Assembly (NCBI GenBank): GCA_018650465.1
Contig: JABIFY010000078.1
Location: 1-64,000, forward strand
DNA: 64,000 nucleotides
Reading direction: 5' to 3'
Source: Alphaproteobacteria bacterium
GTDB lineage: Bacteria > Pseudomonadota > Alphaproteobacteria > UBA2966
The position numbers and the translations under genes are program-made. Below, in pieces: positions 1 to 64,000 of the stretch. The stretch's first letter is position 1; each line of letters starts with the position of its first letter. The notes below the pieces were generated by a model that was not told where the DNA came from, did no database searches, and was given only the letters and a program-made list of their open reading frames with translations.

Positions 1-43
1 GGAGTGGTGGTGGACGCAGTCTGAGGCGAACTCGTCTCCGCGT

Positions 44-215
44 TTTCCCTGATTAACAGGGAAAATACAGGGAAAAATCTACATTTTGGCCCATTATTGG
101 TAGTCACGACGTCGTATTGTCATGGTTTCCAAGGCTGACAGACCTTTTTCCCTAAAAATGGAAACAGGGAAATAACTTAAGTGATCAGGGAAAATTTTCG
201 GACTAGCAGGGAACT
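44..215. repeat. Cluster of AGGGAAA-type short repeats
   Basis: The octamer AGGGAAAA or a close variant occurs seven times, in both orientations: near 44-52 and 144-153 as TTTTCCCT, and near 57-67, 69-79, 164-172, 186-195 and 207-214 as CAGGGAA. The stretch is AT-rich, holds no credible gene and lies just outside the recombinase module. Such arrays could be recombinase or partition-protein binding sites, or the edge of the mobile element; that role is inference. Nothing else is seen in 216-413. Confidence 0.6.
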
Positions 216-413
216 ATTCAGTTCCGAAGCTGCATGTCAGGTCCTGATTGCCGTGTTCCGCAAGTCCGGGCAAGCCTAAGTTTTGCGAGACCTTTGGCTG
301 AAAGAACAATGGCTTCAGACAATTCGGCCATAACTAAAAATGCACCACAGACCAACAGTGTGGCAAACGTTCACGCGTCCAAAAACCGTTCAATTGATTC
401 CCAGTTTTTCTGA

Positions 414-782
414 CTAGTCGTAAGGAAGCAGTTGATCGACAATTTCCAACATTTCAACCAACTTCTTTCGAGCGTCCGCAAGTTTTTTTGTTACCAGAAT
501 ATCTTCTCGACCAGACAGCAACAAAATGATCTCCAGGATTTCATCCGAGTGACGCATCAGCTTAATCAGGTTTTCTCCATTCGGGCTATTCTTCGCCGCA
601 AACCAATTCTTGACTGTGCGTTCACCTGCGCCTGTGTATGCCATCACGGCTTTAATTGCCCCGCCGCTGCTACCAAACTCTTTCATAAGTGTTTCAGCTA
701 TGGCCGTCTTACTATCAGAAGAATTCTGAAAAGAAATTCCTGATTTGGGCCGAAAATTTCGGCCCTTTTTACGAAAAGACAT
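414..782 (-). CDS. Small HTH DNA-binding protein of mobile module
   Basis: A 122-residue basic protein with no recognised family name. Residues about 41-80 (AIKAVMAYTG, then ERTVKNWFAAKN) look like a Cro/transposase-type helix-turn-helix in which the second helix would read DNA. A GGAG site seven bases before the ATG supports the start. It is transcribed away from the serine recombinase across a 132-bp shared intergenic region, the usual arrangement for a repressor or directionality factor, so control of the recombinase-RepB genes is a reasonable inference. The N-terminus is Lys/Arg-rich, which may add DNA affinity. Function is otherwise unknown. Confidence 0.7.
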   Translation of the reverse strand: MSFRKKGRNFRPKSGISFQNSSDSKTAIAETLMKEFGSSGGAIKAVMAYTGAGERTVKNWFAAKNSPNGENLIKLMRHSDEILEIILLLSGREDILVTKKLADARKKLVEMLEIVDQLLPYD

Positions 783-914
783 TCTTGATCTCCATGCTCT
801 AGGTTCAGACGCATCAAGAAGATCACCAGCCGGTTAGTGGCACCCTTGAAATTCATCAGGTGAACCAACAATCGGTATTGGTATGCGTATGAGCACGAAC
901 ATCTGGATAGTAAT
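783..914. promoter_or_regulatory. Divergent control region of recombinase module
   Basis: This 132-bp gap separates the divergently transcribed HTH gene and the recombinase, so both promoters must lie here or overlap the gene starts. I see no clear -35/-10 pair and no strong Shine-Dalgarno before the TTG start at 915, which suggests weak or regulated recombinase expression. Assignment rests on position only. Confidence 0.35.
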
Positions 915-2492
915 TTGGAAGAACCAACAAGCGAAACCCGAGAGGTCGTAGACAACACAAAAGTCACCACGATTCGTGCTGCTGAATACGTACGCATGTC
1001 TACTGAGCATCAGAAATATTCCACCGAGAACCAGTCGGACGCGATACGTGCCTACGCGACCCAGCATCAAATGGAGATCGTTAGCACATATTCAGACTCA
1101 GGTAAGAGTGGCTTAAAAATAGAGGGTCGGGCTGGACTTCAAAGCCTGATCACCGATGTCGAAGAAGGAAACGCCAGCTTCGAAGTTATACTCGTTTATG
1201 ACATCAGCCGTTGGGGGCGGTTTCAGGATGCAGATGAAAGCGCCTATTACGAACACGTATGTCGTCGAAATAACATTTCCCTTCACTTCTGTGCCGAACA
1301 GTTTGAAAACGATGGCAGTCCTGTCTCAACGATCGTCAAAGGCGTCAAGCGCGCGATGGCAGGTGAATACAGCCGGGAACTTTCTTCGAAAGTTTTTGCC
1401 GGCCAGTGCCGCCTTATTGAACTCGGATTCCGGCAGGGCGGAATGGCAGGTTACGGCTTGCGCCGAATGCGCGTCGATCAAAATGGTCATCCTCAAGGTG
1501 TACTTCGATTTGGCGAGCACAAGAGCCTTCAAACGGATCGGGTCATTCTCGTTCCAGGGCCTGACGACGAAGTCGAAACTGTTCGTTGGATATATCGCCA
1601 ATTTGTCGATCAAGGGATGTTCGAAAGTGAAATCGCTGCATCCTTAAATGAACAAGGGAAACTATCGGAACTAAGGCGTAAATGGACTCGTGGAACCGTT
1701 CATCAGGTTTTGACCAGCGAAAAATACATTGGCAACAACGTCTATAATCGTCGCTCCTACAAATTGAAGAAAACTCGTGTCGAAAACAGTCCGGAAACGT
1801 GGATACGATCTGATGGTGCCTTCGAGGCCATTGTTGAAGCACATGTGTTCTACACCGTCCAGGGAATCATACGAGAACGCAATCGCAGGTATTCGGAGGC
1901 CGAGATGATTGAACGCCTCAAAGGCTTGTACCAACAGCATGGTCATCTTTCCGGACTGGTAATCGATGAAGCTGAAGGGATGCCCTCCAGCGGCTCTTAC
2001 CATCGGCGATTTGGCAGTCTCATCCGCGCCTATCAGCTTGTTGGCTTCAAACCTGATCGCGACTACCGCTATATCGAAATCAATCGACACCTGCGTCAGC
2101 TATACGATGTAATCGTATCTGACACGATTTCGTCTATCGAGAATCTTGGAGGCAAAATTTCTCGAAATCCGGTTAACGACCTCCTGGACATAAATGGGGA
2201 AATCACTGCATCAATAGCGATCGCCCGATGCCAACAAACACCCGCCGGATCATTTCGTTGGAAAATTCGTCTCGATACCGGTTTAACACCCGATATAACA
2301 ATTGCAATTCGTATGGATAGTTCCAACGAAACTCCTTTGGATTACTACCTTTTGCCGATGTTCGACATGACAAGCAACCACCTAAGACTGGCGGAAGAAA
2401 ACGGTCTCATACTTGATGCCTTCCGTTTCAATACGCTCGACTATTTTTTCGCAATGGCGGAGCGTGCGAGAATTTCGGAGATCGCAATATGA
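915..2492 (+). CDS. Large serine recombinase (resolvase/invertase superfamily)
   Basis: A 525-residue site-specific recombinase that would excise or integrate the module. The catalytic N-terminal resolvase domain spans about residues 20-165; the nucleophile is S29 in YVRMSTEHQ, followed by the SxxNQ-type helix and the VYDISRWGR block. A recombinase DNA-binding domain follows (about 175-300, GYGLRRM through TSEKYIGN). The C-terminal part has no CxxC zinc ribbon, unlike phiC31-type enzymes. The start is TTG at 915: an in-frame stop lies at 861, and the first ATG (996) would cut off the residues before the nucleophile. It overlaps the next gene by 4 bp (ATGA), so recombinase and RepB-like proteins are translationally coupled. 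Family assignment is firm; the target site is unknown. Confidence 0.92.
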   Translation: MEEPTSETREVVDNTKVTTIRAAEYVRMSTEHQKYSTENQSDAIRAYATQHQMEIVSTYSDSGKSGLKIEGRAGLQSLITDVEEGNASFEVILVYDISRWGRFQDADESAYYEHVCRRNNISLHFCAEQFENDGSPVSTIVKGVKRAMAGEYSRELSSKVFAGQCRLIELGFRQGGMAGYGLRRMRVDQNGHPQGVLRFGEHKSLQTDRVILVPGPDDEVETVRWIYRQFVDQGMFESEIAASLNEQGKLSELRRKWTRGTVHQVLTSEKYIGNNVYNRRSYKLKKTRVENSPETWIRSDGAFEAIVEAHVFYTVQGIIRERNRRYSEAEMIERLKGLYQQHGHLSGLVIDEAEGMPSSGSYHRRFGSLIRAYQLVGFKPDRDYRYIEINRHLRQLYDVIVSDTISSIENLGGKISRNPVNDLLDINGEITASIAIARCQQTPAGSFRWKIRLDTGLTPDITIAIRMDSSNETPLDYYLLPMFDMTSNHLRLAEENGLILDAFRFNTLDYFFAMAERARISEIAI

Positions 2493-3394
2493 CCAAATCC
2501 TCAGAAACCATCAGCGTGAGCATGATACCGGTAAATCTCATCGCAGTCAGGAACCCGCGCATCCGCAACAAAAAAGTATTTAGACAGATAGTGGAAAGCA
2601 TATCCAAAGTCGGGCTCAAGAAACCTATTACCGTCCGTCGTTCCAATCTAGAAAAGGAAGACCCAGCCTACGATCTGGTGTGCGGCCAAGGCAGGTTAGA
2701 AGCATTTTCGGCCCTTGGTGAAATGGAAATTCCCGCGATTGTCGTTGATGTCTCAATCGAAGACAGCCTGATAATGAGTCTCGTCGAGAACCTTGCACGG
2801 CGACGCCATCAACCACTTGAATTACTGCATGATATTGGCGAACTAAAGAGACGCGGATACTCAGATAAAGAAATCGCAGTGAAGACTGGGCTTTCGTATG
2901 CCTACGTTCGTTCTATTGGCCATCTACTTGATGATGGGGAAGAGCGATTATTACAGGCAGTTGAAACAGGAAACCTGCCCGTCAACGTAGCAATCGAAAT
3001 TGCTGAAGCAGATGAAGAGGGGGTTCAAGAGGCTCTGGCCCATGCCTATCAAGAAGGGCATCTTCGCGGGAAGAAGCTGTTTCTGGCAAAACGGCTGGTA
3101 GAGCAAAGACGGAGGCGCGGAAAATTGCTCCGGAGCGGACCAACCGGACCAACCGGACAACGTCGCCAACGAATTTCATCAGAGACCCTAGTTCGTGCCT
3201 ATGAAAAGGAAGTCAGTCGGCAAAAGTTAATGATCAAAAAAGCCGAAATAACCCAAAGCCGATTATTGTTCGTGGTGGAAGCCATGCGAACACTCGCCTC
3301 AGACACAAATTTTGTTACCTTACTGCGTGCGGAAAATTTATCAACCATGCCTCGCCCGCTTGCTGATTTAGTCGCAGCGAGGGAAATACAGTAG
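2489..3394 (+). CDS. ParB/RepB-like partition protein, first copy
   Basis: A 301-residue protein with an N-terminal ParB-type domain (about 10-110). Seen are the VSMIPVNLIAVRNPR entry, the CGQGRLEAF box (equivalent to the GERR-type nucleotide box of ParB) and the LVENLARRRHQPLE helix, followed by an HTH (YSDKEIAVKTGLSYAYV). The C-terminal third is basic and probably coiled or DNA-binding. In the family such proteins bind centromere-like sites and may use CTP as a switch. Here it overlaps the recombinase by 4 bp and is followed after 2 bp by a second RepB-like gene; no ParA ATPase is visible. A role in element stability or in synapsis with the recombinase is inference. Confidence 0.85.
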   Translation: MTKSSETISVSMIPVNLIAVRNPRIRNKKVFRQIVESISKVGLKKPITVRRSNLEKEDPAYDLVCGQGRLEAFSALGEMEIPAIVVDVSIEDSLIMSLVENLARRRHQPLELLHDIGELKRRGYSDKEIAVKTGLSYAYVRSIGHLLDDGEERLLQAVETGNLPVNVAIEIAEADEEGVQEALAHAYQEGHLRGKKLFLAKRLVEQRRRRGKLLRSGPTGPTGQRRQRISSETLVRAYEKEVSRQKLMIKKAEITQSRLLFVVEAMRTLASDTNFVTLLRAENLSTMPRPLADLVAAREIQ

Positions 3395-3396
3395 CT

Positions 3397-4293
3397 ATGC
3401 GCGAGCACGTTAAAATGGCGTTCAAGCGCAAAAGTATTTTTCTGAAGCTGGAAGACATCCTTCCTGTGAAGCAACTCCCGAAAAGCGTCCAAAAGACACG
3501 GAAATACCAGCAAATAACCGCTTCAATCCTGGCAATTGGAATCATCGAGCCACCCGTCATCTCACGGCCAGCAAGTGGCAAAGGCAAATTTCTTTTACTG
3601 GACGGACACCTTCGTATTCAGATTTTAAGAGACCTTGAAGTGAACGAAGTCACCTGTCTTGTTGCAACTGATGATGAGGCTTTTACGTACAACAAGCGCG
3701 TAAACAGATTAGCCACCATTCAGGAACATAAAATGATATTAAAGGCTATCAAGGATGGCGTTCCAGAAAAACGTATTGCGAAGGCCCTTGATATCAATAT
3801 TTCCAGTATTCGCCAAAAGCGTCGGCTTCTTGAAGGGATATGCCCCGAGGCAGCTGAGTTGCTCAAGGACAAGCACTGCCCAATGAACTCGTTCGAATCG
3901 CTACGCAAGATGAAACCCCTGCGGCAAATCGAAGTGGTCGAATTGATGATTGCCATGGATAACTATTCGGTCAATTACTCGAAGGCGATCCTGGCTGCTA
4001 CTCCCCAGGATCAACTTGTCGATACCGGAAAACCGAAGGCTGTGGCAGGTATTTCTGCTGAGAAAATTGCTCTTATGGAGACAGAAATGGCTGGCCTTCA
4101 ACGTGAGGTCAAGCAGATTGAGGATAGTTATGGAACAGATCACTTGAATCTGGTTCTGGCGCGTGGCTACCTGGATTCCCTTATTCGCAACGAAGAGATT
4201 ACTCGGTATCTCGAGCAAAATCACAGTGAAATCCTGGGGGAGTTTCGGAGAATCTCAGACGTAATGTCTATGGGACCGCAAGAACCAAGATGA
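3397..4293 (+). CDS. RepB-like plasmid partition protein, second copy
   Basis: A 298-residue protein of the plasmid-partition RepB type. The N-terminal part has a ParB-like fold (LEDILPVKQLP, LLLDGHLRIQILRDL), with DGHLR replacing the usual GERR/GQGR box. An HTH follows (EKRIAKALDINISSIRQKRRLL), then a long helical C-terminal region resembling the RepB C-terminal family (PF07506). An alternative ATG lies at 3415. The two ParB-family genes differ strongly, so they are likely a heteromeric pair rather than a recent duplication. They form one operon with the recombinase. Family assignment is good; the biological role in this module is not established here. Confidence 0.82.
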   Translation: MREHVKMAFKRKSIFLKLEDILPVKQLPKSVQKTRKYQQITASILAIGIIEPPVISRPASGKGKFLLLDGHLRIQILRDLEVNEVTCLVATDDEAFTYNKRVNRLATIQEHKMILKAIKDGVPEKRIAKALDINISSIRQKRRLLEGICPEAAELLKDKHCPMNSFESLRKMKPLRQIEVVELMIAMDNYSVNYSKAILAATPQDQLVDTGKPKAVAGISAEKIALMETEMAGLQREVKQIEDSYGTDHLNLVLARGYLDSLIRNEEITRYLEQNHSEILGEFRRISDVMSMGPQEPR

Positions 4294-4986
4294 CGTGCAC
4301 TAACTACGTTGGCGTAATCTTGGAGGGGACCGGGACCCGTTAATCGCCGGGAGCGTCGGAGAAGCCGTCGGCGGAGGCGGATCAATGGCGGGGGTGGGAA
4401 TGTCGGCGAACCCGATGGAGCCTACTAGGTCAGTCGTCATATGGCTGTCAGCGAGGTCGCCCGAATTTGGTCGTCTTCGTCAATATAGTGGGTGTGCCGT
4501 GGTAGTGAATTGAAATATCCCGGTAACTGCGGCACGCCCATTTCGAACCATTTACATGTCACCCGGCGAAATGATCAGCATATTACATGACCTCCAGTTC
4601 GTGTATGACGTCTGAATTGGCAAGGATTGCGCTGAAATCAGTGACAAAAAATTGGGCCATACGAACGTATGTCGAAATAGCATAAAGACACAAATGCTCC
4701 CCTTATTGCCTTATTTTCTCGTTAATTTTTCGATTGGGACAGAAATCGGAATGTTGCACAGGACTGACTAGTTATGTTCGGTCACACACGCACTGAAAAC
4801 CTGTCGAACGCCATGATCTCCACAACCGGAATATTCACGTCGCGTTGGAATATTTCGCTACAGAGATACGACTGTTTTCTTTAATATCATCTTCAGGCAC
4901 CTCACGATGCCAGAAACGTAGTCTGGCATCGCTACCGTCATTCCATCTGCAATATTTTAAGAATGCAGAGAATTGGAATGGCTGCT
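4294..4986. other. Non-coding region after recombinase module
   Basis: About 690 bp between the RepB-like gene and the convergent monooxygenase. The first 150 bp are GC-rich and the remainder AT-rich, which suggests a junction between DNA of different origin, perhaps the right end of the module. No ORF with family character is seen. The only structure noted is the inverted repeat at 4489-4540. Confidence 0.4.
4489..4540. repeat. 11-bp inverted repeat with 30-bp spacer
   Basis: TGGGTGTGCCG at 4489-4499 faces CGGCACGCCCA at 4530-4540 (one mismatch, a G-U pair in RNA). It is followed by only a short T run, so it is a weak terminator candidate for the recombinase operon; a protein-binding site or element end is equally possible. 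Confidence 0.35.
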
Positions 4987-6774
4987 TTAATCCCTTTTCG
5001 CTGTTATCAAACCCACTTCGCAGGCCTTGATCTGTAGTGCGAGATAGCGCGAATAAATGCGGCATTGGGCCAGGCTGCCAGCAGCGAACCAGAGCCCCGG
5101 TTGTGCAGTACGTTTCCACATGTTGCGAAGTTCTCCGCCCGCATCGAAGCCCCAAACAGGACCGATCCTGTCGGCGATTGCGTCGCCCAGTAGTGACCGA
5201 GTTGTCTCTTGCATGTTTTTGAAGCCGGTGGCCAGGACCAATAGATCAGCGCTAAGTGTATCGCCATTGTCCAGCTTCACACCATCCGGAGTGAAGTTAT
5301 TAATTTCAGAATATTGCAGCAACCCGATTTTACCCTCAACGATCAGGTCTGATGCACCAACGTTAAAATAATAGCCTCCACCACGCTGGAGGTAGCTCAT
5401 CTGGAAGCCACAATCATCGACACCAGCGTTAAGCCTGAAACCGCGTGCTCCAAGACCGTCGAGGATTTCCTTGTCCACCTCCGCGGCTGCTTTGGTCATC
5501 AGCTGATAGCCTTGGCGCAGAACAGGGAATGGAAGCGATACCGCCAAAAGGTCGCAGTCTTCAATCGGCGGTCCTTCGGAATAAAGGGCGTAAGGTTTCT
5601 GGGCCTCGGCCAGTCCGACAATATGGGTCGAAGATCGTTGGATCATCGTTACATCAGCACCACTGGCGCATAAGTCATGGGCGACGTCATGGCCGCTGTT
5701 ACCGGTGCCCAGAACCAACGCCTTCTTGCCAGACCATGCATTGCCATCCTCGTAGGATCCGGAATGTATAACCTCACCCGAGAAGTCCTTCAGACCATGG
5801 AGGTCGTCCGGCCATGCAGGGATAGCACTGACGCCGGTGGCCATTACCACATGGCGCGGTCGAACAACGCGTATTGAACCGTCATTTTGGCACAGTGTAA
5901 TATGCCATACCCCCGTATATTCATCGTAATATCCGCTTTCAAGCGTTGTTGCGGACCAGTAATTGAGTTCCAGCACAGCCACATAGGCCTCAAACCAGGT
6001 TGCCAGCAAATCCTTCGGGATGTAGACAGGCCAGGTTTTCGGAAACGGCATATAGGGCATGTGATTGACAAAAACTTCGTTGTGCAGCACTAGCGAGTGA
6101 TAGCGTTCTCGCCAGTTGTCGCCGATGCGTTCATGGCTATCGATAATCAGGGTATCGACGCCGAGGTGTGTCAGGCGTGCTGTGATCCCGAGTCCGGCTT
6201 GACCCCCACCGACAACCAGCACAGCCGGTTCGTGGTCATCGTAGGCGCAAGCCTTGTTGCGTAGATCTTGCCAATTGTCTCCTCCCCACTCACGTTTAAA
6301 AGCATCACCACCAGCCCGACTTTCACTAAGCCGTTCCTCGTGACCGCCAAGTTCTTCCAGGGAAGTAAGAAATGTCCACGCACGCATGGCCCCACCTGCG
6401 TCCGAATCTGGAATAAGACGTAATACTCCACTTCCACGACCCATCAACGTATTGAATTCGAAAATCGCTTCAATGGATTCTATACCCGCGCGAAACACTT
6501 GGCGCGGCGCTGTCCGCTCTGGGGCTACTTGAAAACCGGATGGGCGGACGGAATGCAGTGTCTGTTTCAGAGTAGCTTCAATGTCGGAAATGCCACTCAT
6601 CGTTTGCAGATGCCAAGTGAAAGCCAACACATCTCGCCAATGACTATCTTTCAAAAACAGATCTGCAGCTGAAATGGTGTCGGTACGGTCGAGCGCATCT
6701 TCAAAGGCAGCAAGCCAAAACGCCGTTGCGTCTTGCAATTCAGATGAACTCATTTCAGAAATTTTTGTTTTCAT
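4987..6774 (-). CDS. Flavin-containing monooxygenase with N-terminal NTF2-like domain
   Basis: A 595-residue NAD(P)H/FAD-dependent oxidoreductase. Residues about 15-150 resemble an NTF2/SnoaL-like domain. The monooxygenase part begins with the FAD Rossmann motif VLVVGGGQAGLG (185-196), then ERIGDNWRERY; the flavin-monooxygenase signature is FSGEVIHSGSYEDG, and a second Rossmann motif (LVLGTGNSGHD) binds NADPH; VLATGF near the C-terminus is also typical. The start at 6774 is preceded by GGGGA. It probably oxygenates a small aromatic or ketone substrate, but group B monooxygenases differ widely in substrate. It stands alone on the minus strand, separated from the catabolic operon by a transposase remnant, so its link to that operon is only positional. 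Confidence 0.85.
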   Translation of the reverse strand: MKTKISEMSSSELQDATAFWLAAFEDALDRTDTISAADLFLKDSHWRDVLAFTWHLQTMSGISDIEATLKQTLHSVRPSGFQVAPERTAPRQVFRAGIESIEAIFEFNTLMGRGSGVLRLIPDSDAGGAMRAWTFLTSLEELGGHEERLSESRAGGDAFKREWGGDNWQDLRNKACAYDDHEPAVLVVGGGQAGLGITARLTHLGVDTLIIDSHERIGDNWRERYHSLVLHNEVFVNHMPYMPFPKTWPVYIPKDLLATWFEAYVAVLELNYWSATTLESGYYDEYTGVWHITLCQNDGSIRVVRPRHVVMATGVSAIPAWPDDLHGLKDFSGEVIHSGSYEDGNAWSGKKALVLGTGNSGHDVAHDLCASGADVTMIQRSSTHIVGLAEAQKPYALYSEGPPIEDCDLLAVSLPFPVLRQGYQLMTKAAAEVDKEILDGLGARGFRLNAGVDDCGFQMSYLQRGGGYYFNVGASDLIVEGKIGLLQYSEINNFTPDGVKLDNGDTLSADLLVLATGFKNMQETTRSLLGDAIADRIGPVWGFDAGGELRNMWKRTAQPGLWFAAGSLAQCRIYSRYLALQIKACEVGLITAKRD

Positions 6775-7036
6775 TTATCCCCGGAGTTTGAATTCCCTGA
6801 TTAACGCATCGTGCGTCCCTGAGAATAATAACCCAGCAAGCAATGGTTTGAAATATAGTAGCTACGCGCGGGAGCTATATTTGGAGGAAATGATCAGGAA
6901 AATCATTCCTCTTACAATGCTCTCACGATGGACCTCAAACCGGTCATGCACTAATATTTACACTGCACCGCTAAAAGGGGCCGACCAAAGTCAGCCGCAT
7001 ATGGAGATGCCTAACTACGTCAGACGAACGTGACTT

Positions 7037-7319
7037 GCTGAGATGAAGCTGCGTCCTTATGGATGTAATCGGAAGTAGTCGCAGACAGGTGACGGGTCGC
7101 TGGAAGAACAACCGGGCTGAATACTCACATCTGCGGTTTCGACGACGAAAACAGGTAGTGTTGAAGTTCAGGCTTCGGCAAACACTACAAAAGTTTTCAT
7201 CGGTTCAATCTTCCATCCATAACTACTTCAACCACGAACGTCATTTAATCTCACGAACTGAATTCAGGATTCAACGTGATGCCGCAATCGCTGAGTGGCG
7301 CCAGCTTTGTGCGGCATAA
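7037..7319 (+). pseudogene. C-terminal remnant of IS6-family transposase
   Basis: Reading from the internal ATG at 7059 gives a chain with the hallmarks of an IS6-type DDE transposase C-terminus: TGRWKNNRAEYSHLRFRRRK (the NNRAENSH glutamate motif, here with Tyr), TLQKFSSVQSSIHNYFNHER and a terminal AEWRQLCAA. Just upstream, in another frame, KLRPYG matches the usual TDKLRSYG segment, so there is a frameshift near 7058. The N-terminal half and inverted ends are not recognisable. It is a dead copy left of the catabolic operon. Confidence 0.8.
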
Positions 7320-7395
7320 CGGAGACACTTGAGTGCCAAACTGAGACGAGTTCGCATTGGTCTGACAACTGTAGCTCGGCTAGCAACTGGTGTTC

Positions 7396-8205
7396 TTACA
7401 ACCCCCTGAAAACAGCCTTGCGTTTGCCGTGGAAGGCAGCGACGCCTTCCTTGAAATCTTCTGAATTACGCAGCCGTCCATAGGCGTTGCCTTCGATTTC
7501 AATACCGGCTTCGACGGTGGTGTTTTGGGCGGCGTTGAGCACACCTTTAATGGTGCGCTGGGCGAGTGGCGAGAATTCGCGCAACTCATCGACCAGGGCA
7601 TCCACGGTCTTTTCCAGCTTGTCGTCGGCCACACATTCCAGAACAATCCCCCACTCCTTTGCCTCGGCTCCCGATATGCGACGGGAGCGGAAGGTCATGT
7701 CCTTGGTGCGCTGCATGCCGATCATGTGCAACAGGCGAATGGAACCGCCCGATCCCGGTATCTGCCCAATACGCTGTTCCGGCAAGGCATATTGCGTTGT
7801 CTCGGAGCAGACCCGGAAGTCACAGGCCAGTGACAGCTCAAAGCCAACCCCAAAGGTATAACCCCTGTTCTGGGCGATCACCGGTTTGTGGCAGCGGGCG
7901 GGAGCGGCGATATTATCAGCCAGCCTGGAAACATGTTCGGGGGAGGCTTCGAGGAAACCGGCGATATTGCCGCCTGAGGAAAAATGTTTTCCAATCGCCC
8001 GTACAACGATTACACGAACACGGTCATCCAGGTCCAGTTCTTCAAATACTGCACGCAACTGGTCACGTTGCGGAATTTCGATGACGTTCAGGGGCGCACG
8101 GTCAAGAATGATATCCGCCCGTTCCCGGTCAGGATCGATTTCAACGCGAAAACCATCAAGATTTTCAAGTATTTGTGCTCTTTTGCTCTCCAGCGATGCA
8201 GGCAT
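7396..8205 (-). CDS. Enoyl-CoA hydratase/isomerase (crotonase family)
   Basis: A 269-residue crotonase-fold enzyme acting on an acyl-CoA thioester. Oxyanion-hole segments are visible as GKHFSSGGNIAGF and YTFGVGFELSLACD. The two acidic residues of hydratases appear to be kept: Glu in GFELSLACD and Glu in PEQRIGQIPGSGGSIRL. Family length is normal. It is the last gene of the long minus-strand operon, 18 bp after the acyl-CoA ligase stop, and would hydrate or otherwise transform the CoA ester that the ligase makes. GGAG lies about ten bases before the ATG. Crotonases include decarboxylases, dehalogenases and ring hydrolases, so the exact reaction is open. Confidence 0.88.
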   Translation of the reverse strand: MPASLESKRAQILENLDGFRVEIDPDRERADIILDRAPLNVIEIPQRDQLRAVFEELDLDDRVRVIVVRAIGKHFSSGGNIAGFLEASPEHVSRLADNIAAPARCHKPVIAQNRGYTFGVGFELSLACDFRVCSETTQYALPEQRIGQIPGSGGSIRLLHMIGMQRTKDMTFRSRRISGAEAKEWGIVLECVADDKLEKTVDALVDELREFSPLAQRTIKGVLNAAQNTTVEAGIEIEGNAYGRLRNSEDFKEGVAAFHGKRKAVFRGL

Positions 8206-8223
8206 GTTCAGGTGTCTCCGGAA

Positions 8224-9747
8224 TTATTGTTCAGGTAAATAGTCGCCGCTGACAAGCATCCTGCGCAGGATTTTGCCAACGGGTGATTTGGGGATTTCAC
8301 GGACAAAGACATAGGCCCGCGGTCGTTTGAAGCTTGCCAGGTTGGATTGCAGGCACCAGGCATCCAGTTGCTCGTCGTTCACTTCGCCGCTGCGGGCAAT
8401 GAAGGCTGTCACGGTCTGGCCCCAGCGCGGATCAGCCAGGCCAACCACGGCAACTTCGCCCACCGCCGGATGCAGGGACAAAACACTTTCGATTTCGGCT
8501 GGCAATATATTTTCGCCGCCGGAGATAATCATGTCATCCACCCGACCCGTAACAAACAAGTCGCCATCATTATCCTGATAGCCCACATCGCCGGTGAAAT
8601 ACCAGCCGTCATGCAGGGATTTGGCATCGGCTTCGGGGCGCTTCCAGTAGCCTTCAAAAGCCTCGTCGCCATCCAGGGCAGCAATGATCTGGCCCTCATC
8701 ATCTCCCTCGACGAGATCGTCTGCGTCGATTGAATCCAGTTTGATCACACGGATTTCCTGGTTCAACCCGGCCTTGCCCGCCGAGCCTGGTTTGGCCGGT
8801 GCGTCGGGTTCAATAGTGAAGGTATAAATTTCCGACGAACCGTAGTGGTTGACAAAAAGATCGAGATTGAAAGCAGTCTGCAGTTTTTTCAGCAAGCCAT
8901 CCGTCATAGCCTGCCCGGCAAAACCAAGCTTGCGAACCGTCGTCACATTGCTGTTGGCAAAGGCCTCGTGCGACAGCAAGTCGTGGTAAAGCGTTGGCAC
9001 CAGATAGAGGTTGGTGATGCTGTGACTTTCAATCAATGACAGGGCATGGGCCGCATCAAATCGTCGTTGGCATACGAAATGGCCATTGATCATGACAGAG
9101 GCCAGCAGCGAACGCACACCCATGGTGTGATAAAGCGGCATGACGCCAAGCGTCACTTCGCCGCGGGCATACTGGTTTTGGGCAACGTGGGCAAGTGCAG
9201 CGGCACGTTCGGCGTCATGACGGCGCGGCACACCCTTGCCCCGACCTGTTGTGCCCGATGTATAGAGCATCACGGACTTGTCTCGCGTTGAGGCCCTCGA
9301 TACCGGTGTAACTCCTTCGCCGGCGAGCAATTCCTGCCAGGTTGATGTCGCTCCGTCGGCGGTGTCGGTACCAATACGCAGAAGCCCCGCAGCCGTTGCC
9401 GCACCTGTCACAATGGCCGCTGTTTCGGCCTGAAAGACCACAGCGCGTGCCTCTGAATCCGCCAACACATAATCCAGCTCGTCCGCACTGGCGCGCCAGT
9501 TGAGCGGCGTAATAATCAGGCCAGCAAGCTGACAGGCCATATGCAGGGTAGCCGCTTCGGCACTGTTTTGCAGGACAGTGACCACATGTTGCCCCGGCAC
9601 TAGTCCCAGTTCATCCAGCCCGGCAACAGCGCACAGGATTTCATCCTGCCAGGTGGCATAGGACCAGGTACGATCACCATCAGACAGGGCAATGGCCCCT
9701 GGCATGCGTTTTACACTGGCGAGCAAAGTGCGGCCCAGATCAAACAT
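8224..9747 (-). CDS. AMP-dependent acyl-CoA synthetase/ligase
   Basis: A 507-residue adenylate-forming enzyme of the ANL superfamily. The phosphate-binding loop is YTSGTTGRGKGVPRRH, the aromatic adenine motif YGSSEIYTF, the ribose/hinge region GWYFTGDVGY then GRVDDMIISGGENI, and the catalytic lysine sits in the C-terminal PKSPVGKILRR. It activates a carboxylic acid to acyl-AMP and then to the CoA thioester. It starts three bases after the 2Fe-2S subunit stop; that upstream gene's end supplies the purine-rich site (GGGGGAGAAGAG). Position between the molybdenum hydroxylase and the crotonase implies that the imported acid, or its hydroxylated product, is CoA-activated. Substrate unknown. Confidence 0.9.
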   Translation of the reverse strand: MFDLGRTLLASVKRMPGAIALSDGDRTWSYATWQDEILCAVAGLDELGLVPGQHVVTVLQNSAEAATLHMACQLAGLIITPLNWRASADELDYVLADSEARAVVFQAETAAIVTGAATAAGLLRIGTDTADGATSTWQELLAGEGVTPVSRASTRDKSVMLYTSGTTGRGKGVPRRHDAERAAALAHVAQNQYARGEVTLGVMPLYHTMGVRSLLASVMINGHFVCQRRFDAAHALSLIESHSITNLYLVPTLYHDLLSHEAFANSNVTTVRKLGFAGQAMTDGLLKKLQTAFNLDLFVNHYGSSEIYTFTIEPDAPAKPGSAGKAGLNQEIRVIKLDSIDADDLVEGDDEGQIIAALDGDEAFEGYWKRPEADAKSLHDGWYFTGDVGYQDNDGDLFVTGRVDDMIISGGENILPAEIESVLSLHPAVGEVAVVGLADPRWGQTVTAFIARSGEVNDEQLDAWCLQSNLASFKRPRAYVFVREIPKSPVGKILRRMLVSGDYLPEQ

Positions 9748-9750
9748 CTT

Positions 9751-10263
9751 TTACTCTTCTCCCCCGGCCGCATTGCGTCGTGCCGCCATAACCTCAAGTG
9801 TTGCATCAACCATGCCCTGGTATCCGGTACAGCGGCAGATATGGCCCGACAGCACATCGCGGATACGGACCTCGTCAGCTTCAGGTTCTTCCTCCAGAAG
9901 CTGATCCAGCGACATCAGGATGCCCGGCGTGCAAAAGCCGCATTGCAAGGCGTGCAGACGGCGAAAGGCGGTCTGAAGATCATTCAGGTCCCCCTTGTCA
10001 TCGGTCAGGCCCTCAATGGTTTCCAGCCGACAGTCGTCCAGTTGAACAGCAAATGTCAGACAGGTTCTCTGTGCCTTGCCATCGATGCGGATGGTACAAG
10101 CGCCGCAAACACCATGCTCACATCCCACATGGGTGCCCGTGGCGCCCAGAACCTGGCGCAGGAAATCACTGGCCAGCATGCGGGGTTCGGCATCACCTTC
10201 AACCGCGCGACCATTCAGGAGAAATCGCACACGATGGCGCAAACCTGCATCAAGACGTTGCAT
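9751..10263 (-). CDS. Molybdenum hydroxylase small subunit, 2Fe-2S protein
   Basis: A 170-residue iron-sulfur subunit of a xanthine-oxidase-family enzyme. It has the plant-ferredoxin-type cluster ligands GCEHGVCGACT with a later Cys (RTCLTF), and the second 2Fe-2S domain with QCGFCTPG and ICRCTGY. I place the start at 10263 because a GAGG site sits six bases before that ATG; longer in-frame versions run into the FAD-subunit gene. It overlaps the FAD-subunit stop by 14 bp. It would carry electrons from the molybdenum centre to FAD. Length and motifs match the CoxS/HcrC type. Confidence 0.93.
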   Translation of the reverse strand: MQRLDAGLRHRVRFLLNGRAVEGDAEPRMLASDFLRQVLGATGTHVGCEHGVCGACTIRIDGKAQRTCLTFAVQLDDCRLETIEGLTDDKGDLNDLQTAFRRLHALQCGFCTPGILMSLDQLLEEEPEADEVRIRDVLSGHICRCTGYQGMVDATLEVMAARRNAAGGEE

Positions 10264-11077
10264 GGGAAACCTCATTGATAATCTTTTTTCCGATCCGCCG
10301 CACCAGTTCCCGCCGGTAGCGGGCGCTGGCATGAGGGTCGTCGACACCGTCCAATTCCCACGCCAGGTCATTCAGGGTCGCCTCCACGGCCTCACCCTGC
10401 AACAATGGCAGATCAACAATCCGGGGGATTTCAGCGACACCACCAACACCAAGGCGCACACCTTGCGCTGTGCTCACTGCTGCCAGGGCGACGAGGGCAA
10501 AATCACCATGGCGCTGGCTGACTTCATGGAATAAAGACCTGCTTTGTGCATCCGCAACCGGAAATCGGCAAGCCGTAATCATTTCATCGGCGGCGACATC
10601 TGTTGTCATCATACCGGTCTGAAAGTCAGCCGCCGACAGGACACGTCGCCCCCGCTTGCCCTGAACCACCACCTCCCCCTGCAGGGTCGCCAGGGCCAGG
10701 GGCAGTTCAGCACTGGGTTCCGCGTGGGCAAGTGATCCGCAAACCGTACCGCGCTGGCGGGTTTGGTAGTGACCAACGTTGGGCAGGATTTGTGCCAGCA
10801 GGGGCTGGTGTTTTACTAGATCAGGCCAGGCGAGCAGAGCTGCCTGCGTTACAGCGGCGCCGACTTCGATCATGCCATCGACAAGCGATATGTTTTTCAG
10901 GTCCTGAATGCGGGCGATATCGATCAGCACTGAGGGGTTCGCCAGGCGCATATTGAGCATGGCTGTCAGGGACTGGCCACCGGCGAGAACGCGGGCCTCA
11001 TCGCCACTGGCCGCCAGAACCTCAAGCGCCTCATCGACGCTGTCCGGTCTGACATAATCAAAGGCTGCCGGTTTCAT
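10250..11077 (-). CDS. Molybdenum hydroxylase FAD-binding middle subunit
   Basis: A 275-residue flavoprotein of the CoxM/HcrB type. The FAD-binding motifs are AGGQSLTAMLNMRLANP (about 32-48) and TVCGSLAHAEPSAELPLAL, equivalent to the TIGG box in the family. The C-terminal domain of CO-dehydrogenase flavoproteins follows (GVRLGVGGVAEIP). It starts in an ATGA overlap with the large subunit stop and overlaps the 2Fe-2S gene at its end, so the three subunits are translationally coupled. It passes electrons from the iron-sulfur clusters to an acceptor. Confidence 0.93.
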   Translation of the reverse strand: MKPAAFDYVRPDSVDEALEVLAASGDEARVLAGGQSLTAMLNMRLANPSVLIDIARIQDLKNISLVDGMIEVGAAVTQAALLAWPDLVKHQPLLAQILPNVGHYQTRQRGTVCGSLAHAEPSAELPLALATLQGEVVVQGKRGRRVLSAADFQTGMMTTDVAADEMITACRFPVADAQSRSLFHEVSQRHGDFALVALAAVSTAQGVRLGVGGVAEIPRIVDLPLLQGEAVEATLNDLAWELDGVDDPHASARYRRELVRRIGKKIINEVSHATS

Positions 11078-14043
11078 GAGGTGATCCCGAAAAAGGCGAG
11101 GATACGGGCAAACAGACCTTGCGCTGGTGCCGTTTCAGTCTGGCCTGTCGCCTGGTTCGTTGTCTGGCTAACCAGGTGTTTGAAAAAGCTGTTAATCAGG
11201 GTCCGGGCAGCGCCATCGATCAGGCGACTGCCGACGGCCGCAACCTTGCCCGATATGCGCACGGCATAATGATAATCAACGCGGGTACCCTCCGGTGTTT
11301 CCACAAGAGTCACATGGCCTTCCCCCTGGGATATGCCAAGCGGGCCCGAGGCACCGCCGACCAGGCGCAGGGAGCGCGGCTCATCGAGGTCCAGCAGCAC
11401 AACTTCTGCCCGGAAGCGGCCTTTGACAGGACCGATGCCCAGCGTCACATCAGCCCGGTAGGCATTGTCACCCAGGTTTTGAAGTTCGTGGCAGCCCGGA
11501 ATAACCGAGGCCAGTTTTTCCTCATCCAGGATAACGGCCCAGACGTCAGCAGGCGATGCTGGCACCATTGTGCTTCCCTCACCGCGCAGCGCATGACCTT
11601 CTCCCGGCGGAGGTGCGGGTGCGACGGGCACAGATCTCGCATCCTCTGCTTCCGTCGCCATGACCAGGCCAGCAAGGCGGGAGCGGGTCAGGGGTAATGT
11701 TGTGATATCACGGTCAACGGCGTCGGCCACCGCATTGGCAATACAAACCGGGGTCGACATGCAATTGCCCTCCCCCAGTCCCTTGGAGCCCAGCGGCGTG
11801 AAGGGTGACGGAGATTGGTCATGCAGAATAACCAGGTCAGGCACTTCGACTGCGGTGGGCGGCAAATAATCAACAAAGGTACCAGACAAAAAACTGCCGT
11901 CCGCTGCATAGGCCAGCTCCTCATAGAGGGCAGCGCCCAGGGCGTTGGAAAATCCGCCCCTGATCTGGCCATCGGCTAACATGGGGTTCAGCAGGCGTCC
12001 AGCATCATGCATGGTGACATACTTATCTATGCGCACGGCGAAGGTGTCGGGATCAATTTCGACGCCACATATGTCGAAGATAAAACCGTAGCTGCCGGAA
12101 GAATTAATCCGGTCCGCCTCGTCCGGCTCTGTCAGTTCCGGCATGGTCCAGATGGCAGTTTCACGCAAGCCCACCCCCGCTTCATCCGGCACAGACAAGG
12201 GCGACCAGTGGGCCTTTGCGGCGGGGCGGGCAATGGGCAAGGCATTGTCTGGATTGCCACGGGCGTAGACCTTGCCGCCACCAAATTCAACTTCCTCCAC
12301 GGGGATATTCAGATCAGCCGCGGCAATGCGCGTCAGTCTTTCACGCAGTTTCATGGCTGCCTTGTGTGCCGCACCTGTTACGGCCCCGGCAAAACGACTG
12401 GCATAATTCCCTGAAGCAATGGACCAAGGGTCCTTGTTGGTATCGTGATCGCTGGAGACGACAATGGTCGACGGATGAACACCCAGGGCATCGGCCACAA
12501 CCTGGGACAGTACAGTGCGGTGGCCCTGCCCCTGGGGCACCGACGAGGTATTAACGGTGATCGAACCCGAAGGGTCAAAGCTAACGGTTGCGGTCGCCAG
12601 GGCACCATTTTTTGGCCCCGCCTTTTCGCGCTGTTCGGGCGTCAACAACGTCGTAATGTAGCCCATGTTGGAAATTGAGGGTTCTACTACAGCTGCATAA
12701 CCGATGCCATATAGCCGGCCTTGTGTACGGGCGGCGTCACGCCGGGCGATCAACTCCGACAGTCCGCCTTCTTCAACAGCGCGATCCAGTGACCTGGTGT
12801 AATCTCCTGAATCGAGCAGTGCCCCCGATGCTGTGGTGTAGGGCATGGCCTCCGTCGGCACCAGATTACGTCGACGCAATTCCAGAGGATCGATAGCCAG
12901 TTTCTTGGCCGCCAGATCCATCAAACGTTCAAGCGGGAAATAGATCTGCGGCCCGCCAAATCCCCGCATCAGACCAGTCGGTGTCTTGTTGGTGACAACA
13001 ACCCGGTTGCGGATGGCCAGGTCCTGAATATCATATGCACCCGTCATATTGCCATGCATGCGATAGATCGTTGCCGGTTCCGGTGCCCGCAGATATGCCC
13101 CGCAATCCTCCAGCTGATCATAATCCAGGGCCAACAGTCGGCCGTTCTCATCAAAGGCCCCCTTGAGGGTCGTTAGCCGGTTTGTGGCAGACGTCGCTGC
13201 ACTGAGATGTTCCAGCCGGTCCTCAACCCATTTGACGGGGCATCCGGCAACCCTGGCGGCAACACCCAGGGCAACCACATAAGGGAATATTCCCTGCTTG
13301 ACGCCAAAACTACCACCTGAGTCCGGCGGTGTCTTCAGGCGCAAGCGGTTGCCCGGCACCTTGAGTGAGCGGGCCATGATGGTGTGCAGGGTATAGGGTC
13401 CCTGAAAATTGGCCGTGACCTCAAACAGGTCTTCCCCGGCATTGTGACGTGCCACAACGACATAACATTCCATGGGCGTGCAGGAATTACGGGGATAGTG
13501 CACCGAGGTTTCCACCACATGGGCGGCTTTTGTGAAGGCGTCTTCTGGATTGCCATAGCGAAAGGAGCGTTCGTGCAGCACGTTGCCATCTGTGCTCGGG
13601 TGAAGTTTCGTTGCTGTATCAGCGGCTGCCTCCGCCGGGTCGACCAAGGCCTCGAGGGCTGCATACTCCACCTCGATGGCATCCAGCGCATCCTCGGCCA
13701 GATAGCGATTAGCGGCAATGACGATAGCCACCGGCTCACCTACATAGCGCACACGATCTGTCGCCAGGGCATAGTGCGGTGCTTCGACCTTGACGCCGGT
13801 AATAAATGGTTTGGAGTGCGCCAGAATATCAGCGCCGGTAATCACTGCGACGACACCTGCCATGCTGAGGGCTTGGTGAATATTGACTGAGCGGATTTTC
13901 GCATGGGCCAGGGGGCTGCGTAAAAAGGCTGCGTGACAGGTGCCTGGCGGGGTCGCCAGATCATCGGCAAACTGCCCCTGCCCTCTCAGCAGCGACAGGT
14001 CTTCAACTCGCTCGAGGGATTTGCCAAGCCACGGAGCCTCCAT
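11074..14043 (-). CDS. Molybdenum hydroxylase large subunit fused to CoxG-like domain
   Basis: A 989-residue molybdopterin-binding subunit of the xanthine-dehydrogenase family. The N-terminal half has the GQGQFADD and RVRYVGEPVAIVIA blocks; RGFGGPQ and the terminal KGLGEGN (with the likely base-catalytic Glu) mark the cofactor region. Residues from about 830 form an extra SRPBCC/CoxG-like domain (VPASPADVWAVILDEEKLA, then LGIGPVKGRFRAEV), normally a separate protein that in CO dehydrogenase loci recruits the enzyme to the membrane. The start at 14043 is set by GGGAGG seven bases upstream, giving a 16-bp gap after livF rather than an overlap. The CO-dehydrogenase AYxCSFR loop is absent, so CO is not the expected substrate; hydroxylation of an aromatic or N-heterocyclic carbon is more likely. 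Confidence 0.9.
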   Translation of the reverse strand: MEAPWLGKSLERVEDLSLLRGQGQFADDLATPPGTCHAAFLRSPLAHAKIRSVNIHQALSMAGVVAVITGADILAHSKPFITGVKVEAPHYALATDRVRYVGEPVAIVIAANRYLAEDALDAIEVEYAALEALVDPAEAAADTATKLHPSTDGNVLHERSFRYGNPEDAFTKAAHVVETSVHYPRNSCTPMECYVVVARHNAGEDLFEVTANFQGPYTLHTIMARSLKVPGNRLRLKTPPDSGGSFGVKQGIFPYVVALGVAARVAGCPVKWVEDRLEHLSAATSATNRLTTLKGAFDENGRLLALDYDQLEDCGAYLRAPEPATIYRMHGNMTGAYDIQDLAIRNRVVVTNKTPTGLMRGFGGPQIYFPLERLMDLAAKKLAIDPLELRRRNLVPTEAMPYTTASGALLDSGDYTRSLDRAVEEGGLSELIARRDAARTQGRLYGIGYAAVVEPSISNMGYITTLLTPEQREKAGPKNGALATATVSFDPSGSITVNTSSVPQGQGHRTVLSQVVADALGVHPSTIVVSSDHDTNKDPWSIASGNYASRFAGAVTGAAHKAAMKLRERLTRIAAADLNIPVEEVEFGGGKVYARGNPDNALPIARPAAKAHWSPLSVPDEAGVGLRETAIWTMPELTEPDEADRINSSGSYGFIFDICGVEIDPDTFAVRIDKYVTMHDAGRLLNPMLADGQIRGGFSNALGAALYEELAYAADGSFLSGTFVDYLPPTAVEVPDLVILHDQSPSPFTPLGSKGLGEGNCMSTPVCIANAVADAVDRDITTLPLTRSRLAGLVMATEAEDARSVPVAPAPPPGEGHALRGEGSTMVPASPADVWAVILDEEKLASVIPGCHELQNLGDNAYRADVTLGIGPVKGRFRAEVVLLDLDEPRSLRLVGGASGPLGISQGEGHVTLVETPEGTRVDYHYAVRISGKVAAVGSRLIDGAARTLINSFFKHLVSQTTNQATGQTETAPAQGLFARILAFFGITS

Positions 14044-14059
14044 TTCAGGGCCTCCCTGT

Positions 14060-14704
14060 TTAACCGGAAATGATGCTGCCACGCTCAATCACGAATGTCC
14101 GGTCAAGCAAGCTTACGATATGCTTGTCGTTTGATTCGGCCACCAGCACCGATTCGCCCTCATCCTTCAGCTTTGCCATGATCTCGCTCATGCGCTGGGC
14201 AAATACCGGGGCGATACCCTCGCTCGGCTCATCCAGTAACAATAATTTCGTGCCCACCATCAGGGCTCGGGCGAAGGCGACAAACTTTTGTTGGCCACCC
14301 GAAAGCTCCACCGCACCCCGGTTCCGAAAATCAGCGACTTCAGGCATGATTTCATAAATCCAGCTGAGACGGTCCTGCCAATCTTCCATGTCTGTGGCCC
14401 AGACCGGCAACAGAATATTTTCCTCTGACGTCAGGGCCGGAACCAGACGCCGGTCTTCGGGCATAAATCCGATGCCCATATGTGCGCGTTTGTGCGGTTG
14501 GATTTTGAGCAGGTCCTGGTGACCAAACATCGCCGTCCCCGCCTCAACTTTCAGCGCCCCCATAATGGCACGCAAAAAGGTGGTCTTGCCCGCACCATTG
14601 CGACCGATCAGACCGCACATGGTACCAGCTGGCACAGTCAGAGCCAGGTTCCGCAAGATGGGTGTTGGGCCAATATTGACGTCCAGATTACTTACCTCAA
14701 GCAT
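14060..14704 (-). CDS. livF: Branched-chain-type ABC transporter ATP-binding protein LivF
   Basis: A 214-residue ATPase with Walker A (GRNGAGKTT), Q-loop region, signature LSGGQQ and Walker B (LLLLDEPSEGIAP), as in LivF. It energises import with LivG. The ATG at 14704 is preceded by AGGGGGACC and overlaps the livG stop by 8 bp; the longer frame to 14725 has no better site. It is slightly short for LivF (usually 230-240 residues), but the C-terminal VIERGSI block is present. It sits fifth in the uptake-catabolism operon, just before the hydroxylase genes. Confidence 0.92.
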   Translation of the reverse strand: MLEVSNLDVNIGPTPILRNLALTVPAGTMCGLIGRNGAGKTTFLRAIMGALKVEAGTAMFGHQDLLKIQPHKRAHMGIGFMPEDRRLVPALTSEENILLPVWATDMEDWQDRLSWIYEIMPEVADFRNRGAVELSGGQQKFVAFARALMVGTKLLLLDEPSEGIAPVFAQRMSEIMAKLKDEGESVLVAESNDKHIVSLLDRTFVIERGSIISG

Positions 14705-15497
14705 TGTCGGGGTCCCCCTGCCCATTCAAGGCTTCTGTCCGGGTCCGGTGGTATTCTTCGCCGATTACAAATTCTCTCACACCTGCATCCATCAGGGCTT
14801 CGTCTGGTGGCGCGTCACAGATGATCTCCCCCTGATAAAAGGCCAGCACACGGCTGACGTAACGTTCAACAATTTCCATGTCATGTTCGATAAAAAGGAT
14901 TGTCGTCTTTTCCTTGCGCAGAGCCTCCATAATGATGTCCATCAGGTTGAACTTTTCCTCAACCGAGATGCCGGATGTAGGCTCGTCCAGCATCAGGATG
15001 GAAGGTTTGCTAACCGCGGCCATGGCGATATCCAGCAGTTTGCGGATACCTTGAGGCAATGTAGACGCGGTGGCATTGCGATATTCAGAAATCTGATAAC
15101 TCGTCAGATGATCGTCAACGCGAGCAGCCCGTTCCTCATTGTAAAGAGGCGACAGCACACCCAGGCCGGTTTCCTCAGCAATGGCATAGGCCATCAACAG
15201 ATTTTCAAACACAGACTCGGAGGCAAATACCTGTGGCACCTGAAAGGATCGTGAAATTCCCAGTTTTGTAATTTCACGCGGCGGCAAACCCATAATATTC
15301 TTACCCGCGAAATTGATATGGCCCGATGTCGGCTTCAGATAGCCTGTGACCATATTAACGAAGGTGGTTTTACCGGCACCATTGGCACCGATGATGCCGA
15401 CGATTTCATGCTCCTTGACGGAGACATTGATATCCTTGGCAGCGACAACAGCACCAAAGGTTTTTTGCAGATCGCGAACTTCCAATACAACAGTCAT
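14697..15497 (-). CDS. livG: Branched-chain-type ABC transporter ATP-binding protein LivG
   Basis: A 266-residue ATPase: Walker A GANGAGKTTFVN, then the LivG-type GLPPREITKLGISRSFQVPQ segment, a signature-like region TLPQGIRKLLDIAMA (LSGG degenerated to LPQG, as often seen in LivG), and Walker B ILMLDEPTSGIS. The C-terminus carries the LivG-specific tail. ATGA overlap with livM at the front and an overlap with livF at the back show tight coupling. It would power import of the operon's substrate. Confidence 0.92.
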   Translation of the reverse strand: MTVVLEVRDLQKTFGAVVAAKDINVSVKEHEIVGIIGANGAGKTTFVNMVTGYLKPTSGHINFAGKNIMGLPPREITKLGISRSFQVPQVFASESVFENLLMAYAIAEETGLGVLSPLYNEERAARVDDHLTSYQISEYRNATASTLPQGIRKLLDIAMAAVSKPSILMLDEPTSGISVEEKFNLMDIIMEALRKEKTTILFIEHDMEIVERYVSRVLAFYQGEIICDAPPDEALMDAGVREFVIGEEYHRTRTEALNGQGDPDNA

Positions 15498-16447
15498 CGT
15501 CTTGTCCCTTCCGACTTGCGGAAACGGTCAAACAGCGACCAGATGCCGCCGGGCAGGAACATTATTATTGCCAGCAGACTGCCACCCAGGATGAGTTGCC
15601 ATATATGTGGTGCGTATTCAAAAGCGTAGGTCCGGATCAGTTCAAACGCCAGGGCACCGATATAGGTTGCCGCGACATTACCGACGCCACTGAGAATGGT
15701 GATAAAGACAAATTCACCGGAGACATTCCAGTTAGCCATGGAATCTGGGTCGACCTGACCGATTGCCAGCGCCATGACGGCACCCCCAAATCCGGCCACC
15801 AGGCCTGAGAATACGTATTTGACATGGATTACCTTTTCCGCCGAATAGCCAAGATATTCGACACGGATTTCGTTTTCCCGTACCGCCATGCTCATGCTGC
15901 CCAGCGTCGTTTTCAGATAAAGATGTACGCCAACGGTGATGATATATGTGAATACGAGGGTAAACAGGAACAGAGTTGTCTGCACGGCTTCCCCTTCCGG
16001 CGCATAACCCAGGAAGGTCGGTGCCAAAACACTGAAACCGTCTGTGCTGCCCAGTTCCTCAGTCTTGACGATGGCACCATAAAGGATCATCGAAAACGCC
16101 AGGTTCAGCAGGGCAAAAAAGATCGCCCGGTAGCGGCGCAGCAAAAAGCCCAGCAAAAAGGCAACGATGCCAGACACCAGGGTGCCCGCAAAAACGAGCA
16201 AAAAGGCGTCATGATAACCAACCAGCGTCAGCATCGCTGCTGCATAGGCACCAATTCCAAAATAAAGGGCATGACCAAAAGACACCAGGCCCGAGCGCCA
16301 AAGCACCAGAAGGCCGAGGGCCACAGCACCGCGTGCCAGGCTTTGCAATCCAACGAAACGCATCCATTCCGCCAGGAAGAAGTCGGCAAACACCAGCACC
16401 AGAAAGGCCAGGGTCAAGCCGACAACTGTCTTGTCTACATAACGCAT
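15494..16447 (-). CDS. livM: Branched-chain-type ABC transporter permease LivM
   Basis: A 317-residue inner-membrane permease with about eight to nine hydrophobic segments and the LivM-type EENEIRVEYLGY-like loop (RENEIRVEYLGYSAEKV). The ATG at 16447 lies in a TGATG overlap with the livH stop; a TTG one codon earlier is less likely. It forms the translocation channel with LivH. Confidence 0.92.
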   Translation of the reverse strand: MRYVDKTVVGLTLAFLVLVFADFFLAEWMRFVGLQSLARGAVALGLLVLWRSGLVSFGHALYFGIGAYAAAMLTLVGYHDAFLLVFAGTLVSGIVAFLLGFLLRRYRAIFFALLNLAFSMILYGAIVKTEELGSTDGFSVLAPTFLGYAPEGEAVQTTLFLFTLVFTYIITVGVHLYLKTTLGSMSMAVRENEIRVEYLGYSAEKVIHVKYVFSGLVAGFGGAVMALAIGQVDPDSMANWNVSGEFVFITILSGVGNVAATYIGALAFELIRTYAFEYAPHIWQLILGGSLLAIIMFLPGGIWSLFDRFRKSEGTRR

Positions 16448-17343
16448 CAAATTTTCCTGACTTTCGCGGGTGCAAACAAACCTTCTGGCCTGAGCGCCAG
16501 AACACCGGCCATAATGGCGTAGATCACAAACAGTTCGATCTCGGGAAATTTATGCACCGCCACTGCTCGTGAAATACCAACCAGTAAAGCGCCGATCATG
16601 GCACCCGGAATAGATCCCATACCGCCGATCACCACCACAGCAAAGGCCAGAACGGTGACTTCCACACCAATACCGGGGTTAACGGAAATGGTGGGCGCAA
16701 TATATGCCCCGCCCAGCGCACCCAGCATGGCACCAATAACGAAGGTCACCGTAAAGACAACCGCCACATTGATGCCCATGGCCTGACTGATCTCACGGTC
16801 ATAAATGACCGCCAGCAACAACTTGCCCCATTTGGTTCTGGTCAGGCCCAGCCACAAGGAAATACCAACAATCGCAGCCAGTCCAATCAGGGTCAGGCTG
16901 TAGACATCGAATGTCATTTCTACAATATCGACAGCCCCCAGAAGCCCCATGGGCTCAAAGGCAAAGTATGGGTCTGTACCCCAGATTAACAGCAGGACGT
17001 CTTCCAGCACCAGGAACAAGGCAAAGGTCGCCAGCACAATCAAATGTTCGTCCTTGTCATACAGGAACTTCAGCACCCCGCGTTCGATAATAATGCCAAG
17101 GACCACACCAATGATTATTGCGGCGGCGAAGATGGCGAGGAAACCGCCAAACTCGTGCCAATCGGTCTGGTAATAGGCCCCGATCAGGGTAGCCGACATA
17201 TAGGCACCAAAGGCGTAAAATGATCCATGAGTCACATTCAAGATCTTCATCACACCAAAAATCACAGTCATGCCAACGGCGACCATGAACAGGTAAGATG
17301 AAAACACCAGGCCGTCGATCAGGATGACGATCAGCTCTTGCAC
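16447..17343 (-). CDS. livH: Branched-chain-type ABC transporter permease LivH
   Basis: A 298-residue polytopic membrane protein of the LivH family, recognisable by VGMTVIFGVMKILNVTHGSF near the N-terminus and GGMGSIPGAMIGALLVG near the C-terminus. It pairs with LivM. An 83-bp spacer holding a strong hairpin separates it from the upstream binding-protein gene, so its level is probably set by read-through. Confidence 0.93.
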   Translation of the reverse strand: MQELIVILIDGLVFSSYLFMVAVGMTVIFGVMKILNVTHGSFYAFGAYMSATLIGAYYQTDWHEFGGFLAIFAAAIIIGVVLGIIIERGVLKFLYDKDEHLIVLATFALFLVLEDVLLLIWGTDPYFAFEPMGLLGAVDIVEMTFDVYSLTLIGLAAIVGISLWLGLTRTKWGKLLLAVIYDREISQAMGINVAVVFTVTFVIGAMLGALGGAYIAPTISVNPGIGVEVTVLAFAVVVIGGMGSIPGAMIGALLVGISRAVAVHKFPEIELFVIYAIMAGVLALRPEGLFAPAKVRKI

Positions 17344-17375
17344 GGCGGTCTCGCTATTTTTGAGAAATTACATAA

Positions 17376-17414
17376 TGAAAAAGGAACCGGGGATGCCGAC
17401 TTTGGCACCCCCGG
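17376..17414 (-). terminator. Partial terminator between binding protein and permease genes
   Basis: On the minus strand an 11-bp stem (17404-17414 with 17387-17397, one G-U pair) and a 6-base loop are followed by a T-rich run near 17378-17385. It lies inside the operon, after the substrate-binding-protein gene and before livH. This is the familiar arrangement that yields more binding protein than membrane components, by partial termination or by protecting the upstream message. Confidence 0.8.
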
Positions 17415-17426
17415 ATGGTAGCGGAA

Positions 17427-18749
17427 TCAGCACTTGGCGCCCTTCATGCCACCTTTCAGCCACTCCGTGCCATTGACGCCTGAAGGCGGCATTACACAGT
17501 CTGATCCGAATTCTGCGACATTGGTCATGATGGGTTGGCCATTTTCCTTGTCCCACTCAAGCACACCAATCATGTGCTTGGTTGCAGCCTGGTGGCCGCC
17601 TGAGCGGTTCATGTGAACAGGTGCAGCAACGCCCTGGAAGGTCGCACCTTCAAGAGCTGCAATGACCTGGTCCTGGCTGGGGAATTTGCCGCCATTTGCC
17701 GCAGCTGCCTTGTCGTAGGCAAACTTGGCTGCCAACACGCCCTGTGCGGCCTGGTAGGAACCACCGACGGGCGGTACCGAATAGCGATCCTGATAGACCT
17801 TGCGGAACCAGATGTTCAAAGGCGATTTTTCATCGGCAGCAAAAATGCCATACGGGCCACGGGCGCCGAGGATTGAGCCGAACGGATTTTTCTTGCCGAG
17901 ACGATAAACGGACGTATCAGCAACCGAGAACAGAACATCTTTTTTGCGGAACAAGCCACGAGCTGAAGCCTGGAAAATAAAGGCTTCCAGATCACCGCCC
18001 CAGAGGCTTGAATGCACAAGCTTTTCTTTGGAAAGCATCAGAGCCGAGATTTCAGCACCATACTGGCCCGAGAAAATCTTTGGCCACTGGGCTTTTTCGG
18101 ATACGGCAGCAGCGGGCACCAGTTGTTTCATGGCCAGATCGAAATCACGCCATGAATCCTGTCCCCAGGCATAGTTCTGGTTGATACCGGTATAACCTGT
18201 AACGCCAGGCATGTTGGCCTTGACATACATGGCCTCGGCAACGCCATCAGCCGTTGCGTGGCCCATGGTGCGGAAGACATACTTTGGATTTTTGTTAATT
18301 TCCTCAAAGATACGTGGCGTGCCACAAATCGGGAAAATGGTCAGAACCTTCAGTTCCTCGGCCACCGGAGTAATGGCAGCGCAGGTTCCGGAAGAGATGT
18401 AACCAACAACCAGGTCAACGCCTTGCTTTTGGACCTTGTTGCGGAATTCAGCAACCTGCTTCACGCCACCACCGGATTCGTCATAAATTAGTGCTTCGAT
18501 CTGTCGACCGGCCAGACCCTTGCCACTGTAGGGCGCGGGCAGGTTGCCCTTGTTGATCGCTTCAATAATGACTTCAGCACCGTTACGGGCTGGCACACCA
18601 AAGGCCGGTGCACCTGCACCAGTCAAAAATGTCGGCACTGCCATTTTAACCGTATCGGCAGCATTGGCGATGCCAGCGGTCATACCAACCGCTGCAGCCA
18701 GTCCGGTCGCCAATAGCGCAGCCTTGCCGGGTTTTTTCAAAATGTTCAT
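17427..18749 (-). CDS. Periplasmic substrate-binding protein of branched-chain-type ABC importer
   Basis: A 440-residue secreted protein. The signal peptide is residues 1-30 (KK, a hydrophobic core, then AGIANA before ADTVKM). The mature part is a type I periplasmic-binding fold of the LivK/urea-amide family (VVGYISSGTCAAITPVAEE; Cys pair near the C-terminus). Length above 400 is typical of members that bind aromatic acids, amides or short carboxylates rather than leucine. GGGAGA precedes the ATG by about ten bases. It is the first gene of the ten-gene operon, so its ligand should be the operon's substrate. Confidence 0.9.
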   Translation of the reverse strand: MNILKKPGKAALLATGLAAAVGMTAGIANAADTVKMAVPTFLTGAGAPAFGVPARNGAEVIIEAINKGNLPAPYSGKGLAGRQIEALIYDESGGGVKQVAEFRNKVQKQGVDLVVGYISSGTCAAITPVAEELKVLTIFPICGTPRIFEEINKNPKYVFRTMGHATADGVAEAMYVKANMPGVTGYTGINQNYAWGQDSWRDFDLAMKQLVPAAAVSEKAQWPKIFSGQYGAEISALMLSKEKLVHSSLWGGDLEAFIFQASARGLFRKKDVLFSVADTSVYRLGKKNPFGSILGARGPYGIFAADEKSPLNIWFRKVYQDRYSVPPVGGSYQAAQGVLAAKFAYDKAAAANGGKFPSQDQVIAALEGATFQGVAAPVHMNRSGGHQAATKHMIGVLEWDKENGQPIMTNVAEFGSDCVMPPSGVNGTEWLKGGMKGAKC

Positions 18750-19014
18750 TAGATTAAGTTCTCCCTGATTGTTTGTCGTTTTTTTCCTTCACGATGCTGT
18801 TCACATCGATCCACTTATTATCAGGCCGTCCCTGACACGGGGGTCAGACGGCGGGCCGGGTCGCAGCAGATACACAATCGAGTTTCTCGAAAGATACCCT
18901 AATTACATTATTGGCGTCCCGCAACAGTGCCCTAAATCCCGGCTTGTGTCTGGGGTCGCGATTTCGTAGCGTCTCAGGGTGGAAATACATTGAAGGCAAC
19001 AGGGGAGTTTTCAG
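18750..19014. promoter_or_regulatory. Divergent control region of the catabolic operon and DapA-like gene
   Basis: A 265-bp gap between two divergent transcription units. It must hold the promoter of the ten-gene minus-strand operon and that of the aldolase-NIPSNAP pair. No convincing -35/-10 pair is seen and no regulator gene is adjacent. Shared control is suggested by the layout. Confidence 0.4.
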
Positions 19015-19980
19015 ATGTCGCGGCGACAGAAATTCGAGGCAAGGGGTGTCATTCCGGCGACCTTGGCAATCTTTGACAGGGACCATGCAATCAATTTTGC
19101 ACAAACCCGCAAACACCTTCGCGATGTCGCCGACACAAAAGGCTTGAGCGCTATTACAGTCAATGGCCATGCCTCGGAAGTGCATGCCTGCAGCTTTGAT
19201 GAACAGCGCGCCATACTCGCTAAGTCGCTGGAAGAGGTCGGCGATGAGCTTCCTCTTGTGAACGGCATCTACGCCGATGGTAGCCAGGCCGCCGCTGATC
19301 TGGCAAAAATGGCGGAAGAGGAAGGTGCTAGCGCCCTGCTGGTCTTCCCGCCCAACAGCATGACAATGGGTGGACAGCTTCGTCCGGAAATGGCCCTGGC
19401 GCATTTCAAAAAAATCGCTGATGCCACGGATCTACCCATCATTCTGTTTCAGTATCCAGCGGGTAGTGGCCTTGGTTATCCCCTGGATACCCTTCTGCTA
19501 ATTCTCGACCAAGTGCCGTCCGTGGTTGCCATCAAGGACTGGTGCAACGATCCAATGCTGCACGAGCGCCACATCCGTACGCTGGCGGCACTGCCGCGCC
19601 CGGTCAATGTCCTGACCACGCATTCCTCCTGGCTGATGGCGTCCCTGACAATGAAGCCTGCGGGCCTTTTGTCCGGGGCGGGCAGTGTCATTCCTGACTT
19701 GCAAGTCGCCCTTTTCAACGCTGTGCAGGCGGGGAACCTGGCACTGGCGCAGGATATCAACGACAGGATTTACCCTCTGTCCCAGGCTTTTTACCGACCC
19801 CCCTTCCTCGATATGCACAACAGGATGAAGGAGTGCCTAGTCCTGCTGGGTCGTGTCGAAGAAGCGATTATTCGCCCACCGCTACTTAAGTTGGCACAAA
19901 GCGAGATTGACGATCTTGCCAGGGCCCTCACTCAGGCAGGAATGTTGGCACAAGATCAGAAAATACGTGCAGCTGAATAG
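19015..19980 (+). CDS. Dihydrodipicolinate synthase family aldolase/lyase
   Basis: A 321-residue class I aldolase of the DapA/NAL superfamily. The Schiff-base lysine is K174 in VVAIKDW and the conserved tyrosine is Y147 in FQYPAG. It is longer than DapA (about 290), and the GTT dicarboxylate loop of true DapA is replaced by GHASEVHA, so lysine biosynthesis is unlikely; a catabolic 2-oxo-acid aldolase or hydratase role is more probable. AGGGGAG lies seven bases before the ATG. It is divergent from the transport-hydroxylase operon and is followed by a NIPSNAP gene after 31 bp. Confidence 0.87.
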   Translation: MSRRQKFEARGVIPATLAIFDRDHAINFAQTRKHLRDVADTKGLSAITVNGHASEVHACSFDEQRAILAKSLEEVGDELPLVNGIYADGSQAAADLAKMAEEEGASALLVFPPNSMTMGGQLRPEMALAHFKKIADATDLPIILFQYPAGSGLGYPLDTLLLILDQVPSVVAIKDWCNDPMLHERHIRTLAALPRPVNVLTTHSSWLMASLTMKPAGLLSGAGSVIPDLQVALFNAVQAGNLALAQDINDRIYPLSQAFYRPPFLDMHNRMKECLVLLGRVEEAIIRPPLLKLAQSEIDDLARALTQAGMLAQDQKIRAAE

Positions 19981-20011
19981 GCAGCCGTTGCAATAAATAC
20001 AGGAAAACATC

Positions 20012-20335
20012 ATGGCGATATACGAACTGCGTACTTATCAGGTTTATGTTGGACAAATGGGTGAGGCTGTCCGGGTCTACCGAGATTTTGGCTGGCCGGC
20101 CTTGGAGAATGGCGGTTTCAGCGAAAAGCTGGTTGGCTATTTCACCTCCGACACAGGCGATTTGCACCAGCTCGTGCATTTGTGGAAGTTCGATGACGAT
20201 GCCGACCGGCGGGATTTCTGGGGCAGATTGTTCACAAACGATGAATTTATGAAATTTGCTGGCATGATCAGACCTCTCGTCATGAGCCAGAAAAACCAGA
20301 TACTGCAAGCCGCCCCTTGGGGACCACATCCCTGA
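20012..20335 (+). CDS. NIPSNAP family protein
   Basis: A 107-residue dimeric alpha/beta-barrel protein of the NIPSNAP family: IYELRTYQVYVGQMGEAV at the start, GYFTSDTGDLHQLVHLWKF in the middle and a C-terminal arm ending PWGPHP. Bacterial members often sit in aromatic or amide catabolism clusters and are of unclear activity. It is probably co-transcribed with the DapA-like gene and converges with hyuB. Confidence 0.85.
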   Translation: MAIYELRTYQVYVGQMGEAVRVYRDFGWPALENGGFSEKLVGYFTSDTGDLHQLVHLWKFDDDADRRDFWGRLFTNDEFMKFAGMIRPLVMSQKNQILQAAPWGPHP

Positions 20336-20391
20336 TTCGATAGAGTCAACCCAAACGCGTTCCCGGAACAGCCTGTCGTCATTGACCGGTA

Positions 20392-22032
20392 CTACGTTGT
20401 ATAACCCTGTTCGCGGTCATTGAGGATCGCGGCTTCGTCGCGCAAATCCGGCTCGCCATGGCCACCACCGCCTGAGGTTTCAATTCGAACAATGTCGCCA
20501 GCGCTCATCGACAGATCGGCGACCTTGGAAGCGAGCAGTTTTTCCGCATCACTCCCGGCCCGAAGCAGGATCAGGCTGCCGGTACGACCAGGTTCACCTC
20601 CTTGCAGGCCATAGGGCGCGACCTTGAAGCGATCCAGATTTGCGGCAAAGTTACCCGCCGGTGCATCAAGACGAAATTCCCGCACCAGACCAAGCCCGCC
20701 CCTGAACTTACCGGCACCACCCGAATCCGGGATCAGTCCATAGCGCAGAAATGTCACCGGAACGTCATTTTCGATCATCTCGACGGGGGTGTTGGATATA
20801 TTGTGAAAGCCGCAGGAAAAACCGCTGGCCCCGTCGCCCTCGGGATGGCCACCCCAGCCCCCGCATTCCAGGTCAAAATAAATCTGGCGTGATCCGTCCG
20901 CATTGAAAACATTGAGGGCATAGGCATAGCTGACACCGTAATAACTGGCGGGCACGCGCTCTGGTACCGCCTGGGCAAAGGCCCCCATGACGGCATTGAC
21001 AACGCGGTGACCCACGGCCATGCGATTGGCGACCGGTGCGGGATGGTTGGCATTCACCACACTGCCCGGCGGCGCCACAACAGAAATCGGGCGATAACAT
21101 CCGGCATTGGCGGGCACTTCGCGACCGATAGACATCAGGGCACCACAGATCACCGCCGAGCGCGTCATGTTGAGCGTGCAGTTCACTGGCCCCTTTGCCT
21201 GGTCGCTGGACCCGGACAGATCAATTTCGATGCTGTCATCTTGCACGGTCAGACGGGCATGAATGCGCAAGCATCGATCCGTTTCAATGCCGTCATCATC
21301 AACGAAGTCCTCAAATTCCCATGTTCCGTTGGGAATTTCAGCAAATATGGCCCTGGTTTGTGCTTCGGATCCCGCCTGGATACGCTGACAAGCATCGGCC
21401 AATTGATCTGCGCCGTAACGTTGGCCGATTTTTTCCAGTGACCGTGCCCCGGTTTCCAGGGCTGCCAATTGTGAGGCGAAGTCACCGCCTACATTTTCAG
21501 GCTGGCGGCTGTTGGCCAGTAACATCTTGACGACAGCCTCATTTCGTTTGCCACCTTCGACGATCTTCAGGGGCGGAATGCACAGTCCTTCCTGAAAAAT
21601 TTCGGTGGCTTCCGCGTAATAGCTGCCTGCCGCACCACCACCAACATCAAGGTGGTGGACCAGTATCCCGGCGATGGCGATCCGCTGGCTATCGACAAAG
21701 ACTGGCCGGAAGGTCAGGATATCCGGCAAATGCTGACCCCCGCTGTAGGGATCATTGGTGATAACGACATCGCCTTCATGCCAGTCTTCGATGGGGATAT
21801 GGTGGTCGATCAGGTCTTCAAGGCATGACGCCATGGAATTGAGATGCACCGGCATGCGCGCAGCCTGGGCTACACTTTGACCATTGGCATCAAAAACACA
21901 GGTCGAATAATCCAGGATTTCGCGGACCACCGAGGACCGGCTGGTGCGCCAGATCGTGACGCTCATCTCCTCGGCCGAGGACACCAAAGCGTTGCGGATT
22001 ATTTCGATCTGTACCGGGTTCATCGTTTTCAT
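20392..22032 (-). CDS. Hydantoinase B/oxoprolinase family protein
   Basis: A 546-residue HyuB-type subunit. Diagnostic stretches are DYSTCVFDANG, VITNDPYSGGQHLPDI, HHLDVGGGAAGS and the C-terminal SGGGGHGEP. With HyuA it forms an ATP-dependent amidohydrolase or carboxylase (N-methylhydantoinase, 5-oxoprolinase and acetophenone carboxylase share this pair). It starts in an ATGA overlap with the hyuA stop. Which reaction occurs cannot be told from the sequence; opening of a lactam/imide ring or ATP-dependent carboxylation would both fit the neighbourhood. Confidence 0.9.
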   Translation of the reverse strand: MKTMNPVQIEIIRNALVSSAEEMSVTIWRTSRSSVVREILDYSTCVFDANGQSVAQAARMPVHLNSMASCLEDLIDHHIPIEDWHEGDVVITNDPYSGGQHLPDILTFRPVFVDSQRIAIAGILVHHLDVGGGAAGSYYAEATEIFQEGLCIPPLKIVEGGKRNEAVVKMLLANSRQPENVGGDFASQLAALETGARSLEKIGQRYGADQLADACQRIQAGSEAQTRAIFAEIPNGTWEFEDFVDDDGIETDRCLRIHARLTVQDDSIEIDLSGSSDQAKGPVNCTLNMTRSAVICGALMSIGREVPANAGCYRPISVVAPPGSVVNANHPAPVANRMAVGHRVVNAVMGAFAQAVPERVPASYYGVSYAYALNVFNADGSRQIYFDLECGGWGGHPEGDGASGFSCGFHNISNTPVEMIENDVPVTFLRYGLIPDSGGAGKFRGGLGLVREFRLDAPAGNFAANLDRFKVAPYGLQGGEPGRTGSLILLRAGSDAEKLLASKVADLSMSAGDIVRIETSGGGGHGEPDLRDEAAILNDREQGYTT

Positions 22033-24116
22033 GTCGGCTCTGCTTCATTCAGGGAGGCAATCAGTTCGCCCGTGGCCATGGCTTCAAGCGACCAGTCCAT
22101 CGGCAGCATGATGGTCGAATGCGGTTCTTCGATGATCAAGGGCCCCTCAAGGGTGACACCGGTTTGCAATGAGCGGCGCTCAAATACGCGAAACTCCCGC
22201 CAGTTTCCCTGATCATAAATCCGGCTGATGCGGCGCGATTTTCCATCGCCGCTGTCAATACCGTGGGAGCGGGGTTTGGGCAGGATGCCGATGGCACTCA
22301 GACGCAGATTAACAATTTCCGGTGTAGCCGAACTGTCTGAATGGGCATATTGCCCCTGGTGCATTTTGTGAAATTCGTCGACCGCGCGATCCAGATCACT
22401 GCCATCGCCAAAGGGGGTGGCGATTTCATAGGCCTGGCCGCGATAGCGAAGATCAAGCATGAATTCCAGCCTGCGATCAGCCTCTGCAATATTATCGGCC
22501 TCCAGCAGGGCAGCACCTTCTGCCCCCAGGCTTTTGACCATTTGGGCCAGATCAGCCGTGGCACTATCGTTTGCCGGCATCAGCCGGGCCCTTGTCAGGT
22601 CATGGGTGATATCAGCATAAAGCATGCCCCAGGCACTGAGCGTGCCAGGGTCCGCCGGGAAAACAACGCTGTCAATATCCAGCTCCCGCGCTGTCTCGCA
22701 AGCATGCAAGCCACCGGCACCGCCAAAGGAGATGAGTGCAAAATCCGCCGGATCAAGGCCCTTTTCAAATAGCGACAGGCGAATGGCGCTGGCCATGTGG
22801 GCGACAGCGATCTGGAGAATGCCTTCCGCCGCGTCTTCAATACCAAGTGATAGCGGATCAGCAACGCCCCTGGCGATGGCCTGGCGGGCAGCCTCTGCGT
22901 CCAGTTGCATGGCTCCACCCAGAAAATGCGCCGGATCAATGCGACCAAGGGCGACATTTGCGTCCGTTACCGTCGGTCGAAGTCCACCGCGACAATAGCA
23001 GGCCGAGCCCGGATCAGCCCCGGCGCTTTCCGGACCGACAAAGAGGCCACCAACGGCATCTGTTCCGGCTATCGATCCTCCACCGGCACCAATGGTCCGC
23101 ATTTCCACCATGGGCAAGCGAACTGGACAAGCATCGACCTCCCCCTGATTGACCAGGTGTACGCGTCCTTGTTCCACCAGCGAGACATCATAGCTGGTAC
23201 CGCCCATATCGACGGCCACCAGGTTAGGATGATCAAGCCGCCGGGCAATAGTTTCGGCGGCCCGTGAGCCACCGCTGGGTCCGGATAACAACAACCGTGC
23301 GGGTTGACGCGCTGCCATTTCCGGCGTTGCCACGCCCCCGTTGGACTGGACCAGAAAAACCGGCGCGCGAAGTCCTTGATCACGCAGACGGGTTTCAAGA
23401 CGTTGCAGGTAAGTGCCCACAACCGGCATCAAAAGCGCGTTCAACACGGTTGTCGATGTGCGTTCGAATTCACGGAATTCAGGACTGATATCAGATGAAA
23501 TCGAAACCGGAATGCCAGGCAGGCTTCGATCAAGAATTTCAAGAATCCGGCGTTCATGTACCGGGTTGGCGTAGGCATGTAACAGGACGACGGCAACACT
23601 TTGCACTTTCATTTGCGCCAGCAAGGAGGCCAGTTTACGAACCTCGTCATCATCCAGGGCAGTCTCTATTGAACCATCTGCCTTGATGCGTTCTGTCACG
23701 CCATGGCGATGGGAGCGCGGGATCAAAAGGGTCCTTGCCTCTGCCTTGTTGGCATAAACATCGCGGCGCAAATGACGTCCGATCTCCAACACATCCTCAA
23801 AACCGGATGTAGTTACAAGGGCCCCGACCGGGAATTTACGCTCAAGCACAGCATTAGTGGCAATTGTCGTGCCGTGAATCAGAATTGACACCTGATCAAA
23901 GCGAAAACCAAAAAGATCCGACGCTTCACGCAAACCCGTCAGCAGGCCTTCGGATGGATCATGCGGAGTGGTTGGCGTTTTGTGGGCGTGGTTAACCCCG
24001 GTCGCCTCTTCAAGAATTTGTAGATCGGTAAAGGTGCCGCCAATATCGACCGCAATCCGCACGCCTGAAGCGCCAGGGGCCATGGGATTGCCCGAAGACG
24101 CAAACATCGTATTCAT
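22029..24116 (-). CDS. Hydantoinase A/oxoprolinase family protein
   Basis: A 695-residue HyuA-type subunit with an actin-like ATPase fold. The phosphate loop is IAVDIGGTFTDLQ and the second conserved block is VAVDMGGTSYDVSL; GAGGGSIAGTD follows. The start is set to the ATG at 24116, eight bases after GGTGG; a GTG four codons upstream is possible. It is coupled to hyuB. Together they would hydrolyse or carboxylate an intermediate at the cost of ATP. Confidence 0.9.
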   Translation of the reverse strand: MNTMFASSGNPMAPGASGVRIAVDIGGTFTDLQILEEATGVNHAHKTPTTPHDPSEGLLTGLREASDLFGFRFDQVSILIHGTTIATNAVLERKFPVGALVTTSGFEDVLEIGRHLRRDVYANKAEARTLLIPRSHRHGVTERIKADGSIETALDDDEVRKLASLLAQMKVQSVAVVLLHAYANPVHERRILEILDRSLPGIPVSISSDISPEFREFERTSTTVLNALLMPVVGTYLQRLETRLRDQGLRAPVFLVQSNGGVATPEMAARQPARLLLSGPSGGSRAAETIARRLDHPNLVAVDMGGTSYDVSLVEQGRVHLVNQGEVDACPVRLPMVEMRTIGAGGGSIAGTDAVGGLFVGPESAGADPGSACYCRGGLRPTVTDANVALGRIDPAHFLGGAMQLDAEAARQAIARGVADPLSLGIEDAAEGILQIAVAHMASAIRLSLFEKGLDPADFALISFGGAGGLHACETARELDIDSVVFPADPGTLSAWGMLYADITHDLTRARLMPANDSATADLAQMVKSLGAEGAALLEADNIAEADRRLEFMLDLRYRGQAYEIATPFGDGSDLDRAVDEFHKMHQGQYAHSDSSATPEIVNLRLSAIGILPKPRSHGIDSGDGKSRRISRIYDQGNWREFRVFERRSLQTGVTLEGPLIIEEPHSTIMLPMDWSLEAMATGELIASLNEAEPT

Positions 24117-24295
24117 ATTGGGGACCACCGGTTGTTAGCAGAAATAATTGAACAGGCATTCAAGCATCTGTTCGTCAAGCTTACAACGCGGTTTCCAGAC
24201 CAATGTTGTTTTTGGCCAGACGCATGCCCACGAGATGAGCGAGGGCACTGTCAGACCAAAGCTGCTTTGACGATCGTGGACTGAAACCAAAAAAT

Positions 24296-24493
24296 TTGTG
24301 GATGAAGAAACAGAGCCCATTTAGCTATTTCAAAATGGCACCTGAAGTGATCCGTCTTGGCGTGTTGATGTCCGACCGTCTTCCGCGGTCGTTATGTCAG
24401 GTTGAAGATTTTCTACACAAGCAAGGAATTGGCTTCAGCTATGAGACGGTGGGCGCACGGTTAAGCCGGTTTGGAGCAAATTTCTCCTGGTGA
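24296..24493 (+). pseudogene. N-terminal remnant of IS6-family transposase
   Basis: A 65-codon frame reads SPFSYFKMAPEVIRLGVLM, then SLCQVEDFLHKQGIGFSYET and SRFGANF, matching the start of IS6-type transposases (PFRYFKTSPEIIRL..., NVEDLLHERGI.SHETV, RFGP). It stops after about 65 residues, and a shift by one frame would give an EIRK-like continuation, so it is a frameshifted, truncated relic. No DDE core or terminal repeats are recognisable in 24494-24717. The remaining 24129-24295 holds nothing I can identify. Confidence 0.75.
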
Positions 24494-24717
24494 GATCCGA
24501 AAGAAGCGGTTGGTTTTGATCGGGACCTGATTCGAGGAGAGCATTACGGCCAGTGACCATTGAACATCGGCGCGTCAACAGGTCCAATACATGGCAACAC
24601 CGATCAGCTCGCATCAATGTCAATACACTCGTGGTAAAAATGGATCCGTCCACACATGGCTAAATACGGAAAACGCTTGTCAGTTGCCTGGCCGGTGTGG
24701 ATAAGCCATTCTCATAT

Positions 24718-25098
24718 TCAAGCCGGATCAAAATAGTGAATTTCGAGGAGCAGGCAGCCGCCGATTGACTTGAACGGGCCGTGCGGGGCGCCAGGTGGCC
24801 TGCAAGCATAGGTGTTGGGTTCAAAGGGCTGACCACCGTTGCCATTTTCATCATTTCCAACTGTCAGGTCACCGGAAACCAGGTACACCTCTTCCCAGTA
24901 TTCATGTATGAAAGGCTCCGTCGTAAACACGCCCGGCAGGAACCGCAACAGCCTTGTGCGACTTCCTGAACTGGCCTCTTCATCAAGTGAACCTGCCAGG
25001 ATTTTTTGTTCTATTCCTTCCGGATATCCTTCGGGTACTTGCCAGCCGGTATCCATATCCAGGGTGTGGAATTCGTCATGAGGCTTGTTGATCGCCAT
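24718..25098 (-). CDS. Cupin-domain protein
   Basis: A 126-residue single-domain beta-barrel protein. The cupin motif 1 is seen as HEYWEEVYLVSGDL and motif 2 as PPGAPHGPF, with His and Glu residues suited to bind a metal. The ATG at 25098 has GGAG six bases upstream; the ATG four codons earlier is poorer. Many such cupins are dioxygenases, isomerases or ligand sensors; none can be favoured. It lies just downstream of the HpaB-type hydroxylase on the same strand (95 bp), so co-transcription is likely. Confidence 0.82.
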   Translation of the reverse strand: MAINKPHDEFHTLDMDTGWQVPEGYPEGIEQKILAGSLDEEASSGSRTRLLRFLPGVFTTEPFIHEYWEEVYLVSGDLTVGNDENGNGGQPFEPNTYACRPPGAPHGPFKSIGGCLLLEIHYFDPA

Positions 25099-25193
25099 TG
25101 TCTGCTCCAATTGTTCAGTTCGCGTGATTCCGGTTCAAACGGAATTGTTTCTGCTTTTGCCTATTGTACTCATCTTGAGATACATGAAACGCC

Positions 25194-26669
25194 CTAGCCC
25201 GGCGATTTGGCCAGTTCATCTTCCAGTGAATAGCTGTCAAGAATTTCGTCCACCATGCCAGTGCTGCGATCCCAGTCGAAGGTTCTGAAGCTGTGGTTCT
25301 TTGTCACGAATGAGGCTCCGGCGTAGAACATTTCGTATTGCTGGTGGCGTGAGGCAAATTCGGAGCCGACAGCATCCCAGGCCAGTTTGAAAAACTTGAC
25401 GCGACCTTCGGAATCACTGGCGGGTGATTTCTGCGTCTTGTTAATCATGGAACGCAGTTCCGGATTGGCGAAATCGTCAATCGAAGAAGGCAACATAATC
25501 ATGCCGCCCCCTGCAAGTTCGCGGATTGCTGTCAGAACTCTGGAATACATCTGCTGGGTAACCACCTGGGCGGCATAGAGCGTATGTGGATCGGGTATGA
25601 AATAGTCACCGCGTTGATGACCCTTCACCTCCATGGCATGAACCATGCTGTCAACAACTGCCGCTTCAGCTGCCAGATTACCCAGGGCTTCACGAACCTG
25701 CGGAAAGATGATTACGCCGTTGGTGTCAGCGACCTTGCGGGCAATACCCAGAAGGAAACGCATTTTCACCATCAACCTGATTTGTGCCTGATAATTCTGG
25801 TATACATGAGCCGGTGTTGCATGGAACTGTCGTTGACACATCTCGACATCCTGATTGATGAAAACACGCTCCCAGGGAACCTTGACATCATCGAAATACA
25901 GAACGGCATCATTTTCGTCGAACTGGTGCGAGAGGGGATTGTCATAAAGGCTCGGCGCTTGTTGTTCATAGGATTTGCGGGAGAGTATTTTCAGACCCTT
26001 GATGTTCATGGGGACAGCAAATGACAGGGCGTATTTCCGGTCCTTTTCCTGCAGGGGCTGAATACAGGTGACAAAAACCTCATTGGCCATGATACCGCCT
26101 GTCGCCAGCATCTTGGCACCGCGGACAGTAATGCCTTCTGCATCCTGATCAACAACTCCGGCTACCAGATATTCATCTTCCTGTTCATGTGCAGCCTTTG
26201 AGCGATCAGCCTGGGGGTTGATGATGACATAGGTAAGGTAAAGCTCATTATCGCGGGCATAGTGATAATAGTTCGACAGTGCGCTGGCCCGTGCAGGGTC
26301 ATATTCCTCGAAAATCTGACGTCCCATATACATACCTGAAATGCACGACGCCACATGGTCCGGTGCCCGCCCCAGGAAACCGGCATGTACGCCTGTCCAA
26401 GCTTCCAGGCCCTTGCGTCGTTGCACAAGTTCCTCAAAACAGCTTGGCAGTTGCCAGATCCTGTTGGCCCTGCCTGTTCCCTCGGGGGTTTCGAAAGTCG
26501 TCAGGTCAATATTTTCGGGCTGGCACTGGAAATCATAAAGTCGAGCCACGGAAGCAACAACATTCCTGTAGGCAGTGTGACAAGTCACATCCCCCACAAC
26601 ATTGCCATCAAGATAAACCTGGCGACCGTCCCTTAATGTTTCTGTGTGTTGCGCACCTGTCTTGATCAT
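25194..26669 (-). CDS. 4-hydroxyphenylacetate 3-monooxygenase-family flavin hydroxylase (HpaB type)
   Basis: A 491-residue FADH2-dependent oxygenase of the HpaB/PvcC/4-hydroxybutyryl-CoA dehydratase family. Recognisable are LRDGRQVYLDGNVVGDV at the start, FEEYDPARASALSNYYHYAR, the VRGAKMLATGG segment and the C-terminal SFRTFDW region. The start at 26669 has GGAGG five bases upstream; a longer frame reaching 26810 lacks a ribosome site. Two-component enzymes need a flavin reductase (HpaC), and none is near. Family members with 4-BUDH chemistry carry Fe-S cysteines that I do not see, so hydroxylation is preferred. It should act on a phenolic or heteroaromatic intermediate. Confidence 0.88.
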   Translation of the reverse strand: MIKTGAQHTETLRDGRQVYLDGNVVGDVTCHTAYRNVVASVARLYDFQCQPENIDLTTFETPEGTGRANRIWQLPSCFEELVQRRKGLEAWTGVHAGFLGRAPDHVASCISGMYMGRQIFEEYDPARASALSNYYHYARDNELYLTYVIINPQADRSKAAHEQEDEYLVAGVVDQDAEGITVRGAKMLATGGIMANEVFVTCIQPLQEKDRKYALSFAVPMNIKGLKILSRKSYEQQAPSLYDNPLSHQFDENDAVLYFDDVKVPWERVFINQDVEMCQRQFHATPAHVYQNYQAQIRLMVKMRFLLGIARKVADTNGVIIFPQVREALGNLAAEAAVVDSMVHAMEVKGHQRGDYFIPDPHTLYAAQVVTQQMYSRVLTAIRELAGGGMIMLPSSIDDFANPELRSMINKTQKSPASDSEGRVKFFKLAWDAVGSEFASRHQQYEMFYAGASFVTKNHSFRTFDWDRSTGMVDEILDSYSLEDELAKSPG

Positions 26670-26898
26670 TCTTTCCTCCGTATTGGACGTTCGGATATCA
26701 ATGCGGGTTTCGTGTTCCGGTATTGTGAAATGTCGTTTCGTCATCGGTAAACTCGGCGAGAACCACCAAGGTTTTAAACCTAACTGACTCCTCGACGACA
26801 TTACAATCATTCTTGAGGGTCAGTGTTTTGCCTCTGCCAGAAGAAACTTGTTTGGCTGGGTGAACCCACACTGAAAGCAAATTGGAAAGAAAAAACGT

Positions 26899-27030
26899 AA
26901 TCCGTTTCACCATTTCAAAATCTCACCTGAAATGAACCGCCTCATAATGAAGATGCACGTTGGATTCCATTGTCATTGAGCAATACCTAGGAAAAGGAGG
27001 TCGATATCTACTAGGAAATGTCTGGCTACG
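26899..27030 (+). pseudogene. Second N-terminal remnant of IS6-family transposase
   Basis: NPFHHFKISPEMNRLIM is visible from 26899. After a frameshift, VIEQYLGKGGRYL aligns with the NVEDLLHERGIDVS stretch of IS6 transposases. Stops and shifts show it is dead. It lies in the 630-bp intergenic region between the HpaB-type gene and the second CoA ligase; nothing else is recognised there apart from the necessary divergent promoters. Confidence 0.55.
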
Positions 27031-27298
27031 GATAGCTAATAATGTCCGATGTTGGCTAATTTCAGACTATCTCACCGATGCCGAAGTACTTCCGCTCTGG
27101 ACGGCTAAGCTGACATTATTAGGCAAAATGTCCGTTGTGCAGGGTGAATCGGACGTGATCCGACGTGGCTCAATACGGTGATTGTTGACCCTTTTTGGAC
27201 TTATAGTCGCCTTGACCTCGAAATGTGTCATGCCCCACAATCGGAAACCGGCTTGAGATGAAGGCAACCTCTTGGCTGGGGGAAACAGGGGATAAAAT

Positions 27299-28819
27299 AT
27301 GCTCGACCATATCGGCCAGATTCCAGCCTTTGCGGCAAGGACGTTTCAGGACAGGGAGGCACTCGTGTTTGAGGGGCAATCCTTTACTTTTAACGACCTG
27401 AACTCGCTCATTGAGAAAACCGCCGGTGCTCTTCACAGTCTTGGTATCGGTGAAGGTGAGGTGGTCACCCTCTATGCTTCGAACTCATGGGAATGGATCG
27501 TCAGCTACTTCGCCATCGCCCGCATTGGTGCGGTGATCAACCCGGTCAACACAATGCTGACGCCAACGGAAATCGAATTCGTGGTCAAGGATTGCGATGC
27601 CCGGGCCATCATCACATCAGCCGACAAAGCGGCTAGCATCGTGGAGGTGAAGAACAACTCCAACGTTACCTCGATCATCTCTTTTGGTACTGCACCTGAG
27701 GGCGCAGTTTCCTTTGATGGTCTGATCTCACAAAATCTGACAGCGCCCCCAATGGGCAATATCGAACCCGAGACTCTTTCTACAATTGGCTATACCTCTG
27801 GGACAACGGGCCATCCCAAGGGTGCTATGCAATCCCACAAGGCCGTCATTTTTAACGGTGCCATGACCAGCCAGATACATATGCGGGGCCAGGACGACGT
27901 GGTGGTGAGTGCGTTGCCATGTCCCCATGTTTACGCAAATGTCCTGATGACAGGCATGATGATGTTTGGCACCAAACTGGTTCTGCACAAAACTTTCGAC
28001 CCCGGTTTGATCCTACAGGATATCGCGAATCACAAGGCGACAATATTCGACGGCGTGCCCACCATGTACATGTTTATGCTGAACAGTCCGGCCTTTGCCG
28101 AAGCCGATCTCAGCAGTCTAAAGCGTTGCTACGTGGGCGGTCAGACCATGCCGGTAGCAACTATGGAAGCTGTCGAAAAAGGCTTTAAAATCCCACTCTA
28201 TGAGCTCTGGGGCATGACGGAGATTGCTGGACTGGGCTCGACGCATCCCCTTTACGGCAAGAACAAGCACGGCTCTATCGGCTGCGCAATTCCCTATTGC
28301 GAACTTCGCATCGCGGATGTGGACAATGCGTCCAAAACCATGCCGCGCGGCGAAGTTGGCGAGCTGATGGTCTATGGACCCATCGTGATGATGGGCTATT
28401 TTGGTGACGAAGAAAAAACCCGTGAAACACTCGAACCCGATGGCTGGCTCCACACAGGCGATCTTGGCACGATGGACGAGGATGGTTGTGTTTTTATCGT
28501 CGACCGCAAAAAGGACATGATCCTGACCGGCGGCTACAACGTGTATCCCGCCGAGATTGAAAGGGTCTTGGCCGCTCATCCGGACGTGGCGCTCGCAGCC
28601 GTGGGCAAACAGTCGGATGAGATGAAAGGCGAAATCGCCAAGGCATATGTGGTTTTGAAAGAAGGCGCGACCGGGTCGGGGCAGGACATGATCGATTTCT
28701 GCCGCAAATCGCTGGCCGCTTATAAATGCCCTCGACAGGTGCAGTTTGTGGATGACGTGCCCAAAACCAGCACTGGCAAAATCATGCGTCGGGAACTGCA
28801 CACATTGGACACAGAATAG
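27299..28819 (+). CDS. AMP-dependent acyl-CoA synthetase/ligase (second copy)
   Basis: A 506-residue ANL-superfamily ligase. The phosphate loop is IGYTSGTTGHPKGAMQSHK, the adenine motif YELWGMTEIAG, the hinge GWLHTGDLGTMDEDG and DRKKDMILTGGYNVYPAE, and the catalytic Lys is in PKTSTGKIMRREL. It resembles FadD-like and aryl-acid ligases. AGGGG lies before the ATG. It is clearly different in sequence from the ligase at 8224-9747, so the region can activate two acids or two stages of one pathway. It is divergent from the HpaB-type gene. Confidence 0.9.
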   Translation: MLDHIGQIPAFAARTFQDREALVFEGQSFTFNDLNSLIEKTAGALHSLGIGEGEVVTLYASNSWEWIVSYFAIARIGAVINPVNTMLTPTEIEFVVKDCDARAIITSADKAASIVEVKNNSNVTSIISFGTAPEGAVSFDGLISQNLTAPPMGNIEPETLSTIGYTSGTTGHPKGAMQSHKAVIFNGAMTSQIHMRGQDDVVVSALPCPHVYANVLMTGMMMFGTKLVLHKTFDPGLILQDIANHKATIFDGVPTMYMFMLNSPAFAEADLSSLKRCYVGGQTMPVATMEAVEKGFKIPLYELWGMTEIAGLGSTHPLYGKNKHGSIGCAIPYCELRIADVDNASKTMPRGEVGELMVYGPIVMMGYFGDEEKTRETLEPDGWLHTGDLGTMDEDGCVFIVDRKKDMILTGGYNVYPAEIERVLAAHPDVALAAVGKQSDEMKGEIAKAYVVLKEGATGSGQDMIDFCRKSLAAYKCPRQVQFVDDVPKTSTGKIMRRELHTLDTE

Positions 28820-29047
28820 CCGCAGACAAACGCTTCGGCTTCGGATATGCAACCAGGTCTCGTAACATTGGCCAGGTTTCGGAACGAAAGATGAGCTGTC
28901 GTGGCGTAGAGCAAGTCACCGGCACATGTCCAGCGACCCTGTCTGGCGTATTCAATTCCGAAGTTCCGACACTGGACGACGGCAAGTCCGTTGATGGCTA
29001 ACAAGGGAAGTTTAATGAACCTCCTAACAATGGCAGTTATTGGAACT

Positions 29048-29073
29048 AAAGCGGAAGTTAAAACGTCCGCTTT
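29048..29073 (+). terminator. Possible terminator hairpin
   Basis: AAAGCGGA (29048-29055) and TCCGCTTT (29066-29073) form a perfect 8-bp stem with a 10-base loop, followed by a weak T-rich tract. It lies 230 bp after the second CoA ligase. The rest of 28820-29267 holds no credible gene. Confidence 0.4.
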
Positions 29074-29267
29074 CGCTTGTTTACGAGGGCCTTCCTTTAT
29101 GCCCGAACAATTCAAAATTTCCAGGGTGTCTGTGTGGGGTTATTGACGGGGGTGATTTCCTGCGTGCCAGAAAAAAGGGTGGTACCCTTCCACTGTTCCG
29201 ACATTCGATCATCAGTGACCAAATCACGTCTGAGCACCACATCGTTTCCGGACATGAGCCGGACACA

Positions 29268-29306
29268 AGAAAAAAGGCCTAGCAGAGGATACCTGCTAAG
29301 CCTTTG
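29268..29306 (-). terminator. Terminator downstream of the tRNA fragment
   Basis: On the minus strand a stem of about 12 bp (29295-29306 with 29276-29287) is followed by six Ts. It lies ten bases after the 3' end of the initiator-tRNA fragment, in the right orientation to be the original terminator of that tRNA gene. That marks the low-coordinate flank as the native tRNA neighbourhood. Confidence 0.7.
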
Positions 29307-29316
29307 ATTTTGTTGA

Positions 29317-29363
29317 TTGCGAGGGCAGGATTTGAACCTGCGACCTTCAGGTTATGAGCCTGA
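29317..29363 (-). pseudogene. 3' fragment of initiator tRNA-fMet (CAU), likely attachment-site relic
   Basis: Forty-seven bases give a complete anticodon arm (TCAGG-CTCATAA-CCTGA), variable loop AGGTC, T arm (GCAGG-TTCAAAT-CCTGC) and 3' acceptor strand of an initiator tRNA. The 5' acceptor strand and D arm are missing, and the terminal trinucleotide is TCA instead of CCA. Such 3' partial copies are the usual footprint of integration into a tRNA gene. With the tRNA terminator intact on the low-coordinate side, the inserted DNA should lie on the high-coordinate side. Confidence 0.8.
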
Positions 29364-29381
29364 ATAAATTTTCGTTTCATA

Positions 29382-29780
29382 TCACCAAACTTGCACCGAG
29401 GTGCAATCTGTAGCATTCAACAAGATGTCACGCGCAAATTTGTCCGACGCTTTGGCATCCTTGTAATTTTGCTTTCCCGCATGCACCGAGTTTGTATTCG
29501 TAGCCCAAACCGTTTCCACGTCGCAACCCTGTGGATCTGTCACCAAAGTTTTATCGATATGAAAAGGGCTCGACGGATGTGTGACTACATTCTCAAAAAA
29601 ATGTCTAGAGTCAGAAAAACCAGCCTCACGGGCAATTTCTTGCTTGTTGAAAATGTTGCAACGCTCGTGGCGGTTCGTATTGTATTCGTTGTCGCTTATC
29701 AGAAAGCATTCGTCTGCCCGTGCAAGTGTTGATTTCGAAATTCCGGTGGCCGGACATCGAATCCACGATGATTTACTCAT
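29382..29780 (-). CDS. Hypothetical protein at element edge
   Basis: A 132-residue protein of no family I recognise. The start is credible: a perfect AGGAGG lies five bases before the ATG at 29780 (another ATG lies one codon earlier). It contains SWIRCPATGISKSTLARADE near the N-terminus, several Cys and His residues (RCPATG, DECF, HERCNIF, GCDVE) and no membrane segment. It ends 18 bases from the tRNA fragment and is divergent from the methyltransferase gene, the position where small regulators or directionality factors often lie; that is only inference. Confidence 0.55.
   Translation of the reverse strand: MSKSSWIRCPATGISKSTLARADECFLISDNEYNTNRHERCNIFNKQEIAREAGFSDSRHFFENVVTHPSSPFHIDKTLVTDPQGCDVETVWATNTNSVHAGKQNYKDAKASDKFARDILLNATDCTSVQVW
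29391..29406. repeat. Perfect palindrome TTGCACC-GA-GGTGCAA
   Basis: A 7-bp inverted repeat with a 2-base centre, lying in the last codons of the hypothetical gene and 27 bp from the tRNA fragment. The centre is too small for an RNA hairpin loop, so a dimeric-protein or recombinase site is more likely than a terminator. Confidence 0.4.
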
Positions 29781-29876
29781 CATAACCTCCTGATTTTAAA
29801 CACTTCCCCGAGTTTAACTTGGTGTCTATGGCATGGCTTACATTACTCACTCATCAATCGGATTGAGGAGAATGTC

Positions 29877-31259
29877 ATGCAAAAGTTACAACAACACCTA
29901 CCATCTCTCAGAACTGTGTCAACTTTAAAACCGCATCCGCAGAACCCGCGCAAACACAGCAAGAAACAGGTTCACCAGATCAGCAGCAGTATCAAGACGT
30001 TCGGCTTTGTCGGTGTGATTATCGTCGATGCTGATGACTGCATCGTCGCCGGTCACGCAAGGGTCGAAGCGGCAAAAGCACTCGGCATCGAAGAATTGCC
30101 AGTTATTTGTGTTGACCATCTCCGCGATGAAGAACTCCTGGCGTATATGATCGCTGACAACAAGCTGACCGAGAACGCTGAGTGGGATTTTGTCCTGCTC
30201 GGCGAAGTTTTCGAAATGCTTGATGCCGACGACCTGAACCTGGATTTGGCGATAACCGGCTTCGACGCGCCCGAAATCGACTTCCTGCTCGATCAGCGCA
30301 TCTGTGCTCATGACGAGAATTTGCCTGACGAGATCCCGCTGGCGCTGGACCCAGGTTTGCCGGTGACCTGCCTCGGTGACCTGTGGTTACTGGGCACCCA
30401 CCGCCTCCTGTGCGCTGATGCAACTTCACCTGAGTCGTATGCAGCACTGATGAACGGGAAGAAGGCCCAATTCGCTTTTTCCGACCCACCCTACAACGTC
30501 CGCATCGATGGCCATGTCAGTGGCACGGGCCGGCGCCATCACGATGAGTTTGCGATGGCTTCAGGCGAGATGTCCGATGCCGAATTTGTCACCTTCCTTG
30601 AGACGGTGATGCGGCTAATGGCGGCCAACTCCGTCAATGGCTCGGTCCATGATATCTGCATCGATTGGCGTCATATACACGACCTGTTGACGGCAGGACG
30701 CGCTGTCTATTCGAAGTTGATGAACATAGCCGTCTGGGCCAAGCCGAACGCCGGCATGGGCAGCCTTTATCGCAGCCAGCACGAGCTTGTCGCCATCTTC
30801 AAGAACGGCCGCCGCAAGCACATTAATAATGTCGAACTGGGCAAGCACGGTCGGAACCGTTCCAACCTCTGGCAATACGCCGGGATGAACAGCTTTGGTG
30901 CAGACCGTGATGACCTTCTGAACCTGCATCCGACAGTGAAACCTCTGGCCCTGGTAAAAGACGCCATCCTGGACTGCTCCAACCGTGGCGGTATCGTCCT
31001 TGATCCCTTTGTTGGTTCGGGCACGACCGTTCTGGCGGCGGAGCAGACGGGTCGGCGCGCTCATGCAATGGAACTGGAGCCGAAATACGTCGACATCACC
31101 GTCCGCCGCTGGCAGGCCATGACGGGGCAAACGGCGGTACTTGCCGGGACCGGCCGGGCCTTTGATGAAGTTGGTACTGAACGCTCTGAAGCGCTCGCAG
31201 GCAATGCTTCGGTTGTTGGGAAACAGGAGACGCATAATGGCACGCAAAAAAGACTATGA
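29877..31259 (+). CDS. ParB-like domain fused to adenine-type DNA methyltransferase
   Basis: A 460-residue two-domain protein. Residues about 15-110 form a ParB-like nuclease/partition domain (LKPHPQNPRKHSKKQV, IVAGHARVEAAKALG). Residues about 160-425 form a DNA methyltransferase with the catalytic DPPYN (203-207) before the AdoMet motif DPFVGSGTT (376-384), i.e. beta-class order, typical of N6-adenine enzymes. No restriction endonuclease is adjacent, so it is an orphan, as in many phages and integrative elements. GAGGAGA precedes the ATG. The last 23 bp overlap the DUF5681 gene. It could protect or mark element DNA before packaging or transfer; that is inference. Confidence 0.9.
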   Translation: MQKLQQHLPSLRTVSTLKPHPQNPRKHSKKQVHQISSSIKTFGFVGVIIVDADDCIVAGHARVEAAKALGIEELPVICVDHLRDEELLAYMIADNKLTENAEWDFVLLGEVFEMLDADDLNLDLAITGFDAPEIDFLLDQRICAHDENLPDEIPLALDPGLPVTCLGDLWLLGTHRLLCADATSPESYAALMNGKKAQFAFSDPPYNVRIDGHVSGTGRRHHDEFAMASGEMSDAEFVTFLETVMRLMAANSVNGSVHDICIDWRHIHDLLTAGRAVYSKLMNIAVWAKPNAGMGSLYRSQHELVAIFKNGRRKHINNVELGKHGRNRSNLWQYAGMNSFGADRDDLLNLHPTVKPLALVKDAILDCSNRGGIVLDPFVGSGTTVLAAEQTGRRAHAMELEPKYVDITVRRWQAMTGQTAVLAGTGRAFDEVGTERSEALAGNASVVGKQETHNGTQKRL

Positions 31260-31731
31260 AATCGGCAGGAACAAACCGCCGGTGCATACCCGGTTCAAGC
31301 CCGGCCAGTCCGGCAACAAAAAGGGACGGCCCAAGGGCAGCCGCAATATTGCCACCGACCTTAATGAAGAGCTGAACGAGATGATGTCAATCACGGAAGG
31401 CGGCAAGACCAGGAAACTGTCAAAGCGAAGGATCATGATAAAGGCCACCGTTAACAAGGCGATAAAAGGCGACGTGCGGGCGGTCAACACTGTCATTGTC
31501 CTCAACGATCGTTCGCCAAACCAGCCCGGCGTTGATGATACCCCAGGCGTGATGCCAGTCGACGATGCCGCGGTTCTTGAAGCCTTCACACTTCAAAATC
31601 TGGCCGACGCCAAACAACTGGCATCGGACAAAAAGAAGTCGAAGCCCCGGTCAACAAAGGCCGGTTCAAAAAAGTCCGCAAAGCCCGACAAAGCCCGCGG
31701 CAGCAAAACCAAAAAAGGAGACCCAAAATGA
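31237..31731 (+). CDS. DUF5681 domain protein
   Basis: A 164-residue basic protein with the DUF5681 signature near its start (HTRFKPGQSGNKKGRPKGS) and a Lys/Ser-rich, probably disordered tail from about residue 130. The start at 31237 has AGGAGA six bases upstream and lies inside the methyltransferase end. Genes of this family are often placed directly before large terminases, so a small-terminase-like, DNA-binding role is plausible but unproven. It ends in an ATGA overlap with the terminase gene. Confidence 0.82.
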   Translation: MARKKDYEIGRNKPPVHTRFKPGQSGNKKGRPKGSRNIATDLNEELNEMMSITEGGKTRKLSKRRIMIKATVNKAIKGDVRAVNTVIVLNDRSPNQPGVDDTPGVMPVDDAAVLEAFTLQNLADAKQLASDKKKSKPRSTKAGSKKSAKPDKARGSKTKKGDPK

Positions 31732-33179
31732 ACATTCCACAAAGTGATATTCTGAACGCAGTCCTGCGCAGCGATTTCGAAGCTTTCCAGCATCGCTGTT
31801 TCCTGACCGCCTTTCCCGGGGTCGACTTTCTCCCCAACTGGCATATGCGGGTAATGGCCGACAAGCTGATGGACTGTTTGCGTGGTGGAACAAAGCGCCT
31901 GATCATCACCCTGCCGCCGCGCAACCTGAAATCGCAGACAGCATCAGTCGCCCTGCCGGCCTTTATCCTTGGCCATGACCCCACATCCCGGGTCGTCTGC
32001 GCGAGTTATTCCGGCGACCTGGCCGGCAAGTTCTCAAGGGACTGTCGTGCCGTGATGCAGTCAGACTGGTATCAGTCTGCGTTCGGAACACGGCTGGATC
32101 CTGGTAAAATCACCGAAGCCGAGTTTACCACAACAAAACGGGGGTATCGGCTTGCAGCATCAGTGGGTGCCATGCTGACGGGTCGGGGTGGCAATTTTAT
32201 TATCATTGATGACCCCCTGAATGCCACCGATACCATGTCGGAAGTAAAACGTCAGGCCGTCATTGACTGGTACAGCAACACGCTGCTGTCCCGTCTCGAT
32301 AACAAGGCTGAAGACGTCATCATCATTGTGGCCCAGCGACTTCATTATGACGACCTGGTTGGTCATCTGCTGCGCAGCGGCGAAGAATGGGTTCACCTTA
32401 ACCTGCCGGCCATAGCGGAAGAGCGACAATACTTCACCCTGGCAAATGGCGTGATCGTCGGACGTGAGGCTGGTGAAGCCCTGCATCCTGGTCGCGAGCC
32501 CCTGGACGTCCTGCAAAACATCAAGACCCACATGGGCAGTTATGTCTTTTCGGCCCAATACCAGCAGAACCCGCTTCCCCTGGAAGGCGGATTAATCAAA
32601 TGGTCCTGGTTCAAGACGTATCCCTCACCCCTGGAGCGTCAGCAAGGCGACTTCGTGACCCAGAGCTGGGACACAGCCTCCAAGAAAAGTGAACTTAACG
32701 ACTACAGTGTCTGCATGACGGTGCTGCGACGGGGCAGTGACCATTATCTGATCGACATCTTCCGGGAACGACTGGAATACCCGGACCTGAAGCGCGCTGT
32801 TGTCAGACTCGCGGATCACTTCAGGGCAGATGCAGTCCTGATTGAGGACAAGGGGTCCGGCACTTCCCTGATCCAGGACCTTCAGGAAGAAGGCATCGTC
32901 CGGCCTATTGGCATCTTGCCTGAAGGCGACAAGGAAAGCCGGATGTATGCCCGGACCGCAATGCTGGAAGCCGGTTATGTCTGGCTGCCGGAAGCCGCCG
33001 CCTGGCTGGACGATTTCAGAACCGAAGTGTTGCAGTTTCCGACCGGTCGTCATGATGATCAGATCGACAGCCTGTCGCAATATCTGGGCTGGGGGGGATG
33101 GCAGATGGAGAACCTGAGCGGCATGCGCTTTAGTCACGGCATTATGGGGGATCAGGGATTTGGCTGGCGCGAAGGGTAA
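31728..33179 (+). CDS. Phage terminase large subunit
   Basis: A 483-residue packaging motor. The ATPase domain has a Walker A-like LPPRNLKSQT (about 64-73), CASYSGDLAGKFSRD, and Walker B FIIIDDP. The C-terminal RNase-H-like nuclease has QSWDTASKKSELNDYS (first acidic residue), VLIEDKGSGTSLIQDL and HDDQIDSLSQ (last acidic residues). All catalytic positions expected for the TIGR01630-type C-terminal family appear present, so it is not obviously decayed. No portal, protease or capsid gene follows; instead come DUF2924 and a recombinase. Confidence 0.92.
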   Translation: MNIPQSDILNAVLRSDFEAFQHRCFLTAFPGVDFLPNWHMRVMADKLMDCLRGGTKRLIITLPPRNLKSQTASVALPAFILGHDPTSRVVCASYSGDLAGKFSRDCRAVMQSDWYQSAFGTRLDPGKITEAEFTTTKRGYRLAASVGAMLTGRGGNFIIIDDPLNATDTMSEVKRQAVIDWYSNTLLSRLDNKAEDVIIIVAQRLHYDDLVGHLLRSGEEWVHLNLPAIAEERQYFTLANGVIVGREAGEALHPGREPLDVLQNIKTHMGSYVFSAQYQQNPLPLEGGLIKWSWFKTYPSPLERQQGDFVTQSWDTASKKSELNDYSVCMTVLRRGSDHYLIDIFRERLEYPDLKRAVVRLADHFRADAVLIEDKGSGTSLIQDLQEEGIVRPIGILPEGDKESRMYARTAMLEAGYVWLPEAAAWLDDFRTEVLQFPTGRHDDQIDSLSQYLGWGGWQMENLSGMRFSHGIMGDQGFGWREG

Positions 33180-33326
33180 TGATTGAATACCTCTTATCAT
33201 TATTGGAAATTCAGGTCGAATCTGACCGAATTCAAATCTGATAATCGCCAGAAAAAGCGACCAGAAAAGACTGGCAATCCCGGCCATTTGGAGCGTGCAT
33301 GGACCACCTGAACAGGAGGGTTGTGC

Positions 33327-33800
33327 ATGCTGAACAACAAAAATGTTCGCGAATTGAACTGGAAAGAAGCGCATGCTGCCGACAATGGCCCGTGCCAGGA
33401 AATTGCTTCGATGTCCAGAAAAGATCTTGTTGAAAGCTGGACCGAATATTATGGCCGCTCGCCGCCGGCTGGCACCAGTCGCCGTCTGCTGGTTCATGCG
33501 ACTGCCTACGCCGCCCAGGCAGCCACACATGGCGAACTGGGCCACGATACCAGACGCAAGATCAGGCTGATCGCAAAACGATCCGCCAACATCCGATCCG
33601 CCGGGTCTTCCGCAAAAAAGTCGCGCCTTCCCGCCGGTACCCGCCTGGTGCGGGAGTGGCAGGGCATTGTCCATGCCGTGGATGTACTGGATACGGGTTT
33701 TCTGTACAAGGACACTATTTATGGCTCGCTCTCGGAAGTCGCCCGGGTCATCACCGGGGCCCGCTGGTCCGGGCCCCGGTTCTTCGGCACACGGCAATGA
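33327..33800 (+). CDS. DUF2924 domain protein
   Basis: A 157-residue basic protein of the DUF2924 family: MSRKDLVESWTEYYGRSPP, SRRLLVHATAYAAQA, PAGTRLVREWQGIVHAVDV, and the terminal GSLSEVARVITGARWSGP then FFG block. In alphaproteobacteria this family is commonly encoded immediately before a large serine recombinase, as here (4-bp ATGA overlap), suggesting a recombinase partner or DNA-binding accessory; function is not known. AGGAGGG six bases before ATG 33327 fixes the start. Confidence 0.88.
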   Translation: MLNNKNVRELNWKEAHAADNGPCQEIASMSRKDLVESWTEYYGRSPPAGTSRRLLVHATAYAAQAATHGELGHDTRRKIRLIAKRSANIRSAGSSAKKSRLPAGTRLVREWQGIVHAVDVLDTGFLYKDTIYGSLSEVARVITGARWSGPRFFGTRQ

Positions 33801-35446
33801 AGAAGGTCCGTTGCGCCATATACACGCGCAAATCGACCGAGGAAGGTCTTGAGCAGGAGTTCAACAGTCTGGACGCCCAGCGCGAAGCCTGTGAAGCCTA
33901 TATTGCCTCCCAGAAAGGTCTGGGCTGGATTTGCCTCAAAGACCACTATGATGACGGCGGACTGTCCGGTGGCACCATGGCCCGCCCTGCCCTGCAGAGG
34001 TTGCTGGAAGACGTTGAAGCCGGATCCGTTGATCTGGTCATCGTCTACAAGGTCGACCGTCTGACGCGGTCCCTGACAGACTTCGCCAGAATCGTCGAAA
34101 CCCTTGACGCCGCAGAAGTATCGTTTGCTTCCGTCACCCAGCAGTTCAACACCTCAACATCCATGGGGCGCATGACCCTCAATGTCCTGATGACCTTTGC
34201 CCAGTTTGAGCGGGAAGTTACGGCAGAACGCATCCGCGACAAGATCGCTGCCTCCAAAAAGAAGGGTATGTGGATGGGCGGCCTGCCACCCCTGGGATAT
34301 ATCAACCAGGACAAGCAACTGGTTGTCGTTGAGGACGAAGCCAGGGTCGTCCGGGCCTTGTTTGAACTCTATCTTGAGCATGGCACAGTCCGGACTGTCA
34401 CCCTTGAGGCGGAGCGTCTGGGGTTGCGCACCAAGGTCCGCAACATCAACGGCAAGACGACCGGGGGACAGGTTTTCAGCAGGGGGCATCTTTACCAGCT
34501 CCTGCGCAATCCGGTTTATGCCGGAAAGATTGCCCACAAAGGAAAAACCCATGCGGGACGTCATGAGGCAATCCTGGACAAGAAGTCCTGGGACGCCGTT
34601 CAGCACAAACTGGACGACAATGCGGCACCGAGGGCAACAACGACAAACAGCGCAGGCCTCAATCTGCTGACCGGATTGCTGTTTGATGAACAGGGAGACC
34701 GTCTGACGCCGATTCGGTCCGGCAAGAAAGGCAAGCGGTATCACTATTACATCTCGCAGGAACGGGCTCAGGATGCTGGGCAGTTCCACGATGGCTGGCG
34801 CTTGCCTGCCGGCATGCTTGATCGTTTGATTGTCAAAGCCCTTCAGGAATTTCTCGGCGAGGATAGCCGGCTTGTCAGCCAGCTAGGACTGGAAGCTTCG
34901 ACACCATCCCGGTTGAAGAAGGTCATTGGGTTGGCAGCCGGGCTGTCAGAGCAGATTGCATCCCCGAATCCCGTATTGCAACGCAAGGTCCTGCTGGGCT
35001 TTGTTGAGCGGATTGACCTGGGCGGTGAGGCCATCCGCATACAAATGTATGCAATACCGCTCACAGGTGAGGACAGACCCATTCACATTGAATTTCCAGT
35101 GACCCTGCGGCGGCGGGGTGTAGAGAGCAAAATTGTGCTGGCTTCAGGAAACTCGTCCGAGAACCGGGACCCGTTGCTGGTCAAGCTGGTTGCCAATGCC
35201 ACAAACTGGCTTGAGCAACTGGTCAGGGGTGAAGCCGTCTCCGTCCGTGACATTGCCCGCCTGAACCATGTTGCGGAAAACGATGTCAGCCGCTTCCTGC
35301 CGCTGGCGTTTCTCGCCCCCGACATCATCGAAAACATTGTCTCCAGCAGGCATCCACCAGAACTGACCGCAGAAAAACTCAAGCGGATCGGAAAACTTCC
35401 CCACGACTGGCAGCGTCAGCGCGAGTTACTGGGCTTTGCCGAATGA
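33797..35446 (+). CDS. Large serine recombinase, second element
   Basis: A 549-residue site-specific recombinase. The catalytic domain starts AIYTRKSTEEG with nucleophile S13, then the SLDAQRE helix, VYKVDRLTRSLTDF and the long helix FAQFEREVTAERIRDKIAASK. A recombinase domain follows (PLGYINQDKQL, LLRNPVYAGKIAHKG). The usual zinc-ribbon Cys residues are absent (LLTGLLFDEQGDRL). The ATG at 33797 is in an ATGA overlap with the DUF2924 stop. It shares only family-level similarity with the recombinase at 915. Its gene ends 180 bp from tRNA-Ile(CAU). Confidence 0.93.
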   Translation: MKKVRCAIYTRKSTEEGLEQEFNSLDAQREACEAYIASQKGLGWICLKDHYDDGGLSGGTMARPALQRLLEDVEAGSVDLVIVYKVDRLTRSLTDFARIVETLDAAEVSFASVTQQFNTSTSMGRMTLNVLMTFAQFEREVTAERIRDKIAASKKKGMWMGGLPPLGYINQDKQLVVVEDEARVVRALFELYLEHGTVRTVTLEAERLGLRTKVRNINGKTTGGQVFSRGHLYQLLRNPVYAGKIAHKGKTHAGRHEAILDKKSWDAVQHKLDDNAAPRATTTNSAGLNLLTGLLFDEQGDRLTPIRSGKKGKRYHYYISQERAQDAGQFHDGWRLPAGMLDRLIVKALQEFLGEDSRLVSQLGLEASTPSRLKKVIGLAAGLSEQIASPNPVLQRKVLLGFVERIDLGGEAIRIQMYAIPLTGEDRPIHIEFPVTLRRRGVESKIVLASGNSSENRDPLLVKLVANATNWLEQLVRGEAVSVRDIARLNHVAENDVSRFLPLAFLAPDIIENIVSSRHPPELTAEKLKRIGKLPHDWQRQRELLGFAE

Positions 35447-35626
35447 TATCAGGGCCGGTCTGGTTGTCCTGATCGCGCTGTGGAGACGAAGCCGGATACA
35501 GGGTGAATAATCCGGAAACCTGAAGTCTCCCGGACAGACACCGGCCCCCAACAAAGGCCTGAAAGCCGCAGGGTACTGCGATTGTTGGCAGCACCTGCCC
35601 CGTCCAGACAATGTCAGAGGGGTGGG

Positions 35627-35703
35627 TGGTGGGCCCGGCAGGACTTGAACCTGCAACCAGACCGTTATGAGCGGCCGGCTCTAACCAGTTGAGCTACGGG
35701 CCC
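35627..35703 (-). tRNA. tRNA-Ile (CAU anticodon, lysidine type)
   Basis: A full 77-base cloverleaf: acceptor GGGCCCG/CGGGCCC, D arm GCTC/GAGC, anticodon arm GGCCG-CTCATAA-CGGTC, T arm GCAGG-TTCAAGT-CCTGC, discriminator A and an encoded CCA. The CAU anticodon with this body matches the minor isoleucine tRNA whose C34 is changed to lysidine by TilS, not methionine tRNAs (no initiator C1-A72 mismatch, different stems). The intervening 35447-35626 holds nothing recognisable. Confidence 0.92.
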
Positions 35704-35914
35704 CCAAAAGTTATTGGCTTGCGAGAGCGCGATAGACCTATCAGGAATCGGGCCTGGGCAAAAGGGTGGTTTGGGAATTCTGGTATGGATTTTTGGTAGA
35801 TTTGCGCTGGTTGGTCGCTGGGGATGCTTGTTGCTGCATTGCCCCTGCCCAAATGGTGCTGAATTGTTTAGGATTGCTCACAATGTGAAGCGAATAACGA
35901 GAGTGGGGAAGAGT

Positions 35915-36376
35915 ATGAAATACGACGCAAATTCGACCGCCATGGCACCCTTTACCCTGGGCCTGCCCGTGCGATTTACCCATACGGACCCCGCCGGGTA
36001 CGTCTTTTTCCCCCGTTACTTCGAAATGTTGCAGGCTGTTGTCGAGGAATGGTTCACCCAGGCCCTGGATCTGAAATATGCCGACCTGGTACTGGATCTG
36101 AAGCTTGGGTTACCCACGGCGCAAACCGAGTGCAAATTCCAGGCCCCCTGCCGCCTCGGCGAGCCCCTGGAAATCTCGCTCTATCTGGAACATATCGGCA
36201 ATTCATCCATCAAAGTCCGCTTCGTTGGCCGTGTGGAAGGGGAGCAACGCCTTGAAGCCAAATCAGCCCTGGTCGTCACCAACATCACCACCGGTCGTCC
36301 CAACCCCATGAGCGCCGACTTGCGGGCAAGGTTTGAGAGATATCAGGCTGACTGCGCGGCGGCGGCTACCACTTGA
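35915..36376 (+). CDS. Acyl-CoA thioesterase, 4-hydroxybenzoyl-CoA thioesterase family
   Basis: A 153-residue hot-dog-fold enzyme. FTHTDPAGYVFFPRYFEM contains the catalytic Asp of the 4HBT type. The ATG at 35915 follows GGGGA; a later ATG (35942) is possible. It would release a free acid from an acyl- or aroyl-CoA. It converges with, and overlaps by 11 bp, the 3' end of the metzincin operon, so antisense interference is possible. Confidence 0.85.
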   Translation: MKYDANSTAMAPFTLGLPVRFTHTDPAGYVFFPRYFEMLQAVVEEWFTQALDLKYADLVLDLKLGLPTAQTECKFQAPCRLGEPLEISLYLEHIGNSSIKVRFVGRVEGEQRLEAKSALVVTNITTGRPNPMSADLRARFERYQADCAAAATT

Positions 36377-37787
36377 TCACACGTTCCTTGCCGTCGCGGG
36401 GTTTGGTTTGTTGTTGCGACTGGTTGGCGGGCTCAAGTATTATGCCGCCTACCTTGCGGCCATCATTTGAGACAGGTGATCTGCTACCCGACTTGGTGGA
36501 GGTGCTTGCTGAAGCGCCATCAGCACGCGGCCGATAAGAAGCGACTATACGTTTGTTACGCTTGATCGCTGTTACATTATCAGCCGAATTGTCCTGTCCT
36601 GCCGTAATTCCAATTGGATCGTTCTTGTATTGCATCCTGGGATTGGAGAAAAAGGGTAAATCCAGACACTTTTTCTTGAGTTTTTCCATACACTGGTGCG
36701 GATAGGCCATAACTGTATGCCACTCCTTCTCCAGATTGACATACCCATGATTGTCACCTTTTCTGGGGTCAACGTGACGATCATGCCAGGCGCCCAGATT
36801 GTGACCAAGTTCATGGGGAAAGACCATATTGGTCAATATGCAAGGCAGAACAGAAATTGAGAAACCAAGTTCCGGGAAAGCTTCGCGGTTTTCCACATCC
36901 GGGCCAATAAAACCCATCCCGCAAAGACCGCCATACTCATTGGGGGAAGTTATGAAGGCAACAAGGTCTGCACCCAATTCGTTTCGGATAGACAAAATTG
37001 CCTTTCTGCTCCTCCAGGTCGTAATGTCATGACGAGCATTACCACTTTCTTTCCAAGGCAGAGGGACGATCCCGACAGACCGGAACATCGTTCCTTTAGT
37101 CACGCCGCTTCTTCCATAGATGTTATTGGTTTCTGCAATCAATAATTTCATCTCGGATAGTGCTTTCTCCTTACCACCAAGGTCTTTGATAGCCTTGGTG
37201 GTTACGAAGAGAAGCAGATCAATTGGTTCGTCTTCGGGAGGGAGAGTTTCCTGAGAAGCCATGCGCTGTTGGTTATTTTTTTGATGAAGGTCAGATTCGT
37301 CCAGTCCTATTGTGTCCCTGGTGTTGGTCATGCTCGCGATGTTGATTTCAGCCAGGCTGTATTTGCCACTTTGATCCCCCTCCAGCCTGTAAAGCCGCCC
37401 ATCTTTCCAGATCCGGCCTCGAAGCCCGTTGTGGTCATTGATCAGGGTTGCCATGTTGCGTTTTTCCCCATCTACCATGCCACTGACAATTTGGATGCCG
37501 TCTACGTTGTTACCATCCTGGTGACGCAATTGAAGGGTAGACTGGCTACCGTCGAGCATTTGCAAGGGGACCTGGCTGACACCTGAGCGACGAGGATTGA
37601 AAATCGACGCCAGCAGATTTGTATTCATCGCGCCGGTTCCCTCTCGACTTACACTGAATGAGTTTGATGTGGCATCGACGTCGTAAACCCTGTTCAGAGG
37701 GGCAAACAGGTTTTCGGCACATACCTCCGATGCCATAAAACCCATGAAAGCCAGCAATGGTAAAAGATGGGTAGTCAGCCGGTTCAT
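36366..37787 (-). CDS. Secreted metzincin-type zinc metalloprotease
   Basis: A 473-residue exported protein. A signal peptide covers residues 1-24 (hydrophobic core LLPLLAFMGF, VCA before EN). Residues about 25-150 form an N-terminal domain with MATLINDHNGLRGRIWKDG, followed by a linker and a catalytic domain. The zinc site is HELGHNLGAWHD (325-336; H325, E326, H329, H335) with a Met-turn at M360 (HTVMAY), as in reprolysin/M12B-like metzincins. The tail is Ser/Gly/Lys-rich and ends KERVIKW. ATG 37787 follows AGGA at eight bases. It is the last gene of a three-gene operon, 11 bp after the lipoprotein gene. Proteolysis outside the cytoplasm is expected; substrate unknown. Confidence 0.88.
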   Translation of the reverse strand: MNRLTTHLLPLLAFMGFMASEVCAENLFAPLNRVYDVDATSNSFSVSREGTGAMNTNLLASIFNPRRSGVSQVPLQMLDGSQSTLQLRHQDGNNVDGIQIVSGMVDGEKRNMATLINDHNGLRGRIWKDGRLYRLEGDQSGKYSLAEINIASMTNTRDTIGLDESDLHQKNNQQRMASQETLPPEDEPIDLLLFVTTKAIKDLGGKEKALSEMKLLIAETNNIYGRSGVTKGTMFRSVGIVPLPWKESGNARHDITTWRSRKAILSIRNELGADLVAFITSPNEYGGLCGMGFIGPDVENREAFPELGFSISVLPCILTNMVFPHELGHNLGAWHDRHVDPRKGDNHGYVNLEKEWHTVMAYPHQCMEKLKKKCLDLPFFSNPRMQYKNDPIGITAGQDNSADNVTAIKRNKRIVASYRPRADGASASTSTKSGSRSPVSNDGRKVGGIILEPANQSQQQTKPRDGKERVIKW

Positions 37788-37798
37788 TTCCACATTCC

Positions 37799-38365
37799 TC
37801 AGTTTGTATTCTTGTCTTTGATGCCGTCCTGAATGGCAGGAAGAGCGATAGGGGCGACCTCTTCAATACGATGTTGGCGGCTGTCTTCAGGGCGAATACG
37901 GAAGAGTTTGCCGCCGTAGCGAACGTTGCCACTGAAGGCCCCATTGCGATGCATCAACGTCACCAGCGACGTATTATCGCCAACGACAGTGCCGCCAAAA
38001 AATTCTGGAAGTCCGGAACCACCCGGAGAGGCTTCAAGTTCCACAGTGATAACAACATCCGGAAACAGGTTTAGTTTCAGCGTATGTTTTGGCAATTCGG
38101 CACTGCTGGTATTTGGCCTGATTTCTTTACTGACCGACGACAACAATGTGATCAAACCGTTATTCTTTTGATCAAGGCTGACGAGGCGCGCGCGAACAAT
38201 TCCTTTTCCAGGCGAGGCGTTGTCCCGGTCTTCCTTCACCTTTTCAACCTGGAAAATGCCCCTGTCGGGCAGGGCTTGGGTCTCCGCCTCTTCCGGCGCA
38301 TCATCACATGCGACCAGAGCCAAAGTGGTCCACAGCACAAAGCATGTTAGTAGTTTTCGCAACAC
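37799..38365 (-). CDS. Lipoprotein resembling the metzincin N-terminal domain
   Basis: A 188-residue predicted lipoprotein. The start is GTG at 38365 with GGGAAGG seven bases upstream. The signal ends in lipobox LVAC (lipidated C20), and the mature protein begins CDD; Asp at +2 favours inner-membrane retention by the enterobacterial rule. Residues about 80-165 include TSLVTLMHRNGAFSGNVRYG then KLFRI, which resembles the ATLINDHNGLRGRIWKDGRL block of both flanking metzincins. It therefore looks like a stand-alone copy of their N-domain, possibly an inhibitor, chaperone or anchor. Gene order between the two protease genes supports a shared job. No known family name. Confidence 0.75.
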   Translation of the reverse strand: MLRKLLTCFVLWTTLALVACDDAPEEAETQALPDRGIFQVEKVKEDRDNASPGKGIVRARLVSLDQKNNGLITLLSSVSKEIRPNTSSAELPKHTLKLNLFPDVVITVELEASPGGSGLPEFFGGTVVGDNTSLVTLMHRNGAFSGNVRYGGKLFRIRPEDSRQHRIEEVAPIALPAIQDGIKDKNTN

Positions 38366-38485
38366 GGCATTACCTTCCCTGGCCAGACGACCCCTTGATG
38401 AAGATATGCAAGGACTATACGCCGTTTTTGCCGCAACGGGAAAAATCTGTTGAACGGTCAGCTCAGCGCACGACATGCCACCAGC

Positions 38486-39859
38486 CTACCATTTGATTAC
38501 CCGTTCCTTGCCCGTCTTCCCGGTCGTCGGCCCCGCACTTTCGACAATGATGCCGCCGACTTTGGTGCGCGTTGGCCCGCCGCCACCGTTGGTATCTGCA
38601 CGGGGGCGGTAGGCTGCCACAATAGCCATGTTCCGCCGCACCCAATTGACATTGTCAGCCGCAAGTTTCTGGCCAATGGCGACGCCAACGGGGTCTCCTT
38701 TGTATGCCAGTCGGGGCGTGGAGAAAACCGGCAAATTCCGACAGAATTTCTTGTATTTTTTGTAACAATCATAACCCGATGCCATAATCGTTCCCCACCT
38801 CTTTGCGAGGTTGACATAGGCATAACTGTATCCCTTTTGACGATCTGAATATCGTTCTCCCCCCGCGCCCATATTATTGCCAAGTTCATGGGCAAAGGTC
38901 AGATTGCTGTAGCCACATGTAGCGGTTGTTAAAGAATAACCCAGTTCGGGATAACCTGTCTTGTTACGTTCCTCCGGACCGCGGAACCCTGTGCTACAGT
39001 ATTTCATGTTTTCAGGCCACGTAATGAAACTGACGAGGTCTGCGCCAACTTCGTCCCTTTCAGCAATGTATGGCTTGAAAGTCATCCAATCCTTGATATT
39101 AATTACAGGGTCGTTGTGGTCATCCAAAACCGAGACACGGGTTCCAACCAAGCGAAACATTGGTCCACTTAAGATGCCACTTTGCCTGAAAATATTGTTG
39201 GCCTCAGCGACCAACAGTTTGACGCGATTGAACGCTTTGTCACGTCCACCCAGTTTTTCAACTGCTTTTTTCGAAAGATAGACCAGCAAGTCAACAGACT
39301 CACCTGGTTCGGGCGGCGGCCCTTGAGTTCCGCGTCGTTGCATTTGTTGACCAGCTATATCGCCCGCGTCAAGATATTGCCTGCGGTGTGGAATGCCGGA
39401 TTTCTGGATTTCCGACAATTGATAGCGCCCACCTTTGTCGCCCTCGATCCTGAATAGTTTCCCGTCTTTCCAGATGCGCCCGGACAGCGCACCATTATTA
39501 TTGACCAATGTCGCCAAATTGTGGCTCTGTCCGTCAACCAGACCACCCAGCACCTGGATATCATCTCTGTTGTCCATGGCCTGGCCGCGCAGATGCAACA
39601 TTGATTCTGAGCCATCCAGCATCTGTAACGGTATCTGGTGAACCCGGCTGTTGCGACCTGAGGATTGGTCGAACATATTTTGCATTGCTTCAACGTTCAG
39701 GCGACCGCTACCCATACGTTGCACGCCGGATGCATCGACCCTGCTACTCATGTTCTGAATATTTGTCAGGGGCGAAAACAGGGTTTCGGCGAAACCAACG
39801 GAGGTCATCGATAAATTGGCTGAGACAATCGCGAGACCACAGGCCATAAGACGCTTCAT
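38486..39859 (-). CDS. Metzincin paralogue with degenerate zinc site (pseudoprotease)
   Basis: A 457-residue exported protein collinear with the protease at 36366: signal peptide 1-24 (SVGFA before ET), N-domain with LATLVNNNGALSGRIWKDGK, catalytic-domain fold and the same KERVIKW end. The zinc motif reads HELGNNMGAGGE (324-335): H324 and E325 remain, but the second and third histidines are N328 and G334. The Met-turn is kept as TIMAS. The frame is otherwise intact, arguing for a maintained non-catalytic role (binding, inhibition, scaffold) rather than decay. ATG 39859 follows AAGGA. It is the first gene of the operon. Confidence 0.85.
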   Translation of the reverse strand: MKRLMACGLAIVSANLSMTSVGFAETLFSPLTNIQNMSSRVDASGVQRMGSGRLNVEAMQNMFDQSSGRNSRVHQIPLQMLDGSESMLHLRGQAMDNRDDIQVLGGLVDGQSHNLATLVNNNGALSGRIWKDGKLFRIEGDKGGRYQLSEIQKSGIPHRRQYLDAGDIAGQQMQRRGTQGPPPEPGESVDLLVYLSKKAVEKLGGRDKAFNRVKLLVAEANNIFRQSGILSGPMFRLVGTRVSVLDDHNDPVINIKDWMTFKPYIAERDEVGADLVSFITWPENMKYCSTGFRGPEERNKTGYPELGYSLTTATCGYSNLTFAHELGNNMGAGGERYSDRQKGYSYAYVNLAKRWGTIMASGYDCYKKYKKFCRNLPVFSTPRLAYKGDPVGVAIGQKLAADNVNWVRRNMAIVAAYRPRADTNGGGGPTRTKVGGIIVESAGPTTGKTGKERVIKW

Positions 39860-40051
39860 TTCAAATATCCTTGATACGATAATTTGCGACCACCTGAAAA
39901 CGGTGCTCCGGCCCGCGCTTATCTGGACCAAAACGCCGATTCTACCTGAATGACATACCATAGAAACATACTCACTTAATCAGTTTACACTCTCTGATTA
40001 CAAATATGCAGGGTCTATGCTCTTTTTTTGCCGTTGGATAAAAAAAATCGC

Positions 40052-40087
40052 AAAAAAAAGGCCGACGCAAATGCGCCGACCTTTTTC
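40052..40087 (-). terminator. rpoD terminator
   Basis: On the minus strand a 10-bp GC-rich stem (GGTCGGCGCA with TGCGTCGGCC, two G-U pairs) and a short loop are followed by eight Ts at 40059-40052. It sits 22 bp past the rpoD stop and isolates rpoD from the downstream metzincin operon, whose own promoter must lie within 39860-40051. Confidence 0.88.
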
Positions 40088-40109
40088 AAAGTGTGTTGTT
40101 TGGCCCCGG

Positions 40110-42224
40110 TCAGGTATCCAGGAAGCTCCTCAGCTTTCGCGAGCGGCTCGGGTGTTTGAGCTTGCGCAAGGCCTTGGCTTCGATCTGACGAATACGTTCT
40201 CGTGTGACTGAAAATTGTTGGCCAACTTCTTCCAGGGTGTGGTCGGTGTTCATGCCGATACCAAAGCGCATGCGCAACACGCGCTCTTCACGTGGGGTCA
40301 GGCTGGCCAGAACCCGGGTTGTGGTTTCTTTCAGGTTGGCATGGATCGCGGCATCAACCGGCAGAATAGCATTTTTGTCTTCGATGAAATCACCCAGATG
40401 ACTGTCTTCTTCGTCACCAATTGGTGTTTCCAGGGAAATAGGCTCTTTGGCAATCTTCAACACCTTGCGCACTTTTTCCAGTGGCATAGTGAGTTTTTCA
40501 GCCAACTCTTCCGGTGTAGGCTCGCGACCAATTTCGTGCAACATCTGACGCGACGTGCGCACCAATTTGTTGATGGTCTCGATCATATGCACCGGAATAC
40601 GAATTGTGCGGGCCTGATCGGCGATTGAGCGGGTGATGGCCTGGCGGATCCACCAGGTGGCGTAAGTGGAGAATTTATAACCGCGACGATATTCAAATTT
40701 ATCGACGGCCTTCATCAAGCCGATGTTGCCTTCCTGGATCAGATCAAGAAACTGCAAACCACGGTTGGTATATTTTTTGGCAATGGAAATCACCAGTCGC
40801 AGGTTGGCTTCGACCATTTCCTTCTTGGCGCGACCGGCTTCGCGTTCACCCAGCTGCACCGTGCTGACAATCATACGATAGTCCAGCACATTCAGGCCCA
40901 CATGGGTGGAAACTTCGCCGATCTCGTCACGGATTTCCTTGACCTTGTCGCCGGAATTCTTGACAAAATCGGCCCAGCCTTTGCCCTTCAGGCGGCGCAC
41001 ACGTTTTAGCCAGCCTGGATCAAGCTCGTTGCCTTCCCACTGTTCCAGGAAGGATTCACGGGTCACCTTGCTGCGTTCAGCCATACGCAGGACCTGTCCC
41101 TGCAAGCCGATCAAACGACGGTTAACGCCATACAGCTCGTCAACCAGTTCTTCGATCTTGTTGTTATTCAGGTGGACACGTTCCATCAACTCAACAAGGT
41201 CATGCTTGAGCTTTTCATAGCGCTTATCCTGCGCCTTGCTCAGCTCTTCATTGTTCAGGTGGGCCGCAATGCGCTGGTCCTGAAGTTTGTGCAGTTTTTT
41301 GTACGTCTTGGCAATATCGTTGAAGTTGACCAAAACCTGCGGCAGCAAAGCGGCTTCCATGGCGGCCAAGGACAAGGTTGCTTCTTCTTCGGCATCCTCG
41401 TCATCGTCCTGGGCAGCGGCTGGCTGGCCTTCCTGGCCTTCTACTTTTTCGCCCTCTTGTTGGCCTTCAGCTTTTTCGCCCTCGACTTTTTCTTCGACCA
41501 CAGATGTGGCTGCGACGACTGGCGCGGCAACAGCGGGCGCAGCTACAGCGGTGGCTTCACCGGCCTGACCCTGGGCACCCGCAGGCGCATTGGGATTCTG
41601 GTTCTGGTTTTCGTTGATCGATTTGCCGTTGGCGCCAGGTGCCTTGCCGTAAGTGGCGTCCAGATCAATGATGTCCCGCAGCAGGACTTCACCTTCTTTC
41701 AAGGCATCTTTCCAGCCAACAATCGCGCGCATGGTCAGCGGGCTTTCGCAAATACCGCCAATCATCTTTTCACGACCGGCTTCGATGCGCTTGGCAATCT
41801 CGATTTCGCCTTCACGTGACAAAAGTTCGATAGAGCCCATTTCACGCAAATACATGCGGACCGGATCGTCAGTGCGATCAAATTCGGGGGCAGCACTTTT
41901 GGTCAGATCAGTTGCTTCGGCTTCTTTTTCCGCCGGGGCTTCAGCATCGGTTGTATTTTCATTGGCCGCGTCTTCGGCTTCTTCGTTTTCAATGACGTTG
42001 ATGCCCATTTCCGACAGCATGGACATGGTGTCCTCAATCTGTTCGGAAGAAACCTGGTCCTGCGGCAGCACCTTGTTCAGTTCATCATAAGTGATGTATC
42101 CGCGTTCCTTGGCTTTCGCGATCATCTTCTTGATGCCGGTCTTGGAGGCATCAATCAGAGGGCGGTCACCGGTTTCCGTGGTCTCTTCAGTATTTTCCGA
42201 AGCAGCTGCTGTGTTCGTCGCCAT
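40110..42224 (-). CDS. rpoD: RNA polymerase primary sigma factor RpoD
   Basis: A 704-residue housekeeping sigma-70. Region 1.1 occupies about 25-100, region 1.2 includes [22 protein letters not shown], and a long acidic low-complexity insert ([19 protein letters not shown] and a DDDEDAEEE run) lies at about 240-285. Region 2 starts near 474 ([29 protein letters not shown]), region 3 follows, and region 4.2 has [20 protein letters not shown] near the C-terminus. It directs core polymerase to vegetative promoters. It is the last gene of a yqeY-dnaG-rpoD group, the alphaproteobacterial form of the macromolecular synthesis operon. Confidence 0.98.
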
Positions 42225-42337
42225 TTAAACTCCACTTCCGTACAATTAGTCATTGCTGATCAAACAGCGATAATTGACGGATATTTTTTCCGGTTTACCT
42301 GATCAGGGCATCCCTCAAATTACTCAAACTGTCTTCT

Positions 42338-44221
42338 CTAATCCCGGCTCAAATCCCGAACCAGTTGTTGTTCTTCATCCACGACCTGTTGCATACCTTT
42401 TACAAACTGGTCGCCGGCACCCGCCTCTTCCGTTGCCGCCAAACGCTCGGCGGTGAATTCCTGTCGTTGCTGCGACAATCCAACGTTTCGGTGGTCTAAA
42501 GCCAATAAATCCCGCCATCCCGCTTCGGCCTCTTCAAGGGTCGCCTCGGCCTTCGCGAATTGGTCAATTATCGTTACCTTGTTACCTGTAAGGGCATCCA
42601 CCACAGCCGCCAAACCCCGCTCATTGAGTTGGGTTCGCAGGGTGCTGATGTCAAGTGTCGCACCACGACCGGCTATGTCTATGATTTCTGCCCGTAACCT
42701 GTCAAGTTTTTCGTGACGAATTTCAATATCTGCCAGCTCTTCCGAGACACGCTCGACCAGGTCCGGATGGTTCAAAATTGTCACCAAAAGCAGCCGGGTA
42801 CGGCGCATAGACGGGTCACCAAGGCCTTGCTGGCGGTTCAGGCGCTGTTCAGGCGCTTGCCATTTCCCGCCACCTTTGCCAACGGAAAACGGCGGTGTAC
42901 CTCGTTTTTGGCGTTGATTGCCACCCGAATTGCGCGCCCCACCGCCACGATTGCCGCCGCCAAAGGATTTTTCCATGCGGTCGTTGAAATACTGAAAATA
43001 ATAGTCCCGAACGGTCTGATCCTTGATCGTGCGGGCCGTATCCAATATTTCGCCCTTAAATCCGGCGCGGCGCTCAGGTGTCTCCAGTTGTTGGCCGTCG
43101 GCATGCTTGCGCCAGATCAATTCTGACAGCGGCAAGGCGTCATCCAGAATTTGCTGCAAGGCTTCCGGTCCTTTGCCCCGAACAAGCGTATCCGGGTCTT
43201 CCCCTTCAGGTAACAAGGCAAAACGCAGGGAATAGCCTGGTTTCAGGATCGGCATCGCCCGTTCAGCAGCGCGTATGGCAGCTGCCCAACCCGCCCGGTC
43301 GCCATCCAGACAAAAGATGGGCTCCGCTGCCAGTTTCCACAGCTCATGTAGCTGATCTTCGGTCACGGCGGTGCCCAAAGGTGCAACGGCATAGGGAAAG
43401 CCGCCTTCAGCCATGGCGACGACATCCATGTAACCCTCAGCGACGATAACTTTGCCTGATTCGCGTACCTGGGGTCGAGCTTGGGCAAAATTGTAAAGAA
43501 TACGGCCCTTGTGAAAAAGCGGCGTTTCCGGAGAATTCAGATATTTGGCCTTCGCTTCACCCAGGGCACGACCACCAAATGCGATGACCCGGTCGCGGCG
43601 ATCTGTAATGGGGAACATCAGTCGATTGCGAAAGCGGTCATAAATGGCCCCGCCGACGTCGGGCTTGATGGCGAGGCCTGCTTCAATGATGTCGGCCTCG
43701 GACACCTGACGGGCCAGTAAATAATTCTTCAGGGCGTTGCGGCTTTCCGGCGCAAAGCCCATGCGAAAATCATCCACGGCCTGTTTGCCGACACCCCGGT
43801 CCCGAAGATAGCCCCGGGCACCCTGCCCGACATCGGCCATCAACTGTTCCTGAAACCACTTCGCGGCCAATTCCATGACGTCATACAGCCCGGCCTGGGC
43901 TTGAGCCTGGGCGGCGGCTTGTGGCGATTGTTCGGGGATTTGCAGGCCCGCTTCCAGGGCCAGTTTTTCCACCGCTTCCGGGAAGTTCAGACCTTCGGTT
44001 TCCATGACAAAGTCAAAAACACTGCCGTGCTTGCCACAGCCAAAGCAGTGAAAAAAGCCCTTGTCTTCGTTCAAGGTGAAAGACGGTGATTTTTCCTGGT
44101 GAAAGGGGCAAAGGCCCGAATGCTCGCGGCCCCGGCGTACCAGTTTCACACGCCGCCCCACCACATCAGCCAAGCCGATGCGGGCGCGAACTTCATCTAT
44201 GAACTGGGCTGGAAACGCCAT
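42338..44221 (-). CDS. dnaG: DNA primase DnaG
   Basis: A 627-residue primase. The CHC2 zinc ribbon has ligands C38, H41, C59 and C62 (CPFHQEKSPSF, FHCFGCGKHG). The RNA-polymerase domain follows, with TOPRIM residues VAEGYMDVVAMA and FCLDGDRAGWAAA. A Gly/Asn/Arg-rich linker (about 440-465) precedes the C-terminal helicase-binding domain. It makes RNA primers at the replication fork. It lies between yqeY and rpoD, same strand. Confidence 0.97.
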   Translation of the reverse strand: MAFPAQFIDEVRARIGLADVVGRRVKLVRRGREHSGLCPFHQEKSPSFTLNEDKGFFHCFGCGKHGSVFDFVMETEGLNFPEAVEKLALEAGLQIPEQSPQAAAQAQAQAGLYDVMELAAKWFQEQLMADVGQGARGYLRDRGVGKQAVDDFRMGFAPESRNALKNYLLARQVSEADIIEAGLAIKPDVGGAIYDRFRNRLMFPITDRRDRVIAFGGRALGEAKAKYLNSPETPLFHKGRILYNFAQARPQVRESGKVIVAEGYMDVVAMAEGGFPYAVAPLGTAVTEDQLHELWKLAAEPIFCLDGDRAGWAAAIRAAERAMPILKPGYSLRFALLPEGEDPDTLVRGKGPEALQQILDDALPLSELIWRKHADGQQLETPERRAGFKGEILDTARTIKDQTVRDYYFQYFNDRMEKSFGGGNRGGGARNSGGNQRQKRGTPPFSVGKGGGKWQAPEQRLNRQQGLGDPSMRRTRLLLVTILNHPDLVERVSEELADIEIRHEKLDRLRAEIIDIAGRGATLDISTLRTQLNERGLAAVVDALTGNKVTIIDQFAKAEATLEEAEAGWRDLLALDHRNVGLSQQRQEFTAERLAATEEAGAGDQFVKGMQQVVDEEQQLVRDLSRD

Positions 44222-44309
44222 TTACAGCAGCTTACCCCCGAATAAGATCGTTCGCGCGATCATTTGTCAAAATCAGAAAACAAACCAGGCGCGACCGACG
44301 CCAAGCAGA

Positions 44310-44762
44310 CTATACCAGCAATTCCTTGATCTTGGCGCTGGCTTTGCCAAAATCCATTTGCCCGGCATAGCGCCCTTTGATGGCCCCCATGACGCGGCCC
44401 ATGTCCTTGATGCCTTCTGCGCCGGTTTCCGCAATGGCGCTCTTGCAGGCTTCTGCCACTTCGCCGTCGTCCATCTGGCGCGGCAGGAATTCCTCGATCA
44501 CCGAAATCTCGGCTTCTTCTTTCAAAGCCAATTCTTCCCGGTTTCCGTCTCTGAACATCTTCACCGAATCCCGGCGCTGCCGGATCATCGTGCCCAGCAT
44601 GCCAAGGATGTCCTCGTCGGCGATACCGTCCGGCTTGCCTTCGGTACGGGCCGCAATATCCCGGTCCTTGAGGGCGGCCATGATCAGGCGCAGAGTTGAA
44701 ACCCGGGCCGGATTTTTGGCCTTCATGGCTGTGGTAAGTGCTTCTTTTATCTGGCTTCGCAT
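44310..44762 (-). CDS. GatB/YqeY domain protein
   Basis: A 150-residue protein of the YqeY family: helical N-terminal part (STLRLIMAALKDRDIAAR, IRQRRDSVKMFRDGNREEL) and the tail domain shared with GatB (EEFLPRQMDDGEV, DMGRVMGAIKGRYAGQMD). The GatB tail binds tRNA, so tRNA-linked metabolism is assumed, but the role of free YqeY is unclear. First gene of the yqeY-dnaG-rpoD group and divergent from carA. Confidence 0.92.
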   Translation of the reverse strand: MRSQIKEALTTAMKAKNPARVSTLRLIMAALKDRDIAARTEGKPDGIADEDILGMLGTMIRQRRDSVKMFRDGNREELALKEEAEISVIEEFLPRQMDDGEVAEACKSAIAETGAEGIKDMGRVMGAIKGRYAGQMDFGKASAKIKELLV

Positions 44763-44884
44763 GTGTTTTTAAATAATACCTGTTTCGAAAGGGGCATATC
44801 CTACAGGAAACACCCCCCAAATGGCAATGGCAAAAATTATTCTAACTCATTGATTTTAAACGATTTTTAGTTTCAAGATCGGGG

Positions 44885-44913
44885 TTGACGGCGGCACGGG
44901 ATTTGCTTATCTT
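44885..44913 (+). promoter_or_regulatory. Likely carAB promoter
   Basis: TTGACG at 44885-44890, a 17-base spacer and TATCTT at 44908-44913 form a good sigma-70-type promoter 150 bp before the carA start. The long leader (about 140 bases) could hold pyrimidine- or arginine-responsive control, but no clear attenuator is visible. Confidence 0.55.
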
Positions 44914-45060
44914 TCGCGCCAATTTAGGCATCCGCCCAACCAGATTACTGGTCTTGTGGCGAAAATGCGGTCCTGATCGGGATCGATCTGCAACCATACC
45001 ATGGCTTTCGCCAGACCCTGTGTCTCATGCGGAACCTGCTCTAACCAGAGGCTTTATGCG

Positions 45061-46230
45061 ATGGCCGAAGCGATGAACCACGCCGCCACGTCGCCCCAAA
45101 CAGGCGCGACAGCGGTCCTTGTTCTTGGCGACGGAACACTTGTCTGGGGCCGCGGAATTGGTGCCGCCACAACAGCCACCGGCGAAGTTTGCTTTAATAC
45201 CTCGCTTACGGGCTATCAGGAGATCATCACCGATCCTTCCTATGCCGGTCAGATCATTAACTTTACCTTTCCCCATATCGGCAACGTCGGCACCAATATC
45301 GAAGATATTGAATCGCTGACGCCTGCAGCCCGTGGCGTCGTCTTGCATGCCTCGATTACCGATCCGGCCAACTTTCGCTCCTCCCGCCACCTGCATGACT
45401 GGCTGGTCAGCCATAATTTGCCCGGCATCACCGGCGTCGATACCCGTCGTTTGACCCGGCACGTACGCAAGACCGGTGCCCCCAACGGCGTGGTTTGCCA
45501 CAGCCCGGAAGGCAATTTTGATCTTGATGCCCTGGTGAAAAAAGCCACCGGCTGGCCCGGCCTTGAAGGCATGGATCTTGCGAAAGAGGTTTCTTGCACA
45601 CAAAGTTATGAATGGGACGAGAGCGTCTGGGCTTTGAGCGAAGGCTTTGGCCAGCAGACCAATCCGCGCTTTCACGTCGTCGCTGTCGACTTTGGCGTCA
45701 AACGCAATATTTTGCGTTGCCTGGCTGCTGCCGGCTGTCGGGTGACCGTCGTGCCTGCCAATGCAACGTCCGAAGAAATCCTCGCGCACAAGCCAGATGG
45801 TGTGTTCTTGTCCAACGGTCCAGGTGATCCTGTCGCCACCGGTGTCTACGCAATCCCCATGATTCAGGGCTTGATTGTCTCAGGTGTGCCCCTGTTTGGC
45901 ATCTGTTTAGGGCACCAAATGCTCGCTCTTTCAGTCGGTGCCAGCTCCTCAAAAATGTACCAGGGCCACCGCGGCGGCAACCACCCCGTCAAAGATTTGG
46001 AAACCGGCAAAGTCGAAATAACCAGCCAAAATCATGGCTTTGTTATCGACGATGACTCCCTGCCCGACGGCGTGACCCAAACCCACTCATCACTGTTCGA
46101 TGGCACCCTCGAAGGCATCCGCCTTGACGGCAAACCCGTATTCTCAGTCCAGTACCACCCCGAAGCCAGCCCCGGCCCGCAAGACAGCCACTACCTGTTC
46201 GACCGGTTCGTAAAGCTGATGGAGGGGTGA
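45061..46230 (+). CDS. carA: Carbamoyl-phosphate synthase small subunit
   Basis: A 389-residue glutamine amidotransferase subunit. The N-terminal CPSase domain (GTLVWGRGIGAATTATGEVC, FNTSLTGYQEI) is followed by a class I amidotransferase domain with the nucleophile Cys in FGICLGHQML and the later His/Glu in QYHPEASPGP. It releases ammonia from glutamine for CarB. An AGAGG nine bases before ATG 45061 supports the start; the frame extends upstream to 45001. It is followed by carB after 45 bp. Provides carbamoyl phosphate for pyrimidines and arginine. Confidence 0.97.
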   Translation: MAEAMNHAATSPQTGATAVLVLGDGTLVWGRGIGAATTATGEVCFNTSLTGYQEIITDPSYAGQIINFTFPHIGNVGTNIEDIESLTPAARGVVLHASITDPANFRSSRHLHDWLVSHNLPGITGVDTRRLTRHVRKTGAPNGVVCHSPEGNFDLDALVKKATGWPGLEGMDLAKEVSCTQSYEWDESVWALSEGFGQQTNPRFHVVAVDFGVKRNILRCLAAAGCRVTVVPANATSEEILAHKPDGVFLSNGPGDPVATGVYAIPMIQGLIVSGVPLFGICLGHQMLALSVGASSSKMYQGHRGGNHPVKDLETGKVEITSQNHGFVIDDDSLPDGVTQTHSSLFDGTLEGIRLDGKPVFSVQYHPEASPGPQDSHYLFDRFVKLMEG

Positions 46231-46275
46231 TGGTATCTATGATCATTTTTACTTTTACTCCCGCAGGTCAGACAC

Positions 46276-49200
46276 ATGCCCAGACGTGACGATATAAAAT
46301 CCATTCTGATTATTGGCGCGGGGCCGATTATTATTGGTCAGGCGTGTGAGTTTGATTATTCAGGGACCCAGGCCTGTCAGGCGCTGAAGGCGGAGGGCTA
46401 CCGGATCATCCTGGTGAATTCCAATCCGGCGACGATCATGACCGACCCGGACCTGGCCGATGCGACTTATATTGAGCCGATCACACCTGAGATCGTTGAG
46501 AAGATTATCGCCAAGGAAAAGCCGGACGCGCTGCTGCCGACCATGGGCGGACAGACCGCATTGAATACGGCCCTGGCCCTGGCTGACAATGGTGTGCTGG
46601 AAAAATATAACGTCGAGATGATCGGCGCCGACCGCGAGGCCATTTTCAAGGCAGAAGACCGCGAAGCCTTTCGTACGGCTATGGACAATATCGGACTGGA
46701 AAGTGCGCGCAGTGAAGTTGTGCACACCATCGAAGAAGCCCGCGAGGCCTTACCCAAAATTGGCTTGCCGGCGATCATTCGGCCCTCTTTCACTCTGGGC
46801 GGCACCGGTTCGGGTATTGCCTATAACAAGGAAGAGTTCGAGTCCATCGTCATGGGGGGCCTGGATGCCTCACCCGTCACGGAAGTCCTGGTTGAAGAAT
46901 CCATTCTCGGCTGGAAAGAGTTTGAGATGGAAGTTGTGCGCGACAAAGCCGACAACTGCATCATCATTTGTTCCATCGAAAACGTCGATCCCATGGGCGT
47001 GCATACGGGCGACAGCATCACCGTCGCCCCGGCCCTGACCCTGACCGACAAAGAATATCAAATCATGCGCGATGCCTCTATCGCAACGCTGCGTGAGATC
47101 GGCGTGGAAACCGGTGGCTCGAACGTGCAGTTCGCCGTGCAGCCGGAAACCGGGCGTTTGATTGTTATTGAGATGAACCCGCGTGTATCGCGCTCGTCTG
47201 CTTTGGCCTCCAAGGCCACAGGCTTTCCCATTGCCAGGGTCGCGGCCCGTCTGGCAGTGGGATATACGCTGGACGAATTGATGAACGACATCACCGGTGT
47301 GACACCAGCGAGTTTCGAGCCGACCATCGATTACGTCGTCACCAAAATACCGCGCTTCACCTTTGAAAAGTTTGCCGGCACAGAAGCTCTGCTGAATACC
47401 TCCATGAAATCAGTGGGCGAAGCCATGTCCATTGGCCGGACATTTGAAGAATCCGTGCAAAAAGCGCTGCGGTCCATGGAGACCGATCTGAACGGCTTCA
47501 ATGAAATCGCCATAGACGGCGTCACCGAAGCCGCCACTGAGGCCGAGCGCAAAGACGCGGTGCGTAAAGCGCTGGGTCAGCCGACGCCAGATCGCTTGAT
47601 GGTTATCGCCCAGGCCTTCCGTGAAGGACTGACGCTGGAAGAGATCAATCAGGCCTGCAAATATGACCCCTGGTTCCTGGCCCGTATCGAGAACATCATT
47701 TCAACCGAAGCTAAGGTCCGCAAACATGGCGTGCCCGGCACATTCGAAGAAATGCTGCACTTGAAACAGATGGGCTTTTCTGATGCCCGGCTGGCACAAT
47801 TGACCAACAAAACCGAAGCTGATCTGTCAGCAGTGCGCGCCGGACTGAATGTGCGACCTGTTTTCAAGCGTGTAGACACATGTGCTGCCGAATTCGACAG
47901 CCAGACGCCCTACATGTATTCGGCCTACGAAGATGCGGGTTGGGTGACACCCGATGGCAACTTGCAAGCGGAATGTGAAGCTGAGCCTTCAGATCGCAGG
48001 AAAGCGATTGTTCTGGGTGGTGGCCCCAACCGTATTGGTCAGGGCATTGAATTTGACTATTGCTGTGTGCACGCGGCCTATTCCCTGGCGGAAGCCGGCT
48101 TCGAGACCATCATGGTCAACTGCAACCCGGAAACAGTTTCAACAGATTACGACACTTCGGACCGGCTCTATTTTGAGCCACTGACGCTGGAAGACGTGCT
48201 GGAAATCGTGCGCGTTGAACAGCAGGCCGGCGAACTGGTCGGTGTGATTGTGCAATTTGGGGGACAAACGCCGCTGAAGCTGGCCCGTGGTCTGGAAGCC
48301 GCAGGGGTGCCGATTTTAGGCACGACACCTGATGCCATTGACCTGGCCGAAGACCGGGACCGTTTCCAAAAGCTGCTGAATGACCTGGAATTGCGCCAGC
48401 CCGACAATGGCATCGCCACCTCTCAGGAAGAAGCCCTGGCGGCGGCCAATCGCATTGGCTATCCGGTTCTGTTGCGCCCCTCTTATGTGTTGGGTGGCCG
48501 GGCCATGGAAATTGTTCAGGACGATGCCTCGCTGGAACGCTACATGCGCGAAGCCGTCAAAGTTTCGAACGACAGCCCGGTGCTGGTTGATGACTATCTG
48601 CGCGACGCCATTGAAGTCGATGTGGACGCCTTGTGTGATGGCACAGACGTTGTCGTGGCAGGCGTGATGGAACATATCGAAGAAGCTGGTGTGCATTCCG
48701 GCGATTCGGCCTGTTCGCTGCCGCCGCATACATTGTCAGAAGAAATTGTACACGAGATCAAAGTCCAGGCAGATGCCCTCGCCCGCGCTCTGGGTGTTAT
48801 CGGTCTGATGAATGTACAGTTCGCGGTCAAGGATGACGTTGTCTATATTCTGGAAGTAAATCCGCGCGCCAGCCGCACGGTGCCCTTCGTGGCCAAAGCC
48901 ACAGGCCGTCCCATCGCAAAGATCGCCGCTCGTATCATGGCTGGCGAAAAACTGAAAGATTTTGACTTGCAGGCAGGCCCGGACGCACCGTTCAGCTCGC
49001 CAGGTCATGTGGCCGTCAAAGAAGCCGTGTTTCCGTTCAACCGTTTCCCTGGCGTTGACATCATTCTGGGCCCGGAAATGAAATCTACAGGAGAAGTGAT
49101 GGGGCTGGATCGCGACTTCCAGACCGCATTCGCCAAGGCCCAGATCGCAGCAGGTACCAAGCTGCCGGTTTCCGGGCAGGCTTTTATTTCTGTCCGGGAC

Positions 49201-49569
49201 CGCGATAAAGCCGCGATCATCGAGCCAACAAGGCTGTTGATCGAATTGGGCTTCAAGGTTGTGGCCACACGCGGCACAGCTGCACATCTGATCGATGCTG
49301 GCCTGGATGTTGAAATCGTAAACAAGGTTCTGGAAGGCCGCCCGCACATTGTCGACACCATGAAAAATGACGAAATCGACATCGTCATCAACACCACAGA
49401 AGGTGCTCAGGCCATGGCGGACAGCTTTGAAATTCGCCGTACGGCATTGATCAACGGCATCCCCTATTTCACCACACTGGCGGGTGCCGGAGCGGCTGCA
49501 CAGGCCATTTCAGCCCTCGCGGCAGGGTCGCTGGAAGTTTCCCCCTTGCAATCATACGAAATGTTGTGA
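46276..49569 (+). CDS. carB: Carbamoyl-phosphate synthase large subunit
   Basis: A 1097-residue enzyme with the duplicated ATP-grasp architecture: first half with [19 protein letters not shown] and [11 protein letters not shown], second half with [19 protein letters not shown] and [12 protein letters not shown], and a C-terminal MGS-like allosteric domain ([16 protein letters not shown], ending LSPLQSYEM-like). It makes carbamoyl phosphate from bicarbonate, ammonia and two ATP, through a tunnel from CarA. Full family length and no lesion seen. Confidence 0.98.
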
Positions 49570-49623
49570 TACTGAGCGACTGACTATCACAAAAATTGAT
49601 CGCCAGCTGACTGTGACACCTGT

Positions 49624-49650
49624 CACCGCCTGCGGTGTTTTTTTTTGTTT
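49624..49650 (+). terminator. carB terminator
   Basis: CACCG/CGGTG stem (49624-49637) with a short loop, followed by a run of nine Ts and further T-rich sequence, 55 bp after the carB stop. A second small palindrome (GTGACA-CC-TGTCAC, 49613-49626) overlaps its left arm. Confidence 0.75.
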
Positions 49651-49702
49651 TTTCGCGTTGCCATCGTGGTACCGCCAGGGAAAAGTTCAAGGCTGAGAGA
49701 AG

Positions 49703-50176
49703 ATGCAAAGAGTACCAATGACGGAGGGTGGCTACACCCGTCTGGAAGAAGAGTTGAAACACCTGAAGGTGACGGAACGTCCCGCGGTCATCAAGGCCAT
49801 CGAGGAAGCTCGTGCCCATGGTGACTTGTCGGAAAATGCCGAATATCACGCTGCCAAGGAAAAACAGGGCTTTATCGAAGGCCGTGTTCAGGAGCTGGAA
49901 GACAAAATCGGTCGCGCCGAAGTCATTGATCCATCACAATTTTCTGGCAGCAAGATCAAATTTGGTGCCACGGTTTGCATCGCTGATGAAGACACGGATG
50001 AAGAATCGACCTATCAGATTGTTGGCACCGATGAAAGTGACATCAAGTCTGGCCTGTTGTCAGTTTCCTCACCGCTGGCGCGCGCGCTGATCAGCAAGGA
50101 AGTCGGCGATAGCATCAGCGTCGAAGCCCCTGGTGGTGCCCGCGGCTACGAAGTTGTGTCGGTGGATTTCAAATAA
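49703..50176 (+). CDS. greA: Transcription elongation factor GreA
   Basis: A 157-residue factor with the N-terminal coiled-coil hairpin ([20 protein letters not shown]; tip acidic residues in [19 protein letters not shown]) and the C-terminal FKBP-like domain ([18 protein letters not shown]). It enters the polymerase secondary channel and stimulates cleavage of backtracked RNA. An ATG at 49718 (MTEGGYTRL) is an alternative start. It lies downstream of carB behind a terminator, as in many relatives. Confidence 0.97.
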
Positions 50177-50239
50177 GATACAGCCATATGAGGCGCGATA
50201 TTCAACGGGAAATGTATATGCCCCTTTCAGGTTGCTGAC

Positions 50240-50270
50240 AAACCTCGTCATTTGTGGCGGGGTTTTGTTT
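50240..50270 (+). terminator. greA terminator
   Basis: AAACCTCG (50240-50247) and CGGGGTTT (50258-50265) form an 8-bp stem (one G-U pair), 10-base loop, followed by TGTTTTG. It lies 63 bp after the greA stop. Confidence 0.65.
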
Positions 50271-50445
50271 TGTAAGGATCTGGCCTGGTTTCATGGACAT
50301 CAGGCTTCCCGGCGCACCTTTGACAATGTTGAAATAACCATCGCCCCGGTGTTCGGCCAATTCTGTAAATGACTGGAAAATTTGGTATTTTTTTGCCAAA
50401 ATTGTCATTTCAAATTGCAGGGTCCGGGTGCGGATTAATGTTAGC

Positions 50446-50497
50446 ACGATGGTTTGGCATGATGGTTTGGCACGATGGTTTGGCACAGTAATTTGGC
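50446..50497. repeat. Four tandem 13-bp repeats upstream of a binding-protein gene
   Basis: Units acgatggtttggc, atgatggtttggc, acgatggtttggc and acagtaatttggc follow each other exactly every 13 bp, ending 22 bases before the GTG start of the next gene. The first three differ at one base. They overlap the untranslated leader or promoter, so regulator binding or slippage-based variation is possible. The 13-bp spacing does not fit a sigma-54 -24/-12 site. Confidence 0.8.
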
Positions 50498-50519
50498 ACA
50501 ATGGCAAAGGGGAATTGAT

Positions 50520-51248
50520 GTGTATCGTGCAAAGTCGTTCAGAGTTAAAGTTTCTCTCTTGTTCCTTTCACTTCTGATTTTCAATTCAGTTGCGTTTATT
50601 GCTACGACTCAAGCTGACACATTGAGATTTACAAGACGGATTGATTCTGAAGCCGGCAAATTGGGCGGCATGATCTTGCAAGAAGCCTATCGCCGGATCG
50701 GGCACGAGGTGAAACTGGTTGATCTTCCTGGCGCCCGCGCGATCATTGAGGCCAATCGTGGAAATTCAGACGGTGAGGTCGTCCGTCTAAAAAGGGTCTT
50801 GAATAAGTTCCATAATTTGCGGGTTGTACCGGTACCATTGCTGCTCGTGGAGACGTCCATCGCGTCTAAAAATATGTCAATCAAGGTTTCAGGTTGGGAG
50901 ACTGCAAAAAAGTATTCTGCGACAACAGTCAGGGGCTACAAATCCATTGAGAAGCGGCTTGAAAGCCAAGCCAATAACTTTGCCAGCTCAGTCGAGAGCG
51001 CTCTGAAAATGTTGGTATATGACCGCATTGAAATAGTCGTGCTCAGTAAAATGGATTTACAAAAAAGCATGCGGAAAGGGAACTATCCCAATATCCATAT
51101 CATCGAACCGCCAATCAGCGAAGTGTCGCTTTTTCATATGCTGCACAAAAGCCAGGAAGCATTGATTCCAGCTGTTTCGGCTGCGTTAAAAGCGATGAAG
51201 GCTGACGGTTCCTACCAACAGATTATTGATGACTATCTGGGATCATGA
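50520..51248 (+). CDS. Periplasmic solute-binding protein, family 3-like, orphan
   Basis: A 242-residue exported protein. The start is GTG at 50520 with GGGGA six bases upstream. The signal peptide covers about 1-33 (VSLLFLSLLIFNSVAFIATT, QA before DT). The mature part resembles bacterial extracellular solute-binding family 3 (GKLGGMILQEAYRRIGHEV, LPGARAIIEANRG, DGSYQQIIDDYL). No permease or ATPase is adjacent, so it could serve a distant transporter or a sensor. Ligand unknown. Confidence 0.72.
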   Translation: MYRAKSFRVKVSLLFLSLLIFNSVAFIATTQADTLRFTRRIDSEAGKLGGMILQEAYRRIGHEVKLVDLPGARAIIEANRGNSDGEVVRLKRVLNKFHNLRVVPVPLLLVETSIASKNMSIKVSGWETAKKYSATTVRGYKSIEKRLESQANNFASSVESALKMLVYDRIEIVVLSKMDLQKSMRKGNYPNIHIIEPPISEVSLFHMLHKSQEALIPAVSAALKAMKADGSYQQIIDDYLGS

Positions 51249-51281
51249 TCAGAGAGTTTCAGTTTTCTATTGTTCTTGTCG

Positions 51282-51755
51282 TCAATCCTCAATTGGCACG
51301 CCAGGTAGTTTCTTGGACGTGCGGATGCCAATGGTGCTTTTAACATGAGCCACATGGGGGGCTGCAGTCAGTTCCTGGGTTAGAAAGCTCTGATAAGCAT
51401 CCCAGTCCTTGGCGACAACCTTCAGAAAAAAATCCGCATCACCTGCCAGCATGTGACATTCGCGGACCATGGGCCAGGCCTGAACGCGTTTTTCAAAGTC
51501 GTTCAGGTCTGCCTCAGCCTGACTATCCAGACCGACCTGGGCAAACACAGTGACACCAAAGCCCAGTTCTTCTGCATTCAATTCGGCATGATAGCCGCGA
51601 ATAACGTTGGCCTTTTCCAGCGCACGCACGCGCCGCAAACACGGTGGCGCCGAGATTCCAACACCCTCGGCCAGTTTGACATTGGTAATACGACCATCAT
51701 CCTGCAGGGTTTTGATAATTCGGCGATCAATGTCATCGAGTTTGATACGAGCCAA
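51282..51755 (-). CDS. Lrp/AsnC family transcriptional regulator
   Basis: A 157-residue regulator with an N-terminal winged HTH (LDDIDRRIIKTLQDDGRITN, VGISAPPCLRRVRALE) and a RAM ligand-binding domain (GFGVTVFAQVGL, MLAGDADFFLKVVAKD). A TTG start at 51755 is favoured: GGGGGA lies nine bases upstream and the length then equals the family norm; the open frame to 51920 adds non-homologous residues. Probably senses an amino acid. It is divergent from the ELM1-like gene. Confidence 0.88.
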   Translation of the reverse strand: MARIKLDDIDRRIIKTLQDDGRITNVKLAEGVGISAPPCLRRVRALEKANVIRGYHAELNAEELGFGVTVFAQVGLDSQAEADLNDFEKRVQAWPMVRECHMLAGDADFFLKVVAKDWDAYQSFLTQELTAAPHVAHVKSTIGIRTSKKLPGVPIED

Positions 51756-51964
51756 TTTGAGATTTCCCCCGAAGCCATATAATGCGTTTGTGTTATGATT
51801 GTTGCTGCATTTTGTAATAAAATTACACGAAACAGGCAACTGCCTTTCAAAAGATTTCCTGAAATGGCTTTTGTGGCTAAATCTCAGTGTGGCGTTGCCA
51901 GTCCTTCGAGTGGACGTCAAAATGTCTGACGGGAAACAAAATCAGGCCAGGAATACGACGGAAA

Positions 51965-52948
51965 ATGAGCATCAAAACCTGCTGGGTGGTGACGGATGGC
52001 AGAGCGGGCATGCTCAATCAGGCTTGGGGGCTGGCTGAGGAACTGGCCCGTACGGAACCCGGTGGCAGCATGGACGTGGTCATCAAGACCATCTCCGTAG
52101 GTATGCCCTGGCGCTGGTTGCCATCAAAGTTGTGGGTCAAGCCGCTGGCCTGCCTGACGGCTGACAGCGACAGGCTGGCAGCTCCCTGGCCGGACCTGGT
52201 TATCGGCTGCGGTCGGTTGACTATTCCCTTGGGTTTGGCCATTGGCAAGGCCAGCAACGGTGCCAGCTTTACGGTCCAGTTGCAGGACCCGCGGATCAAT
52301 CCGGAAGGTTTTGATCTGGTTGTGCCACCGCGCCACGATCATACGGGTGGAGCAAATATCTTCGAAACAACCGGTGCTGTGCATCGTGTAACTGCACAAA
52401 AACTTTCTTCAGAGGCTGATAAATTCAGACCAACGCTGGATCATTTGCCCCATCCGCGCATTGCCGTGTTAATCGGCGGTAGCAACAAATATTACCAACT
52501 GACGCCTGAAATTATGCAACAACTGGCGACCCGTCTGGTCAAGCTGGCAAACGACAATAATGCTGGCTTGATGGTGACCGCCTCACGGCGAACGGGTACC
52601 GCGAATGAAAAAGTGCTAAGGGAAGCTTTGTCGGATATCCCGGTCCATTTCTGGGATGGACAGGGCGACAACCCCTACTTCGCGTACTTAGGCCTGGCCG
52701 ATGCCATTGTCGTGACCTGTGATTCCGTCTCCATGAACTCCGAAGCAGCTTCAACAGGTAAACCTGTCTATGTCGTCGACCTTGACGGTGGTAGCAAAAA
52801 ATTCAATGAATTCCATGCCTTGATGCGTCAATCAGGTCACACACGCCCTTTTGACGGACATTTAAGTGACTGGCAGCCTGTGCGGCTGGATGATACGGCA
52901 AGTGTTGCGCTTGAAGTACGCCGACGTCTTGAGGCCAGATCGTCATAA
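51965..52948 (+). CDS. Mitochondrial fission ELM1-family protein
   Basis: A 327-residue protein of the ELM1-like family (related to GT-B glycosyltransferases). Seen are CWVVTDGRAGMLNQAWGLAE at the start, QLQDPRINPEGFDLVVPPRHD, AVLIGGSNKYY and the C-terminal ADAIVVTCDSVSMNSEAA with the NPY segment before it. In alphaproteobacteria such genes are conserved near trxB; the function is not established, although lipid or envelope glycan transfer is suspected from the fold. The ATG at 51965 was chosen because homology begins there. Confidence 0.85.
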   Translation: MSIKTCWVVTDGRAGMLNQAWGLAEELARTEPGGSMDVVIKTISVGMPWRWLPSKLWVKPLACLTADSDRLAAPWPDLVIGCGRLTIPLGLAIGKASNGASFTVQLQDPRINPEGFDLVVPPRHDHTGGANIFETTGAVHRVTAQKLSSEADKFRPTLDHLPHPRIAVLIGGSNKYYQLTPEIMQQLATRLVKLANDNNAGLMVTASRRTGTANEKVLREALSDIPVHFWDGQGDNPYFAYLGLADAIVVTCDSVSMNSEAASTGKPVYVVDLDGGSKKFNEFHALMRQSGHTRPFDGHLSDWQPVRLDDTASVALEVRRRLEARSS

Positions 52949-53038
52949 TCAGGTTTTTCTGACCAATCAAAATTCCATCCTTGCACCAGATGCGCCAGCA
53001 CTCTAAATACGAAGGACAATTCAGCAGGAGGCCTCCAC

Positions 53039-54004
53039 ATGGCAGAGACACACCACAGTAAAGTTTTGATCATTGGCTCCGGCCCAGCAGGATATACCGC
53101 TGCGATTTACGCCGCGCGCGCCAATCTCAAACCTTTGATGGTGCGGGGTATCCAGCCAGGTGGACAGCTTACGATCACCACGGATGTAGAAAATTACCCG
53201 GGCTTTGCTGACGTTATCCAGGGTCCCTGGCTGATGGAACAAATGGAAGCACAAGCCAAACACGTGGGCACGGAAATGATCGACGATACAATAATATCTG
53301 TCGATTTTTCCAAGCGACCCTTTGTCGCCAAAGGCGATTCAGGCGACGATTATATTGGCGACACGATCATTATCTGTACTGGCGCCCAGGCGCGCTGGCT
53401 GGGGCTGCCTTCGGAAGAAAAGTACCAGGGTTTTGGCGTATCGGCCTGCGCCACCTGTGATGGCTTTTTCTATCGGGGCAAAGAAGTCCTGGTGATAGGC
53501 GGCGGCAATACGGCAGTCGAAGAAGCGATTTACCTGACCAACCACGCGGACAAGGTTACCTTGGTGCACCGACGCGGAGAATTGCGATCAGAAAAAATCC
53601 TGCAGGACCGTCTGTTCGCCAATCCTAAAATTGAAGTCGTCTGGGATTCTGTTCTGGATGAAGTTCTGGGAGAGGAAGACCCCTTTGGCGTCACGGGTGC
53701 ACGGCTGAAAAATGTCAAAACTGGCGAAACCAGCGAAATTTCAGCCCACGGTGTCTTTATCGCTATCGGGCATGCCCCGGCAACCGAACTTTTTGTCGGA
53801 CAGCTTGATATGGAGAACGGCTACCTTGTGACGGCCCCGGATTCGACGGCGACTTCCGTTGCAGGCGTCTATGCCGCCGGCGATGTCCAGGACGATATCT
53901 ACCGCCAGGCGGTCACCGCTGCCGGAACGGGTTGTATGGCGGCACTGGAAGCTGAAAAATTCGTTGCAGAAAACGAAGTTCTGACCGCGTCGGCCGCCGA
54001 ATAG
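53039..54004 (+). CDS. trxB: Thioredoxin-disulfide reductase
   Basis: A 321-residue FAD/NADPH enzyme. FAD motif IIGSGPAGYTAAIYAAR (11-27), redox-active C137-A-T-C140 (CATCDGFF), NADPH motif VIGGGNTAVEEA and the C-terminal GVYAAGDVQDDIYRQA. AGGAGG lies before the ATG. It reduces thioredoxin for ribonucleotide reduction, methionine sulfoxide reductases and protein disulfide balance. Confidence 0.97.
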   Translation: MAETHHSKVLIIGSGPAGYTAAIYAARANLKPLMVRGIQPGGQLTITTDVENYPGFADVIQGPWLMEQMEAQAKHVGTEMIDDTIISVDFSKRPFVAKGDSGDDYIGDTIIICTGAQARWLGLPSEEKYQGFGVSACATCDGFFYRGKEVLVIGGGNTAVEEAIYLTNHADKVTLVHRRGELRSEKILQDRLFANPKIEVVWDSVLDEVLGEEDPFGVTGARLKNVKTGETSEISAHGVFIAIGHAPATELFVGQLDMENGYLVTAPDSTATSVAGVYAAGDVQDDIYRQAVTAAGTGCMAALEAEKFVAENEVLTASAAE

Positions 54005-54026
54005 CTCGGACAGAGAAGCAAAGCCT

Positions 54027-54917
54027 GTGGATTGGGACAAAATTCGCGTTTTCCATGCTGTTGCAGAAGCAGGCAGTTTCACGCGCGCGGGCGAAACCCT
54101 GAACCTGAGCCAGTCAGCAGTCAGTCGCCAAATCTCGTCCCTGGAAGAAGAAGTTCGCATTGATCTTTTTCATCGTCATACCCGGGGCCTTACACTGACG
54201 GAACAAGGTGAAATCCTGTTCCGCACAGCCCACGAAATGTCGGCCAAGCTGGCCATTACAGAAACATTGTTGTCTGACGCCAGCGACAACCCAAAAGGTG
54301 AACTCAAGATCACGACGACCGTTGGTTTTGGCTCGACCTGGTTGACGCCGAGATTGACGGATTTTCTGGAACTTTATCCAGATATTACGATCCATCTCGT
54401 TGTTGACGACCGTGAACTAGAGCTGGGGATGGGTGATGCGGATGTCGCCATCCGCCTGCGAGAGCCTGTACAAGCCGACCTGGTGAGGCGCCGCTTGGTT
54501 ACAGTGCGTAATCACATTTATGCCTCGCCTGAATACCTTGAAAAATATGGCACGCCTCAGTCGGTTGAGGACCTCGATCACCACCATTTGATTGTCTATG
54601 GCGATCAGGCGCCCAGTGTGCTCCAGGATGTAAACTGGTTGATGCGGGTCGGCTCGGACGGCAAAAACCGTCGTCGGCCCCTGGTCAAAGTGAACAATAT
54701 CTACGGTGTTTTGCGGGCCGCTGAGGCCGGTGTTGGCATTGCGTCCCTGCCGGATTACATGATCTTGCCAGAAATGCGCCTTATCCGCATTCTGCCTGAA
54801 AGCGAAGGTCCATCGTTCGATACCTACTTCGTCTATCCGGAAGAACTAAGGAAATCGAAAAAAATTGCCTTATTCAGGGATTTTTTGATCCAGAAAGTTG
54901 CCGAATCCGAATTCTAA
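54027..54917 (+). CDS. LysR family transcriptional regulator
   Basis: A 296-residue regulator. The winged HTH is at residues 5-64 (FHAVAEAGSFTRAGETLNLS, then QSAVSRQISSLEEEV). The effector domain follows (GFGSTWLTPRLTDFLELYPD, GVGIASLPDYM). The start is GTG at 54027, 22 bp after trxB, so the two may be co-transcribed, a pairing common in this group. Target unknown. Confidence 0.92.
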   Translation: MDWDKIRVFHAVAEAGSFTRAGETLNLSQSAVSRQISSLEEEVRIDLFHRHTRGLTLTEQGEILFRTAHEMSAKLAITETLLSDASDNPKGELKITTTVGFGSTWLTPRLTDFLELYPDITIHLVVDDRELELGMGDADVAIRLREPVQADLVRRRLVTVRNHIYASPEYLEKYGTPQSVEDLDHHHLIVYGDQAPSVLQDVNWLMRVGSDGKNRRRPLVKVNNIYGVLRAAEAGVGIASLPDYMILPEMRLIRILPESEGPSFDTYFVYPEELRKSKKIALFRDFLIQKVAESEF

Positions 54918-54921
54918 GGCT

Positions 54922-54950
54922 TTGACATCATATCAATATTTTTTAGCTAT
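54922..54950 (+). promoter_or_regulatory. Possible promoter of a small-RNA unit
   Basis: A perfect TTGACA at 54922-54927 is followed after 17 bases by AGCTAT (54945-54950), a moderate -10. It directly follows the LysR stop and precedes a non-coding unit ending in a strong terminator. The -10 overlaps the left arm of a perfect 8-bp inverted repeat (AGCTATGC/GCATAGCT, 54945-54967), which could act as an operator. Confidence 0.4.
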
Positions 54951-54956
54951 GCGTTT

Positions 54957-55203
54957 ATTGCATAGCTGCCTTGAATATAAACTCCTTGTGGTGCAGTGCA
55001 GCATACACCATATTCCTAAGCAAGCAGATGCTGCGACGCAATATTTTGCGGCGCGATTCCTGCCAGAGTTACAGGCTCAACACCTGAAACCCGGCTGATC
55101 GAAACTCCCCTGTGGAGATCACCGAATTTACGTCTCCCAGACGTGAAGCCTCCCTGTTGACACTTTATGCCCCGAAGAGCTTGTCTCTTCGGGGCTTTTT
55201 TTT
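54957..55203 (+). ncRNA. Candidate small RNA with CUCC-rich hairpin loops
   Basis: No credible gene lies between the LysR stop and the chemoreceptor end, yet a promoter-like site and an ideal terminator bound about 245 bases. Within it, a hairpin at 55130-55144 (ACGTCT-CCC-AGACGT) and a second at 55105-55117 (CTCC-CCTGT-GGAG) present C-rich loops, and CCTCCC follows at 55149-55154. Such C-rich loops complementary to Shine-Dalgarno sites are typical of several alphaproteobacterial trans-acting small RNAs. The exact 5' end is a guess; a long leader of nothing downstream is excluded because the next gene is on the other strand. Confidence 0.45.
55169..55203 (+). terminator. Strong Rho-independent terminator
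   Basis: A perfect 11-bp stem (GCCCCGAAGAG at 55169-55179 with CTCTTCGGGGC at 55185-55195) and a CTTGT loop are followed by eight Ts. It would end the candidate small RNA (or the trxB-lysR message) and, on the other strand, could also stop the chemoreceptor transcript less efficiently. Confidence 0.92.
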
Positions 55204-55316
55204 GAAAAATGCCATTCGGCTTGGGTGATAAGCATTGCTGCATATCCTTCAAGGTCACAACTGCAGGTGAGCATCGATTGTCGGTGCAAGACCGATTTTA
55301 CATAACCGATACCGCC

Positions 55317-57113
55317 CTAGGCTTCAGTCAATCGCTTGATGAAGTGATCGACTTCCCGCCGCAATACCTCTGATTCGACCGTCATCTTCTGAGCCGATTC
55401 AAGAACTCTTGTTGATGCCTCCCCGGTTTCCGTAACTGCGGCAGATACACCGGAAATATTGTTTGTGACCTGGGTGGCACCGCTCGCAGCTTCCTGGGTG
55501 TTGCGGGCAATTTCTTGCGTCGCTGCTCCCTGTTCTTCAACGGCCGCCGTGATGGCAGTTGTATATTCGGCAATGGTGTCGATGGTTTCACTTATTTCAT
55601 CAATCGCCTCAACGGCTTCATTGGCGGATTGCTGAATACCTGAAATCTGCGTTTTGATTTCTTCGGTCGCATTCGCCGTCTGACTTGCCAGGTTTTTTAC
55701 TTCCGACGCCACCACAGCAAAACCCTTACCCGCATCACCCGCGCGCGCGGCTTCAATTGTTGCATTCAGGGCCAGCAGGTTCGTCTGTTCCGCAATATCT
55801 GTAATCAGTTGCACTACTTGGCCAATCTGCTGCGCAGCTTCATCCAGCTGTTGCACACGGACATGAGTGTCCTTGGCCTTGGTCACCGCACCTTGTGCAA
55901 CTTCGGCAGATTTGCTGACCTGGGATCCAACTTCACGAACCGAGGCAGCAAGTTCTTCTGCCGCTGCAGCAACGGTTTCCACATTGCTGGATGCCGTTTC
56001 AGCTGCGGCGGATACTGTGTTTGTCTGGTCAAGGGTACTGGTCGTAATTGAGGTCATGGATTGTGCTGTATTTTGCATATCCTCTGCCGCCGTTGAGACG
56101 GTCTGAACCACTGTTTTTACACTGCCATCAAATTCCTCAGCCAGAGCAAGCATGGTGGCGTGGCGTTCTTCACGTGCCCTGGCTTCGCTCGCAACTCGTT
56201 CTTCTTCACGATCACGTTTGGCTGTTTCTTCCTTATTGTGTTCGGCACGTAATCTTTCAGCTTCAAAAGCATTTTCCTTGAACACTTGCACTGCTCGAGC
56301 CATTTCGCCAATTTCATCGGATTGTTCAAGAGATGGAATATCGGTTTCCAGTTTGCCCTCAGCCAGTGCTGCCATCACCTGGGTCATGTCACCAATTGGT
56401 GAAATCACAATGGATTTCATTCGGAAATATGCCAGCCCCATTACCAGAGCCAGAACAATTGCCAGTACGCCGGCAATCAAAAGACCGGTCAGGGAAGCAT
56501 CTTCAACGGCCGCTGTAATATCAGTATCAACTTCCAGCACCCCGCGCAGGTCGTTCAGGTTCCAGTCATCCTTTGGTGTATCGGCACGGGTATTATGACA
56601 ATTCACGCATATTGGGCTGACCATAGTATCCGACACGGCGACCCGTACGATTTCACGGTCGTCAATTACGACGGAGCGAACAAAGGGTGTTGCAGGGTCG
56701 TTGGTCAGTGCTTCCCAAGCCAGATCGCCGAAGGAATCCATCTTGCGGCTTGCCCGGTTTGGAAAAGGATAAGGACTGTAAAGCTTCAGCGTGGTACCGG
56801 CTTCCGTTAACAGCTCACTCAGATCATGGATCAAAGTCGCGGGAAGCGGAATTTGACCAGGCGTTCCCTTGTGACCAATGCTTGGCTTCAGGGCCTTGCT
56901 GGCCAAGGCTTTGGCAATGACATTTTTGGTATAGTAGGATCTGAGAATCTTGAACTGTTTGACAGTCTTTTGGGCATTTTCAGCAGCTGTACGTTTCAGG
57001 CTATTTTCCGAAACAAGGGGCACAGCGATCAACACGCCAACAATGCAAATCGCTAATCCTGCGATTAGCGACGGAAACAACTTCCACGAAATACTTTTAT
57101 TGAGGATATCCAT
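55317..57113 (-). CDS. Methyl-accepting chemotaxis protein with haem-type CxxCH sensor domain
   Basis: A 598-residue transmembrane receptor. TM1 is about 12-34 and TM2 about 208-229. The periplasmic domain between them resembles the Tll0287-like/DUF3365 family and contains CVNCH (169-173), a c-type haem-binding motif. A HAMP domain (232-285, [17 protein letters not shown]) and a signalling coiled coil follow, with [20 protein letters not shown] at the tip. The haem suggests sensing of redox state, O2 or NO. No che genes are adjacent. The C-terminus has no CheB/CheR-binding pentapeptide. Confidence 0.9.
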
Positions 57114-57350
57114 AGGGGCAACTCCAGACCAAATGCCAAGTCAAAATAGCGCCCCCTAAGTCACTGACAGTACTTTACATTCAATTGGATTTAAGATCTA
57201 TCTGATCAAACAAATTTAAATTTATATCTCTCAACGACTTAAGTGTATTTATACCTGTGAATACATCTTCGGCATAACTGTGATAGCTGGCAATTTGGCG
57301 GAGAGGCTGGTTTAATTTGTTCTTTCTTTTCTTTGCGAGAACCACATTCC

Positions 57351-58928
57351 ATGGCCGACATCAAAAACATCCTGTTCATCATGTGTGACCAATTGAGAGC
57401 GGACTATCTGTCTTGCGCCGGACACCCGACACTGGAAACACCTAATATTGACGCCCTGGCTGGCCGTGGTGTTCGCTTCGACAGGGCCTATACCCAGTCG
57501 CCAGTATGTGGCCCATCGCGCATGTCCTTTTACACAGGGCGTTATGTCATCAGTCATGGTGCGACCTGGAATGGTGTGCCGTTGGATGTTGCAGAATGGA
57601 CCATGGGGGACTATTTACGCCCCTTGGGCAAACGTTGCGTGCTTGTCGGCAAGACCCACATGGCTGCCGACGAAGAAGGTATGGCGCGACTGGAAGTCGA
57701 CAAAGCGACTGATTTGGGTGTTCTGGTCAGCCAGTGTGGCTTCGAGCCGTATGAGCGCGACGATGGTCTGATCCCCTTTGGCGCCACCGCACCCAATCTT
57801 CGTTATAATAAATGGCTGAATGAGAAAGGCTATCCCGGCGACAACCCCTGGCATGACTACGCCAACTCAGCCGAAGGCCCTGAGGGTGAAATCCTGACGG
57901 GGTGGCAGATGCGCTACGCCCGTAAACCGGCCCGCGTCAAAGCAGAGCATTCCGAAACACCTTACATGACAGACCGCGCTATTGATTTCATGGAAGATGC
58001 CGGAGACGAAGCCTGGTGTATGCATTTTAGTCTCATCAAACCCCATTGGCCCTATGTGGCACCGGCCCCATACAACGACATGTACGGGCCAAACCAGATA
58101 TTGTCGGCCAATCGCACTGAAGATGAACGCGAAAATCCGCACCCGGTTATCGCTGCTTATATGCAACACGACGAGAGCAAGACATTTCAGGAAGATGAAA
58201 CCCGCAGTACGGTCATTCCTGTTTACATGGGCCTGGTCAAACAGATTGATGATGAACTGGGGCGCTTGTTTGAATATATGGACAACAAGGGCCTCAGTGA
58301 TAATACCATGATCGTTCTGACGTCAGACCACGGCGACTATCTTGGCGATCACTGGCTGGGGGAAAAGGAGCTGTTCCACGAAGCCAGCGTCCGCATCCCC
58401 ATGATCGTGGTTGATCCCTCCAAAACGGCAGATGCGACCAGAGGCACCGCATCAAATGCCCTGGTCGAAGCCATCGATCTTGTGCCGACATTTATTGAGG
58501 CATCGGGCGGCAAGGTCGAGCAAAAGCGTTTGGAAGGAAGATCCCTGCTACCGCTGTTGTGCAATACATCTGCGCCAGATGACTGGCGCGAGGCTGCCTT
58601 CAGTGAACTGGATTATGGCTTTCGTGGGGCCCGCAACACGCTGCAAAAGGAGCCCAATGCAGCACTTGCCTGGATGGTGCGAACAGACCGCTGGAAATAT
58701 ATTTATTACGATGGTTTTCCGCCGCAATTATTTGATCTGGAAAATGATCCGGACGAGCAAAATGATCTCGGCACATCAGCCAGGCACGCAACAATCCGCG
58801 AGGAAAAGCAGGACCGACTGTTTACCTGGCTTCGCCGCCGTCGTTCCCGCCGCACCATGTCCGATGAAAAAGTTGTGCAACGCACCGACCAATCACAGAA
58901 AACAGGCTTTCGCATCGGCGAATGGTAG
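57351..58928 (+). CDS. Sulfatase-family hydrolase (formylglycine type)
   Basis: A 525-residue alkaline-phosphatase-superfamily enzyme. The N-terminal metal Asp lies in MCDQLRADYLS, and the sulfatase signature SPVCGPSRMSFYTGRY contains C53 in CxPSR, to be converted to formylglycine by a maturase elsewhere. TSDHGDYLGDH supplies the second metal site, and a C-terminal subdomain ends with DLENDPDEQNDLG. Arylsulfatases, choline sulfatases and phosphonate monoester hydrolases all share this layout. It lacks a signal peptide, so it is cytoplasmic. It is divergent from the chemoreceptor. Confidence 0.9.
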   Translation: MADIKNILFIMCDQLRADYLSCAGHPTLETPNIDALAGRGVRFDRAYTQSPVCGPSRMSFYTGRYVISHGATWNGVPLDVAEWTMGDYLRPLGKRCVLVGKTHMAADEEGMARLEVDKATDLGVLVSQCGFEPYERDDGLIPFGATAPNLRYNKWLNEKGYPGDNPWHDYANSAEGPEGEILTGWQMRYARKPARVKAEHSETPYMTDRAIDFMEDAGDEAWCMHFSLIKPHWPYVAPAPYNDMYGPNQILSANRTEDERENPHPVIAAYMQHDESKTFQEDETRSTVIPVYMGLVKQIDDELGRLFEYMDNKGLSDNTMIVLTSDHGDYLGDHWLGEKELFHEASVRIPMIVVDPSKTADATRGTASNALVEAIDLVPTFIEASGGKVEQKRLEGRSLLPLLCNTSAPDDWREAAFSELDYGFRGARNTLQKEPNAALAWMVRTDRWKYIYYDGFPPQLFDLENDPDEQNDLGTSARHATIREEKQDRLFTWLRRRRSRRTMSDEKVVQRTDQSQKTGFRIGEW

Positions 58929-58965
58929 GTCAGATCAGCCAGGTCAGCCAAGTCAGCCAAGTCAG
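58929..58965. repeat. GTCAGCCAA short tandem repeat at convergent gene ends
   Basis: GTCAG recurs at 58929, 58943, 58952 and 58961, spaced by 9 bp for the last three (GTCAGCCAA units). It fills the 33-bp gap between two convergent genes and includes the stop codon of the CDF gene. It may be simple slippage. Confidence 0.7.
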
Positions 58966-59891
58966 GATCGCAGACGTCGCTGGCTGGCTCTGGACTGGGC
59001 CTCAATAAAGACCCGTGTGACTTCCGGGAACTGCATCTTGATCTGGCGTTCCATGTTGGTTACTGAAGTTTCCACATCTTCGGCTGTTTTTTTGTCGGCA
59101 AAATCCAGACTGACATTCAGCAATATGTCTTTTGGTCCCAGATGCATGGTGAGAATCTCGTTGACACCGATAACCGTGTCTTCAGCCCGTGCGATCCGCC
59201 GCATACCTTCGACAACACGTGGATGCGCTGCTTCACCGATCAATAACCCCTTGGTCTCAAAAGCCAGCAAGGAAGCCGTCAAAGCCAAAATCAGCCCTAT
59301 AACAATCGAAGCAACACCATCCAGCAGGGGCATATCCAGGTAGTCAGCTGCCGCAATGCCGATGAAAGCAACCAACAAGCCCAGCAGGGCCGCCGTATCT
59401 TCAAACAGAATTGTAAATACAGTCGGGTCCTTGCTGCGGCTGACGGCTTCTATCAGACCCATGCGGCCTTTGGAGCGTCCAAATTCCCTATAGGCCATGA
59501 CCCAGGCGATACCCTCAAAGACCATGGCCGCACCCAGCACAGCATAGTTAATCATAACATTGCTGACTGGTTCGGGTGCCATCACCTTGTGCACGCCTTC
59601 ATAGATGGAGACGCCCGCACCACCGGCAAAGACCAGAATGGCCACGACAAAAGTCCAGAAATAAACTTCCATACCATAGCCAAAGGGGTGGGCGTCATCG
59701 GCGGGCTTTTTAGCCCGACGCAAACCATGCAACATCAGAACCTGATTGCCCGTATCGACAAGGGAATGAATTGCCTCGCTGAGCATGGCTGATGATCCAG
59801 TCATCCCGGCGGCAGCAAATTTGGTAACGGAAATAAGTGCATTGCCAATCAGGGCTGCAAAAATAACTTTGAGAGAACCACCTTCCGTCAT
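58962..59891 (-). CDS. Cation diffusion facilitator family transporter
   Basis: A 309-residue inner-membrane metal/proton antiporter with about six TM segments. The metal site residues are seen as HSLVD in TM2 (H42, D46) and EDTAALLG in TM5, with the HPFGYGMEVYFW loop; the C-terminal cytoplasmic domain is ferredoxin-like. HPFGYG and the EDTAAL pattern place it near the ZnT9/SLC30A9-like branch. Substrate (Zn, Mn, Fe or Co) cannot be assigned. The N-terminus abuts the HAD gene (3 bp), so they are co-transcribed. Confidence 0.9.
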   Translation of the reverse strand: MTEGGSLKVIFAALIGNALISVTKFAAAGMTGSSAMLSEAIHSLVDTGNQVLMLHGLRRAKKPADDAHPFGYGMEVYFWTFVVAILVFAGGAGVSIYEGVHKVMAPEPVSNVMINYAVLGAAMVFEGIAWVMAYREFGRSKGRMGLIEAVSRSKDPTVFTILFEDTAALLGLLVAFIGIAAADYLDMPLLDGVASIVIGLILALTASLLAFETKGLLIGEAAHPRVVEGMRRIARAEDTVIGVNEILTMHLGPKDILLNVSLDFADKKTAEDVETSVTNMERQIKMQFPEVTRVFIEAQSRASQRRLRS

Positions 59892-59894
59892 GGC

Positions 59895-60623
59895 TCAGGC
59901 GCTTTTCAGTTGTCGGGAAAGTCCCAGCAAGCCAGGCAGGTCCAACATATCCCGAAAGACGCGCCCACCAGCGGCTGCCAGCGTTTCCGGACCATGGCCC
60001 AGGGCCTCGCTGCCAGGTGCCGCATAAGCAAAGACATCCATGCCAGCGGCAACAGCAGCCTGAACGCCGGGCACACTGTCTTCCACGACAACACATTTGT
60101 CAGGCGATACGGCCATATTTTCTGCGGCAAACAAAAAGACGTCCGGGGCAGGTTTGCCTTTACCAACCTGGTGGGCACTGAAATACCGGCCCTCAAACCT
60201 TGGTAACAAGCCGGTTATGGCCAATGTCGTATCCATCTTTTCCAATGGACCTGAGGAGCCGACGCAAACAGGAATATTAGCCGTTGCAATTTCATCCAGG
60301 GCCGTAACGATGCCTGGTACAGGCTGCAGTTCTTTTTCGAAAGCAATGCGATCAGCTTCACGCAAGTCAGCGACAAAATCATCCGGCAAGGATCGCCCCA
60401 ACTGCCCTTCGGCCCAGGCAACAACATCCGTCATGAACATGCCGGTTGTCACTTTGGCGACCTCAAGGGGGGAAAGGTTCAAGCCCATGCCGTTCAGCGT
60501 TTCGCACAGGACCCGGTTGGCCAAACCTTCCGAATCGACCAACACGCCGTCACAGTCAAAAATGACAAGTTCTGGCACTTGCTCAAGCACAATTACTGGT
60601 TCTGTTTTCATGCCCGGCAACAT
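59895..60623 (-). CDS. HAD-superfamily phosphatase (beta-phosphoglucomutase/Gph-like)
   Basis: A 242-residue hydrolase with catalytic FDCDGVLVDSE, the motif II region VCVGSSGPLEKM, the Lys in KGKPAPDVFL and the acidic motif VVVEDSVPGVQAA. The helical cap between motifs I and II is typical of subfamily I. It dephosphorylates or isomerises a small phosphoester. The start is uncertain: ATG at 60623 or 60611, neither with a clear ribosome site. Confidence 0.9.
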   Translation of the reverse strand: MLPGMKTEPVIVLEQVPELVIFDCDGVLVDSEGLANRVLCETLNGMGLNLSPLEVAKVTTGMFMTDVVAWAEGQLGRSLPDDFVADLREADRIAFEKELQPVPGIVTALDEIATANIPVCVGSSGPLEKMDTTLAITGLLPRFEGRYFSAHQVGKGKPAPDVFLFAAENMAVSPDKCVVVEDSVPGVQAAVAAGMDVFAYAAPGSEALGHGPETLAAAGGRVFRDMLDLPGLLGLSRQLKSA

Positions 60624-60650
60624 ACACGACGCCAGGTTTCCGGCAAGACA

Positions 60651-61631
60651 TTACATATAGAGCTTCTCGCCCTTGATATCCTTATATAGATCGGCGACTT
60701 GTTCTCCATACCCATTGAACATCTGGGTCGGAACGCGGTCACCCAATAATGTCCGCTCTGATGCCTGGCTCCAGCGTGGATGATCAACCTCTGGATTAAC
60801 ATTGGCCCAGAAGCCATACTCGGAAGCCTGAATATTTTCCCAGAATGTCTTCGGTCGTTTGTTCACAAAGCTGATGCGAACGATGGATTTGACACCCTTG
60901 AAGCCATATTTCCATGGCACGGCCAGACGCAAGGGGGCACCAAATTGCGCCGCCGCCGGTTTGCCGTAAACGCCCGTCACCATAAAGGACAAATCGTTCA
61001 TGGCTTCCGCCATCGTCAGGCCTTCTGTATAGGGCCAGGGATACCAAAACTGCTTCAGGCCCGGTCCCATTTCCGGATCATTGAAGGTTTGCATCTGGAT
61101 ATATTTGGCTGACATCTGCGGGTTGGCCAGCTTCACCAATTCCTTCAGCGGGAAACCTGACCAGGGCACAACCATGGACCAGGCTTCAACACAGCGATGC
61201 CGATAGATGCGCTCCTCAAGGGGCATCTTGGCCAGCAGTTCATCAATGGGTAAGCGCAATTCTTTTTCGACCAATCCGTCGATCACAACTTCCCAGGGAC
61301 GGACTTTCAGTTTTTCCTGCGCCACCTTGGATATCTTCTTGTGACTGCCAAATTCATAAAAATTATTATAGGTGCTTGCAAGCGCTTCCGGTGTGATGGC
61401 CCGTCCGCCATCCTTGAACGCCGGATTAAGCGTAGCGGGATAGTATTTTGCCGACGGGTCCGCTGATCCACCTGCAGCCATGGCAATCCCCGGGATTAAT
61501 CCAGTTGCCGTTCCGGCAAGCAAGGTTCCGGCGGCAACCCCTTTCAATAGATTGCGCCGTTCATGAAACAGTTTTTCGTCCGTAACGGCGGTTTCCGGCA
61601 GCTGCCAGGATTTGGGAATTCGGATCAACAT
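60651..61631 (-). CDS. msrP: Protein-methionine-sulfoxide reductase catalytic subunit MsrP
   Basis: A 326-residue molybdoenzyme of the YedY/MsrP type. A Tat signal is present (HERRNLLKG, RR at 25-26). The molybdenum-ligand Cys is in YRHRCVEAWSMVVPWSGFPL (C147). FGAPLRLAVPWKYGFKGVKS is the family hallmark. It repairs oxidised methionines in periplasmic proteins with electrons from the haem membrane protein MsrQ, which is not next to it here. ATG 61631 has GGAGAAG upstream; a TTG one codon earlier is less likely. Confidence 0.95.
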   Translation of the reverse strand: MLIRIPKSWQLPETAVTDEKLFHERRNLLKGVAAGTLLAGTATGLIPGIAMAAGGSADPSAKYYPATLNPAFKDGGRAITPEALASTYNNFYEFGSHKKISKVAQEKLKVRPWEVVIDGLVEKELRLPIDELLAKMPLEERIYRHRCVEAWSMVVPWSGFPLKELVKLANPQMSAKYIQMQTFNDPEMGPGLKQFWYPWPYTEGLTMAEAMNDLSFMVTGVYGKPAAAQFGAPLRLAVPWKYGFKGVKSIVRISFVNKRPKTFWENIQASEYGFWANVNPEVDHPRWSQASERTLLGDRVPTQMFNGYGEQVADLYKDIKGEKLYM

Positions 61632-61781
61632 CAAGACTTCTCCAGTTTAGTTCACCGTCAGATTACAGATTTCAAATATTAGAGCAATTCAAAGGTATGT
61701 GATTGAAATTTACCAGCAACCCTTGCGACCCCGCCGCGATATCCCATAATGCCTATAACTTCAATTCCAGGGAAATAACCC

Positions 61782-62231
61782 ATGACCGACTTGAAAATCC
61801 ACGGCTTTAACCACACCAGTTTCACGGTTGAGGACCTTGACCGCAGCGTTACCTTTTTTTGCGAGGCACTGGGTTTCGAGTTGATGAACAAGGCACCACG
61901 CAATCCCGACGCCATCCAACATATCTCTGGCGTTGAAGGCGCGGATATAGTTGTCGCTTTCATCCAGGGGCCCGGCCACCGGCTGGAACTGATCGAATAT
62001 ATCGCCCCGGCAGACCGCGGTGCCAATACAGCCCGGCCCTGCGATACAGCCTTTGCCCATATTGCTCTGGATGTAAACGACGTGGACGCCGCCCTTGCCG
62101 TGGTCGCTCCCTATGGCGTTGAGCCTTATGCCACCCCCTGGATTATAGACCAGGGACCCAATGCGGGTAACCGCGTGGTTTACACCAAAACCTGGGACGG
62201 CATCTCGATTGAGTTTATTGAGAAGAAATAG
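61782..62231 (+). CDS. VOC-superfamily (glyoxalase/dioxygenase-like) protein
   Basis: A 149-residue protein with paired beta-alpha-beta-beta-beta modules. Likely metal ligands are H10 or H11-type His in GFNHTSFTV, Glu in RLELIEY, His in FAHIALDV and Glu in SIEFIE. Members are glyoxalase I, methylmalonyl-CoA epimerase, dioxygenases or binding proteins; the sequence alone does not decide. It is divergent from msrP and convergent with the hydratase gene. Confidence 0.85.
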   Translation: MTDLKIHGFNHTSFTVEDLDRSVTFFCEALGFELMNKAPRNPDAIQHISGVEGADIVVAFIQGPGHRLELIEYIAPADRGANTARPCDTAFAHIALDVNDVDAALAVVAPYGVEPYATPWIIDQGPNAGNRVVYTKTWDGISIEFIEKK

Positions 62232-62240
62232 CGACCTGGA

Positions 62241-63023
62241 TCAATCTTCGAAAGTCAGCTCAATTTTACCGAACTGGCCATAGTCAGCCACAATGTGATC
62301 TCCGGCATTGGCGTACAGCAAACCCGTCAGCACGCCGGTCGAAATCACTTCGCCTGCCTTTAACCCCCGCCCCAGACTGGCAAGATCGTTGGCAAGCCAG
62401 GCGACACCGTTCAGGGGGTGTCCCAGCGCATTGCCACCCTTTCCCGTCAGCGGGGCCTCGCCGTTCATGGACACACTGACTTCGAATTCAGCCAAATCAA
62501 TATCGCGCCAGTTCCGGTGGTCATCCCCCAGAACCAAACCAGCATGGCAGCCATTGTCGGCGATCAGATGCAGGGCACCAACTTTTTCCCAGTCTTCCCA
62601 CACAGAATCAACGATTTCCAGTGACGGAATCAGGGCCTCGATGGCAGGTTCGACCGTTTCCCTGGTGTAGGGCGCATTCTTCATGGGCAGGGCTGCACCC
62701 ATGCGAAAGGCAATCTCGGTTTCCACGACACGCATCACGGTGCCCCCCGCACTGATGGTGGCCGGACTGGGATAAACCGCCTTTTGCAAGACCCGACCGC
62801 GAAAGGGCTCGTCCACGCCCAACTGTTTTTGAGCGGCCACATTGGTACAGCCAATTTTCCAGCCTTCTGGCTCGCCACCAATGTATCTCACGACCTGATC
62901 CTGGACCGCATAAGCTTCTATCAAGGATTCTGGCTGATGTTTGGGGTCGATGTGTGGCATACGACGCAGGTGGCGGCGTGCAGCGATAATGGTCGCGGCA
63001 GCACGGGCCGAAGAATTGTCCAT
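62241..63023 (-). CDS. 2-keto-4-pentenoate hydratase/decarboxylase-like (FAH superfamily)
   Basis: A 260-residue enzyme of the FAH-related hydratase family: GWKIGCTNVAAQKQLGVDEP, VVETEIAFRMGAAL and SLEIVDSVWEDW, the last two with acidic Mg2+ ligands; GNALGHPLNGVAWLAN near the C-terminus is characteristic. Enzymes of this group hydrate or decarboxylate 2-hydroxydienoates from meta-cleavage of catechols. No other meta-pathway gene is adjacent, so substrate is open. Confidence 0.88.
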   Translation of the reverse strand: MDNSSARAAATIIAARRHLRRMPHIDPKHQPESLIEAYAVQDQVVRYIGGEPEGWKIGCTNVAAQKQLGVDEPFRGRVLQKAVYPSPATISAGGTVMRVVETEIAFRMGAALPMKNAPYTRETVEPAIEALIPSLEIVDSVWEDWEKVGALHLIADNGCHAGLVLGDDHRNWRDIDLAEFEVSVSMNGEAPLTGKGGNALGHPLNGVAWLANDLASLGRGLKAGEVISTGVLTGLLYANAGDHIVADYGQFGKIELTFED

Positions 63024-63087
63024 CGGGGGCCTTCATATGTTTGTTGCCTGGCCATAAATCAACCTGGCCAGGGGAAAATTAAAAACG

Positions 63088-64000
63088 TCAGCTGTTTCCG
63101 GCTGCGGCGGCGATTACATCATCCGCCAGACGTCCTGACAACTGCTGCAAGTGATCAAAGTTCCAATGGTAGGTCCCAACCCCGGCACTGAGACTGCGTA
63201 ATTCAATGATCAGATCATGAATTTCAGCCTGGGGGATATGCGACGTTACCACATCCCAGCCGGGCCAGCCTTCCCGGGCATCAAACCCGAGGATATGGCC
63301 ACGACGGCTGGAAATCGTTGCATTGACCTTGGCCGTAACATCACTGGGCACAAATATCTCAACTTGCAGGATGGGTTCCAGCAAAACAGGGCTGCATTTT
63401 GGCATACCTTCCTGCATGGCCATACGGCCCGCCGTCTTGAACGCCATTTCCGACGAGTCCACTGCATGATGCTGGCCATCTGTCAGGGTCACGGCGACAT
63501 CCACCACAGGAAAGCCCAAGGGCCCTTTCACCAGATATTCCTTCACACCATGTTCGACCGCCGGGATATATTGCTTCGGCACCGATCCCCCCACAACGGA
63601 ATTGGAAAATTCAAAACCGCTACCCCTGGGCAGAGGGGCAATATCCACATGCACATCGCCAAACTGGCCATGCCCGCCTGATTGCTTTTTGTAACGTGAA
63701 TGTTGTGACACACTTTTCGTAATGGCTTCCTTGTAGGGCACGCGCGGTGTAGTGGTGACGACTTTCAGGCTGTACTTGTTCTCCAGCCGTTCGACCGCAA
63801 CCCGCAAGTGCATCTCCCCCTGCCCCATGAGCAGCCACTGATTGGCCTCGTCGTCATGTTCGAACTTTAAAGACGGATCTTCTTCCAGCAGTTTGTGCAT
63901 GGCACTGGAAAGCTTAACCTCGTCATTGCGATCAGCGGCTTCCAATGACATGGCATAAACCGGTTGCCCCGCATCGGCTTTGCGCAAATCTGGCGACGAT
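63088..64000 (-). CDS. Elongation factor G-like protein (partial, 3' portion)
   Basis: The last 303 codons of an EF-G-type translational GTPase; the reading frame stays open to the window edge, so the G domain and start lie outside. Visible are domain III/IV segments (LMGQGEMHLRVAVERLENKY, RYKKQSGGHGQFGDV, PLGFPVVDVAVTLTDGQHHA) and domain V (PILQVEIFVP, SSRRGHILGFDAREGWPG). The C-terminus (ELRSLSAGVGTYHWNFDHLQ) departs from canonical EF-G (RSMTQGRA.YTM) and resembles the EF-G2/EF-G-like group, so this is probably a paralogue rather than the str-operon fusA. Confidence 0.88.
   Translation of the reverse strand, partial: SSPDLRKADAGQPVYAMSLEAADRNDEVKLSSAMHKLLEEDPSLKFEHDDEANQWLLMGQGEMHLRVAVERLENKYSLKVVTTTPRVPYKEAITKSVSQHSRYKKQSGGHGQFGDVHVDIAPLPRGSGFEFSNSVVGGSVPKQYIPAVEHGVKEYLVKGPLGFPVVDVAVTLTDGQHHAVDSSEMAFKTAGRMAMQEGMPKCSPVLLEPILQVEIFVPSDVTAKVNATISSRRGHILGFDAREGWPGWDVVTSHIPQAEIHDLIIELRSLSAGVGTYHWNFDHLQQLSGRLADDVIAAAAGNS

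Follow-up and report, generated by a model that had tools for sequence, protein, structure and literature searches.

Layout of the locus

The window (the whole stretch of DNA that was analysed, 64,000 nucleotides) belongs to a marine alphaproteobacterium, and on its minus strand three genes for exported proteins, encoding in transcriptional order a dead metzincin, a lipoprotein and an active metzincin, were found with open frames at the coordinates listed in Table 1, in agreement with an earlier sequence-only reading. The dead metzincin gene and the lipoprotein gene are separated by 120 bp, the lipoprotein gene lies 11 bp upstream of the active protease gene on the same strand, and co-transcription of the three is predicted. 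The trio is flanked by rpoD and a thioesterase gene. A GC-rich hairpin with a T-run after rpoD, read by eye, is probably the rpoD terminator and would separate rpoD from the trio; it was absent from the sites listed by the promoter/terminator scan, the output of which was at chance level.

Table 1. Features of the three-gene locus, with positions counted in the window
Feature	Position	Strand	Size or residues	Description
Dead metzincin paralogue	38486..39859	-	457 aa	Sec signal peptide, prodomain-like N-domain (~residues 24-160), linker, M12B-type domain with HELGNNMGAGGE and four conserved Cys; C-terminal tail GKERVIKW; Reprolysin_3 23.1 bits (cut-off 22.4)
Degenerate zinc site, dead copy	38855..38890	-		HELGNNMGAGGE; orthologue in MAG SI054_bin61 has RGLGKNLGAGYE
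Lipoprotein	37799..38365	-	188 aa	GTG start; lipobox LVAC, then DD; folded region: free-standing metzincin prodomain / CpaB-like domain (homology and fold match)
Active metzincin	36366..37787	-	473 aa	Sec signal peptide, prodomain-like N-domain, linker, M12B-type domain with HELGHNLGAWHD and Met-turn VMAY; C-terminal tail GKERVIKW; Reprolysin_3 36.2 bits (cut-off 22.4)
Intact zinc site, active copy	36780..36815	-	residues 325-336	HELGHNLGAWHD
GC-rich hairpin and T-run after rpoD	40050..40085	-		aaggtcggcgcatttgcgtcggcctttttttt; probable rpoD terminator

The GC content of the trio (49-53%) is similar to that of the rpoD side. Phage cargo was considered as an origin and rejected on this GC content and on the rpoD/thioesterase context, present in both species that carry the trio, as against prophage-like genes at about 56% GC. 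The latter belong to a prophage or mobile-element remnant near the trio (29877-35446 of the window), comprising a ParB-domain DNA methylase, a terminase RNaseH-like protein and a large serine recombinase. At 915-4293 the gene of a further large serine recombinase precedes two RepB/ParB-like genes in tandem, another mobile-element signature, and at 11074-14088 a single open frame encodes a molybdopterin large subunit (xanthine/CO dehydrogenase type) together with a CoxG domain, possibly an uncommon fusion.

The metzincin pair and the lipoprotein

An end-to-end alignment of the dead and active proteins gave 42% identity (E 1e-132) and took in the prodomain-like N-domain, so that the collinearity claimed for the two long proteins was recovered over their whole length, and both score above the cut-off of Pfam PF13582 (Table 1). 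The active copy carries the M12B zinc motif HExxHxxGxxH/D and a Met-turn. In the dead copy, where the loss of two His ligands had already been pointed out, N and G stand in place of His ligands 2 and 3 and E in place of the family Asp, and the Met of the Met-turn is retained. The first gene departs from the zinc motif in both species; the copy in the MAG is more degraded, having also lost the Met of the Met-turn.

The closest named NCBIfam family of both metzincin domains was Mep72 (NF052434); however, membership was rejected, as the scores of 82.3 and 74.5 bits are far under the 645-bit cut-off and the two C-terminal carbohydrate-binding modules are lacking. Membership of CpaA (NF033511) was likewise rejected, the active copy scoring 38.5 bits against a cut-off of 750, and the secretion system also speaks against either identity: type II secretin was absent from both genomes, each of which holds one secretin adjoining, by inspection, CpaD/CpaE-like Tad pilus genes. 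Given this absence, the periplasm or vesicles may be the place where the trio acts. Both metzincins end about 50 residues past the protease domain, with no further domain in Pfam, and a delivery or target-recognition domain was not found in the trio. A sequence search of solved structures returned weak matches to ADAM17 and snake-venom proteins. The two genomes together contain just four instances of the C-terminal tail motif KER[VK]IKW, one in each of the four dead or active metzincin genes; a general sorting signal was rejected, the tail being on no other protein in either genome.

The description of the lipoprotein as N-domain-like was borne out by its homology to the N-domain of the dead copy (E 2e-9), and the sister-species lipoprotein matched the N-domain of another alphaproteobacterial reprolysin-like protease (G191) with E 1.8e-13. 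An AlphaFold model of the lipoprotein, calculated from a six-sequence alignment, reached a pLDDT of about 90 in its core, and the ADAM17 prodomain and the CpaA-CpaB complex held the top ranks in Foldseek. Using VIA-align, a Z-score of 10.1 was obtained to 6o38_H of the CpaA-CpaB complex over 111 aligned residues, with 8.8-9.5 for the ADAM17 prodomain, 5.2 for fragilysin-II and at most 5.1 for unrelated folds. Chain 6o38_H was taken to be CpaB, from its length. Under the E. coli +2 rule, Asp-Asp after the lipobox LVAC directs inner-membrane retention, and the lipoprotein is predicted to be tethered to, and retained at, the inner membrane. A comparable arrangement was seen in an unrelated gammaproteobacterial-type genome (G707, L089:4569-5123), in which the gene immediately upstream of that for a 1293-aa metzincin encodes a free prodomain-like protein (E 1.2e-9); the metzincin has an N-domain of its own, about 30% identical to the free protein. 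At several Mep72-type loci the protease is without a fused prodomain and the neighbouring protein has an N-terminal hydrophobic segment; the hhalign comparison of BamI-like proteins with the prodomain (P 5e-4, probability 30%) is suggestive of homology between BamI and the prodomain.

Conservation and divergence in the genus

The same trio in the same order (rpoD, dead metzincin, lipoprotein, active metzincin, convergent thioesterase) was found in a MAG of the same genus, SI054_bin61 (JABILA01), where we read SI as Saanich Inlet. The trio is thus syntenic in both genomes of the genus examined, the two from which it is known, and it was not found elsewhere among 116 relatives, 385 genomes of the class and 15 of the order, which yielded distant reprolysin-like proteases only. 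An ancestral trio in the family was rejected, as no trio match was seen after rpoD in the family and order members examined, among which the contig of G003 ends soon after rpoD. With the trio, among the genomes covered, in this genus only and no match after rpoD in the relatives examined, it is therefore an innovation or acquisition of the genus. Between the two species the dead pair is 63% identical, the active pair 52% and the lipoproteins 39%, compared with about 94-95% for the flanking genes (rpoD 95%, thioesterase compared by eye), a divergence that fits fast adaptive change or exchange by recombination.

A sequencing or assembly artefact was rejected as the source of the dead site because an independent MAG of the same genus carries the trio with an independently mutated dead site. 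The dead copies of the two species form one clade (support 100/99), and loss of the zinc site is therefore older than the split of the two species. For the dead pair, NG86 gave dN 0.27 and dS 1.53, with an approximate dN/dS of about 0.2, dS (about 1.2-1.5) being partly saturated. The two pieces of the MAG gene, whose joining across contigs is inferred, were analysed separately. At such strong synonymous divergence an unconstrained frame would be expected to have gathered stops. Among positions conserved in the active pair, retention in both dead copies was seen at none of the six that form the catalytic or zinc core and at 71 of the remaining 119 (Fisher p 0.0055); four Cys are kept in all four metzincins, dead and active, of the two species, and the prodomain is the best conserved part of the dead protein between species (72%). 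In every one of about 45 related metzincin domains from other genomes, HExxH and the third-ligand site are kept. The claim of a selected pseudoprotease was upheld to this extent: the dead copy is under purifying selection, a maintained protein rather than one in fresh decay, and in being full-length with zinc and catalytic residues lost it corresponds to an M12-family pseudopeptidase, albeit with one orthologue interrupted by an insertion sequence. The proposed roles of regulator, decoy and scaffold were indistinguishable on sequence, and the structure model of the dead copy had a mean pLDDT of 44.8 from a shallow alignment.

The dead gene is intact in the window and split in the MAG, where its 5' part ends contig C134 and its 3' part begins contig C109. 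Each of the two contig breaks coincides with an end of an insertion sequence, the inverted ends being common to both and GTGAAT duplicated, and the end of this element was found at about 30 places in the MAG genome. Near-identical copies (about 30) break many contigs of the MAG, including L007:1-131, a sign of recent expansion of the element there. The MAG frame is otherwise open on both sides of the insertion, which therefore looks recent. As the gene carries the insertion, it is not strictly needed in that population: there the dead gene is dispensable or is now being lost.

Proposed function and relation to known systems

The earlier remark that no system of this composition had been described held for the trio as a whole; for a protease with an anchored prodomain-like partner it did not. 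Given the matches of the lipoprotein model to CpaB and to the ADAM17 prodomain, the protease-lipoprotein pair is a relative in kind of CpaA/CpaB and Mep72/BamI. CpaA/CpaB of Acinetobacter consists of a metzincin glycoprotease and a membrane-anchored type II secretion chaperone (PDB 6o38; PMC4713064, PMC7542363), the tail of which blocks the CpaA active site in a zymogen-like manner (PMC7542363). As there, an exported metzincin gene adjoins the gene for a membrane-anchored periplasmic partner (anchoring is predicted here), and the best solved match of the lipoprotein model is a chain of the CpaA-CpaB complex, giving a partner of CpaB fold. However, sequence identity is about 10%, the lipoprotein has its lipobox in place of the N-terminal transmembrane helix of CpaB, the protease has its own fused prodomain, type II secretin is lacking and CpaA/CpaB includes no dead paralogue. 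Mep72/BamI of Pseudomonas aeruginosa offers the nearest named metzincin family and an adjacent partner gene, but Mep72 has no fused prodomain, bears carbohydrate-binding modules, exits by the type II system and is without a dead paralogue; BamI binds Mep72 and relieves its toxicity (PMC4334185). The M12 ADAM-family pseudopeptidases (PMC11266112) share the M12B fold and substituted zinc ligands kept by selection, but are animal, multidomain proteins, whereas the dead copy is bacterial and lies beside an active paralogue. Bacterial M16B active/inactive pairs and the mitochondrial processing peptidase (PMC11266112) resemble the trio in that active and inactive metallopeptidase homologues are encoded in an operon, although their fold is unrelated and a heterodimer of the dead and active metzincins would be conjectural. 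In Mtz/Tim of Listeria (PMC8235301) a secreted metzincin also adjoins a lipoprotein of inhibitor-like fold; this system differs in its TIMP-like fold, Gram-positive host, phage-derived switch and lack of a dead paralogue. The protease with a prodomain-like anchored partner is thus known already, and the new element is the retained dead paralogue.

The reading that we favour, at a probability of roughly 0.5, is that of a three-gene unit for one exported zinc protease, made up of the live enzyme, a prodomain lipoprotein acting in trans and a regulatory dead twin. The last gene would supply the working protease, an M12B-type metzincin kept in zymogen form by the prodomain at its own N-terminus, and the middle gene a second copy of the prodomain fold, made as a separate, lipid-tethered protein. 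The lipoprotein would meet the protease leaving the Sec channel, assist its folding and plug the active site in trans, in the manner of CpaB with CpaA and, as has been proposed, of BamI with Mep72. The product of the first gene would be a full-length but catalytically dead twin. With the prodomain, the four disulphide-type Cys and the C-terminal tail common to both metzincins all retained, this twin is most likely to be a folded partner, one binding the same things as the live enzyme, be it the lipoprotein, the live enzyme itself or the substrate. By competing for or bridging the same partners it could set the amount of free live protease. Having long been kept as a working protein, the dead twin probably has a regulating, guiding or shielding role towards the live enzyme. 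A point against this reading is that the active protease has a prodomain fused to it, which leaves no obvious need for another in trans. Only tentatively would we extend this reading to a dead paralogue that is a required regulatory or substrate-binding partner and that, together with the membrane-tethered prodomain, brings one protease under three-layer control.

Several other explanations were weighed against the favoured regulatory unit. An obligate heteromer with substrate binding supplied by the dead subunit, as in M16B alpha/beta peptidases, is unlikely: the active protease has relatives that are not accompanied by a dead copy, and no metzincin dependent on a dead subunit is known to us. 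It is nevertheless in keeping with the adjacent genes, equal length and shared tail, with a dead copy more conserved than the active one, and with the precedent of bacterial two-gene M16B operons (PMC11266112). The divergence of the trio relative to its flanking genes, together with the toxicity of Mep72 to E. coli when BamI is lacking (PMC4334185), would suit a fast-evolving secreted weapon against competitors or grazers, the lipoprotein and dead twin protecting the producer, for example by capturing the enzyme. This we regard as decidedly unlikely, given that the dead copy is the slowest-evolving member of the trio, that the same divergence is explicable by recombination exchange, and that the trio has neither a recognised delivery or target-recognition domain nor a type II secretin in its genomes; a competitive or grazer-directed role is possible but unsupported.

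Were the dead gene a functionless, decaying duplicate, its open frame would be a relic and the insertion in the MAG the next step of decay. The interruption by a multicopy element and the further loss of active-site residues in the MAG, Met-turn included, agree with this. However, the frame remains open in the window (G000) and otherwise in both MAG pieces despite the high dS, the low dN/dS and the higher identity of the dead pair than of the active pair point the other way, and the losses are concentrated at catalytic positions while structural Cys and tail are kept, all of which makes simple decay improbable. The least probable account is that the first gene is unlinked from the protease and encodes a binding or folding protein for an unrelated ligand, its position reflecting an origin by duplication only; conservation of the prodomain above the rest of the dead protein would fit, but the rare tail common to both metzincins and the prodomain-like lipoprotein gene interspersed between them suggest one functional unit.

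Metzincin pseudoproteases are well known in animals (ADAMs), whereas in the open-access literature searched none was found described in bacteria, nor was a selected dead metzincin beside its live twin. If true, control of one protease by a fused prodomain, a prodomain in trans and a dead paralogue has not been described in bacteria. The comparisons further suggest that CpaB, BamI and the M12B prodomain represent a single module that is either fused or free, a view that would bring several protease chaperones and inhibitors together. With a selected dead metzincin and its live twin encoded side by side, the locus offers a small, three-gene system for direct tests of what a pseudoprotease is used for.
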